Below, in pieces: positions 1 through 64,000 of a stretch of DNA of 64,000 bases. Below the pieces are notes generated by a model, which saw only the letters and a program-made list of their open reading frames with translations, searched no databases and was not told the DNA's origin. Within the stretch, counting starts at the first letter, position 1, and every line of letters starts with the position of its first letter. Source of the DNA: an uncultured Flavobacteriales bacterium. Lineage in GTDB: Bacteria > Bacteroidota > Bacteroidia > Flavobacteriales_G > Salibacteraceae. The translations under genes and the position numbers were made by a program. The stretch is from positions 1 to 64,000 of the forward strand of contig CAJXZP010000014.1 of the NCBI GenBank assembly GCA_913062955.1, given 5' to 3'.

Positions 1-2
1 TG

Positions 3-551
3 TTGGCTAACCGGGGTGGGTCTAAGGCTAAAATAAGAGATTTTGATGGGGCTTATAGTGATTTACACGAAGCAATTGTATTGGACTCCACCAATTTGGG
101 AGCACTAAACAATATGGCTACGATTTGCGATGAGGTAGGGAAGCCCGAAGAAACATGGGTGTATTTGCAGAAGATAATTGAGGTAGATTCGTTGTTTATG
201 CCGGCATATGTAAATTTGGGGTTCAAGTATCAAGCGATTAATAAGCATGAAATGGCGATCCAATATTTTGATAAAGCTGTTTCTCTTTCTCCCGATGAAC
301 CATTTGCCTATAGTAATCGAAGTTTCAGTAAATTAAAAACCAATGATTTAAAAGGGGCGCTAAAGGATATTAATAAATCCATAAAACTGTATCCAGCCAA
401 TTCGTATGCCTATAAAATTAGAGCGTTAATTTATTTAGAAAAAGGGAAAATGAAAGAGGCTTGCTCCGATTTATCGGAAGCTACTTCTTTAGGTTATCAA
501 ATTTCCTATGGGGAGGAGGTCATTGAACTCCGCAATAAACATTGTAAATAA
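3..551 (+). CDS. TPR-repeat protein, 5' end cut by window edge
   Basis: The reading frame is open to the left edge and the first codon is TTG, so the true start lies outside the window. The 182 visible residues form a run of tetratricopeptide repeats. Each has the small/large pattern with motifs such as ALNNMA, AYVNLGF, AIQYFDKAVSLSPDEPFAYSN and ALKDINKSIKLYP. TPR arrays are protein-binding scaffolds and give no specific function. The frame ends just before the following hypothetical gene (15-nt gap to its ATG), so the two may be co-transcribed. No enzyme domain or membrane segment is visible in this part. The family call is firm; the role is unknown. Confidence 0.75.
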   Translation: MANRGGSKAKIRDFDGAYSDLHEAIVLDSTNLGALNNMATICDEVGKPEETWVYLQKIIEVDSLFMPAYVNLGFKYQAINKHEMAIQYFDKAVSLSPDEPFAYSNRSFSKLKTNDLKGALKDINKSIKLYPANSYAYKIRALIYLEKGKMKEACSDLSEATSLGYQISYGEEVIELRNKHCK

Positions 552-566
552 TTCTTGAAATACACC

Positions 567-1112
567 ATGAATATTTTTGAAGAGGTACTCGCACAATCCA
601 AAAAGGATAAGCAAATAATTGGCATTAGAGAATACGGTGAAGATACCAAGTTTAGCTGTGGTTATGTGGTGGATTATACTTTCGATTGGGTGCTAATTCA
701 ACACTTCAGTATCTTAGGACTAGCCGATGGCCTAATCCTGATGCAAACCCAAAATATGGAAAGTTTGGAAGTGAATAGTGATTATACGTGTTCCTTCCAA
801 AAGCTAAGCACAGCTCTGGAGAATAATATCAATAGCATTTGGGGCGTGAAATTACCTCAGTCCGAAAACTGGGCTTCTGAATTTATCGCCCCTTATCTGA
901 ATGCTAAAAAGGTCATTGAAATTATTTTTGAGGATGGGTTTGGTATTCATGGTCGTGTGGCCAAACTGGATCATGAATTTATAAAATTTGAAACCGTTGG
1001 TGATTTAGGTGAATTGGATGGCGCATGTATTTACCGACTCGAAAATATAATGACTATTCATATCGATTCCTTGGAATCTCGGAAAAGGGGATCTTTACTC
1101 GAATTAAAATAA
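567..1112 (+). CDS. Hypothetical protein, 181 aa
   Basis: I do not recognise this family. The frame opens at a TTG at 555, but the ATG at 567 (MNIFEEVLAQ) is the likelier start. The product has no signal peptide or membrane segment and reads as a soluble, acidic mixed alpha/beta protein with a phenylalanine- and isoleucine-rich core (for example VIEIIFEDGFGIHGRVAKLDHEFIKFETVG). It follows the TPR gene by 15 nt and so may share its transcript. The segment near residue 125 onward resembles a small beta-barrel with alternating hydrophobics, but this is only a pattern. Confidence 0.6.
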   Translation: MNIFEEVLAQSKKDKQIIGIREYGEDTKFSCGYVVDYTFDWVLIQHFSILGLADGLILMQTQNMESLEVNSDYTCSFQKLSTALENNINSIWGVKLPQSENWASEFIAPYLNAKKVIEIIFEDGFGIHGRVAKLDHEFIKFETVGDLGELDGACIYRLENIMTIHIDSLESRKRGSLLELK

Positions 1113-1593
1113 GGGTTAATTATTAAAATTTATGGAGGTCTGGCATCTTTCATTTATTAGAAAATGATATCCTTTTTTATGAAAACTGGTTAATTTTTGT
1201 CCAAACCGATACGCTGTATGACCAACATTCTAGCAGTTGGGACCGTGAGAATACCGTACTCGTAAATAGTTGTTTACCCATTATTAAATTAATAGCTGTT
1301 TTTATTTAGTGCAAAAAAACAGGTGTAATTACCCGTGTTTTGGCCTTATAAAATGTTTTTCTGTTTCTTACATTTGATCCTATAGTTGTTATTCTAGGTC
1401 TACAACTTCAGTTACTATCTAAGTTTATTTTGAAGAGCCATTAACTATTAGGTTAAGGGTATCCCTGTGCCCTATTGGTATTGTTTATAGGTTAACTCAA
1501 GGATGTTTTCAAATAGGATAGTGCTGTATATGTAATGGAGACAGCTGAAAATCCTTAATAGAGTAGGCGATATTATTTATACATTTTTTTTAT
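1113..1593. other. Intergenic stretch with possible gene remnant
   Basis: There is no complete gene. A 60-codon frame without ATG runs from 1127 to a TAG at 1307-1309 and has protein-like composition (LLENDILFYENWLIFVQTD, then a Trp/Asp-rich part). It could be the decayed end of a gene, but no family is recognisable. The rest (1310-1593) shows no clear hairpin terminator or consensus promoter; a T-rich tract lies just before the start of the next gene. Confidence 0.3.
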
Positions 1594-3426
1594 ATGAAAA
1601 AATTAATTTATGCACTCAGCCTGAGTTTGATAGCTGTTGCTTTAACCCTAAACGTAAACGCATTAACCACTATTCTTCCGGGAGATTATCATGTCGTAAA
1701 TGGTGGGTCCTTTGACCAAACGGGATATGTGGTTCAAGATTCAGGCCATTTAGTATTTGGTTCAGGCTACTACCAGTTTGATGATACAGCCTCTATTGAA
1801 ATTGAATCTCTAGGTTTTTTAACCATTTATGGGAACGTAACTTTAACCTCTCAATCTGCGGTCAGTTTCTGGCAGGGAATCCTGGTACATGGGTTTAATG
1901 GAATTTGTACGGCTCCTAATTTACCAACCGCATTAACGACCACCATGGCTATTCTTATTGATGGCTCCAAAGGACCTATTGTTATTGGTAATGCGGAAAC
2001 AGGAATTAAATTTTTAGACGATATTTACCCAGGTTCAGGAACCTCTTCCTGTAGGTCCATGTTAGGGGATCATATCAGCTTTTTACAATGTAAATTAAAT
2101 AGTTTGCATTTTGAGAATTCCAATATGACTTCGAATTCCACCGTACTCAACAATTGCTATTTTTTCTCTAATCAATCGATGAGTCCCTTAATTGACCATG
2201 TTTATTTGAGACGACTATATGACTGGAGAATTGAAGGAAGCCATTTCGATTGTAAACCGATTCAAAAAGGTATTTATTTAAAACAAGCGGATATGATTTG
2301 TTCGGATAATTTTTTTCTGAATTATGATTTTGCTATTTATCATTCCCATTCGAGCTCGGTATCTAATTCAACCATCGCTCTAAATAGGTTTGAATCTAGT
2401 ACAGTGGGGTCTAGGGCTATGAGATCGGAGCATTCGTCAAATCTTCAATTTACGGAAAACAGAGTGATCGCTACTGGTGTAGGTAGTTATGGGTTGAATT
2501 TATGGCAATCCACTTCCGTTTACGCAAAAGGCAATAATATTTCCGTTTATTTTTATGGGCTCAATAGCCAAGGTGGAGTAGATAATAAATACCTGAACAA
2601 TATAGTGAGATCCAAAAATACAGGGATTAGATCTCGGTTATCCGATGCTCCATTTATTTCGGAAAATGAAATAACCATTGATAGTTTGGGAAGTATTGGT
2701 ATTGATATTCAACAATCTTTTGAAAGTATCATTTTGGATAATCAAATCGAGGGTGAGTATTTAAACTCTTTGGCCGGAATAAGACTTAAAAATACCGGTA
2801 TCGATCTCACCATTGTTAAAGGGAATACACTTTCAATGGCACAAAGTTTATTACTATGCGATGGTCACAACTTAGGTTTATATACCTGTAAAAATGTATT
2901 TACAGATAGAGCACAATATGGGGTTAATATTATTAATGGCGTAGGAATTGATGATCAAGGTATGCTAAGCTCAGGAAGTGATAATGATATGAATTTATTA
3001 GCGTTGGGATGGGTAGCCCCACCGTATGCATACGTAAATAATCAAGGGACATTTAACACCTACGTGAAATTCTATTCTTTTTCTTCAGGCATGCTAACGC
3101 CTATGGTAGGTGCGGTCGAAATTGCGGCTACTTTACCCGGGTGTAGTGTGGCCAAAACCACCACTGGAGTTGAAAACAGTTCGACCTCGGGATCTCGCAT
3201 TCATACTTTTCCAAACCCAGTACTGAATGAATTTACTGTGGATGTTGGGTCTGAAGGGATCAACGAGATAACTATTTTTGATTTGAAAGGGGCTATCGTA
3301 ATGCATAAAACGGTAACAAATGTTTCCGTGTATTCACTTAATTTAGAAGAAATACAATCAGGAACGTACATGGCTTTAATTAAAACAGATCACCAATCCG
3401 TTCGAAAAATAATGGTCAAATTATAA
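1594..3426 (+). CDS. Secreted parallel beta-helix protein with T9SS type A sorting domain
   Basis: The 610-aa product begins with a Sec signal peptide (MKKLIYALSLSLIAVALTLNVNA). The central part (about residues 130-470) has the rhythm of a right-handed parallel beta-helix, with short strands and repeated Asn/Ser turns such as NRFESST, NNISVY and NEITIDSLGS. The last 70 residues are a T9SS type A sorting domain: a PNP start (FPNPVLNEFTVDV), then ITIFDLKG, and SGTYMALIKTD near the end. The domain order implies export by Sec, then T9SS delivery to the cell surface or medium. Parallel beta-helices often bind or cut polysaccharides, but no catalytic residues can be assigned. It stands alone between a long gap and a terminator. 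Confidence 0.8.
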   Translation: MKKLIYALSLSLIAVALTLNVNALTTILPGDYHVVNGGSFDQTGYVVQDSGHLVFGSGYYQFDDTASIEIESLGFLTIYGNVTLTSQSAVSFWQGILVHGFNGICTAPNLPTALTTTMAILIDGSKGPIVIGNAETGIKFLDDIYPGSGTSSCRSMLGDHISFLQCKLNSLHFENSNMTSNSTVLNNCYFFSNQSMSPLIDHVYLRRLYDWRIEGSHFDCKPIQKGIYLKQADMICSDNFFLNYDFAIYHSHSSSVSNSTIALNRFESSTVGSRAMRSEHSSNLQFTENRVIATGVGSYGLNLWQSTSVYAKGNNISVYFYGLNSQGGVDNKYLNNIVRSKNTGIRSRLSDAPFISENEITIDSLGSIGIDIQQSFESIILDNQIEGEYLNSLAGIRLKNTGIDLTIVKGNTLSMAQSLLLCDGHNLGLYTCKNVFTDRAQYGVNIINGVGIDDQGMLSSGSDNDMNLLALGWVAPPYAYVNNQGTFNTYVKFYSFSSGMLTPMVGAVEIAATLPGCSVAKTTTGVENSSTSGSRIHTFPNPVLNEFTVDVGSEGINEITIFDLKGAIVMHKTVTNVSVYSLNLEEIQSGTYMALIKTDHQSVRKIMVKL

Positions 3427-3505
3427 GGAATTCGTTTCTGGATATGGGAGGAACCGAAGGGGCGTTCCGTTAAATGAAATCCTAATTTTATTGGAATCAA
3501 AATTT

Positions 3506-3544
3506 AAAAATACCATCTGGTTTTGACGGGGTGGTATTTTTTTT
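3506..3544 (+). terminator. Rho-independent terminator of the beta-helix gene
   Basis: AAAAATACCA (3506-3515) pairs with TGGTATTTTT (from 3532) across a 16-nt loop and is followed by a run of T. It lies 80 nt after the stop codon. Confidence 0.75.
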
Positions 3545-3668
3545 GGCTAATATTGGAAGGCTTTATTTAGATTTTGGATCTTTTTTGAAAAAGATGTCCC
3601 TTTTTTGATTGCGTATTCGTTGCTTGGTTGAATTGATTAAATAAATAGTAATTTTAAAACAAAACAAG

Positions 3669-4010
3669 ATGAAACAATTTATGTATTTATTGAGAGGTGG
3701 AAAACCAATGGACACGTATTCTCCAGAAGAAATGGAAGCACATATGGGCGAATGGAAATCTTGGATGGGCGGATTGGCCGAACAAGAAAAATTAGCGGGT
3801 GGTCTCCCATTATCTAAGGATGGTAAAAGAGTTACTGGTGGTGGTTCTGTAACCCATGACGGTCCGTTTGCCGAAGGAAAAGAAGTCGTAGGTGGTTACA
3901 TTATTGTAAATGCAGCTAACATGGACGAAGCCATTGAGCTATCCAAAGGTTGTCCTATTCACCAAAGCAACGAAGCCGTGGTGGAGATAAGAGAAATCAT
4001 GAGCATGTAA
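3669..4010 (+). CDS. YCII-related (DGPF-type) protein
   Basis: This 113-aa cytosolic protein has the YCII-family core with the hallmark motif THDGPFAEGKEVVGGY near residues 63-78. DGPF proteins are small alpha/beta-barrel dimers, and their substrates are mostly unknown. The gene sits immediately upstream of an ECF sigma factor of the type that in other bacteria is habitually encoded with DGPF genes (ECF42 group), which supports both assignments. A strong hairpin separates the two genes. By analogy with described ECF42 systems, this gene may be a target of the neighbouring sigma factor; that is inference. Confidence 0.85.
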   Translation: MKQFMYLLRGGKPMDTYSPEEMEAHMGEWKSWMGGLAEQEKLAGGLPLSKDGKRVTGGGSVTHDGPFAEGKEVVGGYIIVNAANMDEAIELSKGCPIHQSNEAVVEIREIMSM

Positions 4011-4026
4011 TTTCAACATTAAATTG

Positions 4027-4061
4027 AAAAATCCGCTTAAGTCCTTCTTAAGCGGATTTTT
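4027..4061 (+). terminator. Strong hairpin between DGPF gene and sigma factor
   Basis: Perfect 15-bp arms AAAAATCCGCTTAAG (4027-4041) and CTTAAGCGGATTTTT (4047-4061) flank a 5-nt loop, with a terminal T tract. It begins 17 nt after the DGPF stop and ends 8 nt before the sigma-factor ATG. It shows that the TTG frame opening at 4024 is not the real start of the sigma gene. It is either the terminator of the DGPF transcript or an attenuator for the sigma factor. Confidence 0.9.
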
Positions 4062-4068
4062 AGTAGGA

Positions 4069-5289
4069 ATGAGTACACCCATCACCACACAAATAGATCA
4101 TTTATTCAGAAATGAATATGCGAAGTTAATTTCTTATTTAACGTCCAAGTTTGGGGTCTCCCATATGGACTGTATTGAAGATGCCGTGCAAGATGCATTA
4201 CTAAAGGCCATGCAATTATGGTCGTATAATGAGATCCCTAACGAACCGGGTAAATGGCTTTATCGGGTATCCTATAATAAAGTGATCGATAGCCTAAGAA
4301 GACAAAGTAAAACTCTGATGTTTAACCCCGAAATTATGACTAATTATCTGGAAGAGGATTACGAGTTGGAGCAGAGTATTGAAGATCCACAATTGCAAAT
4401 GATTTTTGCATGTTGCCATCCATCTATTAGCGAAAACGATCAAATAATGTTGAGTCTCAACCTGCTTTGTGGTTTTAGTATTCCAGAAATGAGTCGGGTA
4501 TTACTAAAAAAACCGGAGGCGATAAAAAAGGGATTGTCCCGGGCCAAAAAACAGTTTAAAACTAAAGTGGATCATTTAGCTGTTCCTTCAAAAACGGAAT
4601 TACCCGAACGGTTAAATACCGTTTTGAAAGTGATTTACTTGTTGTTTACCAATGGATATAATGCCTATAAAGGCAATGAGTTAATAAAACGTGAAGTATG
4701 CGAAGATGCCATTCGTTTGGCGGGTTTGTTGCATGTAAATGCCCATTGCTCTACCCCCCAATTACACGCATTAATAGCCTTGATGTGTTTTAATTTATCG
4801 CGTTTTGAAGCACGTATTTCTCCAAAAGGAGATTTGGTAGCAATGGAAAATCAGAACCGTCAATTATGGGATCGAGATTTAATACAGGTAGGGAACAAAT
4901 TCATCTTATTAGCCAATACCACCAATGGATATTCTAAATTTCATTTAGAAGCGGCCATTGCACGTGAATACGCACTTTCATCTTCATATCGCACCATTAA
5001 TTGGAGTGCTATATTGGCTATTTATGATGTGCTGATTGGTCAAAACCAAAGTGCGACCTTGACCTTAAATCGTTTGGTAGTTCTAAGTAAAGTGAAAGGG
5101 GAGCAGCGGGCTTTAAATGAATTGAATTTACTGGATGAAAAGGTCCATTTAACCAATCATCACTACTATTCCATAAAAGGAGACTTGGAGAAAAAACTCC
5201 AATTGCCAACCTATAAAATCAGTTTGGAAAAAGCCATTTCACTGACCCAAAACGAAAAAGAAAAAGCTTTCTTAACCCAAAAATTATAA
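4069..5289 (+). CDS. ECF42-type RNA polymerase sigma factor with C-terminal extension
   Basis: The ATG at 4069 is chosen because upstream codons lie in a hairpin terminator; this gives 406 aa. Region sigma-2 is at about 10-80 (DCIEDAVQDALLKAMQLW, GKWLYRVSYNKVIDSLRR) and sigma-4 at about 115-170 (LNLLCGFSIPEMSRVLLKK.EAIKKGLSRAKK). A long helical extension of about 230 residues follows, carrying YLLFTNGYNAYKGNEL, the counterpart of the LLFNEGY signature of extended ECF groups. Such extensions replace a separate anti-sigma factor in controlling activity. The adjacent DGPF gene fits the ECF42 pairing known from other phyla. It would direct RNA polymerase to a small regulon; the signal is unknown. 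Confidence 0.85.
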   Translation: MSTPITTQIDHLFRNEYAKLISYLTSKFGVSHMDCIEDAVQDALLKAMQLWSYNEIPNEPGKWLYRVSYNKVIDSLRRQSKTLMFNPEIMTNYLEEDYELEQSIEDPQLQMIFACCHPSISENDQIMLSLNLLCGFSIPEMSRVLLKKPEAIKKGLSRAKKQFKTKVDHLAVPSKTELPERLNTVLKVIYLLFTNGYNAYKGNELIKREVCEDAIRLAGLLHVNAHCSTPQLHALIALMCFNLSRFEARISPKGDLVAMENQNRQLWDRDLIQVGNKFILLANTTNGYSKFHLEAAIAREYALSSSYRTINWSAILAIYDVLIGQNQSATLTLNRLVVLSKVKGEQRALNELNLLDEKVHLTNHHYYSIKGDLEKKLQLPTYKISLEKAISLTQNEKEKAFLTQKL

Positions 5290-5361
5290 TGTAATTTTGG
5301 TTCTTCACTTGTTCTCCAACTCTGAGTAGGGGAGGGAGTGTTTCATTCCTATAATTTCGGC

Positions 5362-5943
5362 ATGCAAACAGAAGCACTCATTCAATACTTCAGTAATCTT
5401 TTACCCTTAAGTCCTGCAGAAAAGGATTTTGTAGAAGAAAATTTTTCTTTAAGGAAAGTAAAAAGAAGACAGTTCATTCTGCAAGAAGGAGATGTTTGTA
5501 TGCATAACACATTCGTGATAGAAGGGTGTTTTAGAATGTACTTTGTAGATGAAAAAGGGAAAGAACATAACATTCAATTTGCCGTAGAAAATTGGTGGTT
5601 AGGCGATCTCGGGAGTTTCCATTCCCAAGAACCTAGTAGGTTGTATATCGAAGCGATGGAAAACTCCGTTATTCTGCAAATCAAAAGGGTGGATCAACTC
5701 CGTCTTTTTGTGGAGTATCCTAAATTCAATCGTTTGTTTAGAGTCATTACCGAAAATGCTTTGGTAAGTACCCAACGCAGAATTTTACAGAACATTAGTT
5801 CTACCGCAGAAGAGAGATATGTAGATTTTAGAAACAGGTACCCGGATTTTTTCAATCGCATTTCTAATGTGCAAATTGCATCCTATTTAGGGGTGACGCC
5901 CGAGTTTCTAAGTACCATTCGTAAACGATTGGTAAAACCTTAA
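5362..5943 (+). CDS. Crp/Fnr-family transcription regulator
   Basis: A GTG opens the frame at 5338, but ATG 5362 (MQTEALIQYFSNLL) matches where family members begin; the product is 193 aa. Residues of about 20-120 form a cyclic-nucleotide-binding-type beta-roll (RQFILQEGDVCMHNTFVIEGCFRMYF, GDLGSF). The C-terminus carries a winged helix with the recognition segment NVQIASYLGVTPEFLSTIRKRL. Bacteroidota have many such single-gene regulators whose ligands are unknown. The downstream NTF2-fold lipoprotein gene, 86 nt away on the same strand, is a plausible target. Confidence 0.85.
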   Translation: MQTEALIQYFSNLLPLSPAEKDFVEENFSLRKVKRRQFILQEGDVCMHNTFVIEGCFRMYFVDEKGKEHNIQFAVENWWLGDLGSFHSQEPSRLYIEAMENSVILQIKRVDQLRLFVEYPKFNRLFRVITENALVSTQRRILQNISSTAEERYVDFRNRYPDFFNRISNVQIASYLGVTPEFLSTIRKRLVKP

Positions 5944-6029
5944 GGTAGATTAAGGTTCTTTCTTAAAGTACCTTATGGGTGCGCATGAGACTAATCCCAG
6001 ACCTTTGTTTTAATTATAAACGAAACAAA

Positions 6030-6530
6030 ATGAATCGAATAGTTATTCCAGTATTAGCCCTATTATTTATGGGCTCTTGTCGTTCAAACACGAACCAAGA
6101 AACATCCATTATTGAAACTCAAAAAACGGAAATCATGCACAAAGAAGAAAAACAGCACATCGAACAATTATTGAATACCTATAAAAAAGCATTAAACACC
6201 TCCGATGCCGCCTTAGCACAAAGTCTGTACACTAAAGATGGGGTTTTCATGCCTTCCGAAGCACCATCGGCTATTGGCCAGGAAAACATCTTAAAATCAT
6301 ACGCGTTCATATTTAGTCAAATTCAATTGTCTATCGAGTTTTACATCGAAGAAATTGAAATTGAAGGAGACGTGGCTTTTGCCACTACTTCCTCCAAAGG
6401 AAGCGTTCTAATTCACGCCTTGGGTGAAAGTGTTCCGGAATCGAATCGGGAACTTTTTGTATTTGAAAAAATAGCTGGCCAGTGGAAAATTGCTCGGTAC
6501 ATGTTTAACAAAACAGAAGCTAAGAAATAA
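6030..6530 (+). CDS. Lipoprotein with SnoaL/DUF4440-like (NTF2-fold) domain
   Basis: The ATG at 6030 gives a clean lipoprotein signal (MNRIVIPVLALLFMGSC, Cys 17), so the earlier in-frame ATG at 5979 is rejected. After a polar linker, residues of about 45-165 match the NTF2-like fold of SgcJ/EcaC/DUF4440 proteins: a helix IEQLLNTYKKALNTSDAALAQSLYTKDGVFMPS, a sheet with GDVAFATTSSKG, and the final strand GQWKIARYMFNK. These proteins are small-molecule binders or enzymes of unclear substrate. It ends at a good terminator and follows a Crp/Fnr gene that may control it. Confidence 0.78.
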   Translation: MNRIVIPVLALLFMGSCRSNTNQETSIIETQKTEIMHKEEKQHIEQLLNTYKKALNTSDAALAQSLYTKDGVFMPSEAPSAIGQENILKSYAFIFSQIQLSIEFYIEEIEIEGDVAFATTSSKGSVLIHALGESVPESNRELFVFEKIAGQWKIARYMFNKTEAKK

Positions 6531-6557
6531 TAGTTTCTAGAGGAATCCTTGAATAAG

Positions 6558-6593
6558 AAAGCGATTTGGATGTATTCCTTATCGCTTTTTTTT
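6558..6593 (+). terminator. Rho-independent terminator
   Basis: AAAGCGAT (6558-6565) pairs with ATCGCTTT (6581-6588) over a 15-nt loop and is followed by eight T. It closes the NTF2 lipoprotein transcript. Confidence 0.75.
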
Positions 6594-6594
6594 G

Positions 6595-6617
6595 TGGGTA
6601 TGGGTATGGGTATGGGT
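6595..6617. repeat. Hexamer tandem repeat TGGGTA
   Basis: Three full copies and one near copy of TGGGTA follow directly on the terminator T tract. The array is short, and no function can be read from it. Confidence 0.7.
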
Positions 6618-6770
6618 TGAAAATGTACCGTATTGGATAATAGGCGGAAATGGATAAATCGAACCTAGAAGACTTTAGTTTTTATTCTGCATCTTGTAAA
6701 ACTCAATGGAATAGGAATAATAAAACGGGGCATTGGATATATAGTCCGCTACCCCTGAAATACGTTACAA

Positions 6771-8084
6771 ATGATGGTAAGATTATTAATGGTATGTATC
6801 CTCTTTACGGGATCATTGTGTGCGCAGAATAAAATGGATTTCAGTGCGCAAACCTGGGAGCAAGTTTTGAAACAGGCAAAGGAAACACAGAAGTTAATTT
6901 ATCTAGATTGTTATACAGCTTGGTGCGGTCCCTGCAAAATGATGGATAAAAGCGTATTTACCAATCCGGAGGTTATTGATTTTTATGATAAAAACTTCCT
7001 CAATTATAAGATGGATATGGAAAAAGGAGTAGGCCCTGAATTGGTGGAAAAGTACAAGGTCAAAGTGTACCCTACCCATCTATTTATTGATGGGGATGGG
7101 AATGTAATCCATCGAAGTATTTCATTTAAAAATTCCCGGGAATTTATTCTCCTCGGTCATGATGCCATGTCCACTACCACACAAACTTCAAGTCTCGAAA
7201 AAATGTATGTGCGTGGAAACAAAACACCCGAGTTTTTAATTAGTTATGTCCAGTATTTAGAGGAAACATCGCAAGACCATTCCTTTGCTTTTGATCAATA
7301 TTTAAAAGCGGTTCCTAAAGAAGAGCAATGGTCAGAAAAAAACGTAAAACTCATCTTTAAGTATACCGATAATATCTCCTCTTATGCCTATCAAATTTTT
7401 TTAAAAACATTACCAGAAATCAACGCATCCTTTTCCAGTAATGATAGGCAGTATAAATATTATGTGTTGTGTACAAATAGTGTTAAAAACGCTGCAAAAG
7501 AAAAGGATAGCCTTCTATTGGAAGCATCTGTTAAATTATACCGAGAAAAGATTACCCACAAAAATTGTGAATTGGCCATTTCTCTAGAATTATACATGAG
7601 GTACTATAGAATATCGAAAGAATATGGGATGTTAAACAAAGAAATATGGTCGTACATAGACCATTATATAACTCCCAGAGAAAATATTATTCATGGAGGT
7701 GATTCAGAGCTTTTGAAGGAAATCCGAAACGGTAAAAGTTCAAAATCTATTGCGGGTTATGATTCAAAACCGAAGACCGTGGTCGTGACCTATAATGAAC
7801 ATGCAAAGTCATTGTTTTCTTTCGCTAAAATGGTTTATTATGAAGATATGGAGATGGATTCTATTCAGGTCGATGCTATTTCTTGGCTGAAATTTGCCAT
7901 ATCTATTGAAGACAAGTTAGCCTACTATGATTTATTGCTCCGTTTTTATCAAAAACGAAATACACTTCAACTTGCAAGTCCTTACCTGGACATCCTTCCT
8001 AAATTAGTAAAAAAGGAAAAACACTTGGAGGAAGATTATGCGGAATTAATGCAAATACTCGTTTCGTTACAGATCGTCATTTAA
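6771..8084 (+). CDS. Secreted thioredoxin-family protein with long C-terminal helical region
   Basis: The 437-aa protein starts at the ATG-ATG pair at 6771, with a signal peptide ending near SLCAQ. Residues of about 25-140 are a thioredoxin domain with the intact active site WCGPC (Cys 52 and 55) and the cis-proline region KVYPTHLFIDGDG. About 290 further residues are helical and without a recognised domain. This layout (periplasmic thioredoxin head plus long tail) is common in Bacteroidota and suggests a thiol oxidoreductase acting on exported proteins. No partner gene lies next to it, and a short upstream frame at 6650-6832 overlaps its start without signs of being real. Confidence 0.8.
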   Translation: MMVRLLMVCILFTGSLCAQNKMDFSAQTWEQVLKQAKETQKLIYLDCYTAWCGPCKMMDKSVFTNPEVIDFYDKNFLNYKMDMEKGVGPELVEKYKVKVYPTHLFIDGDGNVIHRSISFKNSREFILLGHDAMSTTTQTSSLEKMYVRGNKTPEFLISYVQYLEETSQDHSFAFDQYLKAVPKEEQWSEKNVKLIFKYTDNISSYAYQIFLKTLPEINASFSSNDRQYKYYVLCTNSVKNAAKEKDSLLLEASVKLYREKITHKNCELAISLELYMRYYRISKEYGMLNKEIWSYIDHYITPRENIIHGGDSELLKEIRNGKSSKSIAGYDSKPKTVVVTYNEHAKSLFSFAKMVYYEDMEMDSIQVDAISWLKFAISIEDKLAYYDLLLRFYQKRNTLQLASPYLDILPKLVKKEKHLEEDYAELMQILVSLQIVI

Positions 8085-8768
8085 TAATGAATGAGACCTT
8101 TTTTTGTGGGACTGCATGTGATTCTAGGAATACCATTTTTTACTTCTAGGATTCTATGGGAACCTAATAAATTGGGCGGCTTATGAGGAGATAAAACGAA
8201 TGGACTACTCCTCCAAAATTTCACAGTCGACTGTTCCCTTAAAATAGCTCAAATGAACCACGAGTTGGCAGCAATTCCCATGGAATGAATAAAATAATGG
8301 GTGTTCTATTCGCATTTGTTACGCATTATTCATGTTCGAATAATACCAAGTAAGAAGTTTTTGGGAATAAGTTAATTGCAGGGTTAAGGTGTGTTTTGAG
8401 TTGGTATCCTATTGATTTTTATGTAACTAATGCCTAAAAGTCACTAAAAGTACCCACCACATTTTTAATAATAAAGGATAACCTTTATCTTTAGACTTTC
8501 AAACTCCTAATCGAGTCATTCAATACGACATTCAAATTTTTATTTTTTAACCAAAGCCTTATTTTAGGTTGTGGTACCATTCCATCAGGTGATAATAAGT
8601 GGCCTTTTCCAGTTGGAAAGTATGGTTACCTATAAAAGGCCTCTCTATTTTTATAGTAGGGGAATCGTTACAACTGATTGGAAGGAATAAATTACTAAAA
8701 GTCAGGAAGAATAGGCTGACCATGAATTCGTTAATACCTATTCCTTTTTTATCCCTAATATATGAAAT
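8085..8768. other. Intergenic stretch with a stray lipoprotein-leader ORF
   Basis: No full gene is seen in this 684-nt gap. A 22-codon ATG frame at 8285-8353 encodes MNKIMGVLFAFVTHYSCSNN and then stops. It has the form of a lipoprotein leader with a Cys at 17, so it may be a truncated lipoprotein gene or chance. No clear terminator hairpin or consensus promoter was found, and the sequence before the next gene is AT-rich. Confidence 0.3.
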
Positions 8769-9932
8769 ATGAAAAATAGAGTCGAACTAAAAATAATTGC
8801 CATCGCCTTTCTGTATGTAACAATACTAAATGGCTGCAAAAAAGAAGAGCCGATTACCCTGCCCACGCCTGCTCCCTACATTTGTTCAGAAGCAGATGGC
8901 ATTTTGTGTAATGTAGCCGGCATTTCGGGTGAAAATGGAGGAAGTGGAAATGGCGGTGACGCCCTTTTGGCGCAGTTATATTGGCCAATGGATATAACGA
9001 TGGATACTGAAGGGCGTTTGCTGATTGTGGATTTTAATAATCACTGCGTCAGGAGGATTGAAAACGATGGTACCATTGACCGAATTATTGGATCAGGAAT
9101 ATTAGGGGATCATGCTACGGGTACCGCTTTATCCATTAATCTAAATCACCCATCCGAAGTTACCATTGGACCCTTAGGGAATTATTGGTTATCTGCATGG
9201 CACAACTGGAAAGTGAAAAAAATTGATAAAAACTCTTGGGAGGTCACCTCACCTATTGGCACTATTCAAGGCTTTTCTGGGGATGGAGGAACAGCCGATA
9301 CCGCCAGAATGGACCTGCCTTCAAGTACCGTGTTTGGAACCAACGGTGATATCTTTATTTGTGATCAGGGTAATCAGCGGATCCGGAAAGTGGATGCCGT
9401 CACCCATATAATTACAACCCTTGCCGGGAGTAGTAAAGGATATGCGGATGGAATTGGCGCGGTAGCTCAGTTTTCTTTCCCTACCGGTACAAATGCGGGA
9501 CCCGGTGGTAAAATGGCTCTGACCATTGATGGGAATTACTTGATTATTGCGGATACGGAAAACAACAGGATTCGAAAGGTCCATATCTCCACGGGAGAAG
9601 TCAGTACCATCGCGGGGATAGGAACAGAAGGGTATTCTGGTAATTCCGGATTGGCTATCCATGCGCAATTAAACAAGCCAACAGACGTAGCTATTGGTCC
9701 GGATAAAGTGATCTACATCGCTGATTCTAAAAATCACGTCATCCGGAAAATAGATGCGTCTGGTAATATATTCACGGTAGTGGGGACTGGTATTGCCGGA
9801 AGTTCGGTTAACGGAACCCTCGCAAATGAAGCCATGCTTAACCAACCTTATGGTGTCTATATGACTCCAGACAACACCCTTTACATTGCAGATACCTACA
9901 ACCAGCAAGTAAAGAAAGTGAAAAATCCATAA
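8769..9932 (+). CDS. NHL-repeat beta-propeller lipoprotein
   Basis: The 387-aa product has a lipoprotein signal with Cys 23 (VTILNGC). The rest is built of NHL repeats with the typical cores LLIVDFNNHCVRRIE, IFICDQGNQRIRKVD, LIIADTENNRIRKV, IYIADSKNHVIRKID and LYIADTYNQQVKKV, giving at least five blades. NHL propellers are binding platforms for proteins, sugars or nucleic acids and, in some cases, lyases. With a lipid anchor this one sits in the cell envelope. Antisense frames within it are mirror images of the biased codons. It is flanked by gaps on both sides and appears monocistronic. Confidence 0.85.
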   Translation: MKNRVELKIIAIAFLYVTILNGCKKEEPITLPTPAPYICSEADGILCNVAGISGENGGSGNGGDALLAQLYWPMDITMDTEGRLLIVDFNNHCVRRIENDGTIDRIIGSGILGDHATGTALSINLNHPSEVTIGPLGNYWLSAWHNWKVKKIDKNSWEVTSPIGTIQGFSGDGGTADTARMDLPSSTVFGTNGDIFICDQGNQRIRKVDAVTHIITTLAGSSKGYADGIGAVAQFSFPTGTNAGPGGKMALTIDGNYLIIADTENNRIRKVHISTGEVSTIAGIGTEGYSGNSGLAIHAQLNKPTDVAIGPDKVIYIADSKNHVIRKIDASGNIFTVVGTGIAGSSVNGTLANEAMLNQPYGVYMTPDNTLYIADTYNQQVKKVKNP

Positions 9933-10178
9933 CCCTATTTTTGAAAGTCTGTCTCAAAAAGGAGAATCCTGAACAACCTCTTGTTTAATGGGGTAGGGAT
10001 TCGGTCTATATCAAATGATTATTGCGCTCCGAACAGGGAAGCTCCGTAACCGTACTTCGATAAAGTATAAGATTCGTAATCTATTATACATGAATTAATT
10101 AACTTAGTGTCATCGCAGTAATTAGTGCTGCTTTTCCCTTACAAACAGCTACAATAGTGTGGTAGGTTATCAACGCAA

Positions 10179-10619
10179 ATGCTTATGAAAAATATATTAG
10201 TCACTATCGATTTTGAAGAAAACGTATTTCTACTGCTGGATATAGCATTTGAACTAGCCGAATCGTTGGATTCAAAAATTTGGTTAATGCATATCGCTGC
10301 ACCAGATCCTGATTTTGTAGGATACGATGTAGGGCCACAATATATCCGAGACTTTAGAGCAAAAGAGCTAAGAAAAGAACATAAATTACTTCAAGAATAT
10401 GCACAGCAACTTCAGGGTAAAGGAATTCAGGCGGACGCGCTACTTATTCAAGGAGCAACGATTGAAATGATAATTTTAGAGTCCAAAAAGTTACATGTTG
10501 ACTTGATTATTGCGGGGCATCATGAACGTGGGTTTCTTTACAATGCGTTTGTTGGAAGTGTGTCCTCACAAATTATTAAAAAATCAAAAATACCCGTACT
10601 TATCGTGCCTATGGAATAA
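10179..10619 (+). CDS. Universal stress protein (UspA family)
   Basis: This is a single-domain Usp of 146 aa. The N-terminal strand KNILVTIDFEEN and the C-terminal segment IIAGHHERGFLYNAFVGSVSSQIIKKSKIPVLIVP match the family. The nucleotide loop G-x-H-x-R-G followed by GSVS is the form found in ATP-binding members. Usp proteins bind ATP and affect stress survival in the cytosol. ATG 10179 and ATG 10185 are both possible starts (MLMKN or MKN); the second fits the usual family beginning slightly better. It appears to be transcribed alone. Confidence 0.85.
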   Translation: MLMKNILVTIDFEENVFLLLDIAFELAESLDSKIWLMHIAAPDPDFVGYDVGPQYIRDFRAKELRKEHKLLQEYAQQLQGKGIQADALLIQGATIEMIILESKKLHVDLIIAGHHERGFLYNAFVGSVSSQIIKKSKIPVLIVPME

Positions 10620-10949
10620 GGGGAATAATACCAAAAAGGGATGCCTAAACTAGGGATCGTCATTTATTGTTTGCCAATAAACTACAGGTGTACTTTTCGT
10701 TCCCTTAAGGTCATCTTAGAAATTTCCTGTGGTGGAGATTATTGGATTATTGTTTGTCGGGAATTTAATAGATCACGGTATTAGTACGATAATTAACCGC
10801 TATTTTCAGAACCTCGATAAGAAAATAAACGTGTAATTTAGAATATAAAAAGGACCTACTTTAAAGGATTATTTCACCGCCTATGGAAAACGGTTTACGG
10901 GATTAAATCAATTCCCCTAATTTCGGCCTGATTTCTAAAATAAATACAC
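10620..10949. other. Intergenic stretch, nothing recognised
   Basis: The gap of 330 nt has no plausible coding frame, no hairpin with T tract and no recognised operator. Confidence 0.5.
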
Positions 10950-11339
10950 ATGAATACCAAAACAATACTCACCGCAAGTGCCATTTTTATGGGCGTATTA
11001 GGAATATGTCTTTCTTTTTTACCCCATGAAATAGTGCAATTTTTTAATATGCCAAGTGGCCAATTATCCGCGGTTTTTCTGCAACTACTAGGAGCCACCT
11101 TAATGGGGTTTGCGATTTTAAACTGGATGTCCAAAGAAGTACGGATAGGAGGGATATTTAATAAGCCATTGGCTCTAGGTAATTTCTTGCATTTTGGAGC
11201 GGGAGTGTTAGCGTTGGCTAAAGCCATTTCGCACATTGAGGTGCATCCAGAAATAGTTATGGGCTTAACCGTTTTATACGGTTTGTTCGCTTTAACTTTT
11301 GGTTACATATTTAGAACCCATCCCAAAGAAACGGTGTAG
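10950..11339 (+). CDS. Small membrane protein, four predicted TM helices
   Basis: The 129-aa product has four hydrophobic segments: ILTASAIFMGVLGICLSFL, FLQLLGATLMGFAILNW, ALGNFLHFGAGVLALAKAI and IVMGLTVLYGLFALTFGYIF. Short polar loops carry a conserved-looking NWMSKEVRIGGIFNKPL. It resembles unnamed four-helix inner-membrane proteins of Bacteroidota, and no function can be given. The start ATG 10950 follows an AT-rich leader. A long antisense frame (10895-11236) is a shadow of this gene. Confidence 0.7.
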   Translation: MNTKTILTASAIFMGVLGICLSFLPHEIVQFFNMPSGQLSAVFLQLLGATLMGFAILNWMSKEVRIGGIFNKPLALGNFLHFGAGVLALAKAISHIEVHPEIVMGLTVLYGLFALTFGYIFRTHPKETV

Positions 11340-11711
11340 CCCTATCTCAATATTCTGTGTTTATGAGTGAAATATCTCCATCAAATACCTAAGCTACGTT
11401 TTGATTTTGTCGTGAAAATGAATGACAAATAATACGATACATCCTGAATGAACGAATAGGGTTAGCTTCTCCTAAAAAACAATGAGGGTTCCGCTCGTCC
11501 CTTTCAGGAAACCGATGGTTTTTTGAAAGGGACATAGAAGGAAGATATTGACGTTGTTTTTCGTTGGAATCAACAAGTAAATGACGGACCATGAACCCCT
11601 AAATCCGAACCCTTTCAAAACTAATTAAATCAAAAACTATTTTATTTTGAGAATTTTCCCTAATTTGGAAGACCAGAGTTTAACTGGATCAAACCTAATG
11701 ATTTAATTAAT
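11340..11711. other. Intergenic stretch upstream of the H-NOX signalling operon
   Basis: This 372-nt region must hold the operon promoter, but no convincing GG-N10-GC or TAnnTTTG/TTG pair was found. A 67-codon antisense frame (11389-11592) has no features of a real protein. Confidence 0.4.
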
Positions 11712-13055
11712 TTGAAAGGATTTAAAATATTCATTGCTGAAGACGACAAATGGTATAGCGAGATATTGCGGTATCATTTAGAGCTAAATCCTGATTATGT
11801 GGTGAAAACCTTCGAGTCAGGAAAGAAACTATTGGCTTCTTTGTACGAAAAACCGGATGTCATTACACTAGATTATTCGTTGCCAGATTATAATGGTGAC
11901 GAACTCTTGGGGATACTAAAAAAAGACGCTCCCGATACCGAAGTGGTTATTATTTCCGGGCAGGAGGATATCTCTACGGCCGTAGAGTTATTAAAACATG
12001 GGGCTTATGATTACCTGGTTAAGGATGACGATACCAAAGACCGATTATGGAAAACCATTATCCATATTCGGGAAAATCAACGCTTAAAGGAAGAAATTGT
12101 TCATTTACGTAAGGAGGTGAAAAAAAAATATGATTTCGAAAAAAGTATCAAGGGTAATAGTCCGGGGTTGAAAAAAATATTCGGACTCATTGAAAAGGCC
12201 GTTAAAACAAATATCACGGTCTCTATTAAAGGAGAAACAGGAACAGGTAAAGAAGTGGTGGCCAAGGCAATCCATTACCATTCCGATCGGAGTAAGTTAC
12301 CATTTGTAGCGATCAATGTTTCGGCTATTCCAAATGAATTGATTGAAAGTGAATTGTTTGGACATGAAAAAGGGGCCTTTACTGGAGCTCATAGTCGTAG
12401 AAAAGGAAAGTTTGAAGAGGCTGGAAAAGGAACTATATTCTTAGATGAAATTGCCGAAATGAACCCTAGTATGCAAAGTAAGCTTCTTCGGGTTTTACAG
12501 GAACGTGAGGTAGTTCGTGTAGGAAGTAATGAAACCATAAAGCTAAATTGCCGCATTATCGTGGCTACTCATAAAGATTTGGCCGATGAGGTGAAAGCAG
12601 GAACCTTCCGTCAAGATTTGTTTTACCGTTTATTGGGTCTACCCATTGAAATACCTGCTTTACGAGAACGTAAAGAGGATGTTTTGTTGCTAGCGAAGCA
12701 TTTCATCATCGAGTTTTGTAAAGAGTCAGGGATGAGCGCTAAATCCTTGTCTGAAAATGCAAACGCAAAGCTATTATCGTATGCCTATCCGGGAAATATC
12801 CGGGAGTTACGCGCGGTGGTAGAGCTAGGGGTTGTTTTAGCAGATGGAGATATCATAGCGTCCGAAAATATTAATTTCCCTTCTTCCGACCCCTTATCTA
12901 ATTTAACATTAGAAGAAAAATCCCTGAAAGAATACAATGAAGTGATTATCCGTCATTTTTTGAATAAATACAACAACAATGTGGTCGAGGCAGCCAAGGC
13001 ATTGGAGATCGGGAAATCTACCATTTACCGAATGCTGAAAGAGAGCGAAATATAA
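11712..13055 (+). CDS. Sigma-54-dependent response regulator (NtrC family)
   Basis: The start is TTG: no ATG is in frame upstream, and the receiver fold begins at once (KGFKIFIAEDD). The layout of 447 aa is: receiver 1-120 with acidic pocket D11/D12, phospho-acceptor D54 and K104; AAA+ domain about 145-385 with Walker A GETGTGKE (174-181), the sigma-54 contact loop GAFTGA (221-226) and Walker B TIFLDEI; and a Fis-type helix-turn-helix 404-445 (NVVEAAKALEIGKSTIYRML). All residues needed for phospho-activation and sigma-54 remodelling are present. It is the first gene of an operon with H-NOX and a hybrid kinase, and is the likely output of that phosphorelay. A sigma-54 promoter match occurs 12 kb downstream in the polysaccharide locus. 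Confidence 0.95.
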   Translation: MKGFKIFIAEDDKWYSEILRYHLELNPDYVVKTFESGKKLLASLYEKPDVITLDYSLPDYNGDELLGILKKDAPDTEVVIISGQEDISTAVELLKHGAYDYLVKDDDTKDRLWKTIIHIRENQRLKEEIVHLRKEVKKKYDFEKSIKGNSPGLKKIFGLIEKAVKTNITVSIKGETGTGKEVVAKAIHYHSDRSKLPFVAINVSAIPNELIESELFGHEKGAFTGAHSRRKGKFEEAGKGTIFLDEIAEMNPSMQSKLLRVLQEREVVRVGSNETIKLNCRIIVATHKDLADEVKAGTFRQDLFYRLLGLPIEIPALRERKEDVLLLAKHFIIEFCKESGMSAKSLSENANAKLLSYAYPGNIRELRAVVELGVVLADGDIIASENINFPSSDPLSNLTLEEKSLKEYNEVIIRHFLNKYNNNVVEAAKALEIGKSTIYRMLKESEI

Positions 13056-13060
13056 AGCCG

Positions 13061-13600
13061 ATGAAAGGAATCGTATTTACAGAGTTTTTGGAGTTAGTAG
13101 AAACCAAATTTGGTTTGGCTATAGTGGACCGAATAATAGAAGAATGTGATTTAGAGTCGCAAGGGGTGTATACTTCGGTAGGTACCTATAGCCATAAAGA
13201 AATGTTCGCTATGTTGAAAAAACTTTCGGAATTAGAAAGTATTCCAGTACAACAATTATTAGAAATGTTTGGCGAGTATTTCTTTACGACTTTAAGTTCA
13301 TCCTATCCCCAATTTATGGCACAACCCGATATGTTTTCCTTCTTAAAAACAATCGATAGTTATATACATCCGGAAGTGTTAAAGCTAAATCCACAGGCTG
13401 AATTACCTTCATTTCAAGCAGAAATGAAAGGAGATCATGAAATGTATTTAATGTATCAATCGACTCGGAAAATGGCTGATTTTGCGGTAGGATTGATTAA
13501 AGGTGCGGCTCAATATTATAATGAAAATGCGATTATTAAAAAAGAAGAAGAATTTGAGAATGGGCAAATTGTAATGATTAGTATTAAAACGGAGGCGTAA
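13061..13600 (+). CDS. hnoX: H-NOX (haem nitric oxide/oxygen-binding) sensor
   Basis: This stand-alone H-NOX domain of 179 aa begins with the family-typical MKGIVFTEFLELVE. The proximal haem ligand is His 103 (YIHPEVLKLNP), and the haem-propionate motif Y-x-S-x-R is Y132-S134-R136 (YQSTR). The position matching the distal O2-stabilising tyrosine of clostridial-type H-NOX is Phe 141. This predicts an NO-selective sensor rather than an O2 binder (inference from family knowledge). The gene starts 5 nt after the response regulator and ends 2 nt before the kinase, so the three are surely one operon. In known systems NO-bound H-NOX modulates the autophosphorylation of its partner kinase. Confidence 0.95.
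   Translation: MKGIVFTEFLELVETKFGLAIVDRIIEECDLESQGVYTSVGTYSHKEMFAMLKKLSELESIPVQQLLEMFGEYFFTTLSSSYPQFMAQPDMFSFLKTIDSYIHPEVLKLNPQAELPSFQAEMKGDHEMYLMYQSTRKMADFAVGLIKGAAQYYNENAIIKKEEEFENGQIVMISIKTEA
13591..13595 (+). promoter_or_regulatory. GGAGG ribosome-binding site fixing a TTG start
   Basis: GGAGG lies inside the last codons of the H-NOX gene, 7 nt before the TTG at 13603. Shine-Dalgarno sites are uncommon in Bacteroidota. Together with the 2-nt gap and the lack of an upstream ATG, it supports TTG as the start of the kinase gene. Confidence 0.6.
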
Positions 13601-13602
13601 AT

Positions 13603-15999
13603 TTGGACGAGATTGATATACTAAAACGAGCACTTAGGCGTGAAAAGCTGGCCAGAAAGCAAGCGGAGTTTATCATGGAGACTAAAAGTTTGGAATTATT
13701 TTCGAGTAATACAAATCTGTTAGAGCTGAACCGAAAACTGGAGGCTCAAATGGTGATCCACACAGAGGAAATTGCTCAAAAGGAGATTGAATTTACAAGT
13801 ATAGTAGAAGGAGCCATAGAGATCATCGTAAAACTAGATGTTCGTGGAAATATTAAATATGCAAACCCGGCAACCACTCTAGCTTTGGGTTATTCAGAGA
13901 TCGAATTAATTGGAAGTAATTTTTCAAAACTGATTAGATCCGATTATTTAGAACGGGTGACCCAATTTTATTTCAAACAATTAAATAACCAAATTGAAAG
14001 TACGAGTATTGAATTTCCGGTGGTCACCAAGAAGGGAAGAGAAATGTGGTTAAATCAAATTGGAACTCTGACTTTTAAAAACGGAGAACCTTTCGAATTT
14101 GTGGTATTAGCTAGAGATACGACAAAATTAAAATTGATAAGAGATGCGTTGAAGTTAAGTGAAGAGAAGTATCGCGGGATTATCGAAAATTTGGAATTGG
14201 GGATAATGGAGGTGGATGTGAATGATAAAATTGTAAAAGCATATCCTCAATTTTGCAAATTAACAGGTTATTCTGAGGAAGAATTAATCGGTAAATCCCC
14301 CAATAAACTCCTCGTTGGAAGTAAGGCCGTGAAGGAGATGAAATTGCAGAATGAATTACGTGAAGAAGGTGAATCTGGAGTATACGAGGTTCCCATTCGT
14401 AGAAAGGATGGGACGATTGCCTGGGTGGTTATTAGTGGCGCTCCGTTTTACGATGTCCATGGGAAAGTAGCAGGGACCGTAGGTTTGCATTTAGATATTT
14501 CAAAAAGTAAGCAAACAGAATATCATCTCCGAAAGTCGAAACAAAAAACGGAAAAATTATACAAGGAAAAAGAACTGTTTATGGCCAATATGAGCCATGA
14601 AATTCGAACCCCTATGAATGCTATTATTGGAATGGCAGAGCTCTTGGAACAATCTAAGATCAACGTAAAACAAGAAAAATATGTGTCTGCGATTCGTTCC
14701 TCTTCTAAAAACTTATTGGTACTTATTAATGATTTACTCGACTTTTCAAAAATTGAATCGGGTAAGTTAATGCTCGAAATTATTCCTTTTAACTTAAAAG
14801 AACTCATTGTAAAAACCAAAGAATTATTAGGACCTAAAGCGGATGAAAATGGCGTACATGTTATTTATGATATAGAGGGTAAACTTTCGGGAAATCTGAT
14901 GGGAGATCCTACGCGTTTAGGACAAGTATTGATAAATTTGGTCGGTAATGCCGTGAAGTTTACTACCAATGGAAATGTGTATATTTCGGTTACTCAAGTA
15001 AAAAGGGTGGAGAATATGCAATCCGTACGATTTGAAATCAGAGATGAAGGAATCGGTATTTCGGAATCCGAAAGAGATAATTTATTTGAAAATTTCACCC
15101 AAGCCAACCAGTCTACCGCAAGAATGTATGGAGGTACAGGGTTGGGCTTAGCCATCAGCCAAAAGATAGTCGCCTTAATGGGTGGGGAATTAGGGGTGAC
15201 TAGTAAAATTGATAATGGGTCTACCTTTTATTTTACCCTGGAATTAGAAGCTACGGGTGCTCTTGAAATAGAATCTAATGGGCACAATATCCAAAGTAAT
15301 TTCAAAAAATCGAAAATTTTAGTGGTGGAAGACAATTCGGTCAATGTATTAATTGCTAAAACCATTTTAGAGAATTGGAATTGTGTGGTCGATGTGGCAC
15401 AAAATGGGGTGGAGGCTATTGAGAAATTAAGCGTAAACACCTATAGTTTGGTGCTTATGGATATGCGTATGCCCGTCATGGGGGGGATGGAAGCTACTCG
15501 GATTATAAGAAATAAACTCCATTTGGATCTTCCCGTAATTGCCCTTACCGGAAACGCCATTAAGGGAGATCAGGAAAAATGTTTGAAAGCAGGGATGAAC
15601 GATTACTTATCCAAACCTTTCGAGCAAATTGATCTGAATATAATTTTAACTAAATGGGTGGACTTAACCAGTAAGGATCTAGAAAACTTATGCGACTTAA
15701 GTAGTTTGAAAGAAATGGGAGATCCTATTTTTATTGAACGAATGGTGGATCTGTTTATGGAAGAAACAACCAAGGAAATCATCCTTATGGAGGAAGCGGT
15801 GTTATCCAAAAACATCCCGAAAATAAAGTCAACGGCTCATAAATTGAAACCGTCCGTTAAATATGTGTGTATTGATCGAATTTATCACGATGTCCTTACC
15901 ATAGAAAATTGGAATGAAGGAGATACCCAGCTTCTTCAAAAAACAGATCACTTGATCTCTGATTTACGCACGGTATTGCAACAATTGCAAGACTTGTAA
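13603..15999 (+). CDS. Hybrid sensor histidine kinase, H-NOX partner (PAS-PAS-HisKA-HATPase-REC-Hpt)
   Basis: The 798-aa protein has no signal peptide or TM helix, so it is cytosolic like its partner. A coiled coil at 1-60 is followed by PAS domains at about 65-180 and 190-305. HisKA has the phospho-accepting His 332 (MSHEIRTPMNAIIGMAELLE). The ATPase has its N box (LINLVGNAVKFT) and G boxes (DEGIGIS, GGTGLGLAI). The receiver's Asp 620 lies in LVLMDMRMPVMGG, and the C-terminal Hpt has His 746 (STAHKLKPSVKYV). The relay H332-D620-H746 can pass phosphate to D54 of the response regulator encoded two genes upstream. The H-NOX presumably replaces a built-in sensor. The start codon is TTG, with GGAGG upstream. 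Confidence 0.93.
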   Translation: MDEIDILKRALRREKLARKQAEFIMETKSLELFSSNTNLLELNRKLEAQMVIHTEEIAQKEIEFTSIVEGAIEIIVKLDVRGNIKYANPATTLALGYSEIELIGSNFSKLIRSDYLERVTQFYFKQLNNQIESTSIEFPVVTKKGREMWLNQIGTLTFKNGEPFEFVVLARDTTKLKLIRDALKLSEEKYRGIIENLELGIMEVDVNDKIVKAYPQFCKLTGYSEEELIGKSPNKLLVGSKAVKEMKLQNELREEGESGVYEVPIRRKDGTIAWVVISGAPFYDVHGKVAGTVGLHLDISKSKQTEYHLRKSKQKTEKLYKEKELFMANMSHEIRTPMNAIIGMAELLEQSKINVKQEKYVSAIRSSSKNLLVLINDLLDFSKIESGKLMLEIIPFNLKELIVKTKELLGPKADENGVHVIYDIEGKLSGNLMGDPTRLGQVLINLVGNAVKFTTNGNVYISVTQVKRVENMQSVRFEIRDEGIGISESERDNLFENFTQANQSTARMYGGTGLGLAISQKIVALMGGELGVTSKIDNGSTFYFTLELEATGALEIESNGHNIQSNFKKSKILVVEDNSVNVLIAKTILENWNCVVDVAQNGVEAIEKLSVNTYSLVLMDMRMPVMGGMEATRIIRNKLHLDLPVIALTGNAIKGDQEKCLKAGMNDYLSKPFEQIDLNIILTKWVDLTSKDLENLCDLSSLKEMGDPIFIERMVDLFMEETTKEIILMEEAVLSKNIPKIKSTAHKLKPSVKYVCIDRIYHDVLTIENWNEGDTQLLQKTDHLISDLRTVLQQLQDL

Positions 16000-16087
16000 T
16001 TTCCCAGAATAGGAAAACATCTTCAGTTTTGGAAAAATACCATTACTAGACATATGTTAATACGCTAATTGTTAGCCGTTTAGCTAT

Positions 16088-16103
16088 CGGCATGGTCTAG
16101 GTG
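16088..16103 (+). promoter_or_regulatory. Weak sigma-54-like element before the polysaccharide locus
   Basis: CGGCATGGTCTAGGTG has a good -24 half (GGCATG) but only a G where GC is needed at -12. It lies 30 nt before the first ATG of the locus, where a promoter is expected. It is reported only as a partial match. Confidence 0.2.
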
Positions 16104-16133
16104 TTACATGATTTGAACTTTAAATTTTGAATT

Positions 16134-16508
16134 ATGAAAATCAAGAAAGTATTTATCATCAGTTTTAATTGTTACACCAAAGAATTTTGGAAACAAGTAC
16201 TAAATCTTAACCAGGTAGATTTATACCATTGGAAAGATTACCACAACGGAATAAATAATTTTACAACGGTTTGGCCAGATATAATTATCATAGAAGGTGG
16301 GTATCCAACCAAATCGATCACTTTATGTGTGGAGTCTGCATTAAAGCTTAAATGTAACTCTAAAGTGTTTTGGATTGATCCCACTTCAAGTGTTGATTCG
16401 GAAGTCGAAAGTAACAAACGCTTAGTAGTGGCTCCGTTATCCAGTGATTTGGTAAATCAAATCAATCGTAACTTACATCCGGTAACTATTCAACCCCATT
16501 TAAACTAA
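16134..16508 (+). CDS. Receiver-like protein without phospho-acceptor (degenerate), 124 aa
   Basis: No family match is certain. The order of strands and helices resembles a CheY-type receiver: KKVFIISF, a helix, then VDLYHW, PDIIIIEGG, SKVFWIDP and KRLVVAPLSS followed by a helix. The usual acidic pair after strand 1 is missing, the expected Asp after strand 3 is Glu or Gly (IIIIEGG), and no Lys follows strand 5. If it is a receiver it cannot be phosphorylated in the normal way. It starts the polysaccharide locus and is followed after 4 nt by a true, membrane-tethered receiver, so the pair may work together. The call rests on pattern and context. Confidence 0.5.
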   Translation: MKIKKVFIISFNCYTKEFWKQVLNLNQVDLYHWKDYHNGINNFTTVWPDIIIIEGGYPTKSITLCVESALKLKCNSKVFWIDPTSSVDSEVESNKRLVVAPLSSDLVNQINRNLHPVTIQPHLN

Positions 16509-16512
16509 CCGG

Positions 16513-16974
16513 ATGATGTCAAATAAAATATTCATAGTGGAGGATAATCGGTTTTATGGGGTTTTATTGAAAAACGAAATCGAAAAATCAAACTTGGGAG
16601 ATGTAGAGATCTTCCCTTCAGGCGAACTGTTTTTAAACAACATGAACCGAAATCCTCAAATTGTGATCCTAGACCATCATTTAGGGACCACCAAAGGCCT
16701 GGATCTTTTAAAACAAGTGAAAACAGCCTATCCTAAGGTAGAGTTTATTTTATTATCAGCGCAAGAAAGCATGAGTGTAGCGGTACAATCTTTAAAGTTT
16801 GGCGCATACGATTATGTAGAAAAAAATAAACGTGCTTTTGGTAAAGTGAATTATCTTATAAAAAAAATCCAATTTGAATTAGCTGAAAAAAGAAATGAAA
16901 GAATACAACGGTATTTAAGATATATAGGATTTGGGATCGCACTACTTATCCTGCTGGTCTGGTTATTAAGTTAA
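16513..16974 (+). CDS. Tail-anchored response-regulator receiver (REC plus C-terminal TM)
   Basis: A complete receiver occupies residues 1-125: acidic pocket E10/D11 (IFIVEDN), phospho-acceptor D54 (IVILDHH), S82 and K104 (YDYVEKN). Instead of a DNA-binding or enzymatic output, it ends in a basic linker and one hydrophobic helix (YIGFGIALLILLVWLLS, about 137-153) at the very C-terminus. The receiver would be held at the cytosolic face of the inner membrane. The gene ends 7 nt before the Wza-like gene, so it is part of the export operon. A second protein of the same design closes the locus at 38122. Possible targets are the Wzc-like protein or the kinase (inference). Start ATG 16513 or 16516. 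Confidence 0.85.
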   Translation: MMSNKIFIVEDNRFYGVLLKNEIEKSNLGDVEIFPSGELFLNNMNRNPQIVILDHHLGTTKGLDLLKQVKTAYPKVEFILLSAQESMSVAVQSLKFGAYDYVEKNKRAFGKVNYLIKKIQFELAEKRNERIQRYLRYIGFGIALLILLVWLLS

Positions 16975-16981
16975 AATTAAT

Positions 16982-17704
16982 ATGAAATTTTCAAGATTCA
17001 TACTTCTAGTGTTAAACGTTTTGGCTTTGGCTTCCTGCTCTTACCAAAACATCTTTACTACCGATCGGTCGGATAGTTTGGAGGAATTGATGCGAGTAGA
17101 TACGATTTACCAACATGTAATAGGTATTGATGACAAACTAAGCGTAAGTGTTTGGAATCATCAAAATATGAGTATTGGGTCTGTATTTGGAATTTATAAC
17201 TCAAACGAGGTATATGGAAAGTGGGTAATGGTGGATGTTAATGGCGATGCGATGTTACCCAGAATTGGAAAGGTAACTCTAGCAGGTTTAACCGTTGTTC
17301 AAGCAGCAGATACGCTTTCGAAACGCTATAGTTCCATGTTGGTAGACCCAATAATTGTCGTGAAGATTCAAAATAGAGAGGTGAGCATTTTAGGTGAAGT
17401 TCGAACTCCAGGTAAATATATTCTCGAAAAAGAGACCAATACCTTAACCGAAATTATTGCGAGCGCTCAAGGTTTTGAGTTTTATGCCGACAAAAAAAAT
17501 GTACTTTTATTAAGAAATAACAAGAGTTATATCATTGACCTCACCGTATTGGAAAACAATAATTACCAAATTATTGTTCAAAATGGGGATGTAATAAGTG
17601 TACCCAGTAGAGGTGGTAAAATGGTCGATAAAAGAGCGCCTACCTTAATTGCTTTTGCGAGTGCGATCACTGCCATTGCCGTGCTCATCTCATTAATTCC
17701 ATAA
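16982..17704 (+). CDS. Wza-like polysaccharide export lipoprotein
   Basis: The 240-aa product has a lipoprotein signal (Cys 19, LALASC). A Poly_export domain spans about 45-130 (IGIDDKLSVSVWNHQNMS, WVMVDVNGDAMLPRIGKVTLAGLT), and one SLBB domain about 135-190 (VSILGEVRTPGKYILEKETNTLTEIIASA). It ends in a hydrophobic helix at 221-240 (LIAFASAITAIAVLISLI). It is shorter than E. coli Wza, as usual in Bacteroidota. It forms the outer-membrane exit channel for polysaccharide, partnering the Wzc-like protein encoded 10 nt downstream. Confidence 0.9.
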   Translation: MKFSRFILLVLNVLALASCSYQNIFTTDRSDSLEELMRVDTIYQHVIGIDDKLSVSVWNHQNMSIGSVFGIYNSNEVYGKWVMVDVNGDAMLPRIGKVTLAGLTVVQAADTLSKRYSSMLVDPIIVVKIQNREVSILGEVRTPGKYILEKETNTLTEIIASAQGFEFYADKKNVLLLRNNKSYIIDLTVLENNNYQIIVQNGDVISVPSRGGKMVDKRAPTLIAFASAITAIAVLISLIP

Positions 17705-17714
17705 ACTAAGAACT

Positions 17715-19955
17715 GTGCAAAGATTATTAATTTATATAAAACCAATTTTAATAAGGTTACCGTTAATCGGATTGATCTTTGTTATGTCTTTGGTCATAGC
17801 TCACCAAATTATCAAGTATACCCCTACGCAATATTTAACCATCGCTAAAATAAAATTAGATACCCGTAAATATGGCGTGTCAAACGATCTATTATACAAG
17901 GATTTTGATGTTTTTACTTCCGAGAACAAAATTGAAACCGAAGCGGAAATATTGGGCTCCCATTTATTAATAAAAAGAGCCTTGAAAAAAGTTCAATTTA
18001 ATAACCAAATCAAAAGAATTGGGAAAATAAAAACAACTACCTTATATAACAATAGTCCCATTTCCTTGAAATCCGAAATGAATAATAGGTTGTTATTTGA
18101 CGCGCCTTTTAAAGTGTTAATAGCAGATAGTGTCATCTATTTAAGCAATAATAATTTAAAAACTCCGGTGACCTTAGAAGGCAAATTAAATGAGTGGATG
18201 AACCTGCAAGGCAACAAAATTATGTTGGTAATCAATGACTCCATCATCGCCACGCAACAACTTCACCTGAATGGAAAATATGGGTTTACCTTCTTCTCCG
18301 AAGAGGGGTTGATCAATCATGTGAGAGCGCATTTACAAGTAACCGCTGTAGATAAAGAAATGACCATACTACGGGTCGTTTTTAAGGATGAAATGCCACA
18401 AAAAGCAGCCGATTTTAATAACGCCTTATGTGAAGCTTATATTGAAGATTATGTGCAAATGAAGACCTACGCAGCAAACAAAACCGTTGATTTTATTGAT
18501 TTAAAATTAGATGAGGTAGGAGAAGATTTGGAAAAAGCGGAATTCGCTTTAGAACAATATAAATTGAAAAATAGTGTGGTGAATGTGCGCCAGGAAACGG
18601 AAACTGGAATTAGACAAGTGGCAGATCTTCAGATACAATTGGTAAATACCATGATGGAGGAAAAGGCCATCTTAGAATTGGAACAGTATTTAGATAGTGG
18701 AAATTATTTTACCGAGACAGCCATTCAGGTGGGTTTCGGAGATTTGCTGTTAACAGAGCTCATTAAAAAATTGAAAATATTAAGAGATGAAAAGCATGAT
18801 TTAACCATCCGATTTACGGAAGGTAGTGATGAGGTGAAAGCGGTGAATGCTAAGATTGAAGAAATTATATTTTACATCAATGAAGCCATCCGGTCCAATA
18901 GAAATAACATTAAAATCAAAAGAGGGCAATTAGAAACAGATTTAGAAATTTTTGCGCACCAATTTGACAATATTCCTATACTAGAACGTAGGTTACAAAT
19001 CTTACAAAGAGAGTTTAATCTGCAAGAATCGGTATTTAATTTTTTATCTCAAAAAAGAATAGAGGCATTTATTGCATCCACTTCTTCTACCTCTTTTCAC
19101 CGAATAATTCAACAAGCTTATGTACCCAGCGCACCCTCTGCTCCCAATAAAACATTGATCACTTTTGTGTGTGGGCTTTTAGGGTTAATTACCGGAATTA
19201 CGATCGTGTTTTTATTGAGAATAACGGAAGCAAAAGTGTTGGATAGGGAAGACATTGAAAAGAATTCACTTTTACCATTATCGGGGTATATACATAAAGA
19301 AGCCAATAAATCAAGTAAAGATTACCAAACTATTATTCAGTCTTTAATACTAAAAGAGCTTTTAAAAGCCAAACAATTGATCACTGTAACTTCCACCGAG
19401 GCAAATGAAGGTAAAACCGAAGTAGCCCACAAAATATTAAATGCATTACTAGACAAAGGGTATTCTGCTTGTATAGTGAATCACGATGCTTCGGAAGTAC
19501 CAACCGATTTGAAACAAGAATTGAATTTGTTATCCTTGAAAATCAATGAATTGACGAGTGGTGCTGTCATAACCACCCGAAACGACCAGAAGGAATTAGG
19601 ACGAAACGCATCCTTGTTGACCAATAAACTGGAGGAACTCAAGGACGTATATGATTTTGTGGTCATAAATGCAGCTCCTATTGCCAAACATATTGAACCG
19701 GTGGTAATGATGAAAAATGCGGGTATTAGTTTTTTTGTATTTAAAGCGAATGTGAGTCAAATTGAATGGGTACAAAACATTAATCTTCTTGCGGAGGAAT
19801 ATACATTGAAAAATGTGCATTTGTTACTTACGGATGTAGATCAATACATAAACTACTCGGGTAATTATGTAAACCAAAAGGTGAATGTGATTGGAATTAT
19901 GAAACAGTGGAAGGCTCAGTTGGTCGGTTTAGTAAAATTAAGATCCAAAAAATGA
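17715..19955 (+). CDS. Wzc-like chain-length/co-polymerase protein with decayed tyrosine-kinase domain
   Basis: The 746-aa protein starts at GTG (no ATG is available near the first TM). It has TM1 at about 10-32, a Wzz/GNVR periplasmic region with long coiled coils, a Pro-rich segment (PSAPSAPNKTL), and TM2 at about 480-500. The cytosolic domain from 550 has the BY-kinase fold, but its motifs are altered: Walker A reads STEANEGKT without the usual Pro-Gly, the A' motif LVDxDLR is VNHDAS, and Walker B DxxxIDTPP is DFVVINAAP. The tail has only scattered tyrosines (QYINYSGNYVNQ). It likely controls chain length structurally rather than by phosphorylation. It overlaps the flippase gene by 4 nt (ATGA). 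Confidence 0.88.
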   Translation: MQRLLIYIKPILIRLPLIGLIFVMSLVIAHQIIKYTPTQYLTIAKIKLDTRKYGVSNDLLYKDFDVFTSENKIETEAEILGSHLLIKRALKKVQFNNQIKRIGKIKTTTLYNNSPISLKSEMNNRLLFDAPFKVLIADSVIYLSNNNLKTPVTLEGKLNEWMNLQGNKIMLVINDSIIATQQLHLNGKYGFTFFSEEGLINHVRAHLQVTAVDKEMTILRVVFKDEMPQKAADFNNALCEAYIEDYVQMKTYAANKTVDFIDLKLDEVGEDLEKAEFALEQYKLKNSVVNVRQETETGIRQVADLQIQLVNTMMEEKAILELEQYLDSGNYFTETAIQVGFGDLLLTELIKKLKILRDEKHDLTIRFTEGSDEVKAVNAKIEEIIFYINEAIRSNRNNIKIKRGQLETDLEIFAHQFDNIPILERRLQILQREFNLQESVFNFLSQKRIEAFIASTSSTSFHRIIQQAYVPSAPSAPNKTLITFVCGLLGLITGITIVFLLRITEAKVLDREDIEKNSLLPLSGYIHKEANKSSKDYQTIIQSLILKELLKAKQLITVTSTEANEGKTEVAHKILNALLDKGYSACIVNHDASEVPTDLKQELNLLSLKINELTSGAVITTRNDQKELGRNASLLTNKLEELKDVYDFVVINAAPIAKHIEPVVMMKNAGISFFVFKANVSQIEWVQNINLLAEEYTLKNVHLLLTDVDQYINYSGNYVNQKVNVIGIMKQWKAQLVGLVKLRSKK

Positions 19956-21208
19956 GACACAAAATCGTACATAAAATGAAAAATAATGCCGCTAAATTGA
20001 TCGTATTATCCGATCAAGCCTTGGTGAGTGGTATTAACTTTTTTGTGACCTTATTACTTGCGCGTTTTTTAGGATTAGACGATTTTGGTTTGTTTGCTTT
20101 TGGGTGGATGGTCGTGTTATTCTTTAGTAGTCTCCAATTGGCATTTATCATTTCTCCCTTGTTTACTTTATTTCCAAAACAGGAATTTCCTTCTCAATAT
20201 TTAAAATCAGTTCACAGCATCCAACTGCTATACACCGTCCTTACTTTTTTTTCGGCCATGGGTGGTTTGAAAGTGGTGATGTTATTAAAACCTGAATGGT
20301 ATGTAATTGGAACAGAATGGAGCTTACCCCTTGTCGCAGCTTTATTTGGGTTACAAGATTATTACCGAAGGGTAAACATTACTCGAAATCAACCCGTACA
20401 AACTTTGATTTCAGATGTATTAGCTTATGGTTTTCAGCCCATCGCAGTGTTGGCTTTATATTATTTCGATTGGCTGAACATTCATAATGCCTATGTAGCG
20501 ATAGCCGTATTGTTCGGGCTTTCGTCTGGGTATAATTTTCTTAGAAATTCATTGGAAATGAAGGTTGCCCCAATCGTTTTAACCGTAAAAGAAAACTGGG
20601 GGTTTTCAAAATATTTAGTGGGTACCGCATTACTGCAATGGGTATCGGGGAACTTCTTCATTATTGCAGCAGGAGCATTATTAACTCCTTTGGCCATTGG
20701 GGTTATTCGTATCGCCCAAAATGTAGTGGGTATCTTAAACGTGTTATTCTCCGCCCTAGAAAACATTGTTCCTTTAAAGGCCGCCCAATTATTATCCAGC
20801 TCCGGCTCGCGCCCAACTATGAATTACTTCAAAACCACCTTGATTTATGGAGGAGCATTAACGGTATCTGTTTTGATTGCTATCGCATTTGGAAGAAACT
20901 TAATTATCGAGTGGTTTTATGGAGTTCAGTACTTAGCTTATTCAAATGTGTTTTTAGGATTTACATTGATCTATGTATTTGTGTTTTTAAATACCATTTT
21001 AGGATTTGTAATTAGGACGTTTGAAATGAATCGCATTTTTTTAATCAGCTACATTTTCACTTCTGTATTTAGTGTGCTTGCAGCTAAGCCAATCATTTCT
21101 CATTGGGGAGTGTACGGAGTAATAATAGGGTTATTGGGAACACAACTATTAAATATAGGAGTGTATTCCTATTCGTTAAAATCAAAAATTATTGGATTAT
21201 GGAAATAG
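19952..21208 (+). CDS. Wzx-type lipid-linked polysaccharide flippase (MATE-like)
   Basis: The ATG at 19952 overlaps the stop of the previous gene as ATGA, the sign of translational coupling; an earlier GTG at 19907 is rejected. The 418-aa product has about 12 TM helices and the N-terminal pattern of the polysaccharide biosynthesis/MATE superfamily (SDQALVSGINFFVTLLLARFLGLDDFGLFAFGWMV). It moves undecaprenyl-linked repeat units across the inner membrane in Wzx/Wzy-dependent polysaccharide synthesis. It overlaps the following glycosyltransferase by 10 nt. Confidence 0.87.
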   Translation: MRHKIVHKMKNNAAKLIVLSDQALVSGINFFVTLLLARFLGLDDFGLFAFGWMVVLFFSSLQLAFIISPLFTLFPKQEFPSQYLKSVHSIQLLYTVLTFFSAMGGLKVVMLLKPEWYVIGTEWSLPLVAALFGLQDYYRRVNITRNQPVQTLISDVLAYGFQPIAVLALYYFDWLNIHNAYVAIAVLFGLSSGYNFLRNSLEMKVAPIVLTVKENWGFSKYLVGTALLQWVSGNFFIIAAGALLTPLAIGVIRIAQNVVGILNVLFSALENIVPLKAAQLLSSSGSRPTMNYFKTTLIYGGALTVSVLIAIAFGRNLIIEWFYGVQYLAYSNVFLGFTLIYVFVFLNTILGFVIRTFEMNRIFLISYIFTSVFSVLAAKPIISHWGVYGVIIGLLGTQLLNIGVYSYSLKSKIIGLWK

Positions 21209-22311
21209 TACATGTTGTTTTAGGAAAAGTGAATACCCACAAAATGAATGGGGTGAACAAAGTGGTAGACAATTTGGCAAAAAACCAAATAGAGCTTGGT
21301 CATCAAGTAACTATTTGGGGAATTACCAAAAATCCGGATAATGATTATTCGGAAAGAATTTATGATACAAAATTGTTCTTAAATAGTACCAAATTTCTAG
21401 TGCCAAAAGGAATGATCAAGGCCATCAAAACAGTAGCTCCAGGAACCGTTTTTCATGTTCATGGGGGCTTTATTCCGCAATTTTTTTTAATCACCATCTT
21501 TCTCCGGATTTATGGTTTTTCGTATGTGTTTACCTCTCATGGAAGTTACAATTCAGTTGCCATGGAACGGAGCTATTGGAAGAAAATGTTATATGTATGG
21601 TTCTTTGATAGCGCTATTGTAAGTCATGCCAAATCCATGCATTTTATTGGAGAAAGTGAAATTGAAGGGGCTAAAGAATTATTCGATTTTTCCAATTATG
21701 AGTTGATCCCAAACGGCCAAAGTTTTGATGATCATTTATTACCCCCAAAACGAAATTTAGATCGTTTTACGGTATTTGGTTTTTGTGGTCGCTTAGACAT
21801 CAAAACCAAAGGGTTGGATTTATTATTCAAAGGGTTTGCCCAATATGTTCAAGAAACCCAAAACGATCAAGTGGAGTTGTGGATCATTGGGGATGGGGAA
21901 GAACGAGTTGTTCTTGAAAAAATAGCCATAAAATTAGGGATTGCTGATCAAGTCCGATTTTGGGGAAGTGTTTTTGGAGAGCGTAAAAGAGAGTTAATAC
22001 GCAAATTTGACTTTATGGTTTTAACTTCTCGCAACGAAGGTTTACCCGGAGTCGTACTCGAAGCTGCGGCTTTGGGTGTTCCCAGTATTGTTAGTCAAGA
22101 AACCAATATGGCCGCCTATTTACTCAAGTACCACGCAGGATTAGCGCTGGCTGAAAATGATCCGAAAAACATTCAGGCTTCCTTAAAATTTGCCACTCAA
22201 TCAAGATTAAATAAAAGAATTCAATCCTTTAAACTAGGGGCAATGAATATGGTTGCCAAAGAATTTGATTGGAAATCTATTGCCTCTCGGGTATCTCAAT
22301 TGTATGTATAA
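21199..22311 (+). CDS. GT4-family glycosyltransferase
   Basis: ATG 21199 (MEIVHVVLGKVNTHKMNGVNKVV) gives 370 aa; the frame upstream is inside the flippase gene. The fold is GT-B. The N-terminal domain has the Gly-rich acceptor loop near NGVNKVV. The C-terminal GT4 domain begins at FTVFGFCGRLDIKTKGLDLLFKGF, and its E-x7-E motif is EGLPGVVLEAAALG. It is a retaining transferase adding a sugar to the lipid-linked repeat unit; donor and acceptor are unknown. It lies between wzx- and wzy-like genes and overlaps both. Confidence 0.88.
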   Translation: MEIVHVVLGKVNTHKMNGVNKVVDNLAKNQIELGHQVTIWGITKNPDNDYSERIYDTKLFLNSTKFLVPKGMIKAIKTVAPGTVFHVHGGFIPQFFLITIFLRIYGFSYVFTSHGSYNSVAMERSYWKKMLYVWFFDSAIVSHAKSMHFIGESEIEGAKELFDFSNYELIPNGQSFDDHLLPPKRNLDRFTVFGFCGRLDIKTKGLDLLFKGFAQYVQETQNDQVELWIIGDGEERVVLEKIAIKLGIADQVRFWGSVFGERKRELIRKFDFMVLTSRNEGLPGVVLEAAALGVPSIVSQETNMAAYLLKYHAGLALAENDPKNIQASLKFATQSRLNKRIQSFKLGAMNMVAKEFDWKSIASRVSQLYV

Positions 22312-23611
22312 TGAAAAAATTCCATATTGGGTAAGAAATATTTCTACCGTACTGATTGTTATTTTAAGTATCAAAATAGCCGGATATTTTTGTATTGTAG
22401 AAGATCGTACCATTAATCAAATATTTAAAGTGATTTCTAGAATGGGTATGACAGGGACCATTCTTTTTCTCTACTTAAAAACTATAAAGTTAGGTTGTTT
22501 AACCACCTTCAAATATGAAAACGTTTTAGCTACTAGTTTATACCTCGGGTATTTGTTTTTAGGGTTGGCCTCTTTTGGATGGTCTTCCGATGTCAAGTAT
22601 TCCATCTTACAATGGTTAATGACATTTGAAAGCTTGGTTTTCGTGATTTTATTTATGCGTGTAATTAGTTTGATTAACTACTACTTTCCTGTGTACACCG
22701 TAAGTTTAATTCATGTATTTACCGTGGCTGTTTTTCCAATTATGATGATTTTTATTTTGGGTTCCATCGTACAACCGGATTTGTTTTTTAGAGGAATGCG
22801 AGGTGGGGCGGAACAACGTTTAGGGGGCTATTACATGAACCCAAATGAATTAGGAATGTTATCGAGCATTGGGGCCGCCATGACTTATTTGTATGTGCAA
22901 AAAGCGTCAAAAAAAGTAGGGGCTGTACTCATGTTACTGGCTTCATTAATTGTTCTGGGTTTAACGGCTTCTCGGTCTTCCGCTATTGGTTTTTTATTAA
23001 TTATGGGGATTTTGATCTTACAATCGGAAAACAAAAAATTGAAAATTAGCATGTTTGTTGGCGTGGCATTAGCGATTCCTGCCATTTTGAAATTTATGAT
23101 TTTTAAAGATGGAGGGGGCGTGGAAGAAGTATTGAGTATGACTGGAAGAATTCCATTTTGGACCGCTTTATTAAAGGAGGGGATTATTCGTGAACCCTTT
23201 TTTGGATTTGGGTTTATGCGTATTAATTACACCGATTATTTTGAGAGTTTAAATACCTACGCAGCTAGAATGACCCACAATACATTCATGCAAGTGTTAA
23301 TGAACCTTGGGTTTGTGGGTTTCTTTGTGGCTTTTTGGCAATTAGTAATGACCATTAGTAATTATTTTAAGGAAAGAAAAAAAAGTAGGTATGGTAAATT
23401 TTTCGTGGCCATGTTTATTCCAATTTTCATTAATTCCTTAACGGAGTTCGGGATTTTTGGGGAAACTAATTTTGGAATATTATTCTACCAATTCTTGATT
23501 TTATTGTTTGTATTTCAAGTCAGAACAAACCGTTCAAAAAGTGAAGATTACAAATTACGCTTATTTCAAAAACGATGGCGCTTAAATAGCAAAAATCAAA
23601 CTGCCAATTAA
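22304..23611 (+). CDS. Wzy/O-antigen-ligase-family polysaccharide polymerase
   Basis: ATG 22304 overlaps the end of the preceding gene by 8 nt and gives 435 aa. About 11 TM helices are visible, with a large periplasmic loop. The conserved region GGYYMNPNELGMLSSIGAA followed by LTASRSSAIGFLL is the O-antigen ligase/Wzy signature. A second loop carries GFGFMRINYTDYFESLNTYAARMTHNTFMQVLMNLG with the typical His-Asn. It polymerises repeat units on the periplasmic side. It is the last gene of the tightly packed export block; a 357-nt gap follows. Confidence 0.87.
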   Translation: MYNEKIPYWVRNISTVLIVILSIKIAGYFCIVEDRTINQIFKVISRMGMTGTILFLYLKTIKLGCLTTFKYENVLATSLYLGYLFLGLASFGWSSDVKYSILQWLMTFESLVFVILFMRVISLINYYFPVYTVSLIHVFTVAVFPIMMIFILGSIVQPDLFFRGMRGGAEQRLGGYYMNPNELGMLSSIGAAMTYLYVQKASKKVGAVLMLLASLIVLGLTASRSSAIGFLLIMGILILQSENKKLKISMFVGVALAIPAILKFMIFKDGGGVEEVLSMTGRIPFWTALLKEGIIREPFFGFGFMRINYTDYFESLNTYAARMTHNTFMQVLMNLGFVGFFVAFWQLVMTISNYFKERKKSRYGKFFVAMFIPIFINSLTEFGIFGETNFGILFYQFLILLFVFQVRTNRSKSEDYKLRLFQKRWRLNSKNQTAN

Positions 23612-23968
23612 GGGTTAAATCACTTTTGTTTTTCGATTGTTTATGAAATTTTACCCGAAAATAAAGGCGTTTTTACGTTAAACAAATGTTTTCAAAACCA
23701 ATCACGATACCCAATAATAAAAAACTAATTTCTACTTAAGGTTGTCCTCCCTTGATGGATATGTGCTGAAATTAAAATGTCCAACCTCCAGACCGTCTCA
23801 TCCAGATTCAAAACTTCCAAAAACAAAAAAAACTTTCCGAAATTGGGAATGTTTAGGGATTGAATTTTTACTAAAAATTACTTATGTAATTAAGGGTTAG
23901 TTAGTTGTGTTGTGATGTGGGTTTTGGCATTGCGTTGGCTACATGCAAAATTGCATAAAGCCTAGACC
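23612..23968. other. Intergenic stretch carrying a sigma-54 promoter candidate
   Basis: No gene is present. The gap contains A-rich runs around 23820 and a GG-N10-GC element at its right end (see next entry). No T-tract terminator for the upstream genes was found. Confidence 0.5.
23925..23940 (+). promoter_or_regulatory. Sigma-54 promoter candidate before the giant surface protein
   Basis: TGGCATTGCGTTGGCT matches the -24/-12 consensus TGGCAyrNNNNTTGCw at 10 of 12 informative positions and keeps the invariant GG and GC exactly 10 nt apart (GG 23926-23927, GC 23938-23939). Transcription would begin about 12 nt later, leaving an 18-nt leader before ATG 23969. A sigma-54 activator is encoded 12 kb upstream in the same locus. 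Other gaps I scanned by eye gave no match of equal quality. Confidence 0.6.
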
Positions 23969-26900
23969 ATGAAAGTAACATATATAATTTTGTTCTTAGT
24001 GCCCCTTTTTCTTCAGGGACTAACGCAAACCAATCCAGAAATTTCCACGATTGTTATTCCAGAAATAACCGTTTGTGATGACGCTGAAGTTTTTCAGGTA
24101 ACGATTAAGAATGTTTCATTGAGTAGTTTAAACGCTCCCTTGATTCAAATAACACTGCCTACGGGAATAAAATATGTACTCGGGTCGGTTAGTGAATCTA
24201 CTAACTCAAACGTTTCGCAATCCAATACGAGTGATTTGGGAGCCCCGGTTTTCTCCGCTAATAATTTAAACGCAGGCGATTCCATCAAGTTTGAAATAGA
24301 AATAGAAGCTGGAATTCCGACTATTGTATACCAACAACAGGGTAACGTCTTTAGGAATTTAGTTAATTTAACCTATACCGGGGGAAGTGAAAATCATACC
24401 TCAAATGCTTACAATGTGTTGTATGCTGCACTCAGTATTTTAAGCGTTAGTCCCACATCTCAAACGGCCGTTACCGGTGATTCTGTCACCCGATCCATTA
24501 CCATCATTAATGCGGGTAATGGTAAATTAAGTAGTTTTAGTTTATCGGATGTTCGAAACCTGGCAGGGGTAGATTTAATCCTTACTAATATCGGGACATT
24601 AAATGGGGCTCAAAACGAAATTACACTAAGTGGATCCGATTTTAGTGCCATCGGTAATAATGATTCTTATTTCAATACTGATGAACAAATCACCCTCGTA
24701 CAAACTTTAGTAGCCTCCGGATGTAGCGAAAATACTGTTACGTCTACGCTTAATACATCCTGGGGTTGTGATTCAGAAACTCGTGAATCCAGTAATTCGT
24801 ATGCACATGTAAGCATTGAACTTAAAAATCCCAGTTTAGGAATTAGTTCCACGGACGATTTATCCGCTTGTTTTAGTACCGAACAAAGTGGGCAACAAAT
24901 TGAATTAACCAATAATGGCCAAGGTTACGCTACCAACGTAATTGTCGATATCTATAAGTCTTCTGGAGGAGCTTACGACCAAGATCTATTTTCAGCAATC
25001 GATGAAAATAGTATGACCTACCAAAGAGGGAGTAATGGAACTCCGGTATCCATTACTCCTGTTTCGTATAGTACTCGAAATGACGGTGCCTATAGCTGTT
25101 TGGGGAGTAGCCCAATTGGGAGAGTGGTGATCAGTTTACCTTTTGATCTGGCTCCCGGAGAAACCGTTTATATTGAATGGAATTCATTTCATTGTTGCGT
25201 CAGTGAATGTAATAATGAGGACTTAATGGGATGGAAGTACAAAGTAGATTACGAAGATATGTGTGGCAATAACAACTATTCCAGTACCAAGACAGGGGAG
25301 GGATCTACCGAATTGAATATGACACTATTTACAGAAACCCCCATTGATATTAATGCAGGTGAAACACTCCCCTTTGTATATACTATTTCAAGTCACGATA
25401 ATAATTTACCCTTAGGAACCAATGCACAATATGAAGTGATTATGGAAATACCTCTAGGTTTAGATTGGGCGGGTGGAGCCAATGATTTTACATGGACCTC
25501 AAGTCCCAGTTCTTGGACCCCGAGTTCGGTGACTTTTAATTCGAATACCCGGGAAATTACGGGAATATTCCTTGTGCCTGAACCCTTTAATATTCAGAAA
25601 TCGGAAATTACCGTGAATTTAACCGGCAATTGTTCCGCTAGCACTTCGGGTTTAAAAACGATTACCTTGGATATTAATTACGTGCCCGATACTACATGTA
25701 GCTCGTGTAAAGTAGATATGGTATGTAATAAAACCACCACCACCAATTTACATTGTCCCATTTTAAATTGTGAAGGTTTTCACTTTTTATCCTTTGAGAC
25801 TACTCGTACCAATTTTGGAAGCCCCGATAATAATACTAACGGATTGGCGGATAATTCTGGGACTATAGATATGACCAAGGTAAAAGTGAAAAGAGTTATG
25901 GTGGGAGATACGCTTCAAACCACCTATAAAGTTTTGGTTTCAACGGGATCTAATATGAGTCAGTTTTATAACTTCTTTGTGGAGGCAAATATTGACTATG
26001 GTCAGAACTTAACCTTCTTGAATGGTGAAATTATCGTTTATGATGATGTAACAGATTTAAATTATTCCTGTACCAATTTCCAAACTACCGTAGTGAACGG
26101 AAGTGGGAGTGCACGTAAATTTCAATATACCATGCTTCCTAATTATGATTGTTTAGGATTACCAGATACCCCTGGATCTGGAACCCAATTTTTCTTTACC
26201 GATGGTGATTCCATCACCTTCACCGTTAATTATGAGGTAACCGGTAACATTGGTGGCAGTATTGAAGAAGTCACCATAAATAACGATTTGTTTTCAAGCG
26301 CATTTAGCGCCCCTTGGGGAGCAGATGCCGCACAACTAAGTACCGATAAATGGGGCTGTGATGATTACGATGGCCGATTTACGTTGATCGGTTATTATTT
26401 TGATAATAGTTGGACCAGTAATTATACCGTGAAAACATGTTCTCGGGTGATCCAACAAAATTTTTGGTTCAGTATTGGAGATTGTTGTGATAATTATGAT
26501 GGAGGAAATCTTTTTCCTTACGAATACAGAAACTGGGCCCATATTAAGGAGGTTAGAGTTAGTTATCCAACAGACTATGAGGTGGTGAATGTCTATTTTA
26601 GACAAAAACGGACTAAAACCACCAATTCCTCTGCTACCGAAACCATCTGGTCCATCTCCCCTTATCACAATAGTGGTGGAAATATGTATTTTAATTTAGA
26701 GCAACATTACATAGAATTTGGAGGAACCCTAAATTATAGCGATGATGGATTTAGCGGTACCGTTTACTTAGAATTAGCACCTACTTGTGATGTGCCCATT
26801 AATTCCTATGAAGATATTAATTGGGAATTCCAATTTGCTAAGAATGATATTATTGGTGGAGGCGTAACTTCCTTTTTAACCGAATCACCTGATCGGATTC

Positions 26901-29900
26901 GATATAGACCTACGACTTTGACTTTAGCTTCTTCCAATCCTATTGTAGATGGATTGGGAAGAACGGTTAACTGGAATTTACAAGTGAAAAATACGACCTC
27001 TTATTCCAGTGCAGCCAACTCATGGGTCCATTTCAAATCTCCATCGGGGGATGTCGAGTTACTGTATGTAATTGATGATGCATCTGGGGATACCTTAAGT
27101 TTAACAAGTGATTATTTCGAATTAGGAACGGTAAGTACGAATAGTACTAAATCTCTAAGTATTATTGCTAAATACTCCGGGTGTGCACCGGATCAGTTGG
27201 TGGTTTATTCTGGGTATGAATGTTCGGGATACCCAAGCGATTTCGCTCATTTTTATTGTACGTATACCACGTTCGGGTTAGAGGTGGAACCCAAAAATGC
27301 AGAGCCACAAGTGACCATTACTGGAACTACCATTGGAGATGATTGTAGTGATATTATTGAGGTGACCATTGAGGTGGCGAGTGTTCGTTTTGCCCATGTA
27401 GATAGTATTGTGGTAGAAATTGATGCCATCGGAAATTCCATGTCTTTTATTAGTGGTTCGGGTCAACTTAAATTCCCAACTTCAGGGTCTTTTACGAGTG
27501 TTTCTGATCCCCAATTTGCAGGAGGGATTTCTACCTATAACATCATGGATCTGGATGCGGACTTATTGGAAAATGCGTTGGTGGGGGTCATGGATGTGAC
27601 CAAAAATAGATTCCAATTGAAATTTCAAATGCAACTGGATAATAGCTTTGAATCGGGTCATTACGTGCAATTAGCCATTAAAAGTAAAGAGATTTGTGGA
27701 AATGATTTACCCCAAATAAATTTGGCCTATGATCCATCCGTGCAATTTAATGTCAATACCATTGCAGGATTATCTAGCGATGTTTCCGACTCTTGGGGAA
27801 TCGCTTGGGGTGACTATGATAACGATGGATTTGAAGATGTATATGTAGCCGAATACGCTGAAAATCAAGGTAGCTATTTGTATCATAATAATGGGGACGG
27901 TAGTTTCACAAAAGAGACCTCTGGTGTTATTGTAACGGATGGAGGTAGTTCCATTGCGGGTACTTGGGGTGATTACAATAACGATGGTTTCCTAGATCTT
28001 TTTGTTGCCAATAATACAGGGGCATTAAATGCCCTATATAAAAATACGGGAAGTGGAAATTTTACTCGAATTACTACTGGAGATATAGCCAATTACGGTG
28101 GTTATTGTCATGGTGCGAGTTGGGTAGATTACGATAATGATGGTTATTTAGATCTGTTTGTAACCGATTATATGACCACCAAATTTAATGTATTGTACAA
28201 AAATAATGGAGATGAAACCTTTACGGTCATTACCAACTCAGCATTGGTACAAGAAGCCACCAGGTCTATTGGTGCTACCTGGGCTGATTACGACAATGAT
28301 GGGGATATGGATGTATTTGTTCCGGCAACTTCGGGCCTGAGTAACTCTCTATTTCGTAATAACGGAGCGGGTGAATTTGAAAAAATGACCAGCATAGGAA
28401 TTCCGGTAGATAACGCAAATTCAGTGGGTTGTAGTTGGGGGGATATGGATAATGATGGGGATTTAGACTTGTTTGTTACCAACACCAGTGGACAGAATAA
28501 TTTTTTCTTTCTAAATGATGGGGATGGCACATTTACCGAAGTTACCTCTGGCCTATTAGTCTCAGATGGAGGACACTCTAGTAGTAGTAACTGGGTAGAT
28601 TTTGATAACGATGGCGACCTTGATTTATATGTATGTAATGATCAATCGGATGCCAATGCCATGTACATCAATGATGGAAATGGGAATTTTTTAAAACCGG
28701 AAAATCCACTAAGTGCTGATTTAGGAAATTCGTACTCCCAAGGGTGGAGTGATTTTGATAACGATGGAGATTTAGACCTTTTGGTAGGAAATCATTCCAA
28801 TGAAAGCAATGTGTTCTTTGAAAATAGTCGAGCGAGTTGTAACAGTTGGTTTTGTTTAAAGTTGATTGGGGTTAACTCTAACAAAAGCGCCATCGGTGCA
28901 CGGGTTAGGGTGAAGGCTACAATTAATGGGCAACCTACATGGCAACTAAAAGAAATTTCGGCACAAACAGGGGGAGGAGCAGGAAGTCAAAATTCGTTGA
29001 AAGCGCTCTTCGGATTAGCCGATGCTTCTACGGTAGATTCGGTGATCATTCAATGGCCTTCGGGTTACCGTCAAGTATTAACCAATCAATCTATTAATTC
29101 ATGTACCGATTTGACGGAAGGGGATGGAATGCAAGTATGTGGGGTCGTTTACCATGATGAAAATTCCAATTGTTCCCAAGATGCCAATGAAAAAGGAATC
29201 CCTGGAACCCAAATAACCATTCAACCTGGAGACCGTGGTGTTACTACGGATGAAAATGGGGAATACGAGGTGTTTTTGGAAGCTGGTTCCTATACCATAA
29301 CTCAAACACTACCTTCGGGATGGACCACCAACTGTGCAGTAAATGGACATAGTATAACCGTCTCTAATGGGCAGGTGTATTGTGGAAATAACTTTGGAAA
29401 TACAAGTTCTTGTCCAGATCCCAACTTGTCGGTAATGATTGGAACCACCGCCCTACGGAAAGGTTTTCAAAATGAATATGTGGTTCTTTATGCTAATACG
29501 GGTGCGTATGATGCCGTGAACGTGGAGTTAAGCATCACTTTTGATGATGCCATTATTCCCTTAAGCGCCACTATTCCGTGGACGTCTGAAGTGCAAAATG
29601 GAAATACAACCACCTATACTTGGCTTATTGATTCTATGAAAGCGGTGACGACTTATGATTTGAAAATTATTGATTCCGTTAGTGTATTATCCAATATAGA
29701 TGATGAGTTAACGGTTTCCGCAAGTATTACCGATTTCGGAGATGATTGTGATGCTTCTGATAATACATTTACGGAAACCAATTCTGTGGTAGGAGCCGTT
29801 GATCCTAATGATTTACTGGTATTCCCATTAGGAGATGGAACGGATGGATTTATAGATAAAACGCAGGTACTACGTTACAAAATCAGGTTTCAAAATGTAG

Positions 29901-30496
29901 GAAATTATTTTGCCCAGAACATCCGAGTAAGGAATGAAATACCTTCCAATTTGGATGTGAGCTCGATTCAAAAAGTGGTAGCTAGTCATGCGTATGAATG
30001 GAAACAAACCGGTAATCATCTCGAGTTTATTTTTAAAAATATCTGTTTACCCGATAGCAGTGAATCTCAATATGAAAGTAATGGATTTATTGAGTTCTCA
30101 ATATACCCTGAAAATGGAATACTAAGCGGTTCGGTGATTAAAAATCAAGTCGAGATTGTTTTCGATTATGAAGACCCTTTGATGACCAATACGACTCGAA
30201 ATACCATAAAATTTAGCGGAGCATCTGTTGAAAATAAAGTCCTTATTCAGCCCAATCCCGTACAAAACCAAACTACGGTATTGTTAGAGCTGTCAAAAGA
30301 TCGCTATACCAATTATCAAGAAATAGAAAAACTGGAAATATACGATATGGTCGGTAATCTAGTCCGTACTTGGAATTTTGGAGGCGAAGTACAACGGGCA
30401 GTGTTAAACATTGAAACCTGGACACCTGGTTGTTATATCGTGAAGGTGTACAATACAAATGGGCAATATTTTCCAGGCCGATTAATCAAAGAATAA
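23969..30496 (+). CDS. Giant T9SS-secreted surface protein with FG-GAP, UnbV and SdrD_B-like domains
   Basis: This 2175-aa protein has a signal peptide (MKVTYIILFLVPLFLQGLTQT). Residues of about 30-1270 are repeated beta-sandwich, DUF11-like domains rich in Thr, Asn and Ser with paired cysteines. Seven FG-GAP/VCBS repeats follow at about 1275-1605, each with a DxDNDGxxD calcium loop (DYDNDGFED, DMDNDGDLD and others). Next come an ASPIC/UnbV domain at about 1620-1712 (KSAIGARVRVKA, FGLADASTVDSVIIQWPSG), an SdrD_B-like domain at about 1720-1810 (VVYHDENSNCSQDANEKGIPG), further DUF11-like domains, and a T9SS type A sorting domain from 2087 (IQPNPVQNQTTVLLEL). It sits inside the polysaccharide locus behind a sigma-54 promoter match. 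A role in binding or organising the polysaccharide is inferred. Confidence 0.88.
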   Translation: MKVTYIILFLVPLFLQGLTQTNPEISTIVIPEITVCDDAEVFQVTIKNVSLSSLNAPLIQITLPTGIKYVLGSVSESTNSNVSQSNTSDLGAPVFSANNLNAGDSIKFEIEIEAGIPTIVYQQQGNVFRNLVNLTYTGGSENHTSNAYNVLYAALSILSVSPTSQTAVTGDSVTRSITIINAGNGKLSSFSLSDVRNLAGVDLILTNIGTLNGAQNEITLSGSDFSAIGNNDSYFNTDEQITLVQTLVASGCSENTVTSTLNTSWGCDSETRESSNSYAHVSIELKNPSLGISSTDDLSACFSTEQSGQQIELTNNGQGYATNVIVDIYKSSGGAYDQDLFSAIDENSMTYQRGSNGTPVSITPVSYSTRNDGAYSCLGSSPIGRVVISLPFDLAPGETVYIEWNSFHCCVSECNNEDLMGWKYKVDYEDMCGNNNYSSTKTGEGSTELNMTLFTETPIDINAGETLPFVYTISSHDNNLPLGTNAQYEVIMEIPLGLDWAGGANDFTWTSSPSSWTPSSVTFNSNTREITGIFLVPEPFNIQKSEITVNLTGNCSASTSGLKTITLDINYVPDTTCSSCKVDMVCNKTTTTNLHCPILNCEGFHFLSFETTRTNFGSPDNNTNGLADNSGTIDMTKVKVKRVMVGDTLQTTYKVLVSTGSNMSQFYNFFVEANIDYGQNLTFLNGEIIVYDDVTDLNYSCTNFQTTVVNGSGSARKFQYTMLPNYDCLGLPDTPGSGTQFFFTDGDSITFTVNYEVTGNIGGSIEEVTINNDLFSSAFSAPWGADAAQLSTDKWGCDDYDGRFTLIGYYFDNSWTSNYTVKTCSRVIQQNFWFSIGDCCDNYDGGNLFPYEYRNWAHIKEVRVSYPTDYEVVNVYFRQKRTKTTNSSATETIWSISPYHNSGGNMYFNLEQHYIEFGGTLNYSDDGFSGTVYLELAPTCDVPINSYEDINWEFQFAKNDIIGGGVTSFLTESPDRIRYRPTTLTLASSNPIVDGLGRTVNWNLQVKNTTSYSSAANSWVHFKSPSGDVELLYVIDDASGDTLSLTSDYFELGTVSTNSTKSLSIIAKYSGCAPDQLVVYSGYECSGYPSDFAHFYCTYTTFGLEVEPKNAEPQVTITGTTIGDDCSDIIEVTIEVASVRFAHVDSIVVEIDAIGNSMSFISGSGQLKFPTSGSFTSVSDPQFAGGISTYNIMDLDADLLENALVGVMDVTKNRFQLKFQMQLDNSFESGHYVQLAIKSKEICGNDLPQINLAYDPSVQFNVNTIAGLSSDVSDSWGIAWGDYDNDGFEDVYVAEYAENQGSYLYHNNGDGSFTKETSGVIVTDGGSSIAGTWGDYNNDGFLDLFVANNTGALNALYKNTGSGNFTRITTGDIANYGGYCHGASWVDYDNDGYLDLFVTDYMTTKFNVLYKNNGDETFTVITNSALVQEATRSIGATWADYDNDGDMDVFVPATSGLSNSLFRNNGAGEFEKMTSIGIPVDNANSVGCSWGDMDNDGDLDLFVTNTSGQNNFFFLNDGDGTFTEVTSGLLVSDGGHSSSSNWVDFDNDGDLDLYVCNDQSDANAMYINDGNGNFLKPENPLSADLGNSYSQGWSDFDNDGDLDLLVGNHSNESNVFFENSRASCNSWFCLKLIGVNSNKSAIGARVRVKATINGQPTWQLKEISAQTGGGAGSQNSLKALFGLADASTVDSVIIQWPSGYRQVLTNQSINSCTDLTEGDGMQVCGVVYHDENSNCSQDANEKGIPGTQITIQPGDRGVTTDENGEYEVFLEAGSYTITQTLPSGWTTNCAVNGHSITVSNGQVYCGNNFGNTSSCPDPNLSVMIGTTALRKGFQNEYVVLYANTGAYDAVNVELSITFDDAIIPLSATIPWTSEVQNGNTTTYTWLIDSMKAVTTYDLKIIDSVSVLSNIDDELTVSASITDFGDDCDASDNTFTETNSVVGAVDPNDLLVFPLGDGTDGFIDKTQVLRYKIRFQNVGNYFAQNIRVRNEIPSNLDVSSIQKVVASHAYEWKQTGNHLEFIFKNICLPDSSESQYESNGFIEFSIYPENGILSGSVIKNQVEIVFDYEDPLMTNTTRNTIKFSGASVENKVLIQPNPVQNQTTVLLELSKDRYTNYQEIEKLEIYDMVGNLVRTWNFGGEVQRAVLNIETWTPGCYIVKVYNTNGQYFPGRLIKE

Positions 30497-30649
30497 GGTT
30501 CCCAAAATGAGAATAGCGCATTCAAAAAGAGAAAAAAAGGATTGCTAACCAATTCGCTGCGAGCTTTAACGTATTAGTCTTCAGGGAGTTGAGCGTGTGT
30601 AGTGAAGGTGGTACAGTTTTGAAAGAATACGTTTAAAACCATAACAATC

Positions 30650-33304
30650 ATGAACAATTCGATCTATATCAGTGACCTGTACCTACTGCTGAAGTTATAC
30701 GCTCCTTCGGTTTATCAATTGGATGTGTGGGATCCAAACGAAAATATTCAACTAGATGCCCCCTGGAAGTTTCAAACAAAAAAAACAAGTGACTTTAAGG
30801 TATTGGTATTTCTACCCAGTATAATAGAAGTCTATTCTGGAGAACCCATGTCTGAATACGATTTAGTGCTAGATTTTTCAAAATCGGTATCGGATTTTGG
30901 TCCCTACCAATTCAATATAAACTACCTAAACAATCCCAATGGGAAAATGCGCTGGTTGTATACGGATAAAAATAGAAAAGCCACTTTTTTAAAATTTTAC
31001 AATGCGGGTACTCGAATTGCGAAATTGAAGGCTTTTGTTATTCAAGTTGGTTTTGCTTTAGGATTACAAAACTGGATTCGTTCCGGATGTATACGAATCC
31101 ATTCAAAAAAAGAATTAAAGTTAACACAATTAATACAAGAGGTTCCACACACAGATCACTCCCTTTTTCTAGGGTCGGAAGGAGATAATCGAACCGTGTT
31201 GGTAGAAGTCAATTCTCAAAATGAATCTACCCATTTTTTTAAAATTCCTTTAACCAAGGAAAGCATTCGTTCGGTAGCCAATGAAAAGCGGTTCTTGCAA
31301 ATGTTGCAGGACCGCTCCTTCCAGTTCATCCGTGTTCCTCCAACGGTTTCTAGCCGTTTTGGAGATGTACTCATTACAAAAGGAATTGAACTTGCCCAGG
31401 CCAAACGTTCGGTAGTTTTTACAGAGTTGCACTATTCGGCTATTCAAGAAATGACCCTGAAAACGAAACAGTTTTCGCGTCTCCAAGATTCTGCTTTTTG
31501 GCTCCAGGTGGAGGATAACTTATCCCAGTTGAAAAAAAATGAAACCTTCTCGAATGCGATCGGATTAGCGCATCAACTTAAATCAGACTTGAGTAACAAC
31601 CGAGGGATCTACACCGGTATATCGCATGGCGATTTTACCCCTTGGAATATGTATGTGACCCCAAAGAAATTGCAAGTATACGATTGGGAAATGGCAGAGA
31701 ATGAAATGCCATTATTATTTGATTTATTCCACTTTCATTTTCAAACAGGTGTTTTGATCCACCGACACTCTTTTAAGGAAATAAAGGCGACTATTTTAAA
31801 AGCCTGTAAACATCCCAAAATGGAAAGCCTATTATTAGTTTACGATATAGACCTTGCCTTGTACATCCAATTATATGTTTTGAAATCTGCTACAAAATAC
31901 TTTATCGAATTTCAAAATCAACCGGTATTGAATCCACAAAATAAATGGTTGTTGGAAGCCTTAACAGATGCACTCACAGACAGCTGCATGTTTAAAAATG
32001 GAGAGGCGCATCGTCCGGTTTTTATTACCGATTTAAATGCAGAAATGGGGAAATTTTCACATGTATACTTAAAGTTATTGGAGCCTGAAATTACGCAGCT
32101 TCCCATAAACTCCGATTTAGATATTCTAGTGGATGCACAGGCGGTCAATCAATTGGTCGGTTTTTGTGAAAATCACTCCTATGTGGAGAAAGTGAAAGTC
32201 TATACCAAGTCATTTATGAGTACAGTGGATATTTACTTTAAGGATCAAGGGTTTTTAGTAGTCGATTTCATTCATTCTTTTAAAAGAAAACATGTTCAAT
32301 TTATGGATCCTAAAACGGTTTTAAACTCATCGCACCCAAATATATATGGGTATAGGGTTCCAGATCCGGTATTGGATTTTGAATATGTCTATTTGTTTTA
32401 CCAATTAAACGGAGCTTCTGTTCCTGAAAAATATCAAAAGTATTATACCGAGCTTCAAGCGGATGAGGTGAATGAAATCCCTTCACATATTCAAATTAAA
32501 TATGAATTATTGCAGTATTCGGAAGACCAATTAATGGCGTTTCATCCGGATATTCAAAATCAATTATTACATAAACTGGCTTCGTTTAGTTTGAATTCTG
32601 GAGTTTGTTTAGTCAAAAATGTATTCCAGTATTTCAGCGATACGGTGTACGATTTGGTAAACCGACAAGGATTGGTTATTACCTTTAGTGGGGTAGATGG
32701 TGCCGGTAAAACAACCCTTATTGGGAAGGTAAAAAGAAAACTAGAAGATAAGTACCGTAAAGAAGTGGTTCTATTACGTCATCGGCCAGGTATTTTTCCC
32801 ATCCTAAGTGCCCTTAAACATGGGAAAAAAGAAGCCGAAAAAATTGCTTCCGTGACCTTACCTAGAAAGGGAAATAATAAAAATATGTTATCCAGTTTAG
32901 CGCGTTTTGCCTATTACTTCAGCGATTACATATTTGGCCAAATATATGTGTATTTCAAATATACCTTACGTGGTAAAGTAGTGCTGTATGATCGGTATTA
33001 TTTTGATTTCATTAATGATTCCAAACGATCCAATATCCTGTTAAATAGAGGTTTCATTAAGTCCTTGTACCGATTTGTATTCAAGCCAGACCTAAACTTC
33101 TTTTTATATGCCGATGCACCGACCATTTTGAACCGTAAAAAAGAAATGGTAGAAGAGGAAATTGTCCGAATATCCAGTCTGTATCAAAACTTGTTTTCTC
33201 AAATGAGTACGGAATATGAATCGAGTGTGTATACCAGTATTGAAAATAAAAACTTAGAGGATACCTTGAATCAAGTGTTGCTTTCGTATCAAAAAGTAGC
33301 CTAA
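30650..33304 (+). CDS. Fusion of APH-like kinase, nucleotidyltransferase-like and thymidylate-kinase-like P-loop domains
   Basis: Three units can be seen in 884 aa. At about 185-450 lies an aminoglycoside/choline-kinase-type fold with catalytic HGDFTPWN (His 326, Asp 328) and metal-binding DWE (Asp 345). At about 460-600 a segment with NSDLDILVD (Ser 488, Asp 489, Asp 491) looks like the D-x-D of pol-beta-type nucleotidyltransferases. At about 674-884 a P-loop kinase of thymidylate-kinase shape carries GVDGAGKTT (681-689) and VVLYDRYYFDF. The first 180 residues are unassigned. There is no signal peptide. It lies between the surface-protein gene and a double glycosyltransferase, so it may phosphorylate or activate a repeat-unit building block (inference). 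Confidence 0.7.
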   Translation: MNNSIYISDLYLLLKLYAPSVYQLDVWDPNENIQLDAPWKFQTKKTSDFKVLVFLPSIIEVYSGEPMSEYDLVLDFSKSVSDFGPYQFNINYLNNPNGKMRWLYTDKNRKATFLKFYNAGTRIAKLKAFVIQVGFALGLQNWIRSGCIRIHSKKELKLTQLIQEVPHTDHSLFLGSEGDNRTVLVEVNSQNESTHFFKIPLTKESIRSVANEKRFLQMLQDRSFQFIRVPPTVSSRFGDVLITKGIELAQAKRSVVFTELHYSAIQEMTLKTKQFSRLQDSAFWLQVEDNLSQLKKNETFSNAIGLAHQLKSDLSNNRGIYTGISHGDFTPWNMYVTPKKLQVYDWEMAENEMPLLFDLFHFHFQTGVLIHRHSFKEIKATILKACKHPKMESLLLVYDIDLALYIQLYVLKSATKYFIEFQNQPVLNPQNKWLLEALTDALTDSCMFKNGEAHRPVFITDLNAEMGKFSHVYLKLLEPEITQLPINSDLDILVDAQAVNQLVGFCENHSYVEKVKVYTKSFMSTVDIYFKDQGFLVVDFIHSFKRKHVQFMDPKTVLNSSHPNIYGYRVPDPVLDFEYVYLFYQLNGASVPEKYQKYYTELQADEVNEIPSHIQIKYELLQYSEDQLMAFHPDIQNQLLHKLASFSLNSGVCLVKNVFQYFSDTVYDLVNRQGLVITFSGVDGAGKTTLIGKVKRKLEDKYRKEVVLLRHRPGIFPILSALKHGKKEAEKIASVTLPRKGNNKNMLSSLARFAYYFSDYIFGQIYVYFKYTLRGKVVLYDRYYFDFINDSKRSNILLNRGFIKSLYRFVFKPDLNFFLYADAPTILNRKKEMVEEEIVRISSLYQNLFSQMSTEYESSVYTSIENKNLEDTLNQVLLSYQKVA

Positions 33305-33323
33305 CCAAAAAACAGCATTAATT

Positions 33324-35690
33324 ATGAAAAAGACTATACTTATTTCAGCTTACGCAGTAAATCCATTTAAAGGGTCCGAAGATGGAACCGGATGGAATAT
33401 TTCTAAAGAGTTAGCCAAAGAATACCAAACGGTAATCGTTACCCGTAAAAATAACCGTCCGGAAATTGAAAGATACCTGTCTGAAAATTCGGATCCAGTA
33501 TATAAAAATATGACCTTTAAATACCACGATTTACCAGAATGGGCGATGCGGTTAAAAAAGAATTTGGGCGAGCGGGGATATGTGTTGTATTTCTATTTCT
33601 GGCAAATGTTTTTACCGTTTTTCATCCGTAAAACCAAGGTCAAATTTGACTTGAGTTATGCATTGAATTTTCATAGCGATAGCGTACCTCATTTTTTGTG
33701 GGTATTAGGTAAACCTGTCATTTGGGGCCCTATCGGGCATCATCCCAAAACACCTTCGGCTTATTTATTGAACCATTCCTTAAAAGTTCAATTAACAGAT
33801 GTCTTGTATAATTCTGTAAAATGGGCCATGCGGAATTTGGATCCGTTTTTTTACATCGCAAAAAGAAAAGCCATAAAAATCATCGGAATTAATTCATCGG
33901 TTCAAAAAGTCATGCGTATCCCATCTTCAAAAATAGTAGTTATCCCTGCCGTGGGTAACGATCCAGTTATGCCTTGGATAAAGGAAGAAACTAAATTTAA
34001 CATTCTTTCCGTTGGGAGGTTTACCGCCATGAAGGGTTTTGATATTGCCATATTGGCATTCGCTCGTTTTTATAAGTCCCTTCCCAAGACGGATCGAGCC
34101 AATGTGAAACTTACCTTAGTGGGTAAAGGAGAGGGATTAGTGGGGTTGAACAAGCTTATTGTTGAGCAGCGAATAACAGATGCCGTGGATATTATTCCAT
34201 GGGTAGCCAAAGCAGAAATGGAACAGATTTATAGCAATGCCACCGCCTTTATTTTTCCCTCTCATGAAGGTGCTGGTATGGTAGTGCCCGAAGCTATGGG
34301 ATATGGGTTACCTGTTATTTGCTTCGATAATGTGGGGCCCGGTGAACTCGTGGGTGATGCGGGAGTTAAAATAGCATATACTACTTACAATGAAAGTGTG
34401 AATGGCTTTGCTCGCCAATTACATAAATTATACAAAGACCCCGCTTGGACTTTTGAGTTAGGTAAGAAAGCTTTAAATCGCTTTTATGAGGTCTTTACAT
34501 GGAGCCAAAAAGGGAAAGCTATCCGTAGTATTATTCAGGAAGTATTGCAAGAACCAAAGACCATTGCCGTATTTCACCCAAGTGCGGAATTATACGGAGC
34601 AGATCGAATTCTAGTAAATGCCTTGAACGCTATTCCTAAGGAGGTAAACAAACGAGTGTATTTATTCAGAGAAGGACCGTTGGTGGATGTTTTGAAATCT
34701 CGAGTAGCCAATATGGAGGTCATCATCCAACCGGATATGCCTGTGATTTATCGTAAGATTTTCAACCCTATTGGGATCCTGGTTTTTTTAAAAAACTGGA
34801 TGCAATTCTTATTCTTTATGCGTAGCGAAAACAAAAAATTCCATTTCACCTCGGCCTATGTAAATACTCTGTCGGTTAGTTTCTTGTTACCCTTATTGGC
34901 CGGTCTTGGAATTAAACGGTATGTACATGTCCATGAAATTATTGATCATCCTAAAATGATAGGAAAAGTAACGGCTTGGTTAAGTTATAAATTTGCCAAT
35001 AAGATAGTATGTGTATCTAATGCGGTATTGGTTGGAATGAAACGATATGTGCCAAATTTCGATAATAAAATAGAAGTAATTCACAACGGAATTGATCCGG
35101 TGGAGGTGGTTCAAAATGGATCGAAAAGAGGATTGAATTTTTACTTGTTTGGTCGTATAAAACCGGAAAAAGGACACTGGTTTTTAATTGAAGCTCTAGC
35201 CCGTATCCCCATAGCAAAATTGGCAAATTCGCAATTTATTTTAATGGGAGGAGCGGTTCCTGGGCAGGAACAAATGCTGACCGATTTATACGATAAAATT
35301 GAGGCGGCTGGATTAGAAAAAAATGTACACATCAAAGGCTTCTCTCCCAGTATCGCAACAGCCATGAGTCAAGCCGATGTGTGTTTGATTCCTTCCATTA
35401 TGAAAGATCCCTTTCCTACCACAGTTTTGGAAGCCATGTCGGCATCAAAAACCGTTATTTCCACCAATAATGGGGGAGCCAAAGAAGCGGTAGTCAACAA
35501 TGAAACTGGGTTTTTAATTGCCCCTCATAATAGCCAACAATTTGCAAAGGTATTGACCCATGTAATTGATCAAAAATCGAAATTACCTTTCTGGGGAAAG
35601 AATGCGAAAAATCGATACGAACAGTTATTTACCATTAAAAACTTTAGTCGGAATTGGGTGCGTTTTAATTTGACGAATCAATTGATATAA
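33324..35690 (+). CDS. Double GT4 glycosyltransferase (two fused GT-B enzymes)
   Basis: The 788-aa protein holds two full GT4-type units. Module 1 is at about 1-410 (GSEDGTGWNISKELAKEY, FNILSVGRFTAMKGFDIAILAF, E-x7-E in EGAGMVVPEAMGYGLP). Module 2 is at about 412-788 (AELYGADRILVNALNAIP, LNFYLFGRIKPEKGHWFLIEAL, PFPTTVLEAMSASKTV). In module 2 the first Glu of E-x7-E is replaced by Asp-Pro-Phe, while the second is kept. Two successive sugar transfers by one polypeptide are likely. It starts 20 nt after the kinase fusion gene, so the two are co-transcribed. Confidence 0.88.
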   Translation: MKKTILISAYAVNPFKGSEDGTGWNISKELAKEYQTVIVTRKNNRPEIERYLSENSDPVYKNMTFKYHDLPEWAMRLKKNLGERGYVLYFYFWQMFLPFFIRKTKVKFDLSYALNFHSDSVPHFLWVLGKPVIWGPIGHHPKTPSAYLLNHSLKVQLTDVLYNSVKWAMRNLDPFFYIAKRKAIKIIGINSSVQKVMRIPSSKIVVIPAVGNDPVMPWIKEETKFNILSVGRFTAMKGFDIAILAFARFYKSLPKTDRANVKLTLVGKGEGLVGLNKLIVEQRITDAVDIIPWVAKAEMEQIYSNATAFIFPSHEGAGMVVPEAMGYGLPVICFDNVGPGELVGDAGVKIAYTTYNESVNGFARQLHKLYKDPAWTFELGKKALNRFYEVFTWSQKGKAIRSIIQEVLQEPKTIAVFHPSAELYGADRILVNALNAIPKEVNKRVYLFREGPLVDVLKSRVANMEVIIQPDMPVIYRKIFNPIGILVFLKNWMQFLFFMRSENKKFHFTSAYVNTLSVSFLLPLLAGLGIKRYVHVHEIIDHPKMIGKVTAWLSYKFANKIVCVSNAVLVGMKRYVPNFDNKIEVIHNGIDPVEVVQNGSKRGLNFYLFGRIKPEKGHWFLIEALARIPIAKLANSQFILMGGAVPGQEQMLTDLYDKIEAAGLEKNVHIKGFSPSIATAMSQADVCLIPSIMKDPFPTTVLEAMSASKTVISTNNGGAKEAVVNNETGFLIAPHNSQQFAKVLTHVIDQKSKLPFWGKNAKNRYEQLFTIKNFSRNWVRFNLTNQLI

Positions 35691-35825
35691 TTCCCAAAAC
35701 TGGAAAATTCTTGCCGAAACTGGAAGGGATATGATTCATCAAATCGCGTAAGTGATTGGTAGTTAGTTAGATAAGGTTTCGGTCTGGTTTTTCGATACAA
35801 CAGGGTAATCTCAATACAATAAACT

Positions 35826-37031
35826 ATGAAAAAAGTAGCCATAATAGGAACAGTAGGGATTCCTTCCAGATACGGAGGGTTTGAAACGCTGGCTCATCAT
35901 TTAACAAAACAGTTAAAGGACGAATTTGAATTTACGGTGTATTGTAGTGCCAAAGCATATAGCAAAGAAGAACGAATTTCCTCTTTTCATGGCGCTCGTT
36001 TAGTTTATTTACCATTCAAAGCGAACGGATTTCAAAGTGTTATTTACGATATCATTTCTGTTTTTCACGCGCTTTTTTATGCCGATACTTTAGTGATATT
36101 AGGGGTTTCGGGTGCGTTGATTCTACCCTTGGTAAAATGGTTTACAAACAAGAAAATTATTGTGAATATTGATGGAATGGAATGGCGAAGAAACAAATGG
36201 AATCGTTTGACCAAATGGTTTTTAAAGTTATCCGAACGTATTGCCGTAAAGTATTCACATGCTGAAATTACGGATAACCAAGCCATAAAAAATTATACCT
36301 ATACCGAATACGAATCGGTAAGTCATCTGATAGAATACGGAGGGGATCATGCGGTACGGAAATCAGCAAACCCTATTTATTTGGCTAAGTATGATTTTAT
36401 GTACGCGCCCTATGCCTTTAAAGTAGCCCGAATAGAACCGGAGAATAACGTTCATGTGATTCTAAATGCCTTTGCTAAAACCACGAAAGTATTGGTGGTA
36501 ATCGGAAATTGGAATAACAGTGTATATGGTGAAAATTTAAAAAAATGGTACCGCACTTTTCGCAATTTGCATCTATTAGATCCTATTTATGATCAAGATG
36601 AGTTGGATGCCATACGCCAAGGATGCCAGGTTTACGTGCATGGCCATAGCGCAGGCGGAACAAACCCATCTTTGGTAGAAGCCATGACCTTGGGTTTACC
36701 TGTTTTGGCTTTTGATATAAGTTATAACCGAGCGACCACCGAAAATCGAGCATTCTATTTTGTGGATGAAGAAGATTTGGCCAACCGAGTGCTTCAATTA
36801 AAATATTTGGAGTTACGCAATAACGGTAAACGTATGCTCGCGATTGCTAAAAGAAGATATACTTGGAGTGTGATTGCCAACAAGTATAAAAACCTCATTT
36901 ACACATTAGATTATAAAATCGTAAAACCACGGGTGTTCCCGAAAATCACATTAGTGCACGAGCCGCATCCCACTCCCAATGGTTTAGTACAATTATATTC
37001 GATGCAACACTTACAAAAAAAAGAATCATGA
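35826..37031 (+). CDS. DUF1972/GT4 glycosyltransferase (rhamnosyltransferase type)
   Basis: The 401-aa protein starts with KVAIIGTVGIPSRYGGFETLAHHL, the DUF1972 N-terminal domain typical of capsule rhamnosyltransferases of the Cps2T/WchF kind. The C-terminal GT4 domain has GHSAGGTNPSLVEAMTLGLPVLAFD. Known members add a deoxy-hexose to an early lipid-linked intermediate; the sugar here is not known. Its stop overlaps the start of the WecA-like gene as ATGA, consistent with early steps being made together. Confidence 0.85.
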   Translation: MKKVAIIGTVGIPSRYGGFETLAHHLTKQLKDEFEFTVYCSAKAYSKEERISSFHGARLVYLPFKANGFQSVIYDIISVFHALFYADTLVILGVSGALILPLVKWFTNKKIIVNIDGMEWRRNKWNRLTKWFLKLSERIAVKYSHAEITDNQAIKNYTYTEYESVSHLIEYGGDHAVRKSANPIYLAKYDFMYAPYAFKVARIEPENNVHVILNAFAKTTKVLVVIGNWNNSVYGENLKKWYRTFRNLHLLDPIYDQDELDAIRQGCQVYVHGHSAGGTNPSLVEAMTLGLPVLAFDISYNRATTENRAFYFVDEEDLANRVLQLKYLELRNNGKRMLAIAKRRYTWSVIANKYKNLIYTLDYKIVKPRVFPKITLVHEPHPTPNGLVQLYSMQHLQKKES

Positions 37032-38119
37032 ATCTCACATACACAAGCATGGCAGTAGTCGTGATCTCATTTATGATCGCACTTATCAGTATCCCGTATA
37101 TTATTAAATGGGCACACCGATCGGGTAAATTAACACAACGGAATCACCGTTCTTCACACAAATTACCTACCCCTTCATTGGGTGGGGTAGGGATTTTGTT
37201 GGGGATGGCAGTGCTCATTCCGTTTCTCGATATGACACTCCCTATGGCTGCCACTTGTTTCGGTGTCTTGCTGCTTTTTGCAACTGGATTGATTGATGAT
37301 CTAACCGAAATCAAAGCCAAAACCAAATTATTGGTGCAAGTAGCTTGTGCACTATTAATCTACTTTTCAGGATTGCGGATCGAGAACTTACATGGTATTT
37401 TAGGGGTCTATGAAATACCTGGATTGGTGAGTTTTACACTCACTGTTTTGTTTATTGTGGGGGTCACCAATGCCTTTAATTTAATGGATGGAATTAATGG
37501 GTTGGCGGGTATCATGGCCATCATTAATAGTGCGTTGTTTGGGGTGATTTTTTACCTGAACGGTCAAAGCAATTTTGCTTTATTAGCCTTTGCTTTGTGT
37601 GGAGGAGTTCTTGGATTCCTACGCTTCAATATTCCAAAGGCAAAAATATTCATGGGCGATAGTGGCTCTTTATTTATAGGATTATTGATGGGCGTGTTTG
37701 TGATTCAAACATTTCAAACCAATACCTATAATGAACTTAGCATTTCGGTGGCCCTGGTACCCATGTTTATTCCCATTTTTGATACCATTCGATTATTTGC
37801 TACACGGGTAATGGATAGAAAAAGTCCGATGGAAGCCGATAAAAATCATTTGCACCATTTGGTAATAAAGGCGACTTCCAACCATACGCATGCCACTTTT
37901 TTGATTGTCACCTTACATGTGTTGCTATTGGGGTTTGTGATGATGGTATCGTATTTTGGAGGCGAATTATTATTAAATACGCTAATAACGATTTTGTTAG
38001 GAGGAGTTGTCGCTTTCCTTGGTCTATTTGTTTTTATGGAAGTGTATATGAAATTAAAACGTTTACGAGCGCATTTAAAACTACTTTTGGGAAACAACCG
38101 CTTACTTGAAAAACTATAA
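37028..38119 (+). CDS. WecA/MraY-family undecaprenyl-phosphate sugar-1-phosphate transferase
   Basis: The 363-aa membrane protein has about 11 TM helices. The family's cytosolic motifs are present: GVGILLGM, LIDDLTEIKAKTKLLVQ, NAFNLMDGINGLAG, FMGDSGSLFIG and the His-rich DKNHLHHLV. It transfers a HexNAc-1-phosphate from a UDP-sugar to undecaprenyl phosphate, the first step of repeat-unit assembly. It is the only initiating transferase seen in the locus. It overlaps the upstream DUF1972 gene by 4 nt, and the tail-anchored receiver gene begins 2 nt downstream. Confidence 0.9.
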   Translation: MNLTYTSMAVVVISFMIALISIPYIIKWAHRSGKLTQRNHRSSHKLPTPSLGGVGILLGMAVLIPFLDMTLPMAATCFGVLLLFATGLIDDLTEIKAKTKLLVQVACALLIYFSGLRIENLHGILGVYEIPGLVSFTLTVLFIVGVTNAFNLMDGINGLAGIMAIINSALFGVIFYLNGQSNFALLAFALCGGVLGFLRFNIPKAKIFMGDSGSLFIGLLMGVFVIQTFQTNTYNELSISVALVPMFIPIFDTIRLFATRVMDRKSPMEADKNHLHHLVIKATSNHTHATFLIVTLHVLLLGFVMMVSYFGGELLLNTLITILLGGVVAFLGLFVFMEVYMKLKRLRAHLKLLLGNNRLLEKL

Positions 38120-38121
38120 GC

Positions 38122-38619
38122 ATGGCCAAAAATCCTTTAATTTATGTAATAGATGACAATGCAATGTTACGGGCTTTAATAAATCAACAATTGCAGAATA
38201 CCCTGGCATGCGAAGTGGTCTCCTTTGAACATGCAGATAATGTTTTAGATGATTGGAATTCTGTCACTCCTGATTTGGTGATATTGGACTATCAATTCGA
38301 AATACCGGATTTGAAATATAAAAATGGTTTGCAATTCCTACATGCTTTACGATCCCAATCTAATGTGCCAGTTATTGCCCTAACCGGGCAATCCGAAAAG
38401 GAGGTGATGAGCACCCTTATTAAACAAGGGGCCAATGATTACATTCCCAAAGATGAACCGCAGTTTTTAGAAACATTGATGAGCTCCGTTCAAACCATTT
38501 TATCATTTCAAGAAACCCAACGTCAACTCAAAACCTCGGTATTTAATGTAAATGCAAAATTCTTATTAATAATCCTCCTTGTTTTGGCGGGATTGATTGC
38601 CTTAGGTATGTTCATTTAG
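38122..38619 (+). CDS. Second tail-anchored response-regulator receiver
   Basis: The 165-aa product is a full receiver with D11/D12 (IYVIDDN), phospho-acceptor D56 (LVILDYQ), T88 (IALTGQ) and K110 (NDYIPKDE). A linker follows, then a single hydrophobic C-terminal helix (FLLIILLVLAGLIALGMFI, 147-165). The design is the same as the protein at 16513, but the sequences differ clearly, so they are not a recent duplication. It is the last gene of the polysaccharide locus and starts 2 nt after the initiating transferase, hence is translationally coupled to it. It lacks any DNA-binding output. Local control of the transferase or kinase at the membrane is an inference. Confidence 0.85.
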   Translation: MAKNPLIYVIDDNAMLRALINQQLQNTLACEVVSFEHADNVLDDWNSVTPDLVILDYQFEIPDLKYKNGLQFLHALRSQSNVPVIALTGQSEKEVMSTLIKQGANDYIPKDEPQFLETLMSSVQTILSFQETQRQLKTSVFNVNAKFLLIILLVLAGLIALGMFI

Positions 38620-38850
38620 TTGGAATGATCCCTTGAAAAGGGGCCACTGAATACCTGTCGTTAAAGCTTTATCTGGGCTCCTGATTGCAAATAATATCGT
38701 TTCAATAAAAAGGCTGAAGGCGGTCAGCTATCAGCTGTTTGCCTTAGTCATAGTTTTAGTGATAGTCATAGTCTTCACTTTTATTGTCAGCGGTTAGCCT
38801 TTCACTTTAGCCTTCGCTGGTAGCTATAAGCTGTCAGTCGTTTGCCTTAG

Positions 38851-38922
38851 TCATAGTCATAGTCATAGTCATAGTCTTAGTCATAGTCATAGTCATAGTC
38901 ATAGTCTTAGTCATAGTCATAG
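38851..38922. repeat. Hexamer tandem array (TCATAG/TCTTAG) in a 336-nt gap
   Basis: Twelve hexamers run without a break: four TCATAG, one TCTTAG, four TCATAG, one TCTTAG and two TCATAG, giving a 30-nt higher-order period. A degenerate copy with the same flank (TTTGCCTTAGTCATAG) lies at about 38739-38775. The surrounding gap 38620-38955 also has scattered CAGCTATCAGC/AGCTATAAGCTGTCAG pieces. No gene or terminator is visible in it. The array marks the end of the polysaccharide locus and is prone to slippage. Confidence 0.9.
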
Positions 38923-38955
38923 CCCTAATCATTTGCCTACATGAAAATCACAAAA

Positions 38956-39189
38956 CTAGTTAGAAATAGTAAAAAAGTGAGCGAGTGTTTTCTGAATAAT
39001 GGGAACTGCCACTGCCGCAGCAAGGGTGCCTACCACCAGTCCAATGGCCCACGACTTTAGCCAAATGATAAAAAAGCCGTCTATAAATCCTACGTTTTTA
39101 AGAATCATAAAAAATGACATGAGCATGGACATCACTAAACTGATACTTATGCCAAATAGAATCTTAAATGTTTTTTCAGTAATGAGCAT
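38956..39189 (-). CDS. DUF2798-type small membrane protein
   Basis: The 77-aa product has two TM helices (ILFGISISLVMSMLMSFFMIL and WLKSWAIGLVVGTLAAAVAVPII) with the DUF2798 pattern between them (FIDGFFIIWLKSWAIGLVVG). Its function is unknown. Its ATG shares one base with the stop codon of the upstream barrel gene (TAATG), so the two form an operon divergent from a MarR regulator. DUF2798 genes often sit beside MarR/TetR regulators, as here. Confidence 0.8.
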   Translation of the reverse strand: MLITEKTFKILFGISISLVMSMLMSFFMILKNVGFIDGFFIIWLKSWAIGLVVGTLAAAVAVPIIQKTLAHFFTISN

Positions 39190-39860
39190 TATCTTTTGAT
39201 TAAAAAATTAATAAATGCACCTAAATCTGTTTGGGTGGTTGGAGTTTCGCCTAAGTAATTGGCAGTAAAGGCAGGTCCAAATCGAAAGTCCTGGAATTGT
39301 AACCCTATCCGCCAGGCCTGGTAACTATAAGAATGGGCCCTGTTCCAAGTCGTCAATACTTGCAATCGCCCGTAGAATTGAATTTTCTTTTGATTGACTG
39401 GATGGACCTCAATAAAGGCGAAAACCTCGAAATCTCCTTCCGAATCGATTTCTTGAGAAGGTTGAATAAAGATGACCACGTTTTTATGCATATACGAATA
39501 GGAAATGGAGACCAAGGGTTTTAGCCCTCCAAATGCTTTTAAGTTAGTGCCTAAGCCTAGGTAGAAGGCTTGGGTTACCTCATAAGAGGCAATGGTTTGA
39601 ACGATATAGGAAGCAGGAGTCTGTTCGTCATAATCCATCTCGTAGCTGATCAGATTAAAAAAACGAAACTTGCTAGTTGGCGAAAATTTCTTATTAACCA
39701 CCATTTGGTACCCCGTATTATTATTCCCTCCCATTACCTCCACGAGGATGGGAGGCTGATAGCTTGCAAATTCTGCGGTATGGGGCTTCTGGTTCATAGA
39801 CTGCGCTTGGGAAAATGGAGTGCCCATGAGAAGTAGTAGCAGTGTAATTGTTGAATGCAT
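39189..39860 (-). CDS. Secreted protein, probable outer-membrane beta-barrel
   Basis: The 223-aa product has a signal peptide (MHSTITLLLLLMGTPFSQA). The mature part shows alternating hydrophobic/polar strands ending in aromatic residues (FRFFNLISYEMDY, AFYLGLGTNLKAFG, KIQFYGRLQVLTTW, YQAWRIGLQFQDFRFGP), as in small outer-membrane barrels. No named family can be assigned. It is translationally coupled to the DUF2798 gene and divergent from marR, which likely regulates both. Confidence 0.65.
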   Translation of the reverse strand: MHSTITLLLLLMGTPFSQAQSMNQKPHTAEFASYQPPILVEVMGGNNNTGYQMVVNKKFSPTSKFRFFNLISYEMDYDEQTPASYIVQTIASYEVTQAFYLGLGTNLKAFGGLKPLVSISYSYMHKNVVIFIQPSQEIDSEGDFEVFAFIEVHPVNQKKIQFYGRLQVLTTWNRAHSYSYQAWRIGLQFQDFRFGPAFTANYLGETPTTQTDLGAFINFLIKR

Positions 39861-39876
39861 TCGTAGTGTTTAACGT

Positions 39877-39929
39877 TCAAGTGTTGACTGTTCAATGCTG
39901 CAAATATAGAAAAAGAGTTGAATACTCAA
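39877..39929. promoter_or_regulatory. Palindromic operator candidates in the marR divergent region
   Basis: Two short palindromes of opposite order lie in the 91-nt divergent gap: TCAAGTGTTGA (39877-39887) and TTGAATACTCAA (39918-39929). MarR proteins bind such imperfect dyads in divergent promoters. This is suggestive only. Confidence 0.35.
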
Positions 39930-39951
39930 TGCTTATTTTTAAATTTGGAAA

Positions 39952-40413
39952 ATGAAATGGAGTGAATTGTATATAAAAGAAATAGAAGACCCACATGTAA
40001 AAGCGGTATTAAACCTGATGTATACTGGGGTTAGGTATTCAAAACGAATGGAACAACTCCTAAAACCATTTGGCGTTTCACATCAACAATTTGAGATTTT
40101 GAAAATTCTATCGGATAATTCAGTCCCTTTCTTTAGTCTACGAGAAATCCAATTAAGACTTATCAACCAAACGAGTAATACCACCCGATTAGTGGAAAAA
40201 CTAAAGTTGAAAGGCTTTATTCATACACAGGTTAGTGAAAATAACAGAAGTCGTTTAGATATATCCATAAGCTCAAAGGGAACGGAATTATTGAAAGAAA
40301 TTGAGGTCCCATTATTGGCATTAAGTAAGCAGTTAAAAGCCACATTTTCGGAAATCGATGCTGATGAGCTATCTCGAATCTTACCTAAGATTCAAGATAT
40401 GTTGGATGAATAA
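39952..40413 (+). CDS. MarR-family transcriptional regulator
   Basis: The 153-aa product has the MarR winged-helix layout. Dimerisation helices flank a DNA-binding region at about 40-105: HQQFEILKILSDNSVPFFSLREIQLRLINQTSNTTRLVEKLKLKGFI, then the wing VSENNRSRLDISISSKG. It is divergent from the barrel/DUF2798 operon, with dyads between them, so local repression is likely. The ligand is unknown. A hairpin follows its stop directly. Confidence 0.88.
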   Translation: MKWSELYIKEIEDPHVKAVLNLMYTGVRYSKRMEQLLKPFGVSHQQFEILKILSDNSVPFFSLREIQLRLINQTSNTTRLVEKLKLKGFIHTQVSENNRSRLDISISSKGTELLKEIEVPLLALSKQLKATFSEIDADELSRILPKIQDMLDE

Positions 40414-40414
40414 G

Positions 40415-40437
40415 GCCATTTGTACACAAATGGCTTT
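40415..40437 (+). terminator. Hairpin after marR
   Basis: GCCATTTG (40415-40422) pairs perfectly with CAAATGGC (40427-40434) over a TACA loop. Only three T follow, so it is a weak terminator. It starts two bases after the stop codon. Confidence 0.5.
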
Positions 40438-40545
40438 GCCTTCCTGACTATATAGTATCGTTTGTGAATCATTCATTTATATCTAAGTTCCGTATTTTAG
40501 AAAGGAGTATCCTCAAAATAAAACCAGCAGAATCACGGCAAACCT

Positions 40546-41361
40546 ATGAAATACCGAACATTTAAACCCAGCCAAAAACTAGATGCTTGGGTGAAGCACT
40601 ATTGGACCTTGGAAAGTGAGCAAGAGCGGGATCTCAATAAACAAACCATTGTACCAGATGGGTGTATGGAAATGGTTTTTCACTATGGGGATCTATATAA
40701 ACAGTATAGGGAGAACACCGAAAGTTTTATTCAACCGAGGTGTTTTGTTATCGGCCAGCTCACGCAACCACTCGTTATTGAACCCACTGGAAAAACCGGT
40801 ATTTTTTCCATCCGTTTTCACCCAGAGGGGTTTTCCTCTTTTGCGACTCTTTCCATTAAAGAAATGGAAAATACCCCTGTTTCCTTAGAAATACTATTTG
40901 GTGAACGAGGCTTGGAACTCGAACAGTTCGTTTTAAAAAAACAATCTATAGCCGAAAGAATACAGCATGTTGAATCGTTTTTACGCACACAATTAACACA
41001 TGTGACCACCATTGATCGTATTGTTAAATCTACGACCGAAACTATTTTAACGGCCCATGGACAATTACCCATTATTGAATTGACTAAAAGGTTGGAGGTG
41101 AGTCGCAGACAATTGGAGCGAAAATTTTCGAAAGCGATCGGATTAAGTCCCAAACAACTCTCCAAAATAATTCGATTACAAGCCGTTTTAAAAATGGTTA
41201 TACGTAAAGAATTTACCAGTTTTACAGCACTGGCCTACGAAGGAGATTATTACGATCAAGCCCATTTCATCAAAGATTTTAAAGAATTCACGGGACAAAC
41301 TCCCAAGGAGTTTTATGGACCTCACCTACAATTGAGCTCTCTTTTTTACGGAATGCAATAG
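40546..41361 (+). CDS. AraC-family transcriptional regulator
   Basis: The 271-aa product has an N-terminal DUF6597-type sensing domain (KLDAWVKHYWTLE, IVPDGCMEMVFHYG, GIFSIRFHPEGFSSF) and a C-terminal AraC double helix-turn-helix at about 165-260 (LPIIELTKRLEVSRRQLERKFSKAIGLSPKQLSKIIRLQ, YEGDYYDQAHFIKDFKEFTGQTPKEF). Its ligand is unknown. The following VOC protein and lipoprotein genes on the same strand are candidate targets. Confidence 0.9.
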   Translation: MKYRTFKPSQKLDAWVKHYWTLESEQERDLNKQTIVPDGCMEMVFHYGDLYKQYRENTESFIQPRCFVIGQLTQPLVIEPTGKTGIFSIRFHPEGFSSFATLSIKEMENTPVSLEILFGERGLELEQFVLKKQSIAERIQHVESFLRTQLTHVTTIDRIVKSTTETILTAHGQLPIIELTKRLEVSRRQLERKFSKAIGLSPKQLSKIIRLQAVLKMVIRKEFTSFTALAYEGDYYDQAHFIKDFKEFTGQTPKEFYGPHLQLSSLFYGMQ

Positions 41362-41429
41362 TGTCGCATTTTTACAATTTAGGGTGTTCTTTCGATTTCA
41401 TCTTTGCCGACCTAATGTAAAATAAAAGA

Positions 41430-41798
41430 ATGGAAAATTTACTCAATTGGTTTGAAATCCCAGCCACAAATTTTGATAGAGCGGTATCCTTTTACCGTAA
41501 TGTTTTAAAGCTTGAAATTAATGAAAAGGAAATGTTTGGAACAAAAATGGGATTCTTCGCTAGTGATGACAAAAATGTGTCGGGTTCTATTGTTCAAGGG
41601 GAAGGATACTCCCCATCCACCAATGGGGTATTAATGTACCTAAATGGGGGAAAAGATTTGCAAAATGTATTAAATAGAATAGAAACTAACCAAAGGAAAG
41701 TGTTGGTTCCTAAAACCCAAATAAGCCCGGAGATGGGTTATTTCGGGATATTTATGGATACCGAAGGAAACAAAATGGCGATTCACTCCATTCAATAA
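41430..41798 (+). CDS. VOC (glyoxalase/bleomycin-resistance fold) protein
   Basis: The 122-aa product has the paired beta-alpha-beta-beta-beta units of the vicinal oxygen chelate fold: NLLNWFEIPATNFDRAVSFYRNVLKLEI, then MYLNGGKDLQNVLNRIE and the end GYFGIFMDTEGNKMAIHS. Glu 25-type metal ligands of true glyoxalases cannot be assigned with certainty. It lies 7 nt before a lipoprotein gene and 68 nt after an AraC regulator. Confidence 0.82.
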   Translation: MENLLNWFEIPATNFDRAVSFYRNVLKLEINEKEMFGTKMGFFASDDKNVSGSIVQGEGYSPSTNGVLMYLNGGKDLQNVLNRIETNQRKVLVPKTQISPEMGYFGIFMDTEGNKMAIHSIQ

Positions 41799-41805
41799 AA
41801 AATAT

Positions 41806-42291
41806 ATGAGAACAGTAGTCCTATTAAAGGCCCTAACGTTTGTTTATGGATGTAATCTAAAGCCTAATGAGAACGTTCATCGAAGCATGCATTTGAAAAA
41901 TGCCGAATGGCTTATTGGAACATGGGAAAGCAAAACGGAATCCGGGAATATGTTTGAAACATGGTCGAAGTATAGCGATAAGGAGTTTATTGGGAAAAGC
42001 TACCTCCTCATAGAGGAGGTTCCCTTTATCTTGGAAACCTTGCAACTCATTCAAGAACAGGATTCGGTTTTTTATATACCCACCGTTAAAAACCAAAACG
42101 ATAATTTACCCGTCCGTTTTTCTCTCCAATCCATTTCTGATACCGAGTTGGTATTTGAAAACCTGAAACACGATTTTCCTCAAACCATTTCCTATTTCAA
42201 AAAAAGCCAAGACTCTTTAGTCGCTGTCATATCAGGCCTAAAAAATGGACGGATTCAGAAACATTTGTTTCCGATGCACCGTGTGAAATAA
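41806..42291 (+). CDS. DUF6265-like lipoprotein
   Basis: The 161-aa product has a short hydrophobic leader and a Cys at 16 (LTFVYGC), a probable lipoprotein. The mature part has the WLIGTWESKTESGNMFETW and LVFENLKHDFPQTISY motifs of the DUF6265 group, which adopt lipocalin-like barrels in related families. Its function is not known. The 7-nt gap to the VOC gene suggests co-transcription. Confidence 0.68.
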   Translation: MRTVVLLKALTFVYGCNLKPNENVHRSMHLKNAEWLIGTWESKTESGNMFETWSKYSDKEFIGKSYLLIEEVPFILETLQLIQEQDSVFYIPTVKNQNDNLPVRFSLQSISDTELVFENLKHDFPQTISYFKKSQDSLVAVISGLKNGRIQKHLFPMHRVK

Positions 42292-42457
42292 GTTGAGAAT
42301 GCACATCTCAGAATTTAAGGTTGGCAAGGAATTGAAATTAAGTGGCTTGCATTATAGGAGTGTAGTTCTTGTTAAAAAGAGTTATTCCCAAGAGGTATTT
42401 TTAGATTTGAAATTAAATTTGTAGCCACCTCTAAGGGTTAATTTAAGGCACCGAAAA

Positions 42458-42739
42458 ATGAACATATATTACATTCTTACCTATACAGCAGCAGCGGACT
42501 TCAATATCAAAAAGGAGCCCTATCAACCGGAACATAAATTACAAATTCAAGAAGCCTACGATAAGGGAACACTTGTTATGGCGGGTGGGTTATTGGAACC
42601 ATCAAATGGAGGAATGCTTATTTTTAAAGGAGAGAGTCCTAAAGTAGCGGAGGATTTTGCGGTAAATGATACCTATGTAAAAAACGGGGTCATAATAAAA
42701 TGGTCCGTTAGGCCATGGAATGTAGTTATCGAAGGATAG
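42458..42739 (+). CDS. YciI-family protein
   Basis: The 93-aa product has the YciI ferredoxin-like fold: a first strand MNIYYILTYT, then the helix HKLQIQEAYDKGTLVMAGGL, and the end FAVNDTYVKNGVIIKWSVRPWNVV. In active members a His-Asp pair is used; His 26 (PEHKLQI) and the Asp in ND-x-Y are present. Substrate unknown. It is the only gene between the lipoprotein and the convergent LysR gene. Confidence 0.82.
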   Translation: MNIYYILTYTAAADFNIKKEPYQPEHKLQIQEAYDKGTLVMAGGLLEPSNGGMLIFKGESPKVAEDFAVNDTYVKNGVIIKWSVRPWNVVIEG

Positions 42740-42832
42740 GCTAAAACGCTCCAAAAACTCCCGTACTTAATAAGTAAATTACGAAATGGATCTCTATAAT
42801 TGGAAGTGTCATAGGGTGGATTATTCCCAGTT

Positions 42833-43708
42833 TTAGAGATCCATTTTCTCCATAAAGACTTGGATCTCTTTCAGATTTTTGTTTTTTTGTTTGAATGCGT
42901 AATACCGTTTCTGCTCTAGTTTATGGGAAGTCTGAAGAGAAGATCTTACCAAGTTTTGATTCCCTTCTTCGGTACAAAAATAGGAGGGTACGATACCGAA
43001 ACCCGTATTCGCTTGAATGGCATGTACGATATCTTTGTAGGATGGTAAAATGTAGCGTGGTATTATTTTGGGCGAAGTATTAAATTTAGCGTCCCAATAA
43101 TTTTCTATATCCTCTTGATCGTTATCATAGCTAAACCAAGGTTGCTTCTGTAACCATTTAATAAATGGGGGGGCATCCGTTTCCATATTTTCTGGGATCT
43201 CTATCGTATCCGTACAGATTAAGGTCAATTCTTCCGAGTCCATAAAAGTATATTGATGGTCGTAATTCGTCTGTTTTTTTGTACCCACCAGTAATTGAAC
43301 CGTCTCCAATTCTAGGGCTTCTATCAATTCTTTTTCGGTGCCAAATTGCGTAACGATATACATATCGAAAGCATAAATTTTGGGTAGGAGTTCTTTCTGA
43401 AAAAAATCGGTGGTACATCCAATTGAAATACTCAAACGAGGCTTTTTTGTTCGCTGACTGGAATAGTATTCTACTTTTTGTAAGGCCTCTAAAGGGGAAT
43501 TTATTTGGTGGTATAAAAAAGTCCCATAATCCGTTGGAGCCAACTTTCGGGTGGTCCTTTCAAACAGTTTTTTTCCAATATGACCTTCTAGTGCCGATAG
43601 GTGCTTGCTGACCCCAGGTTGTGTCATATGAAGCTTTTTTGAAGCTTCGGTAATGTTATTACATTCATATATGGAACGGAAAGTACGGAGCCATTCTAAG
43701 TTAATCAT
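42833..43708 (-). CDS. LysR-family transcriptional regulator
   Basis: The frame opens at a TTG at 43795, but ATG 43708 (MINLEWLRTFRSIYECNN) is where LysR proteins begin; this gives 291 aa. The winged helix covers 1-65 (NITEASKKLHMTQPGVSKHLSALEGHIGKKLFERTTRKLAPTDYG), and the effector-binding domain covers 90-290. It is divergent from an NAD(P)H-quinone/azoreductase-type gene, the classic arrangement for a LysR and its target. A perfect dyad overlaps its start codon, suggesting autoregulation. Confidence 0.88.
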   Translation of the reverse strand: MINLEWLRTFRSIYECNNITEASKKLHMTQPGVSKHLSALEGHIGKKLFERTTRKLAPTDYGTFLYHQINSPLEALQKVEYYSSQRTKKPRLSISIGCTTDFFQKELLPKIYAFDMYIVTQFGTEKELIEALELETVQLLVGTKKQTNYDHQYTFMDSEELTLICTDTIEIPENMETDAPPFIKWLQKQPWFSYDNDQEDIENYWDAKFNTSPKIIPRYILPSYKDIVHAIQANTGFGIVPSYFCTEEGNQNLVRSSLQTSHKLEQKRYYAFKQKNKNLKEIQVFMEKMDL

Positions 43709-43720
43709 AACATATGTTAT
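43707..43720. promoter_or_regulatory. 14-bp perfect palindrome at the lysR start
   Basis: ATAACATATGTTAT overlaps the first two bases of the lysR start codon and lies about 70 nt before the divergent reductase gene. It contains the T-N11-A form of LysR binding sites. Positions are derived from the protein frame and may be off by one base. Confidence 0.5.
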
Positions 43721-43764
43721 AAGTGTGCTAACAAAAATAATGAAAATTATTAATGGCCTGCCTG

Positions 43765-43772
43765 TACTTTTG
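43765..43772 (+). promoter_or_regulatory. Bacteroidota -7 box candidate
   Basis: TACTTTTG fits the TAnnTTTG consensus of the Bacteroidota housekeeping promoter and lies 16 nt before ATG 43788. No clear -33 TTG is visible at the right distance, which is expected if an activator such as the divergent LysR is needed. Confidence 0.4.
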
Positions 43773-43787
43773 TGAAAAATAGAAAAT

Positions 43788-44408
43788 ATGACCAAAACAT
43801 TAGTGATAAATTATACGCCTAGAAACGGATCTTACACCCAGATTTTGAGGGATGAATTTGTAAAACTGGCGAAGAGTAAAACGGAAATGACCTACCTTGA
43901 TTTGGCAAAAACACCACCGGATTTATTAGTGGCCGAAAATTTAAATTTAGTGATGGATTGGAATCAGGGAAAAAGAGATTTTTCAGACTTAGAATTAACC
44001 GTTCTTGCCAATCATCATAAACTAATTGACCAAGTTTTAGAAAATGATCATATTGTTTTGGCTTGTCCAATTTATAATTTTTCCATACCAGCCGCTGTTA
44101 AAGCATGGATCGATGCGGTAGTGGTGAGTGATAAAACTTTCTATTTTAATCCAGAAACGGGTTTTAAAGGACTGTGTACCGATAAGAAGGTAGTGTCCAT
44201 TATGGTGAGTGGTTTTGATTATACCCAATCCCTAGAAGTGAAAGAATACGCCTCATCTACCTTGAAACAGAATTTTGATTTTATGGGGATGGCTTCTCAG
44301 CAAATCTCTGCTTACGGAGTCGATCAAAATCGAGATCAATTGGATTCAATTCTTGGAAATGCAAAACAAGAAATAAAAACAGTAGTGGAGGAATGGTATC
44401 CCAATTAA
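43788..44408 (+). CDS. Flavodoxin-fold NAD(P)H oxidoreductase (azoreductase/quinone reductase type)
   Basis: The 206-aa product has the AzoR/Flavodoxin_2 pattern. The phosphate loop is NYTPRNGSYTQILRDEF, the flavin-contact region is ACPIYNFSIPAAVKAWIDAVV, and later VSGFDY. Family members use FMN and NAD(P)H to reduce quinones or azo compounds by two electrons in the cytosol. The divergent LysR gene and the palindrome between them suggest induction by its substrate. Confidence 0.87.
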   Translation: MTKTLVINYTPRNGSYTQILRDEFVKLAKSKTEMTYLDLAKTPPDLLVAENLNLVMDWNQGKRDFSDLELTVLANHHKLIDQVLENDHIVLACPIYNFSIPAAVKAWIDAVVVSDKTFYFNPETGFKGLCTDKKVVSIMVSGFDYTQSLEVKEYASSTLKQNFDFMGMASQQISAYGVDQNRDQLDSILGNAKQEIKTVVEEWYPN

Positions 44409-44520
44409 TATACGAAAGTTTCATAATGATTTCAATTCCTATAGCATACGAATGTATTAAATGGGAAAGAGGAAAGTGGTTTTGGTATTAAAGAGGACCA
44501 AAATCCATAGGTAATTAGGT

Positions 44521-44564
44521 AGGAGGTATCGCTTGTTTTGATTCAAGGAGATACCTCCTTTTTT
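44521..44564 (+). terminator. Strong rho-independent terminator
   Basis: AGGAGGTATC (44521-44530) pairs perfectly with GATACCTCCT (from 44550) over a 19-nt loop, and a T tract follows. It ends the reductase transcript. The remainder of the 323-nt gap (44409-44731) holds a minor TTTTGG/CCAAAA hairpin and no gene. Confidence 0.85.
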
Positions 44565-44731
44565 ACGATATCCAGAAAGAACGGAGTAACATAATTTAAC
44601 ATTTTGATATTCTTCTAATCATGGGTAAATGCACTAAACACGGCCATTTTGGCTAGTTTTGTTCCTGAATTCAGTTAGGGGGTGTTGCACTTTTACCTCC
44701 CTATAATTCAAAAAGACCTAAACCATTTTAA

Positions 44732-45700
44732 ATGAGGATATTTATTTACGTTTTGTTTACACTCGTGCCTTTTTTATCGCTTGCACAAGAATCAAATAAC
44801 GAAAAGAACCCACAAAATGAGTTGATTATTATTCCGAGTCATCCCGCTCAAGGGTTCCATAATTCCTATATTCTTTTTATTCCAAGTGGCGTCTCCAAAA
44901 ATGAATTAACGAACCTTCTGGTTGAACCCAATAATACAGGGAAACTATCCGATTCTATTTCGGTACATGAGCAATATGCCATCCATTTGGCTTCCGTAAG
45001 TTCTATAGGGAATAACATAGCCACCGAGTTGAATATTCCATTATTAGTACCCATTTTTTCGCGTCCAGCCTCCAAACCGTTGATGTATGCCCATGCCTTA
45101 GATCGGGATGTGGTTTTGGAGCCGTCTATGGAATTAAAAAGACTCGACCTGCAATTACTAGCGATGATTAGGGATGCCAAAAAGCAATTGGCGTTACGGG
45201 ATATCTTGGTGCGGGATAAAATTTTCATGAATGGGTTCTCGGCATCTGCTACTTTTACTAATCGTTTCTTGTTTATTCACCCAGAGATAGTAGAGGCCGC
45301 AGCTATGGGAGGTTTTAATGGCGAATTAATGTTGCCATTGAAGAAATATGAGAATCAGAAATTGAATTACCCATTAGGAGTCCATGATTTCAAATTATTA
45401 TTCGGAAATCAATTCGATCAAAAAACCTACGCTAAAATCCCGCAACACATTTATATGGGTGCCTTAGATGCTAATGATGCGGTGCAATTTGAGGATGCAT
45501 ATTCGTTGGAAGAACGACAAATAATTAATAGCGCTTTAGGCGATAACGTCCAAGATAGATATGTGAAATGTCAAGGTATTTATGTCCAAAATAATATCTC
45601 GGCAGTATTTCAAACCTATCCAGAGGTGGGGCATTGGACGACTTCTAAAATGAACCTCGATACCATTCTGTTCTTTTTAAATATTTCGAAAAACCAATAG
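44732..45700 (+). CDS. Secreted alpha/beta-hydrolase-like protein
   Basis: The 322-aa product has a signal peptide (MRIFIYVLFTLVPFLSLAQ). The body resembles an alpha/beta-hydrolase: early strand SYILFIPSG, then a nucleophile-elbow-like IFMNGFSASATFTNRF (Ser 170 in GFSAS), and a late His in YPEVGHWTTSK that could complete a triad. An Asp in GALDANDAVQF is a candidate third residue. Such proteins are esterases or peptidases, and the substrate is unknown. It is alone between a terminator and an NTF2-fold gene 44 nt downstream. Confidence 0.65.
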   Translation: MRIFIYVLFTLVPFLSLAQESNNEKNPQNELIIIPSHPAQGFHNSYILFIPSGVSKNELTNLLVEPNNTGKLSDSISVHEQYAIHLASVSSIGNNIATELNIPLLVPIFSRPASKPLMYAHALDRDVVLEPSMELKRLDLQLLAMIRDAKKQLALRDILVRDKIFMNGFSASATFTNRFLFIHPEIVEAAAMGGFNGELMLPLKKYENQKLNYPLGVHDFKLLFGNQFDQKTYAKIPQHIYMGALDANDAVQFEDAYSLEERQIINSALGDNVQDRYVKCQGIYVQNNISAVFQTYPEVGHWTTSKMNLDTILFFLNISKNQ

Positions 45701-45744
45701 CCGTAAATTATTCATATTGGGATATGTAAAAATGAAAAGTACCG

Positions 45745-46125
45745 ATGCAAAAAACTGAATTTATGGATAAAGAAGCCATCATTAAAGTGGAAGTGACGTT
45801 ATTAAATGCCATGAAAAACGGAGATATTCCTAAGCTAGATGAACTAATTCATGCCGATTTACTTTTTATTATTCCCACCGGACAAACCCTTACGAAAGCC
45901 ATGGACTTAGATACCTATAGTTCGGGAAATATGAAAATAAAGGAGATTTCCGCTACCGATCAACGCATTCATATTGTTGGAGATAACGCTGTTGTTACCG
46001 TAACCATCGAAATGACGGGAACATATTTTGAGTATGTTCTGGATGGTAAGTACCGTTTTATTCGAGTATGGAAATCAGTTAACGAGAAGTGGAAATTAAT
46101 TGCAGGCAGTAGTACTCCCCTCTAA
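45745..46125 (+). CDS. NTF2-fold (DUF4440/SnoaL-like) protein
   Basis: The 126-aa product, without signal peptide, has the NTF2-like pattern: a helix EVTLLNAMKNGDIPKLDELIHADLLFIIPTGQTLTK, then DNAVVTVTIEMTGTYF, and the final strands YRFIRVWKSVNEKWKLIAGSST. ATG 45745 or ATG 45763 (MDKEAII) may be the start. Members are steroid-isomerase-like enzymes or binders of unknown substrate. It may be co-transcribed with the hydrolase-like gene. Confidence 0.78.
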   Translation: MQKTEFMDKEAIIKVEVTLLNAMKNGDIPKLDELIHADLLFIIPTGQTLTKAMDLDTYSSGNMKIKEISATDQRIHIVGDNAVVTVTIEMTGTYFEYVLDGKYRFIRVWKSVNEKWKLIAGSSTPL

Positions 46126-46346
46126 CAAACTGTGAGTAATACTGGGGGGTGAATTCACGCAATTTCATTTTGGGTAAATGGTCCGGTTTGTACAAAAATG
46201 AGCGACCTATCTTCCACTATAAATGCGATGTTTGATCTTACCTATTGGGCGGATGGGACTGTTGAATTTGCAAACTCGTTCTGCTGGGAAAGTAGGGGGT
46301 AAATTTAAAGGGATTAACGGTAGGAGGCGAAACTAATTTTCAAATA

Positions 46347-47195
46347 ATGAATACGATAGGAAAGGGTTTATTGTACATAGGGATTACTGGGGCATTGTTT
46401 TCGTGTTCAGTGGAACGTAAGGATGAAATAAATGAATTGGTGGTATCTGAATTTCAGGAAATTATAGATTCTAAAAATGTTCAAGGCTCCATATTAATCT
46501 ATGATATTCCACAGGGTTTGTATTATTCAAATGATTATAATTGGGCTAGTGTAGGACGTTTACCCGCATCCACGTTTAAAATTCCTAATTCCATAATTGC
46601 ACTCGAAACAGCTGTAGTTTCAAATGAGAGTACCATGTTTCCATGGAATGGAGAACCAACAGATTATAAAATATGGGAACAGGATTTGACGTTTGAAAAT
46701 GCCTTTCATTACTCCTGTGTGCCTTGTTACCAGAATGTAGCTAGAAAAATCGGAGTGAAAAGAATGAGTAGTTACCTTCAGAAATTGGAATACACGGACA
46801 TGAAATTTGATTCGAGTACCATTGATATATTTTGGTTGGAAGGGGAATCAAAAATCAATCAGTTTGAACAAATCCATTTTTTAAAACGTTTCTATCAATC
46901 TCAGCTGAAAATCTCAGATAGAACGGAAAGAATCCTAAGGAAAATGATGGTCATGGAACAAACCGAAAATTTCAAACTAAGTGGAAAAACAGGACTATCC
47001 GTTCGTAGTGGGAAACAAAATGGATGGTTTGTGGGCTTTATGGAAGCTAAAGAACATACCTACATTTTTGCCATTAATATTGAACCCACAGAAGATACCA
47101 ACTTGGAGGTATTCCCCAAGTTGCGAAAAGAAATAACTATGGAAGCTTTAGAAGTATTGAATATACAAGAAGAGGCTTTTAACCTTCGGTATTAG
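46347..47195 (+). CDS. Class D (OXA-type) beta-lactamase, lipoprotein form
   Basis: The 282-aa product has a lipoprotein leader with Cys 20 (ITGALFSC). The serine-lactamase motifs are in order: S75-T-F-K78 (nucleophile and carbamylated lysine), S123-C-V125, and K214-T-G216. The class D mark FWLEGE (Trp 163) supports carbamylation of Lys 78. The usual YGN is YTD here. It would act on penicillins in the periplasm as a membrane-bound enzyme. No blaR or mobile element lies nearby, so it looks like an intrinsic chromosomal gene. Spectrum cannot be read from sequence. Confidence 0.88.
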   Translation: MNTIGKGLLYIGITGALFSCSVERKDEINELVVSEFQEIIDSKNVQGSILIYDIPQGLYYSNDYNWASVGRLPASTFKIPNSIIALETAVVSNESTMFPWNGEPTDYKIWEQDLTFENAFHYSCVPCYQNVARKIGVKRMSSYLQKLEYTDMKFDSSTIDIFWLEGESKINQFEQIHFLKRFYQSQLKISDRTERILRKMMVMEQTENFKLSGKTGLSVRSGKQNGWFVGFMEAKEHTYIFAINIEPTEDTNLEVFPKLRKEITMEALEVLNIQEEAFNLRY

Positions 47196-47260
47196 AAGGA
47201 TTACACGGAGCGGTATAGTTACGTTTTCATTGAAATCAAAAAACAAAACCGAAGCGTATA

Positions 47261-47297
47261 AAAATGCCCGAATTCAAATGAATTCAGGCATTTTTTG
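47261..47297. terminator. Bidirectional terminator between convergent genes
   Basis: AAAATGCCCGAATTC (47261-47275) and GAATTCAGGCATTTT (47280-47294) form a 15-bp stem with one mismatch and a 4-nt loop, with A and T tracts on the two sides. It serves the beta-lactamase gene and the convergent cytochrome-like gene. Confidence 0.85.
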
Positions 47298-47346
47298 TTA
47301 GATATAACTTGATTAAAGTCACGCTAATAAGGTGTGGCTCCTGTAT

Positions 47347-48792
47347 TTATTTGGAATTTTCCAGACTACGTATATAAAACTGTCTTTTAATTTCATCTAC
47401 ATGAGCCTGTTTAATTTCTACTTTGCTTAAGCCATTTAAGGAATCTACATAGGCTGTAAATACTTGGCTTAAGTTTAATGGAGAGAGATTTGATTTATCA
47501 TCCGCGTTGTGACACGAAAAACAATTGGCTAGATTGCTTGAATTAACACTATGAATACTGTCTTGTCCAAAACCTACTTGTACATAGGTTTCCATGGTAA
47601 TGTTATAGGCCGCCACCGAACCTCTAGTTAAATCGTTGGTGTCAGAACCAGATAGGTTTAAGCCTATGGAATCTAAAAATTGTGCTTGAGCGGTAACTCC
47701 TACATATTTTTCCGTATTAATCCATAAAGAACCATTGTAGAAATAGTTATTCCAGATTCCCGTTAGTTGACCTTTCACACTTTCATTGATGGTTTTAATA
47801 TTATGAAAGTTTTCAAAACCAGGCTGACTCGTTTCCATATACTTAAGTACGTTGAATTGTCCTTCCATTTCTTTCACCACCGGTGTACCATATGGATATA
47901 CAGAATACACATCGGTGAATATCTGATTTGGGGTAATGATGTTTTGAATGGTGGCGATACTGTTTTTATTGAAAAATGGATAATCTGTCGTGGAAGTGAC
48001 GGAAGCATCGGTGCTATCCGTAGCTAAAGACCAATCATACATTGGGGCTAAAGAGTCATGTTCAAAGGTAGCCCATACAAACTCCGGATGGTTTTCAACG
48101 ATCCCTACCACATGTATTCCTAATAAAGCCACACGTGCTGGAACTCCAGCAATAGTTCCATCGGTAATAAAATAGGTCGAAGTATCCGCTAATGCATTGG
48201 CATCAATCCAAGCGGTTTTTACCTCTAATGCTCCTACAGGATAGGTAGAATCGGCCAGTTGGCTAGGATTACTAATCGCTATAGGGCCGTTGGTTTGCAT
48301 GGATTGTAACATCGAAGAATCTATGAAAATGGTGTAATACACGGTAGTGGCCACTTTTCCATTTATTCCTGGGGTACGCAAAATATCTGTAGGATTACTG
48401 GCTTGTGCGGTATCCACTAAAATGATTCCTGAATTTTGCGGTAAAATACCACCCGAAGAAGTCACCTGAATTAATTGATCCATAAATAAAGGCTTGCCAT
48501 TTACTTCGTTGGTTAACCATAAAAATTTTTGCCAAGACCATTGATGAAAATCACAATTGGTAACCGAATCGTTATTGGCAAATGGACTGGTGGGTCCCTC
48601 ATTTGGTGGGGGGGTGTTTCTAGGATTTCCAGCAAACCATGAGGCAGGTGCATCACAGTTTTCCAGGGCCGCATACGCTTCCGTGTCGTCCACTTTAGCC
48701 GAATCTTCTGAATTGTTCCTACGGGATTCGTCATCACAAGCGAATAACGATAGCGCACAGAATAGGAGCACCAAATGTTTAATTTTTTTCAT
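47347..48792 (-). CDS. Cytochrome c-like lipoprotein
   Basis: ATG at 48792 (MKKIKHLVLLFCALSLFAC, Cys 19) gives a lipoprotein of 481 aa; the frame opening at 48819 is rejected. The N-terminal half has the CDFHQWSWQKFLWLTNE motif seen in a family of exported proteins of unknown function. Near residues 423-427 a single haem c motif CFSCH is present (SNLANCFSCHNADDKSNLS). The axial Met cannot be assigned. It is probably an envelope electron-transfer or oxidoreductase protein. Confidence 0.72.
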   Translation of the reverse strand: MKKIKHLVLLFCALSLFACDDESRRNNSEDSAKVDDTEAYAALENCDAPASWFAGNPRNTPPPNEGPTSPFANNDSVTNCDFHQWSWQKFLWLTNEVNGKPLFMDQLIQVTSSGGILPQNSGIILVDTAQASNPTDILRTPGINGKVATTVYYTIFIDSSMLQSMQTNGPIAISNPSQLADSTYPVGALEVKTAWIDANALADTSTYFITDGTIAGVPARVALLGIHVVGIVENHPEFVWATFEHDSLAPMYDWSLATDSTDASVTSTTDYPFFNKNSIATIQNIITPNQIFTDVYSVYPYGTPVVKEMEGQFNVLKYMETSQPGFENFHNIKTINESVKGQLTGIWNNYFYNGSLWINTEKYVGVTAQAQFLDSIGLNLSGSDTNDLTRGSVAAYNITMETYVQVGFGQDSIHSVNSSNLANCFSCHNADDKSNLSPLNLSQVFTAYVDSLNGLSKVEIKQAHVDEIKRQFYIRSLENSK

Positions 48793-49069
48793 ACTATGTT
48801 TTTTTAGGATAGAAACCAAAAAGGTATTACTGGATGGATCTATGTATTGGTATATATTGATTCACAAACATGTACTCTAATAACTGGATTCGATAGGTTA
48901 AAATCACCTAATCCCAAACTTAAGTAGAATTACCTATGCGATGATAGAACGGGCGATTTAGAATTCTTCTTTTTTATTCGCAATCCACAGTATTCGGATT
49001 TGGTAGCTTAAAACAGGCCCGAACATTTATATTTGAAACCTAATCTCATCAGGAATTGGTTTTCACAAG

Positions 49070-49480
49070 ATGCCTTTATTTAAAATACAAAACATACACG
49101 ATGGACCGCGTTCTTTTATGATCTTAGAAGGGGAGTTTCTAAGTGCTATTAAAATTGAACCCGCTCAGTATATTTGTATACAACAAAACGGTGCGAATTG
49201 GAATATCCGAATCAATGATGTGTTTTTAACAGAATCCAGTACGCAAATTGAAATCTCTAAATCAGATTTTGAAGGTTTAAACCCCGAGTTAGTTATAGGT
49301 AATAGTTTTCCTATTAAGGGAGGTGCTAATTTAGCCTTAACCTCCTATGGTTTTGGCGTTTCCTGGTGGTTGCCATTCCTTTTGTTGGTTGTTTTGGGAT
49401 TCCTAGTTTGGATGATGGTTTTTGTTGATCCCTCCATTTTTTTTTTTCGAAATAATAAAATACCTATTTTAGACGTCTAA
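49070..49480 (+). CDS. Unknown protein with one TM helix
   Basis: The 136-aa product has an N-terminal beta-rich part (PLFKIQNIHDGPRSFMILEGEF, IRINDVFLTESSTQIEISKSDFEGL) and one TM helix (WWLPFLLLVVLGFLVWMMVF, about 99-120). The order looks like a cytosolic sensor or binding domain with a C-terminal anchor. It precedes by 19 nt another unknown membrane protein whose N-terminal domain is of similar type, so the two are a likely operon. Confidence 0.6.
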   Translation: MPLFKIQNIHDGPRSFMILEGEFLSAIKIEPAQYICIQQNGANWNIRINDVFLTESSTQIEISKSDFEGLNPELVIGNSFPIKGGANLALTSYGFGVSWWLPFLLLVVLGFLVWMMVFVDPSIFFFRNNKIPILDV

Positions 49481-49499
49481 TTCTTATGGACATCCAATT

Positions 49500-50141
49500 A
49501 TGCCTAAAAAAATATATTATTTAACGCAAGATGAAAAGAATGTTATTCTGATTACCTGGGGAATGGCTTGGAAAAACGTTCAAATATATTTTAATGATAC
49601 AGAAGTTGGACGCTTGGAAAATCGGAAAGAATTAAAAGAAGGACGTGAATTTGACTTGGGTGAAAACAAAAAACTATCCATTCGGTTAATCGGGAAGTTT
49701 TTGCCTGAACTAGAATTACTGATTAATGGAGAGGTCGTTCCGGGTTCAGCAACCGATCCGAATATTCGATTAAAACATGTCGTTAATATGGGACTAACTT
49801 TAGGTGGATTTGCCATGGTGGGTGGGGTAGCTGCAGAAGTTTTTGAGGTCCCTTTTTTAATGAAAATGGGACTGGGTTGGGAGCATGTTATTTCGGGTGC
49901 CCTCTTCTTTTTATTGGCCATTGGAGCCTTTAATAAAATGGGTTGGGCCGTTTGGGCTATGGTATTAATTCTAGCGATTGATATCCTAGCTATTTTGATA
50001 CAAAGTATGGAAACAGGGAGTAGCCCCATTAATGGCTTGTTTTTTAAAGCCATAATTATGTTCTATTTATTTCGGGGTATAGGTGCCATTAAAGACCTAA
50101 AACGTAAGGAAATAATCCCCCTTTTTGAACTGGATGAATAA
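49500..50141 (+). CDS. Unknown membrane protein with N-terminal beta domain
   Basis: In this 213-aa product, residues 1-85 are a soluble beta-rich domain (VQIYFNDTEVGRLENRKELKEGREFDLGENKKLSIRLIGKFLPELELLINGEVV), and at least four TM helices follow from about 97 to 195. The N-terminal segment resembles a recurrent domain found before TM helices in Bacteroidota proteins of unknown role. It may form a complex with the product of the preceding gene. The antisense frame 49580-50053 is a shadow. Confidence 0.6.
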   Translation: MPKKIYYLTQDEKNVILITWGMAWKNVQIYFNDTEVGRLENRKELKEGREFDLGENKKLSIRLIGKFLPELELLINGEVVPGSATDPNIRLKHVVNMGLTLGGFAMVGGVAAEVFEVPFLMKMGLGWEHVISGALFFLLAIGAFNKMGWAVWAMVLILAIDILAILIQSMETGSSPINGLFFKAIIMFYLFRGIGAIKDLKRKEIIPLFELDE

Positions 50142-50509
50142 GTCATACTGAATTCCTTACCCTATAATCAAGGAATAATGGGGGAAGGTAGAATCTGGCT
50201 CCAGTCCAATTTTCTGATGGATACCCTACGAACAGAAAACGTGTATTTATAGTATGAACAGGGTAGAAAGACAAGGGACTTGAAGTTTTTGGTATGCTAT
50301 AAAGAAATTGGAAATTTTCACCCTTGAAACGGGTCCATACCTTTTCGATAAGTATGGTAATTAGTTATAGGTGTAGCGATTTAAAAAGGGTGATTAGATG
50401 AGTCAAGAGGAGAATGTAATCACCGGTTTTGATGAATAGTAACGTGATTAAAAAATACGGTCAGCAGCCTAACAATTATTGGATAGTCCAAAAAAAATAA
50501 CAAGAAGTA
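50142..50509. other. Intergenic stretch before the nucleotidyltransferase pair
   Basis: The gap has a short ATTCCTT/AAGGAAT hairpin at about 50152-50177 without a T tract. No gene or recognised operator was seen. Confidence 0.4.
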
Positions 50510-51274
50510 ATGGAAAATAAAATCAAAAAGTATTTATTGGATTTAGAAAAGGAACGAGGAATAAAAATTCTTTTGGCCTGCGAAACGGGCTCTAGAGCTT
50601 GGGGTTTTCCTTCTCCAGATAGTGATTATGATGTTCGGGTAATTTATAAGCATGATACCCATTGGTATTTGAGTTTAACCGAAGAAAAGGATTCCATTGA
50701 ATTGTTTTTGGATAACAATGAGGTGGATATAAGTGGCTGGGATATCCGTAAAAGTTTGCGCTTACTTTGGAAATCGAATCCGCCATTACTGGAAAGAATT
50801 CAGTCTCCCTACATTTATTCAATGGATGAGGAATTTGTAGCGGAGGTGAAAGAAATAGCCAATGAAACCTATTCTAGAATAGGAACAATACATCATTACT
50901 TGAGCATGGCAACGAAAATTTATGCTGAAATTTCGCCTATGAAAGATTACAAACTAAAAAAGTTTTTCTATGCTTTGCGCTGCTCCGTGGCATGTATTTG
51001 GATTTTGGAAAAAGAAGAGTTGCCTCCAATTGAATTTGATAAAATGTTGAACGGGTTAACGTTTCCCAAAACCATCACCGATCGTATTGAAATACTGATT
51101 AAATTAAAGGCTACCATTAGTGAAACCTATGTACATCAAGGGGAAAAGGAAATATTCCAATTTATGGAAACATGTATGGAGCGTGCCACTAAGGAGAAGT
51201 CTAAGCTTGCTGGTGGGAAAGCCCAAATGGCTGATTTGAATAAATTCTTCCAGAAAACCATATTAGCGAAATGA
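50510..51274 (+). CDS. RlaP-like nucleotidyltransferase (PF10127 type), first of a pair
   Basis: The 254-aa product has the pol-beta nucleotidyltransferase signature CETGSRAWGFPSPDSDYDVRVIY near 20-45 (GS motif plus D-x-D) and a third acidic strand NEVDISGWDIRKSLRLL. A helical C-terminal part follows. This is the RlaP/YcgL-type family (PF10127), which in other genomes is linked to RNA ligases and RNA repair. Here there is no ligase. The stop overlaps the start of a second, different member (ATGA), so both are made together. The nucleic-acid or nucleotide substrate is unknown. Confidence 0.83.
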   Translation: MENKIKKYLLDLEKERGIKILLACETGSRAWGFPSPDSDYDVRVIYKHDTHWYLSLTEEKDSIELFLDNNEVDISGWDIRKSLRLLWKSNPPLLERIQSPYIYSMDEEFVAEVKEIANETYSRIGTIHHYLSMATKIYAEISPMKDYKLKKFFYALRCSVACIWILEKEELPPIEFDKMLNGLTFPKTITDRIEILIKLKATISETYVHQGEKEIFQFMETCMERATKEKSKLAGGKAQMADLNKFFQKTILAK

Positions 51275-52332
51275 CCATAGAGGATTTAAGAAGTAGGGGA
51301 TTAATCATTTTGGAATGCATTAGCGGTAGCCGAGCATATGGATTAGATACCCCCTCGTCAGATACCGATATTAAGGGTGTGTTTTTGTTGCCTAAGGAAG
51401 AATACTACGGTTTGAATTATACCGCTCAAGTTAACAACGAATCCAATGATATCATGTTTTATGAGTTTGGCCGATTTATGGAACTGTTGGCCGTCAATAA
51501 TCCGAATATTCTTGAATTATTAAATACTCCCAAAGAGTTTATTATTTTTAAACATCCGTTTTTATCAGAGATTAATTCTGAATTAATTTTATCTAAAAAG
51601 TGCGGAGATACCTTTGGGAAATTTGCCTATTCTCAAATTAAAAAGGCAAAGGGTTTGAAAAAGAAAATTGTTAACCCCGTAGCAAAGGAACGAAAAAGTG
51701 TCCTTTCATTTTGCTTTGTTAATTATGAACAAGGAGCCATTCCATTGGTGAAATTTTTAGAGATAAAGGGGTGGAAGCAAGAGTGTTGTGGCTTGGTTAA
51801 GGTCCCTCATATGGGAGAGGTCTTTGGTTTGTATTATTCGGAAATAGAGGGGTACAAAGGAATTGTTAAGGGGGCAGTATCTAATGAAATTAGGCTTAGT
51901 TCTGTGTCTAAAGGAAGTCCGCAGGAGGCGTTATTATATTTTAATAGAAACGGTTATTCTTCCTATTGTAAAGAATACCGTGAATATTGGGATTGGGTAG
52001 GTAAACGAAATGAATCTAGGTATGAAAATACCCAGAGTCATGGAAAAAGGTACGATGCTAAAAATATGTTACATGTTTTTAGACTTTTGGAAATGGCTAT
52101 CGAAATTGGAAATGAAAAGCAGGTGAATGTAAAACGTCCAAATCGGGAATTTTTACTCGATATAAAATCGGGTAAATTCGAATACGAGGATTTAGTAAAG
52201 TTAGCAGATGAAAAACGCTTAGAAATGGAAACAGCGTTTTTGGATTCTAGTTTGCCTGAAATGCCCGATTTGAAAGTAATAAATCAACTGGCATTTAAGG
52301 TGCGAAATAAACTTTATTCTTTGAAGCAATAA
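51271..52332 (+). CDS. RlaP-like nucleotidyltransferase (PF10127 type), second of a pair
   Basis: The 353-aa product has the same signature at the N-terminus, CISGSRAYGLDTPSSDTDIKGVFLLP (GS and D-x-D in SSDTDIKG). A longer C-terminal region includes FAYSQIKKAKGLKKKIVNP and HGKRYDAKNMLHVFRLLEMA, typical of the longer PF10127 subgroup. It overlaps the first gene by 4 nt. The two proteins are clearly of different subgroups and not a recent duplication. A joint complex or sequential reactions are possible; no partner with a phosphatase or ligase fold is adjacent. Confidence 0.83.
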   Translation: MTIEDLRSRGLIILECISGSRAYGLDTPSSDTDIKGVFLLPKEEYYGLNYTAQVNNESNDIMFYEFGRFMELLAVNNPNILELLNTPKEFIIFKHPFLSEINSELILSKKCGDTFGKFAYSQIKKAKGLKKKIVNPVAKERKSVLSFCFVNYEQGAIPLVKFLEIKGWKQECCGLVKVPHMGEVFGLYYSEIEGYKGIVKGAVSNEIRLSSVSKGSPQEALLYFNRNGYSSYCKEYREYWDWVGKRNESRYENTQSHGKRYDAKNMLHVFRLLEMAIEIGNEKQVNVKRPNREFLLDIKSGKFEYEDLVKLADEKRLEMETAFLDSSLPEMPDLKVINQLAFKVRNKLYSLKQ

Positions 52333-52585
52333 GAACGAAAATCTCTTACACAACACTAGCTCTTCAAATAAACCCCAAATAAATTTTGTGAGATTCAAAA
52401 TAGGCTCTTATTTTTAAAAGCGACTACACTTGAATAAATACCATATGAAAAACCTTTGCTTTTGGGTCAGTACCGTACTGTTTTTAGAGCAACGAAAGAA
52501 AAAGCCTTCATTTGGGCCTTAAATGAGCTGTAACTTTTCAAATTCCCCAGTGCACCAAATTCAATTATTTACGTCTGAAGTTAGA

Positions 52586-53059
52586 ATGAAAAACCGAATC
52601 TTTTTTTTTATGTGTTTCCTTTTACTGGGTTTTTCTTCCTGTAAGAAACGGTGCGATTTTGTGGAACCGAGTACGGTTTGTGATTTGCAATTGGATTTTG
52701 AAATCAGAGATAGTCTGGGTATAAATTTGTTAATGGATCATTTTTCTCTAGATACCTTTGAGATCTTAGATACCCAATACCAACCGGTGGCGTTTGGAAC
52801 CAATACCTATCGTAAAACTTTTGGGCTGCGTATTTTTGATTGTATCGAAGAAACGGACGCATTCAATATTCCGATCAGCAAAACCTATTTATTGAGATTA
52901 AGGCCTTCGGTGATGGATAGTATTCGGTTTGATTTTAAAGTGATAGAAGCCAGTTCCGAATGTGGCGGAAACCTATTTGAATACGTTCATATTACCTATC
53001 GGGATTCCATTTACGATTTCCGAGATCAAACCATTTTACATACCCTGTACCGAAATTAA
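52586..53059 (+). CDS. Small lipoprotein, unknown
   Basis: ATG 52586 gives a good lipoprotein signal (MKNRIFFFMCFLLLGFSSC, Cys 19), so the upstream start at 52523 is rejected. The mature 139 residues are beta-rich with three further cysteines and no recognised domain. No link to neighbours is evident. Confidence 0.6.
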   Translation: MKNRIFFFMCFLLLGFSSCKKRCDFVEPSTVCDLQLDFEIRDSLGINLLMDHFSLDTFEILDTQYQPVAFGTNTYRKTFGLRIFDCIEETDAFNIPISKTYLLRLRPSVMDSIRFDFKVIEASSECGGNLFEYVHITYRDSIYDFRDQTILHTLYRN

Positions 53060-53064
53060 ATAGG

Positions 53065-53135
53065 AGCCCCGTAGCTTCCTTAAATTCGTTGGTTTTGTGG
53101 ATGTGAAATTCGGATTTAGGGGCCCGGTTTTTTAT
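53065..53135 (+). terminator. Probable terminator with long branched stem
   Basis: GCCCC pairs with GGGGC, and within it TAAATTCG pairs with CGGATTTA (one G-U). A run of six T follows. It lies just after the small lipoprotein gene. The large loop makes it less certain than a compact hairpin. Confidence 0.4.
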
Positions 53136-53261
53136 CTAAATAAAAATCTAAAAACATAAATCTTTCATTATCAAGCCAACCCAAAACGATTTTTATACGT
53201 TTTTTGAAATGTACACTGCTATAGAGAATAATTATTTTATTCATTTTTCAAACTATACGCT

Positions 53262-54491
53262 ATGAAAGCAATATTACTTTTTGCCACTATTATTTTGACC
53301 AGTCAAAGCTTCGCTCAAGGACTGAACAAACAACCATTTACTTCTCAAAACGTACAATTTATAACTCAAATGGGGCTACCCAGTACGCATTTACTTCAAC
53401 GATCTGGGGTGGAACAATTGGATTCCGTAAAGATTAAAACTTTCGACCCTTCGGTAAATTTTTGGTCGGAAAATCAAACCATTCGTTACACTTACCACCG
53501 AAACGGAACACTACAATCTCATACCCTGGAGTTGGATCATGCCAGCTTAGAGGTCATAGAGTTTCAAACCGATGGAAAAATAAGTCGGTACCTCATTCAT
53601 GGTTGGAACGGGAATCATTTTGAAGAATCTATCCAAACCCTCTATTTTTACGATGCCAATGGTTTTTCAAGTCATGATAGCACCTACAATTGGACGGGGA
53701 CGCAATGGGAGCCTTCTGGTTATACCACCTACCAAGTGGATGTGGATGGAAATATACTGGAAAAAGTGAGCTTTCATTACTCTGGAGGGGTGTATGTTTC
53801 TTCGTCCAAAATGGAATTTATGTACAATAGTCAACAGGAGTTAGTCGAGCTAAAATCCTATGTGTATCAATTTTTCCAATGGGAAAATTATTACCATTAT
53901 CTGATAACCTATGATCTAAATGGGAGAGAAACATCTTTCCAATACCAACATTGGAATCTTGGAGCTTGGGAGAATACCTACCAATCGGTTTCAACCTATG
54001 CGGTTAATAATATTCAATACCTCAGTGTTTCCTCTTGGATAAATATGGCTTGGGAACATAACTATACCGTGAATTACCAAAACGATTTTGTAACCCAAAC
54101 TTCCTCTATGTATTTACCGGAAGAATATGCCCGAAATAATCATAAAGTGGTGGGTAAACAGTCTATTATGAAAGATATGGGACATTGGCGAGATAATGAC
54201 TCTACGCTGTTTTTCTTCTCGGATAACACTGCTAGTGGGATAAAACAAAGCCATAAGGGAAACAGGTACCAATTAATACAAAACCCTGTTTCGGAGCAAA
54301 TACGGATTAGGAATCTCCATAGGTTAGCCACCTCGGTGAAGGTGTTTGATTTAACCGGTAAAGAAGTACTCGTTCATTTTTCCCAAAACGAAGTCATACA
54401 CCTTCCGATAGGTATGTTACCTAAAGGCGTATATGTCGTACAACTCCTAAATAACCACGAAAAAACCACTGTGAAGGTGATTAAAAAATAA
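53262..54491 (+). CDS. Secreted repeat protein with probable T9SS sorting domain
   Basis: The 409-aa product has a signal peptide (MKAILLFATIILTSQSFAQ). Residues of about 75-310 are YD-like repeats of about 40 aa with recurring patterns such as YxYxxNGTLQSH, DLNGRETSFQYQHWNLGAWEN and NMAWEHNYTVNYQN. The C-terminal 80 residues look like a T9SS type A sorting domain (LIQNPVSEQIRIRN, VKVFDLTGKEVL, PKGVYVVQLLNN), with QNP in place of the usual PNP. It is exported to the surface or medium, with no enzymatic motif. A strong terminator follows. Confidence 0.75.
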   Translation: MKAILLFATIILTSQSFAQGLNKQPFTSQNVQFITQMGLPSTHLLQRSGVEQLDSVKIKTFDPSVNFWSENQTIRYTYHRNGTLQSHTLELDHASLEVIEFQTDGKISRYLIHGWNGNHFEESIQTLYFYDANGFSSHDSTYNWTGTQWEPSGYTTYQVDVDGNILEKVSFHYSGGVYVSSSKMEFMYNSQQELVELKSYVYQFFQWENYYHYLITYDLNGRETSFQYQHWNLGAWENTYQSVSTYAVNNIQYLSVSSWINMAWEHNYTVNYQNDFVTQTSSMYLPEEYARNNHKVVGKQSIMKDMGHWRDNDSTLFFFSDNTASGIKQSHKGNRYQLIQNPVSEQIRIRNLHRLATSVKVFDLTGKEVLVHFSQNEVIHLPIGMLPKGVYVVQLLNNHEKTTVKVIKK

Positions 54492-54506
54492 AAACGAATC
54501 CGGTAT

Positions 54507-54541
54507 AGCCCGCCATTCATTCTGAATGGCGGGCTTTTTTT
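54507..54541 (+). terminator. Strong rho-independent terminator
   Basis: AGCCCGCCATTCA (54507-54519) and TGAATGGCGGGCT (54523-54535) form a perfect 13-bp stem with a 3-nt loop and seven T. It is GC-rich against an AT-rich background. The rest of the 303-nt gap (54492-54794) shows nothing else. Confidence 0.95.
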
Positions 54542-54794
54542 ATTGAGGGGATATTTAAAATTATTCGTATTTTCGATAGCGAAATGGCTATGGATTAAAC
54601 CGAAGCATTTTTTTTAAACACCATGGTAAGTGATATTATCAAAAAATAAAATATGTCATTCGTGAAAAGTAGGAACCCCTTCAAGTTAAACAGGGGGGAT
54701 AGTATCCGTAAATTTTGTAGGAATAGCCAAATGAAATAGCCCAACTCTTTAAGGAATATCACCGTAAACCGTACTAAACATCAAAAAATCTATT

Positions 54795-55388
54795 ATGAAA
54801 AAAGCAATTGTTATTTTGAGTATTATTTTCACCTCATTTTACTCCAATGCGACTATTCACATTGTGAAAGTCTGGAATGGATATTTTCAATTTCTAGATA
54901 GAGACATTACCATTCAACTTGGCGATACTGTACAATGGTTACCCTTAGATGTCCCTTCGATGGTGCATACCATAACGTCTACCAACATTCCAACGGGAGC
55001 GGTCGCTTTTGACCAAATATGGCAAGCCCCTGCAGATACTTTTTTTCAATATATTCCACAGATAGCAGGATTGTATGAATACGAGTGTACCCCTCATGTA
55101 TTAAATGGTATGACGGGTTCCATTACTGTTATGGGATGGCCTACGAGTATCAGCGAAAATGAGGTCATGGAAAACAATACATCCGTTTATCCTAATCCAG
55201 CTACAAATTATATTGATTTTAGGGGTTCAAATACGGGTTCTTCATATAAAATTTACGCTGTTACTGGAGAAGTCGCATCGTTTGGGATCACCCTCGGTCC
55301 GGTCAATATCTCAACTTTATCAAAAGGAACCTATTTTATTGAAATCATTGGCGATAAACCACGTACAATAAAATTTATTAAGCTTTAA
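54795..55388 (+). CDS. T9SS-exported cupredoxin (type 1 copper protein)
   Basis: The 197-aa product has a signal peptide (MKKAIVILSIIFTSFYSNA). Residues 20-115 form a plastocyanin-type domain with a full set of copper ligands: His 58 (MVHTITS), Cys 98, His 101 and Met 106 (YECTPHVLNGMTGSITV). The remaining 70 residues are a T9SS type A sorting domain (VYPNPATNYIDF, YKIYAVTGEV, LSKGTYFIEI). A blue-copper electron carrier placed on the cell surface is implied. No oxidase or reductase partner is adjacent. Confidence 0.86.
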   Translation: MKKAIVILSIIFTSFYSNATIHIVKVWNGYFQFLDRDITIQLGDTVQWLPLDVPSMVHTITSTNIPTGAVAFDQIWQAPADTFFQYIPQIAGLYEYECTPHVLNGMTGSITVMGWPTSISENEVMENNTSVYPNPATNYIDFRGSNTGSSYKIYAVTGEVASFGITLGPVNISTLSKGTYFIEIIGDKPRTIKFIKL

Positions 55389-55477
55389 AGGGATAACTCA
55401 CCGCTTAGATGGCTGGAAAAGGCCATCCATCTAAAACTGTAGGACAGCATTCTTACGTATTGTTAAAGAACATTCAT

Positions 55478-55514
55478 TCTAAGGTTAAAAATTAAAACTA
55501 TTTTTAACCTTAGA
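55478..55514. repeat. Perfect 15-bp inverted repeat in a 607-nt gap
   Basis: TCTAAGGTTAAAAAT (55478-55492) and ATTTTTAACCTTAGA (55500-55514) are perfect inverted repeats with a 7-nt spacer. The gap 55389-55995 also has a GATGGC/GCCATC hairpin near 55410-55430 just after the cupredoxin gene. No other gene is seen until the small ORF at 55996. The element may act as a transcript-end stem or a protein-binding site. Confidence 0.75.
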
Positions 55515-55995
55515 TTTAGCATGGGTTTTAATGCGGATGGAAAGGTAAAGGTGAAGCGACCAAGATTTGATTCACCCATACCATCCACTTTGTCGTATAG
55601 GGGCTAGGTAGCGTGTATAAAAAGATCCATACATGATACTACTTAAGTCGGGGCTTTGCGGTTTTTACCTAGCTGACAAAAACAGGTAGTAATCAGGGGG
55701 TAGTATGTCCCGTGTCCGTTTGATAATACCTAGTTTTGGGTAACCTTTAAATAACTTGATTTTGAAGACTTTTAGAAACTAATTTCTGACTTAGAGACCA
55801 CAAATAGCTAGAGATAGTTTCTTGGATACTCTTTTAACCAATTTCAATATAATGGATTGTAACGGGTAGGATGAGGCCGTTTAAAAAGAAGTTTCAATTA
55901 ACGGAAAAGAAAATCGAAAGTAAACGTTGGCCAACAATCTTTAAAAAGGCAATTCCAACAGTGATACGATAAATTAGATAAAATTTAATAAAAAA

Positions 55996-56109
55996 ATGAG
56001 TGAAGCAAAAGAAATGGTATTCAATGGACTGTCCATATTGGGGGGAATCCTATCCGCTATTGCGGTTTGGGTATTTTTTTTATACTTAGTTATTTACCAA
56101 CCTTTTTGA
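55996..56109 (+). CDS. Small single-TM protein, 37 aa
   Basis: The ORF runs from ATG (MSEAKEMVFNGL) to TGA and has one hydrophobic helix (ILGGILSAIAVWVFFLYLVIY). It ends 3 nt before the next gene, whose product is a membrane-anchored protein; such spacing argues for translation in one operon. The N-terminal part is short and charged, the usual form of small inner-membrane regulators or subunits. It contains a GG within the hydrophobic part, but there is no peptide-export system nearby. The family is not recognised. Confidence 0.6.
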   Translation: MSEAKEMVFNGLSILGGILSAIAVWVFFLYLVIYQPF

Positions 56110-56112
56110 AAA

Positions 56113-56646
56113 ATGAACAAAAACTTATTCCTAGGAGCATTTATTAGTACGAACTTAATTTTCGGGTCTCTTTTTTACCTGAAAAATAGTACCATGGGTA
56201 GGGATGACTTAAGCTTCAAATCATCTATTCCGACTGTTAATTCACAACAATTATTAGCAGATTCTAATTTTGTGGTGACTATGGTTTCTTATGGCTGTCC
56301 AGGACATCCGCAATTCATGCCTGCACTTAAATCAAATATTGATTTAATTAAAGAAAAGGGGTACAACCTTTATATCATTAACGACAGTGAATACAGTCTG
56401 AGGGCTGAAAATAAAATAAATAAATTGGCTGATCTCTACGAAATTAACGAACAAATATTTTTAATAGAACCGAAGGATTACCCCAACAATGGTGGTTTTT
56501 TTGATCAAAAAAAAAGATATTTAAATTTTATTAATGACCTGAGTTTAGAGACTAAGAATTTAAGTTTGGGTTATGGTTATTATGTCGTTTTCAAAAATGG
56601 TAAATTGACTTATGATGGTTATGGGTTAGACAAAAATATTTTATAA
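56113..56646 (+). CDS. Membrane-anchored protein with thioredoxin-like pattern
   Basis: In this 177-aa product an N-terminal hydrophobic helix (LFLGAFISTNLIFGSLFYL) acts as an anchor or uncleaved signal. After a linker, the segment FVVTMVSYGCPGHPQFMPALKSNIDLIKEKGYNLYIINDSE follows the strand-CxxC-helix-strand order of thioredoxins, but the site is CPGH (Cys 62, His 65) with only one cysteine. The end YGYYVVFKNGKLTYDGYG resembles the last thioredoxin hairpin. It is coupled to the 37-aa protein upstream. A redox function is doubtful without a second Cys. Confidence 0.55.
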   Translation: MNKNLFLGAFISTNLIFGSLFYLKNSTMGRDDLSFKSSIPTVNSQQLLADSNFVVTMVSYGCPGHPQFMPALKSNIDLIKEKGYNLYIINDSEYSLRAENKINKLADLYEINEQIFLIEPKDYPNNGGFFDQKKRYLNFINDLSLETKNLSLGYGYYVVFKNGKLTYDGYGLDKNIL

Positions 56647-56882
56647 TCAGACCTTTAATCATGGGTACAAAAATACTTTAGTGGTATACTTCTGTGTTTT
56701 ACCAAGTGTATGAAAATAGGGGGTGATCAATGAATTTTATGTCCCGTGGCACCTATTGATCTAAAAAAATGGAATAAATAAATAGTAAAAAAAAACAGCC
56801 TAAAAATCATTGTATACCATAGATGGTACGCTTTTTTCAGGTTCGAATTAAACAATCTCACAGAATTTTAAATTCTATCAAA

Positions 56883-57137
56883 ATGAAAACTAAAAAGAAT
56901 AATTGGGTTAAAAACCCTTCCCGTCCACAAATGATTTTATGTACACTCGTGTATTTTGTCTCGGTAGTCCTACTCGTTTTGTCAATGACCGATTTATTTA
57001 CGGAAAATATATTTCAAGGAAAATATTTGTTGCTTTACTTTGTAATTATTGGCGCTACACTTGCCACACTTAAACTACATTCAAATTATTGGAATCTAAA
57101 AACGGTAGTGGCAGATGGAGTAAAACGATTCAATTAA
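56883..57137 (+). CDS. Small membrane protein, two TM helices
   Basis: ATG 56883 (MKTKKNNWVKNPSRPQMILCT) is preferred to the upstream start at 56823 because the first 20 residues of the longer frame look non-coding. The 84-aa product has TM helices MILCTLVYFVSVVLLVLSMT and YLLLYFVIIGATLATLKLH, with a basic N-terminus. The family is not recognised. Confidence 0.5.
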   Translation: MKTKKNNWVKNPSRPQMILCTLVYFVSVVLLVLSMTDLFTENIFQGKYLLLYFVIIGATLATLKLHSNYWNLKTVVADGVKRFN

Positions 57138-57576
57138 AATCACGAATAAAAGAACTTTAATCCAGCAGTGACTACAATTCTTTTTTTTCCCCGAATGCGC
57201 TAACATGAAGGAGATAAAAACAGGTGACTGTCATTTAGTGTCAGGCATAATGGGGTGAATTAATAGAATCATTTAGGTCTTTTTTGACCAAGATTTAAAT
57301 GGGTTGGTTTTCAGTAGGCTGGTTCTTTCAGTGTTTTTTTATGATTTACTACGGTCATAAAACGGGGGAAATGGACTTCAATACCCTTAGACTTGTTTTC
57401 AATTGTTTAAGGGGTTTTGCTAAAATTATTAAAATTCATGTCGGAGGGTATGCACTCTTTTTATTTTGCCTCTACATTTGCCGGTGACCCAAAAAAAAGG
57501 GCGTTAAAAGGGGCGTTAAATGGGGTGAAAATGGCACACGTACCATACCTTTTCCGTGGGAATTAATACATACTAT
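57138..57576. other. Intergenic stretch with a short direct repeat
   Basis: A 62-codon frame (57299-57487) is rich in Trp, Phe and Cys and has no upstream signal, so it is not called as a gene. Near 57498-57520 a GGGCGTTAAA direct repeat occurs twice, followed by a third near copy. No terminator or promoter was recognised. Confidence 0.4.
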
Positions 57577-58356
57577 ATGACAAAATTTCTTCTTTGCTTA
57601 ATCTGGATGGGTGGCCTTTCATTTCAGGCGGATACTTCTATTATTGGAAAACATGTAACCCTGAAAATTAATTTGTATTCACACGAAGGCGAAAGGAAAG
57701 CATCTGCGATGCCCATGCTTAAGCCTGACAGTGAATTGATGAACTATAAGAGAAGGTTTGAATATTTGCTGATCAATGTGCCTGAAATCCATCAGCCCGA
57801 AAACTCAGAACAGAGAAGAGAAATTTGGAGTTTATATCCAGACACCACAAAACTTAAACGACTTTACCTCAACAAATTTGTTCAGGATGAGAAACTGATC
57901 CAATACTTTGAACAAACCATTGCTCCCATAGAGAATCCAACTGATGTAAGGGATAGAACTTTCAACGTGGAAGAACTCATGGAAGTAGCTTCTAAATTTT
58001 TCTATTGCGATAAAGTCATGCCCGATACCAATGTCCAAGCACATGTTTGCGTTGGATTAAATGGCATAAAAGAAGCAAATTGGGATACGGATTACACCTT
58101 GTTAGAGGCATTTTGTTACGAAGGAATTTTTACGGATTTTGATACTGAAAATTCTCAAATTTGGGAATCATTCATTTCCGAAAAAAAGGAGGCTAGCTTG
58201 CAATTTAGAAATGACATAACCTCATTGGATCAATACCTGGAAGATGTGAAACGGCTTCTGTTTGAAAAAATGAAAAAGGATAGTGTTTTAAAAAAAGAGC
58301 TCTTAAATTTCTATGAATTGAATGAAGCTAATCTGGCTTTTAAAATAAAATATTAA
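57577..58356 (+). CDS. Secreted protein, unknown, 259 aa
   Basis: ATG 57577 gives a signal peptide (MTKFLLCLIWMGGLSFQA), so the GTG at 57556 is rejected. The mature protein is strongly helical and charged, with three cysteines in the middle (FFYCDK, AHVCVGLNG, EAFCYEG). No known domain was recognised. It ends just before a decayed gene region. Confidence 0.55.
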   Translation: MTKFLLCLIWMGGLSFQADTSIIGKHVTLKINLYSHEGERKASAMPMLKPDSELMNYKRRFEYLLINVPEIHQPENSEQRREIWSLYPDTTKLKRLYLNKFVQDEKLIQYFEQTIAPIENPTDVRDRTFNVEELMEVASKFFYCDKVMPDTNVQAHVCVGLNGIKEANWDTDYTLLEAFCYEGIFTDFDTENSQIWESFISEKKEASLQFRNDITSLDQYLEDVKRLLFEKMKKDSVLKKELLNFYELNEANLAFKIKY

Positions 58357-58416
58357 ACAGGATCAATCCATTGGCGTTGGCTATTCGGGATAAACGCCCT
58401 ACACCAACACTTGTGA

Positions 58417-58623
58417 CGTATTAAGGCCCTGACTGATTACTCGAATGTAGAAGTTATAGATCCTCAAATAGAAATCACGTGTAAGGAAGCGTTCCAATTA
58501 TATAGGAAGCACATCTTACCAGAACTGAATAAAGTAGGAAGTCGAATTTTGTATTATGGGGATAGCGCAAATTTTATTATTGGCCCTGAATCGGAAAAAT
58601 GGGATGCCAATGAACATAGGTGA
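58417..58623 (+). pseudogene. Remnant of a DUF1330-like gene
   Basis: An open frame of 68 codons without a start codon encodes KEAFQLYRKHILPELNKVG and then SRILYYGDSANFIIGPESEKWD. This matches the middle of DUF1330-family proteins (pattern GGRVL..G....LIGPE.E.WD). The upstream end is a stop (TGA 58414-58416). The downstream end runs straight into a 25-nt inverted repeat whose first bases provide the stop. The usual following strand (LVEYPS) is missing, so the gene is broken at both ends. The gap 58357-58949 has no other gene. Confidence 0.6.
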
Positions 58624-58641
58624 ATACCTGGTATTCACCTA
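58617..58641. repeat. Perfect 12-bp inverted repeat at the broken gene end
   Basis: TAGGTGAATACC (58617-58628) and GGTATTCACCTA (58630-58641) flank a single central T. It sits exactly where the DUF1330-like frame ends and supplies its stop codon. A second weak dyad ACGTTT/AAACGT follows at 58641-58660. It could be a transcription hairpin or a trace of a small insertion. Confidence 0.7.
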
Positions 58642-58949
58642 CGTTTCAAACTTAAAACGTAATGGGTGAAGTGGATTATGTTCAAGCTATTAATGAGGTG
58701 ATTAGCCATGCTTTTTGGTTCTTGGCTTGGCGCTCTGTACTTCTATTTTTCTAGGGTATACCTCCATTAACAGGATTACTTACAGATCAAATGATTTGAA
58801 GTCTCCTTGGATTAAAATAAAGGACGCGTAAGGCAATAAAGCCAGCCCAAATACGTACTTTAGTGCAGCTACGGTGCAGAACGTTTAATTAGTAGTTCCG
58901 CCTTAATGAGTAGCCGGGAGTGGAGAGTTAGTTTTAATAATAAAAGATC

Positions 58950-59915
58950 ATGTTGGAAGAAAAAGAAAAAAAATCACGGAGACAATTTTTGCAAAATACG
59001 GCACTAGCTAGTTTATCGCTAGGTTTGTTACCCACCATTGGGAAGGCGGCCAGTATAGGTAAGGTTGCCAGTATGGGGCTGTCTCCAAGTCCTGATTCTT
59101 GTAACCCAACAACGCTCGATTATTATGGCCAAGGGCCTTTCTACACCGCCAATGCACCCACAATGAATAATAATCAACTGGCATCGTCTACCGAAGCTGG
59201 CACGAGATTAATCATTAGTGGTATGGTGCAAACGCTAGATTGTACCCAGGTAATTCCGAATACTGTTATTGATGTGTGGCAGGCAAATGATGCAGGTGGG
59301 TACGACAATTCGGGGTTTAATCTACGTGGAATTACCCAATCCAATTCGCAAGGGTTTTATTCGTTTGAAACCATTCTTCCCGGAAAATATTTGAATGGGG
59401 CTAAATACCGTCCCAGTCATATTCATTTTAAAATAACACCACCTGCATTTCCAACGATGGTGACCCAACTCTATTTTCAAGGGGACACGGATATTGCTGC
59501 GGATGCGGCTGCTTCGATTACTTCTGGCACATTTGATGCCTCCAATCGAATTATTCCAATTACCCTTAATGGACAAGGAAAATACGAAGGTACTTGGGAT
59601 ATCGCAGTGGATGGAGATGGCGTTATTGGAATAGCAGATATTCATCTGGACAAGGGAATTATTTACTCTGTATCGCCCAATCCTTTTACCGATGAGGTGG
59701 AAATAAACTATGGGATATTTCAAGCTTACAAAGTCAGCATTCAAATATTTGATATGCAAGGATCGTTAATAGCGGTACTGAATGAACAAAACCTAGAGCC
59801 GGAGAAGTACAAGGCTGTTTGGAAAGCAGACCCTAATTTACCCACTGGGATGTATTTCGTAGCTTTAAAATTAAACGACTTACAAGTGCATTATTTGAAA
59901 ATTGAAAAACTGTAA
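58950..59915 (+). CDS. Exported intradiol dioxygenase with Tat-like signal and T9SS sorting domain
   Basis: The 321-aa product has an N-terminus of twin-arginine form (KKSRRQFLQNTALASLSLGLL). The core at about 50-225 is the intradiol ring-cleavage dioxygenase fold: VIDVWQANDAGGYDN (Tyr 118), TILPGKY (Tyr 147) and RPSHIHF (His 157, His 159). These supply the four non-haem Fe(III) ligands. Catechol-type substrates are typical, but exported members are poorly known. The C-terminal 80 residues are a T9SS type A domain (VSPNPFTDEVEINYG, IQIFDMQGSLIAVL, PTGMYFVALKL). It has no catabolic neighbours, so a surface role on aromatic compounds is inferred. Confidence 0.86.
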   Translation: MLEEKEKKSRRQFLQNTALASLSLGLLPTIGKAASIGKVASMGLSPSPDSCNPTTLDYYGQGPFYTANAPTMNNNQLASSTEAGTRLIISGMVQTLDCTQVIPNTVIDVWQANDAGGYDNSGFNLRGITQSNSQGFYSFETILPGKYLNGAKYRPSHIHFKITPPAFPTMVTQLYFQGDTDIAADAAASITSGTFDASNRIIPITLNGQGKYEGTWDIAVDGDGVIGIADIHLDKGIIYSVSPNPFTDEVEINYGIFQAYKVSIQIFDMQGSLIAVLNEQNLEPEKYKAVWKADPNLPTGMYFVALKLNDLQVHYLKIEKL

Positions 59916-60179
59916 TTTATTTAAAAAAAGGGCTTGACGTAAGGCTGAATTTTGGAAGGTTTGGCGCCTTTACTGAAGGTTGTCGGCTAAAATATGGAGC
60001 CTTTAGGCCAAGAAAGTATCCATTCGTACTCAAGCCAATAAATTGCCAAAGTCAAGGTTTTCGGCTTGTAACTATCCGTATCATGGTGGATAATAAAGTG
60101 CTTCAAATTTTCCTACAAGTAAATGGGTGCCATTTTAACCCATTTGGTTAAAGATGACGTTAATTTGCAGTAAGGAATA

Positions 60180-60755
60180 ATGATGAATTCAAACAAACTG
60201 CACATAAAAAATATGGTATGCGATCGCTGCATTAAAGTGGTTAAGGCGGAGTTGCAAAATCTTGGATACCGAATTAAAAGCATCGTACTGGGTGAAGTGG
60301 AGTTGATTGAAACGCTCGGGATTAATAAAAATGAAATCAAACTTCATCTAAGTAAGGAAGGGTTTGAGCTTCTGGACGACAGTAACAGTCAGCTAATAAA
60401 TACCATCAAAGGCATTATTATTAACCACATTCATTACCATAAAGGGGGCAATGCTCCGAAAGAAAACTTCTCCTATATATTGGAGAAAGAAATTGGAAAG
60501 GACTATTCGCATATCAGTACCCTGTTTTCTACCCTGGAGGGACGAACCATTGAAAAGTTTATCATTCTGCAAAAAATAGAAAAAGTAAAAGAGTTGCTTA
60601 AATACGGAGAGATGACTTTAAGGGAGATTGCCTTTGAATTGAATTACAGCAGTTCTCAATACCTTTCCAATCAGTTTAAACAAGTTACTGGGCTCCGACC
60701 TTCTCAATTTCGGGACATGGCAGAGACTAGCCGAAATCAAATAGACAAAGTTTAG
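60180..60755 (+). CDS. AraC-family regulator with HMA-like metal-binding N-terminus
   Basis: The 191-aa product starts with HIKNMVCDRCIKVVKAELQNLGY, an HMA-like fold with a CxxC pair (Cys 14, Cys 17). It is followed by an AraC helix-turn-helix domain at about 95-185 (FIILQKIEKVKELLKYGEMTLREIAFELNYSSSQYLSNQFKQVTGLRPSQFR). The layout couples binding of a soft metal ion to DNA binding. The two downstream genes (a DUF4396 protein and an HMA-MauE protein) are metal-related, so it probably controls them. Start ATG 60180 or 60183. Confidence 0.86.
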   Translation: MMNSNKLHIKNMVCDRCIKVVKAELQNLGYRIKSIVLGEVELIETLGINKNEIKLHLSKEGFELLDDSNSQLINTIKGIIINHIHYHKGGNAPKENFSYILEKEIGKDYSHISTLFSTLEGRTIEKFIILQKIEKVKELLKYGEMTLREIAFELNYSSSQYLSNQFKQVTGLRPSQFRDMAETSRNQIDKV

Positions 60756-60872
60756 GACTAGCCATGGGTAGGCGAGTACCCAAAATCTTACACCTTATTT
60801 CAATAATTCCGTAACATCCACCTGAAAGAAGGTACGCACATTTGTAGAGTTATTAATCTAATAACCAAATAA

Positions 60873-61346
60873 ATGAAAATGCAACATCATAGCCATTCTT
60901 CTCCTCACTCCCATCAGGAAGATGAACCTTCACAAAACAAATTAGCCTTTCGTGCAACATTACACTGTTTGTTAGGATGTGGAATTGGAGAAGTCCTTGG
61001 AATTATCATCGGTACCTCTTTCGGAATGCGTAATAGGGAAACCTTGATTCTGGCAGTAATGCTGGGGTTTGTAGTTGGCTTGATTCTGGGGATCAGACCG
61101 CTGTTAAAAGCGAAATTTGATTTTAAAAGAGCCTTGAAAACCGTCTTATTGGCGGAGGGCTTAAGCATTTTGGTTATGGAAACCACTGAAGTGGTCATTG
61201 AAATATACACCCCAGGTGTTATGGCTGCCGGTTTAACCAGTTGGTTTTTTTGGGCTGGTATGCTGCTAGCCATGATCGGGGGATTTATAGCTGCCTACCC
61301 CGTCAATTATTTTTTAATCGGTAAAGGCATCAGACATCAACATTAA
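60873..61346 (+). CDS. DUF4396 membrane protein with His-rich N-terminus
   Basis: The 157-aa product has a His-rich cytosolic leader (MQHHSHSSPHSHQED) and four TM helices, with LHCLLGCGIGEVLGIIIGTSFGM and VVIEIYTPGVMAAGLTSWFFWAGMLLAMIGGFIAAYPVNYFLIGKGIRHQH as in DUF4396. Family members occur with copper or mercury resistance genes. The His/Cys content suggests metal binding (inference). It starts 117 nt after the AraC gene and ends 9 nt before the HMA-MauE gene. Confidence 0.84.
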   Translation: MKMQHHSHSSPHSHQEDEPSQNKLAFRATLHCLLGCGIGEVLGIIIGTSFGMRNRETLILAVMLGFVVGLILGIRPLLKAKFDFKRALKTVLLAEGLSILVMETTEVVIEIYTPGVMAAGLTSWFFWAGMLLAMIGGFIAAYPVNYFLIGKGIRHQH

Positions 61347-61355
61347 TTTGAAATC

Positions 61356-62093
61356 ATGACACCTACATATTCAATTATAGGAATGACTTGCTCCAGCTGT
61401 GCGGGCAAAGTTAAAGCGCAATTAGAACAGCATGAAAATGTGACATCGGTAACGGTAGACCTCGAACAAAGTGAGGTAGCTGTTAACATGCGCAAACATG
61501 TGCCCACGAAAGAACTTCAAAATCTCTTCGGTACCGGTGGCAAATATTCGATCATCGAAAAAGACCTTGTTATACAACCCCAAGAGGTAACAGAATTTGA
61601 AGAAGAGGAGAAAAGTAAACTGGAAACCTTTAAACCCTTACTGATCATCTTTCTCTTTATCACCTTGGTTTCCGGTATTGCTTCTGCAGACAGTCCGCAT
61701 TTGGATGTAATGAAATGGATGCGCTATTTTATGGCGGGCTTCTTTATTACCTTTTCCTTCTTTAAATTTTTAGACCTTGGGTCCTTTGTTGATAGCTATT
61801 CGATGTATGATGTACTGGCCAAAAAAGTAAGGAATTATGGTTACGTATATCCATTTATTGAATTGGCACTAGGGATCGCTTATCTGACCCATTTCGAACC
61901 CGCATTCACTTATACCGCCACTTTAGTGGTTATGGGTTTTAGTAGCTTGGGAGTCATCCAGAGCGTATTAAACAAAAAGAAAATTAAATGTGCATGTCTG
62001 GGTGATGTATTCAATTTGCCGATGACCACCGTAACTATTATAGAAGATTTACTGATGGTAGCCATGGCGGCTTTCATGCTTTGGTCGCTATGA
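61356..62093 (+). CDS. HMA domain fused to MauE-like membrane domain
   Basis: In this 245-aa product residues 1-70 are a heavy-metal-associated domain with GMTCSSC (Cys 11 and 14 of the CxxC) in the usual loop. A linker rich in Glu follows. From residue 90 a four- to five-helix MauE/DoxX-like membrane domain carries a CACLGDVFNLP motif. Fusions of this type are found in Bacteroidota next to copper/mercury genes and are thought to move or reduce metal-thiol groups. It forms a small operon with the DUF4396 gene. No P-type ATPase is present in the window. Confidence 0.86.
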   Translation: MTPTYSIIGMTCSSCAGKVKAQLEQHENVTSVTVDLEQSEVAVNMRKHVPTKELQNLFGTGGKYSIIEKDLVIQPQEVTEFEEEEKSKLETFKPLLIIFLFITLVSGIASADSPHLDVMKWMRYFMAGFFITFSFFKFLDLGSFVDSYSMYDVLAKKVRNYGYVYPFIELALGIAYLTHFEPAFTYTATLVVMGFSSLGVIQSVLNKKKIKCACLGDVFNLPMTTVTIIEDLLMVAMAAFMLWSL

Positions 62094-62514
62094 TGTTGGA
62101 AATTAATAGGTAGGTGTAGGTATAATCGGGTTGTATAACCCAACAGCATTTAATAGCGGTTTGAATCAATTTTAAACGCACCAAAAGGACTAAAACGGAA
62201 GAACTAAGCTTAGTTGTTTTCGATAATAATCTCTAAGTTTTGGATAGCCGTTATTCTTCTATAGGAGAGGGAGTGTGATTTATTTCTTATTATCACCATT
62301 GATGTAGATCTATAAACGGATGTTTAAATAAACAACGGGGTATGGCTGTTTTACATTTTTCCATGGGATAAGAAATAGCGGAATGTTTTGAAATTGCCAG
62401 AATGCCCCTGGTCGAAACGGGTAATTCTACTTGTACTAAAATTAGGGGTGTTTATACTGTTGACTCTTTACTAATAGGGCCTATAAATTTGCTTGAAAAC
62501 AAACGATTAAGTTT
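62094..62514. other. Intergenic stretch, nothing recognised
   Basis: The gap of 421 nt has no plausible coding frame, no T-tract hairpin and no repeated element. Confidence 0.45.
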
Positions 62515-63210
62515 ATGGATAAGAAAGAGAAAACGAGTAAGGTTAAAGAGGTTTCAGCTCCGGAAGTAGCGTTAAATGGAATTCAATATGGATCTGGTAA
62601 TATTGAATTGACTTTCATTAACCAATCCAATGATATGAATAATTCAAATGTTGTTATTTTTCAAAAGAATGTAACGACCAGTTTTGATGAAGTTGCCATT
62701 GCTTGGAGGGTAATTAAGAACTGCGGAAGAGGGTGGAGTCATAAATTTGATTATCCTCATGAATTCAGTGTTGGAGCGGAAGATGCCTATGGTAATCAAG
62801 CCGGGTTACAGTTAGGTAGATTTGGTCAAAAATGGGTGGTTTCTGAAACAGCTTCTGGGGAAGCCTTACAATTGGGTAATGACTACGCTTCAAGTATTTC
62901 CGAAGTGGAAATTAGTAACTCACTAATAAAGGGAGCTGTTAACGCCAATATTTATAAAGACGGAAAAATATTAATTTCTAAAACAGGAGTTGTTCCAGGA
63001 CAGAAAGCAATTTTTTCATTTAAGCCAACGATTTGGATTGGAGTGGTTTCTCAGGTGGAAGAGGGAATGGTTATGAATTCTGCGATACTTAGTGACATTA
63101 ACACTGAAATATCTTTGTTAGGGATTACCAAAGCAAATATTATTATGACGGGAGGAGGTATGGGGCCTTCGGCAAGACCTTTTCAATTCTATTTGGAGCC
63201 AACGGTATAA
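62515..63210 (+). CDS. Unknown cytosolic beta-rich protein, 231 aa
   Basis: No signal peptide or TM helix is seen. After a Lys/Glu-rich start, the sequence is a beta-rich domain with IQYGSGNIELTFINQSN, CGRGWSHKFDYPHEFSVGAEDAYGN and IWIGVVSQVEEGMVM. The end carries a Gly-rich loop (MTGGGMGPSARPFQF). I do not recognise the family. It stands alone, with gaps on both sides. Confidence 0.55.
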   Translation: MDKKEKTSKVKEVSAPEVALNGIQYGSGNIELTFINQSNDMNNSNVVIFQKNVTTSFDEVAIAWRVIKNCGRGWSHKFDYPHEFSVGAEDAYGNQAGLQLGRFGQKWVVSETASGEALQLGNDYASSISEVEISNSLIKGAVNANIYKDGKILISKTGVVPGQKAIFSFKPTIWIGVVSQVEEGMVMNSAILSDINTEISLLGITKANIIMTGGGMGPSARPFQFYLEPTV

Positions 63211-63581
63211 CAGGGACTGAAAATTCCAATGTATTTGATAAAGGGAGGGGGATTTTAAATTTGTATTTTTAAGCTAGAAAAATTGACTTTTAGCCATCGT
63301 ATAATTTCTTCTTTTTTAAATATTAAAAAGGACGTTATATTTTTGATAGGAAAGAAATAGGGAGAAAAAGCACATGGTTTCTCCCCGTTTTTAAGGGGAG
63401 ACTGTTTACTTGAACCCACAGGACTTTGTTGGGTACGGGGGAAAACGTTTTTGGTGAATGATTCGGAATAAATAGCTATCCAATTATTTCCAACAATAGG
63501 ATACCAAATTGTATTTTCTTACCAAAATGAACGCCTTTAGAGTGATGGAGGAGCTGTATCTTAATCCCTAATTAGAAAGGC
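63211..63581. other. Intergenic stretch with a GC-rich hairpin
   Basis: TCTCCCC (63380-63386) pairs with GGGGAGA (63395-63401) over an 8-nt loop. It lies between the convergent flanking genes but has no T tract on either side. No gene was seen. Confidence 0.45.
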
Positions 63582-64000
63582 CTAAAACAACAACTGTGAA
63601 TCGTTATACTCCATAATAGATAAAGAAACATTCTCTTGGGTCAAGATGTAGTTACTTACATATTTAGCGGTAATTCCAGAAGGGTTAGCAGGTTCTAATT
63701 TTTCTTTTAGAATGGCGTAATCCGTAGTTTTTTGTCCGGTGCGGATAAACCCAAAACCGTGAAATTGACCTTCTTTAATCAAGATAAAGGACTCCTCATT
63801 GGGTTTTCTACCGGCTTCCCAGATCACAAAATTGAGGGGGTTTTCTTGATGATTTCCAATCAGAGTTTCAAAATTGGAATTGTGCAATTCATCGGTAATA
63901 TGGGCATTTACGGGAACCGTAATTTGACATAAACTCGGACTTAAATCGTTTTGCTTTACAATTTCAAATAAGTTCTCTCGTGCACTCATTAAACTATAAG
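63582..64000 (-). CDS. C-terminal part of a probable DnaQ-type exonuclease/GIY-YIG protein, cut by window edge
   Basis: The frame stays open beyond the ATG at 63989 (codons Tyr-Ser-Leu precede it) up to the window edge, so that ATG is probably internal. The visible 138 residues start with SLMSARENLFEIVKQNDLSP. They then have PLNFVIWEAGRKPNEESFILIKEGQFHGFGFI, which resembles the C-terminal region of Bacteroidota DEDDh exonucleases fused to a GIY-YIG nuclease domain (pattern NFLI...GR..DE.S.VL...G...G.G). The Cys-rich segment usual in that family is missing here. The catalytic domains lie outside the window. The call is moderately sure. Confidence 0.55.
   Translation of the reverse strand, partial: YSLMSARENLFEIVKQNDLSPSLCQITVPVNAHITDELHNSNFETLIGNHQENPLNFVIWEAGRKPNEESFILIKEGQFHGFGFIRTGQKTTDYAILKEKLEPANPSGITAKYVSNYILTQENVSLSIMEYNDSQLLF

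Follow-up and report, generated by a model that had tools for sequence, protein, structure and literature searches.

An APH-type kinase, a nucleotidyltransferase and a thymidylate-kinase-fold P-loop kinase fused in one protein of a Bacteroidota polysaccharide locus

The polysaccharide locus and its fusion gene

The window, the whole 64,000-nucleotide stretch of uncultured Flavobacteriales DNA analysed here, carries a polysaccharide locus in which genes for a Wza-type export protein, a Wzc-like chain-length determinant, a flippase, a GT4 glycosyltransferase, a Wzy-type polymerase, an FG-GAP protein, the fusion protein, a double GT4 glycosyltransferase, a DUF1972/Cps2T-like glycosyltransferase and a WecA-like initiating transferase follow one another in this order (Table 1). 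Flippase, polymerase, export protein, co-polymerase, initiating transferase and glycosyltransferases are thus found together, as expected of a Wzx/Wzy locus, and the polysaccharide setting that the original prediction proposed for the fusion is borne out both by this gene content and by its conservation in relatives. The flippase, which has no Pfam match of its own, is 40% identical to the syntenic protein of locus L016, itself a match to Polysacc_synt_3 at 6.4e-12. The kinase part of the Wzc-type protein is weak, scoring 34 bits with TIGR01007 against a cut-off of 108 and matching AAA_31 only at E 0.049. The double GT4 glycosyltransferase of the window corresponds to separate genes in many homologous loci. 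Inside the locus, positions 23969-30496 encode an FG-GAP/UnbV protein of 2175 aa that carries a secretion-system C-terminal sorting domain; at the same place elsewhere, L015/L028 encodes a protein 72% identical to it and L029 one of similar size.

The open reading frame of the fusion, which matches the original claim exactly, starts with ATG and encodes 884 residues. Four motifs share this one frame—HGDFTPWN (residues 326-333), DWE (345-347), NSDLDILVD (487-495) and GVDGAGKTT (681-689)—and their occurrence is not due to chance.

Table 1. Features of the polysaccharide locus and of the fusion protein, in window coordinates
Feature	Position	Strand	Basis
Wza-type polysaccharide export protein	16982..17704	+	Poly_export, SLBB_2
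Wzc-type chain-length determinant	17715..19955	+	GNVR
Wzx-type flippase	19907..21208, likely start near 19970	+	homology to L016 protein
GT4 glycosyltransferase	21103..22311	+	domain search
Wzy-type polymerase	22253..23611	+	Wzy_C
APH / nucleotidyltransferase / P-loop kinase fusion protein, 884 aa	30650..33304	+	ORF, Pfam, structure model
Variable N-terminal alpha/beta subdomain, residues 1-85	30650..30904	+	gaps in alignment, secondary structure
Conserved lead-in to kinase N-lobe, residues 86-165	30905..31144	+	alignment conservation
APH/choline-kinase-type kinase domain, residues 166-450 (about)	31145..31999	+	Pfam, fold search, residue counts
Pol-beta-fold nucleotidyltransferase domain, residues 451-610	32000..32479	+	carboxylate triad, structure model
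Thymidylate-kinase-fold P-loop kinase domain, residues 673-884	32666..33301	+	Pfam, fold search, motifs
Double GT4 glycosyltransferase	33324..35690	+	domain search
DUF1972 / Cps2T-like glycosyltransferase	35826..37031	+	NF046071 190.7 bits, under its 500-bit cut-off
WecA/MraY-type initiating phosphoglycosyltransferase	37028..38119	+	Glycos_transf_4 PF00953

Domains of the fusion protein

Sequence comparison and structure prediction confirm three domains in the fusion: an APH-type kinase, a Pol-beta-fold nucleotidyltransferase (NT) and a thymidylate-kinase-fold P-loop kinase. The original prediction had placed three nucleotide-using units in one chain, and in an alignment of 65 sequences each of them has conserved catalytic residues; the middle and last domains, on whose folding that claim depended, are both predicted confidently. 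The AlphaFold2 model built from the 65-sequence input has a mean pLDDT of 89.7 over the whole 884-aa chain and a full-chain pTM of 0.64, the placement of the domains relative to each other being less certain. NCBIfam and PDB sequence searches with the single 884-aa protein supported the thymidylate-kinase-like part only, and none of the named families searched spans the whole protein. No published description of the fusion or of its gene set was found in the literature searched, including that on the Flavobacterium wza/wzc locus and on roseobacter biofilm plasmids.

The first 180 residues, which had been left unassigned as a possible further domain, are instead variable up to residue 85 and conserved from there to residue 165, in a stretch that leads into the APH N-lobe. 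Residues 1-85 show mean gaps of 38% across the 65 sequences and are missing from many homologues, while residues 86-165 have the consensus NPDGSxRWxxP...FLxFYN. A fourth, N-terminal enzyme domain is not supported, since the former stretch is variable and the latter runs into the kinase lobe.

The kinase domain that follows matches Pfam APH (PF01636) at residues 174-359 with an E-value of 2.5e-7, its 31.1 bits lying above the cut-off of 23.2. The APH catalytic set is nearly invariant, K198 and H326 being conserved in 64/65 sequences and E212, D328, N333 and D345 in all 65. The APH-type kinases returned by a fold search were MTR kinase, macrolide phosphotransferase and the choline/ethanolamine kinase family, and for a profile built from fused and split APH sequences the closest solved sequence was the choline kinase 4r77 (E 1.6e-5), a weak match confined to the catalytic motif region; protein kinases were also listed for this profile, weakly. 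The domain thus shares with the APH/choline-kinase family its fold and a complete active site (HxDxxxxN...D, together with the N-lobe K and E), whereas the fusion to other domains and the additional N-terminal subdomains set it apart.

The middle domain of the window protein matches no Pfam family, and searching PDB sequences with an NT-domain profile gave zero matches. Modelled by itself, it reaches a pLDDT of 95.6, and the structures closest to it are for the most part Pol-beta-fold nucleotidyltransferases (TUT7, CutA, ANT(6), FKRP and 5uvd), no match reaching E 0.001. These fold neighbours, taken together with a carboxylate triad (D489, D491, D539) that is invariant in all 65 sequences, support membership of the Pol-beta superfamily; the evidence points to no particular family within it. 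FKRP, a glycan phosphodiester transferase, aligns weakly to the model, with a TM-score of about 0.37 and an E-value above 0.001. LicD membership was rejected, as the LicD profile PF04991 found nothing anywhere in the window's own genome; the resemblance to LicD/FKRP phosphodiester transferases is one of distant fold. With NTP_transf_5 (PF14907) and Pol-beta-superfamily nucleotidyltransferases the domain shares the fold, three carboxylates and the motif LK...SDLDxxV, but it scores under the NTP_transf_5 cut-off and lacks the usual G-S motif before DxD, where LKL or LKF stands instead, with a near-invariant K475. Weak matches to PF14907 occur in 8/65 members, the best at E 3.1e-4 and below the family cut-off, and none in the window protein. 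An hhalign comparison with PF14907 aligned the motif alone, an unreliable result given the few sequences, of which at least one (L158) is likely read from the wrong strand.

The C-terminal domain matches Pfam Thymidylate_kin (PF02223) at residues 680-856 (E 1.2e-8, 35.4 bits, above the cut-off of 27), and the fold search returned thymidylate kinases. It carries the motifs GVDGAGKTT, RHRP, DRYY and RKxE, with G-V-D-G-x-G-K of the P-loop and D781-R782 present in all 65 sequences, and is the most conserved part of the protein, 70 of its 212 columns being at least 90% identical; two short motifs of this domain seeded the scan for homologues, which biases those positions and none elsewhere. The fold, the P-loop GxDGxGKT and the DRY motif are shared with thymidylate kinase, whereas the invariant motifs RHRP, RFxYYxxDYxxGQ and RKxE are the domain's own and the REP motif is replaced. 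Also replaced in the alignment are the positions of the other thymine contacts, Phe66, Arg70 and Gln101 of S. aureus thymidylate kinase, which together with the REP motif read thymine. With 33.1 bits the domain falls short of the 83.25-bit cut-off of the dTMP kinase equivalog TIGR00041, and on this score and the replaced residues a housekeeping thymidylate kinase was rejected. PF02223 found no classical Tmk in the window's own genome (a 3.9-Mb draft in 131 contigs) or in several near-complete relatives, which may reflect search sensitivity. The fusion does not appear to stand in for a missing Tmk, because relatives without the fusion often lack Tmk as well. A clear classical thymidylate kinase is present in one relative, G003.

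Homologues and split forms

Among 60 whole genomes searched, comprising the window's own and its relatives, matches were found in 14: the window copy, 12 same-order relatives and one shorter protein of 486 aa. A scan of GTDB representative genomes gave 238 relatives, 80 of which were kept, with record titles naming Flavobacteriales, Cytophagales, Chitinophagales, Saprospiraceae, Bacteroidales, Hymenobacter, Pedobacter and Balneolia among others; of the fusion proteins whose source is named, the nearest belong to uncultured Flavobacteriales. All 64 aligned homologues have an identical domain order, and the neighbourhood survey proposed with the original prediction found the protein nearly always next to polysaccharide export genes. 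In the 80 homologous loci, whose gene labels were assigned by script from BLAST matches rather than by curated annotation (the flippase label by way of relatives matching Polysacc_synt_3), the fusion directly follows Wzy in 49 and precedes a hexapeptide acyltransferase in 57 and a GT4 glycosyltransferase in 18. By the same labels, the 55 loci flanked by 7 kb or more on each side contain GT4 in 54 cases and a DUF1972 protein in 50, with at least three of Wza, Wzc, Wzx and Wzy in 48 and none of these four in six.

Some individual homologues depart from this pattern. A 486-aa protein (L027:1055-2515) has the N-terminal part and the APH domain alone and lies beside DnaB-like and ApbE-like genes, no polysaccharide genes being recognised near it. 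In a 634-aa homologue (L131:8239-10143) most of the P-loop kinase domain is absent or decayed, the gene still adjoining GT4 genes, and in L032 the fusion is broken into two open reading frames of 734 and 134 aa, resembling a frameshift or an assembly error.

In other genomes the domains are divided between genes. L058 (Saprospiraceae) and L127 have two adjacent genes with the break between APH and NT, and in L128 and L129, loci from genomes farther off within the phylum, a protein made of NT and P-loop kinase adjoins a separate APH protein among polysaccharide genes. When 72,556 plasmids were searched with the L128 NT-kinase, matches were obtained in Leisingera, Agrobacterium, Legionella, Streptomyces and Hymenobacter, the last being the fusion itself. 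The Leisingera, Agrobacterium and Legionella plasmids encode an NT-kinase and a 'phosphotransferase' within one polysaccharide locus; the Streptomyces plasmid has the P-loop kinase and a phosphotransferase in one such locus, with no NT domain detected, and every non-Bacteroidota plasmid locus examined had a 'phosphotransferase' in the same polysaccharide locus. Used as separate queries against the same plasmids, the Agrobacterium NT-kinase and APH returned the identical six records, which represent few independent lineages because four of them are closely related Leisingera. What recurs across the split forms is the pair of APH and P-loop kinase, accompanied by NT everywhere but in Streptomyces. 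The split pairs of Agrobacterium, Leisingera, Legionella and L128/L129 resemble the fusion in domains, conserved residues (the NT triad included) and kind of locus, but consist of two genes in variable order, annotated on the plasmids merely as 'hypothetical protein' and 'phosphotransferase'. Split homologues thus stay among polysaccharide genes, where separation from them would have refuted the original prediction.

In the tree, which has long branches and an unsure deeper order, the L058/L127 split pair lies inside the fused Bacteroidota clade, consistent with a fission that came later. Outside this clade fall L128, L129 and the forms from Proteobacteria. Since the separate genes are co-located in the polysaccharide loci of other lineages, the fusion appears to join an existing enzyme set.

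Proposed function and competing explanations

The fusion protein probably adds a phosphate-containing group to a surface polysaccharide. More specifically, we tentatively favour, at a little below an even chance, a fused three-enzyme module for a Wzx/Wzy-dependent surface polysaccharide that would leave a phosphorus-containing group on the repeat unit; our inference is that each of the three domains has activity and that a phospho-decoration results. The protein would act in the cytoplasm, ahead of the flippase step, with the choline-kinase-like APH domain phosphorylating a hydroxyl of a small alcohol, a sugar or the lipid-linked repeat unit, and the thymidylate-kinase-fold domain carrying out another phosphoryl transfer from ATP, to a related substrate that is not thymidine. 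The Pol-beta-fold domain would form a phosphodiester with the product, the phosphorus-containing group thus coming to sit on the repeat unit. This pathway is favoured because the P-loop kinase is not of the dTMP type, the APH profile is nearest to choline kinase and the enzyme set recurs; of the locus genes covered by the searches, none was recognised as serving nucleotide-sugar synthesis, which makes a common metabolite or the lipid-linked glycan a plausible substrate. The conserved catalytic residues, the linkage to Wzx/Wzy genes, the cohesion of the split forms and the presence of FKRP among the NT fold neighbours also speak for it. Against it stand the weakness of the choline-kinase and FKRP resemblances, the missing G-S motif of the NT and the Streptomyces form, in which no NT is seen, so that NT may be dispensable. 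An APH-type kinase and a Pol-beta-fold enzyme also act on a surface glycan in LicA/LicC/LicD phosphocholine decoration and in ribitol-phosphate transfer by FKRP. The analogy extends to these two enzymes, whereas the window set includes a P-loop kinase in addition and shows no sequence match to LicD; nor was a LicC-type cytidylyltransferase, on which a phosphocholine-like route would depend, recognised in the locus. Somewhat unlikely in our estimation is the wider proposal that APH, Pol-beta NT and thymidylate-kinase-like enzymes form an undescribed pathway, found in polysaccharide loci of several phyla and fused into a single protein in Bacteroidota, which would install a phosphate or nucleotide-derived substituent new to bacterial polysaccharides.

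The main rival to a phosphorus-containing group on the repeat unit is the idea of the original prediction, an activated building block, which decoration of the lipid-linked repeat unit fits equally well: a soluble, nucleotide-activated donor, with APH making an X-phosphate, NT adding a nucleotide, the P-loop kinase recycling or modifying the nucleotide and a glycosyltransferase of the locus using the donor. APH kinases do feed nucleotidyltransferases in the pairs AmgK with MurU and NahK with GlmU, and the fusion is tightly linked to glycosyltransferases, but we know of no Pol-beta-fold enzyme that makes NDP-sugars, the known NDP-sugar synthetases having another nucleotidyltransferase fold, and ordinary dTMP recycling is doubtful because the P-loop kinase has other residues at the thymine contacts; we consider this route unlikely. 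It is quite improbable that one of the domains, NT being the likeliest, has no catalytic activity and serves only to bind substrate or tether the kinases: the G-S motif is absent and Streptomyces has both kinases with NT undetected, yet D489, D491 and D539 are invariant in the 65 sequences and retained in split forms.

Another idea is that of a regulator, in which APH and NT would modify an export-machine protein by phosphorylation or nucleotidylation, in place of the weak local Wzc tyrosine-kinase control. It draws on the protein-kinase-like APH fold, on the protein kinases weakly present among the APH profile matches and on the weak kinase part of the local Wzc. Three catalytic units, however, exceed the needs of control, the nearest APH structures work on small molecules and Agrobacterium has the same enzyme set beside an annotated tyrosine autokinase, which leaves a regulator very improbable. 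APH and NT folds are common among resistance and toxin proteins, but a defence, toxin-antitoxin or antibiotic-resistance protein present in the locus by chance is extremely unlikely given the close synteny with polysaccharide genes; a defence system was rejected on this synteny and on PADLOC results that amounted to weak P-loop matches, taken as noise.

The fusion gene is a regular component of a Bacteroidota polysaccharide locus from Flavobacterium and Chryseobacterium to Hymenobacter, and unites in one protein a nucleotidyltransferase and two kinases of different kinds, for which other phyla have separate genes in one locus. Because these separate enzymes recur together in other phyla, working out a single member would account for a step in the making of many surface polysaccharides and sharpen 'thymidylate kinase' and 'phosphotransferase' annotations.

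Ahead of the locus, positions 11712-15999 encode a sigma-54 response regulator, an H-NOX haem-NO-binding protein (HNOB, E 2.9e-45) and a hybrid histidine kinase. Relatives of the H-NOX protein occur in 7/80 homologous loci and of the sigma-54 regulator in 33/80, which suggests, from gene neighbourhood, that the polysaccharide may be under nitric-oxide control in some species.
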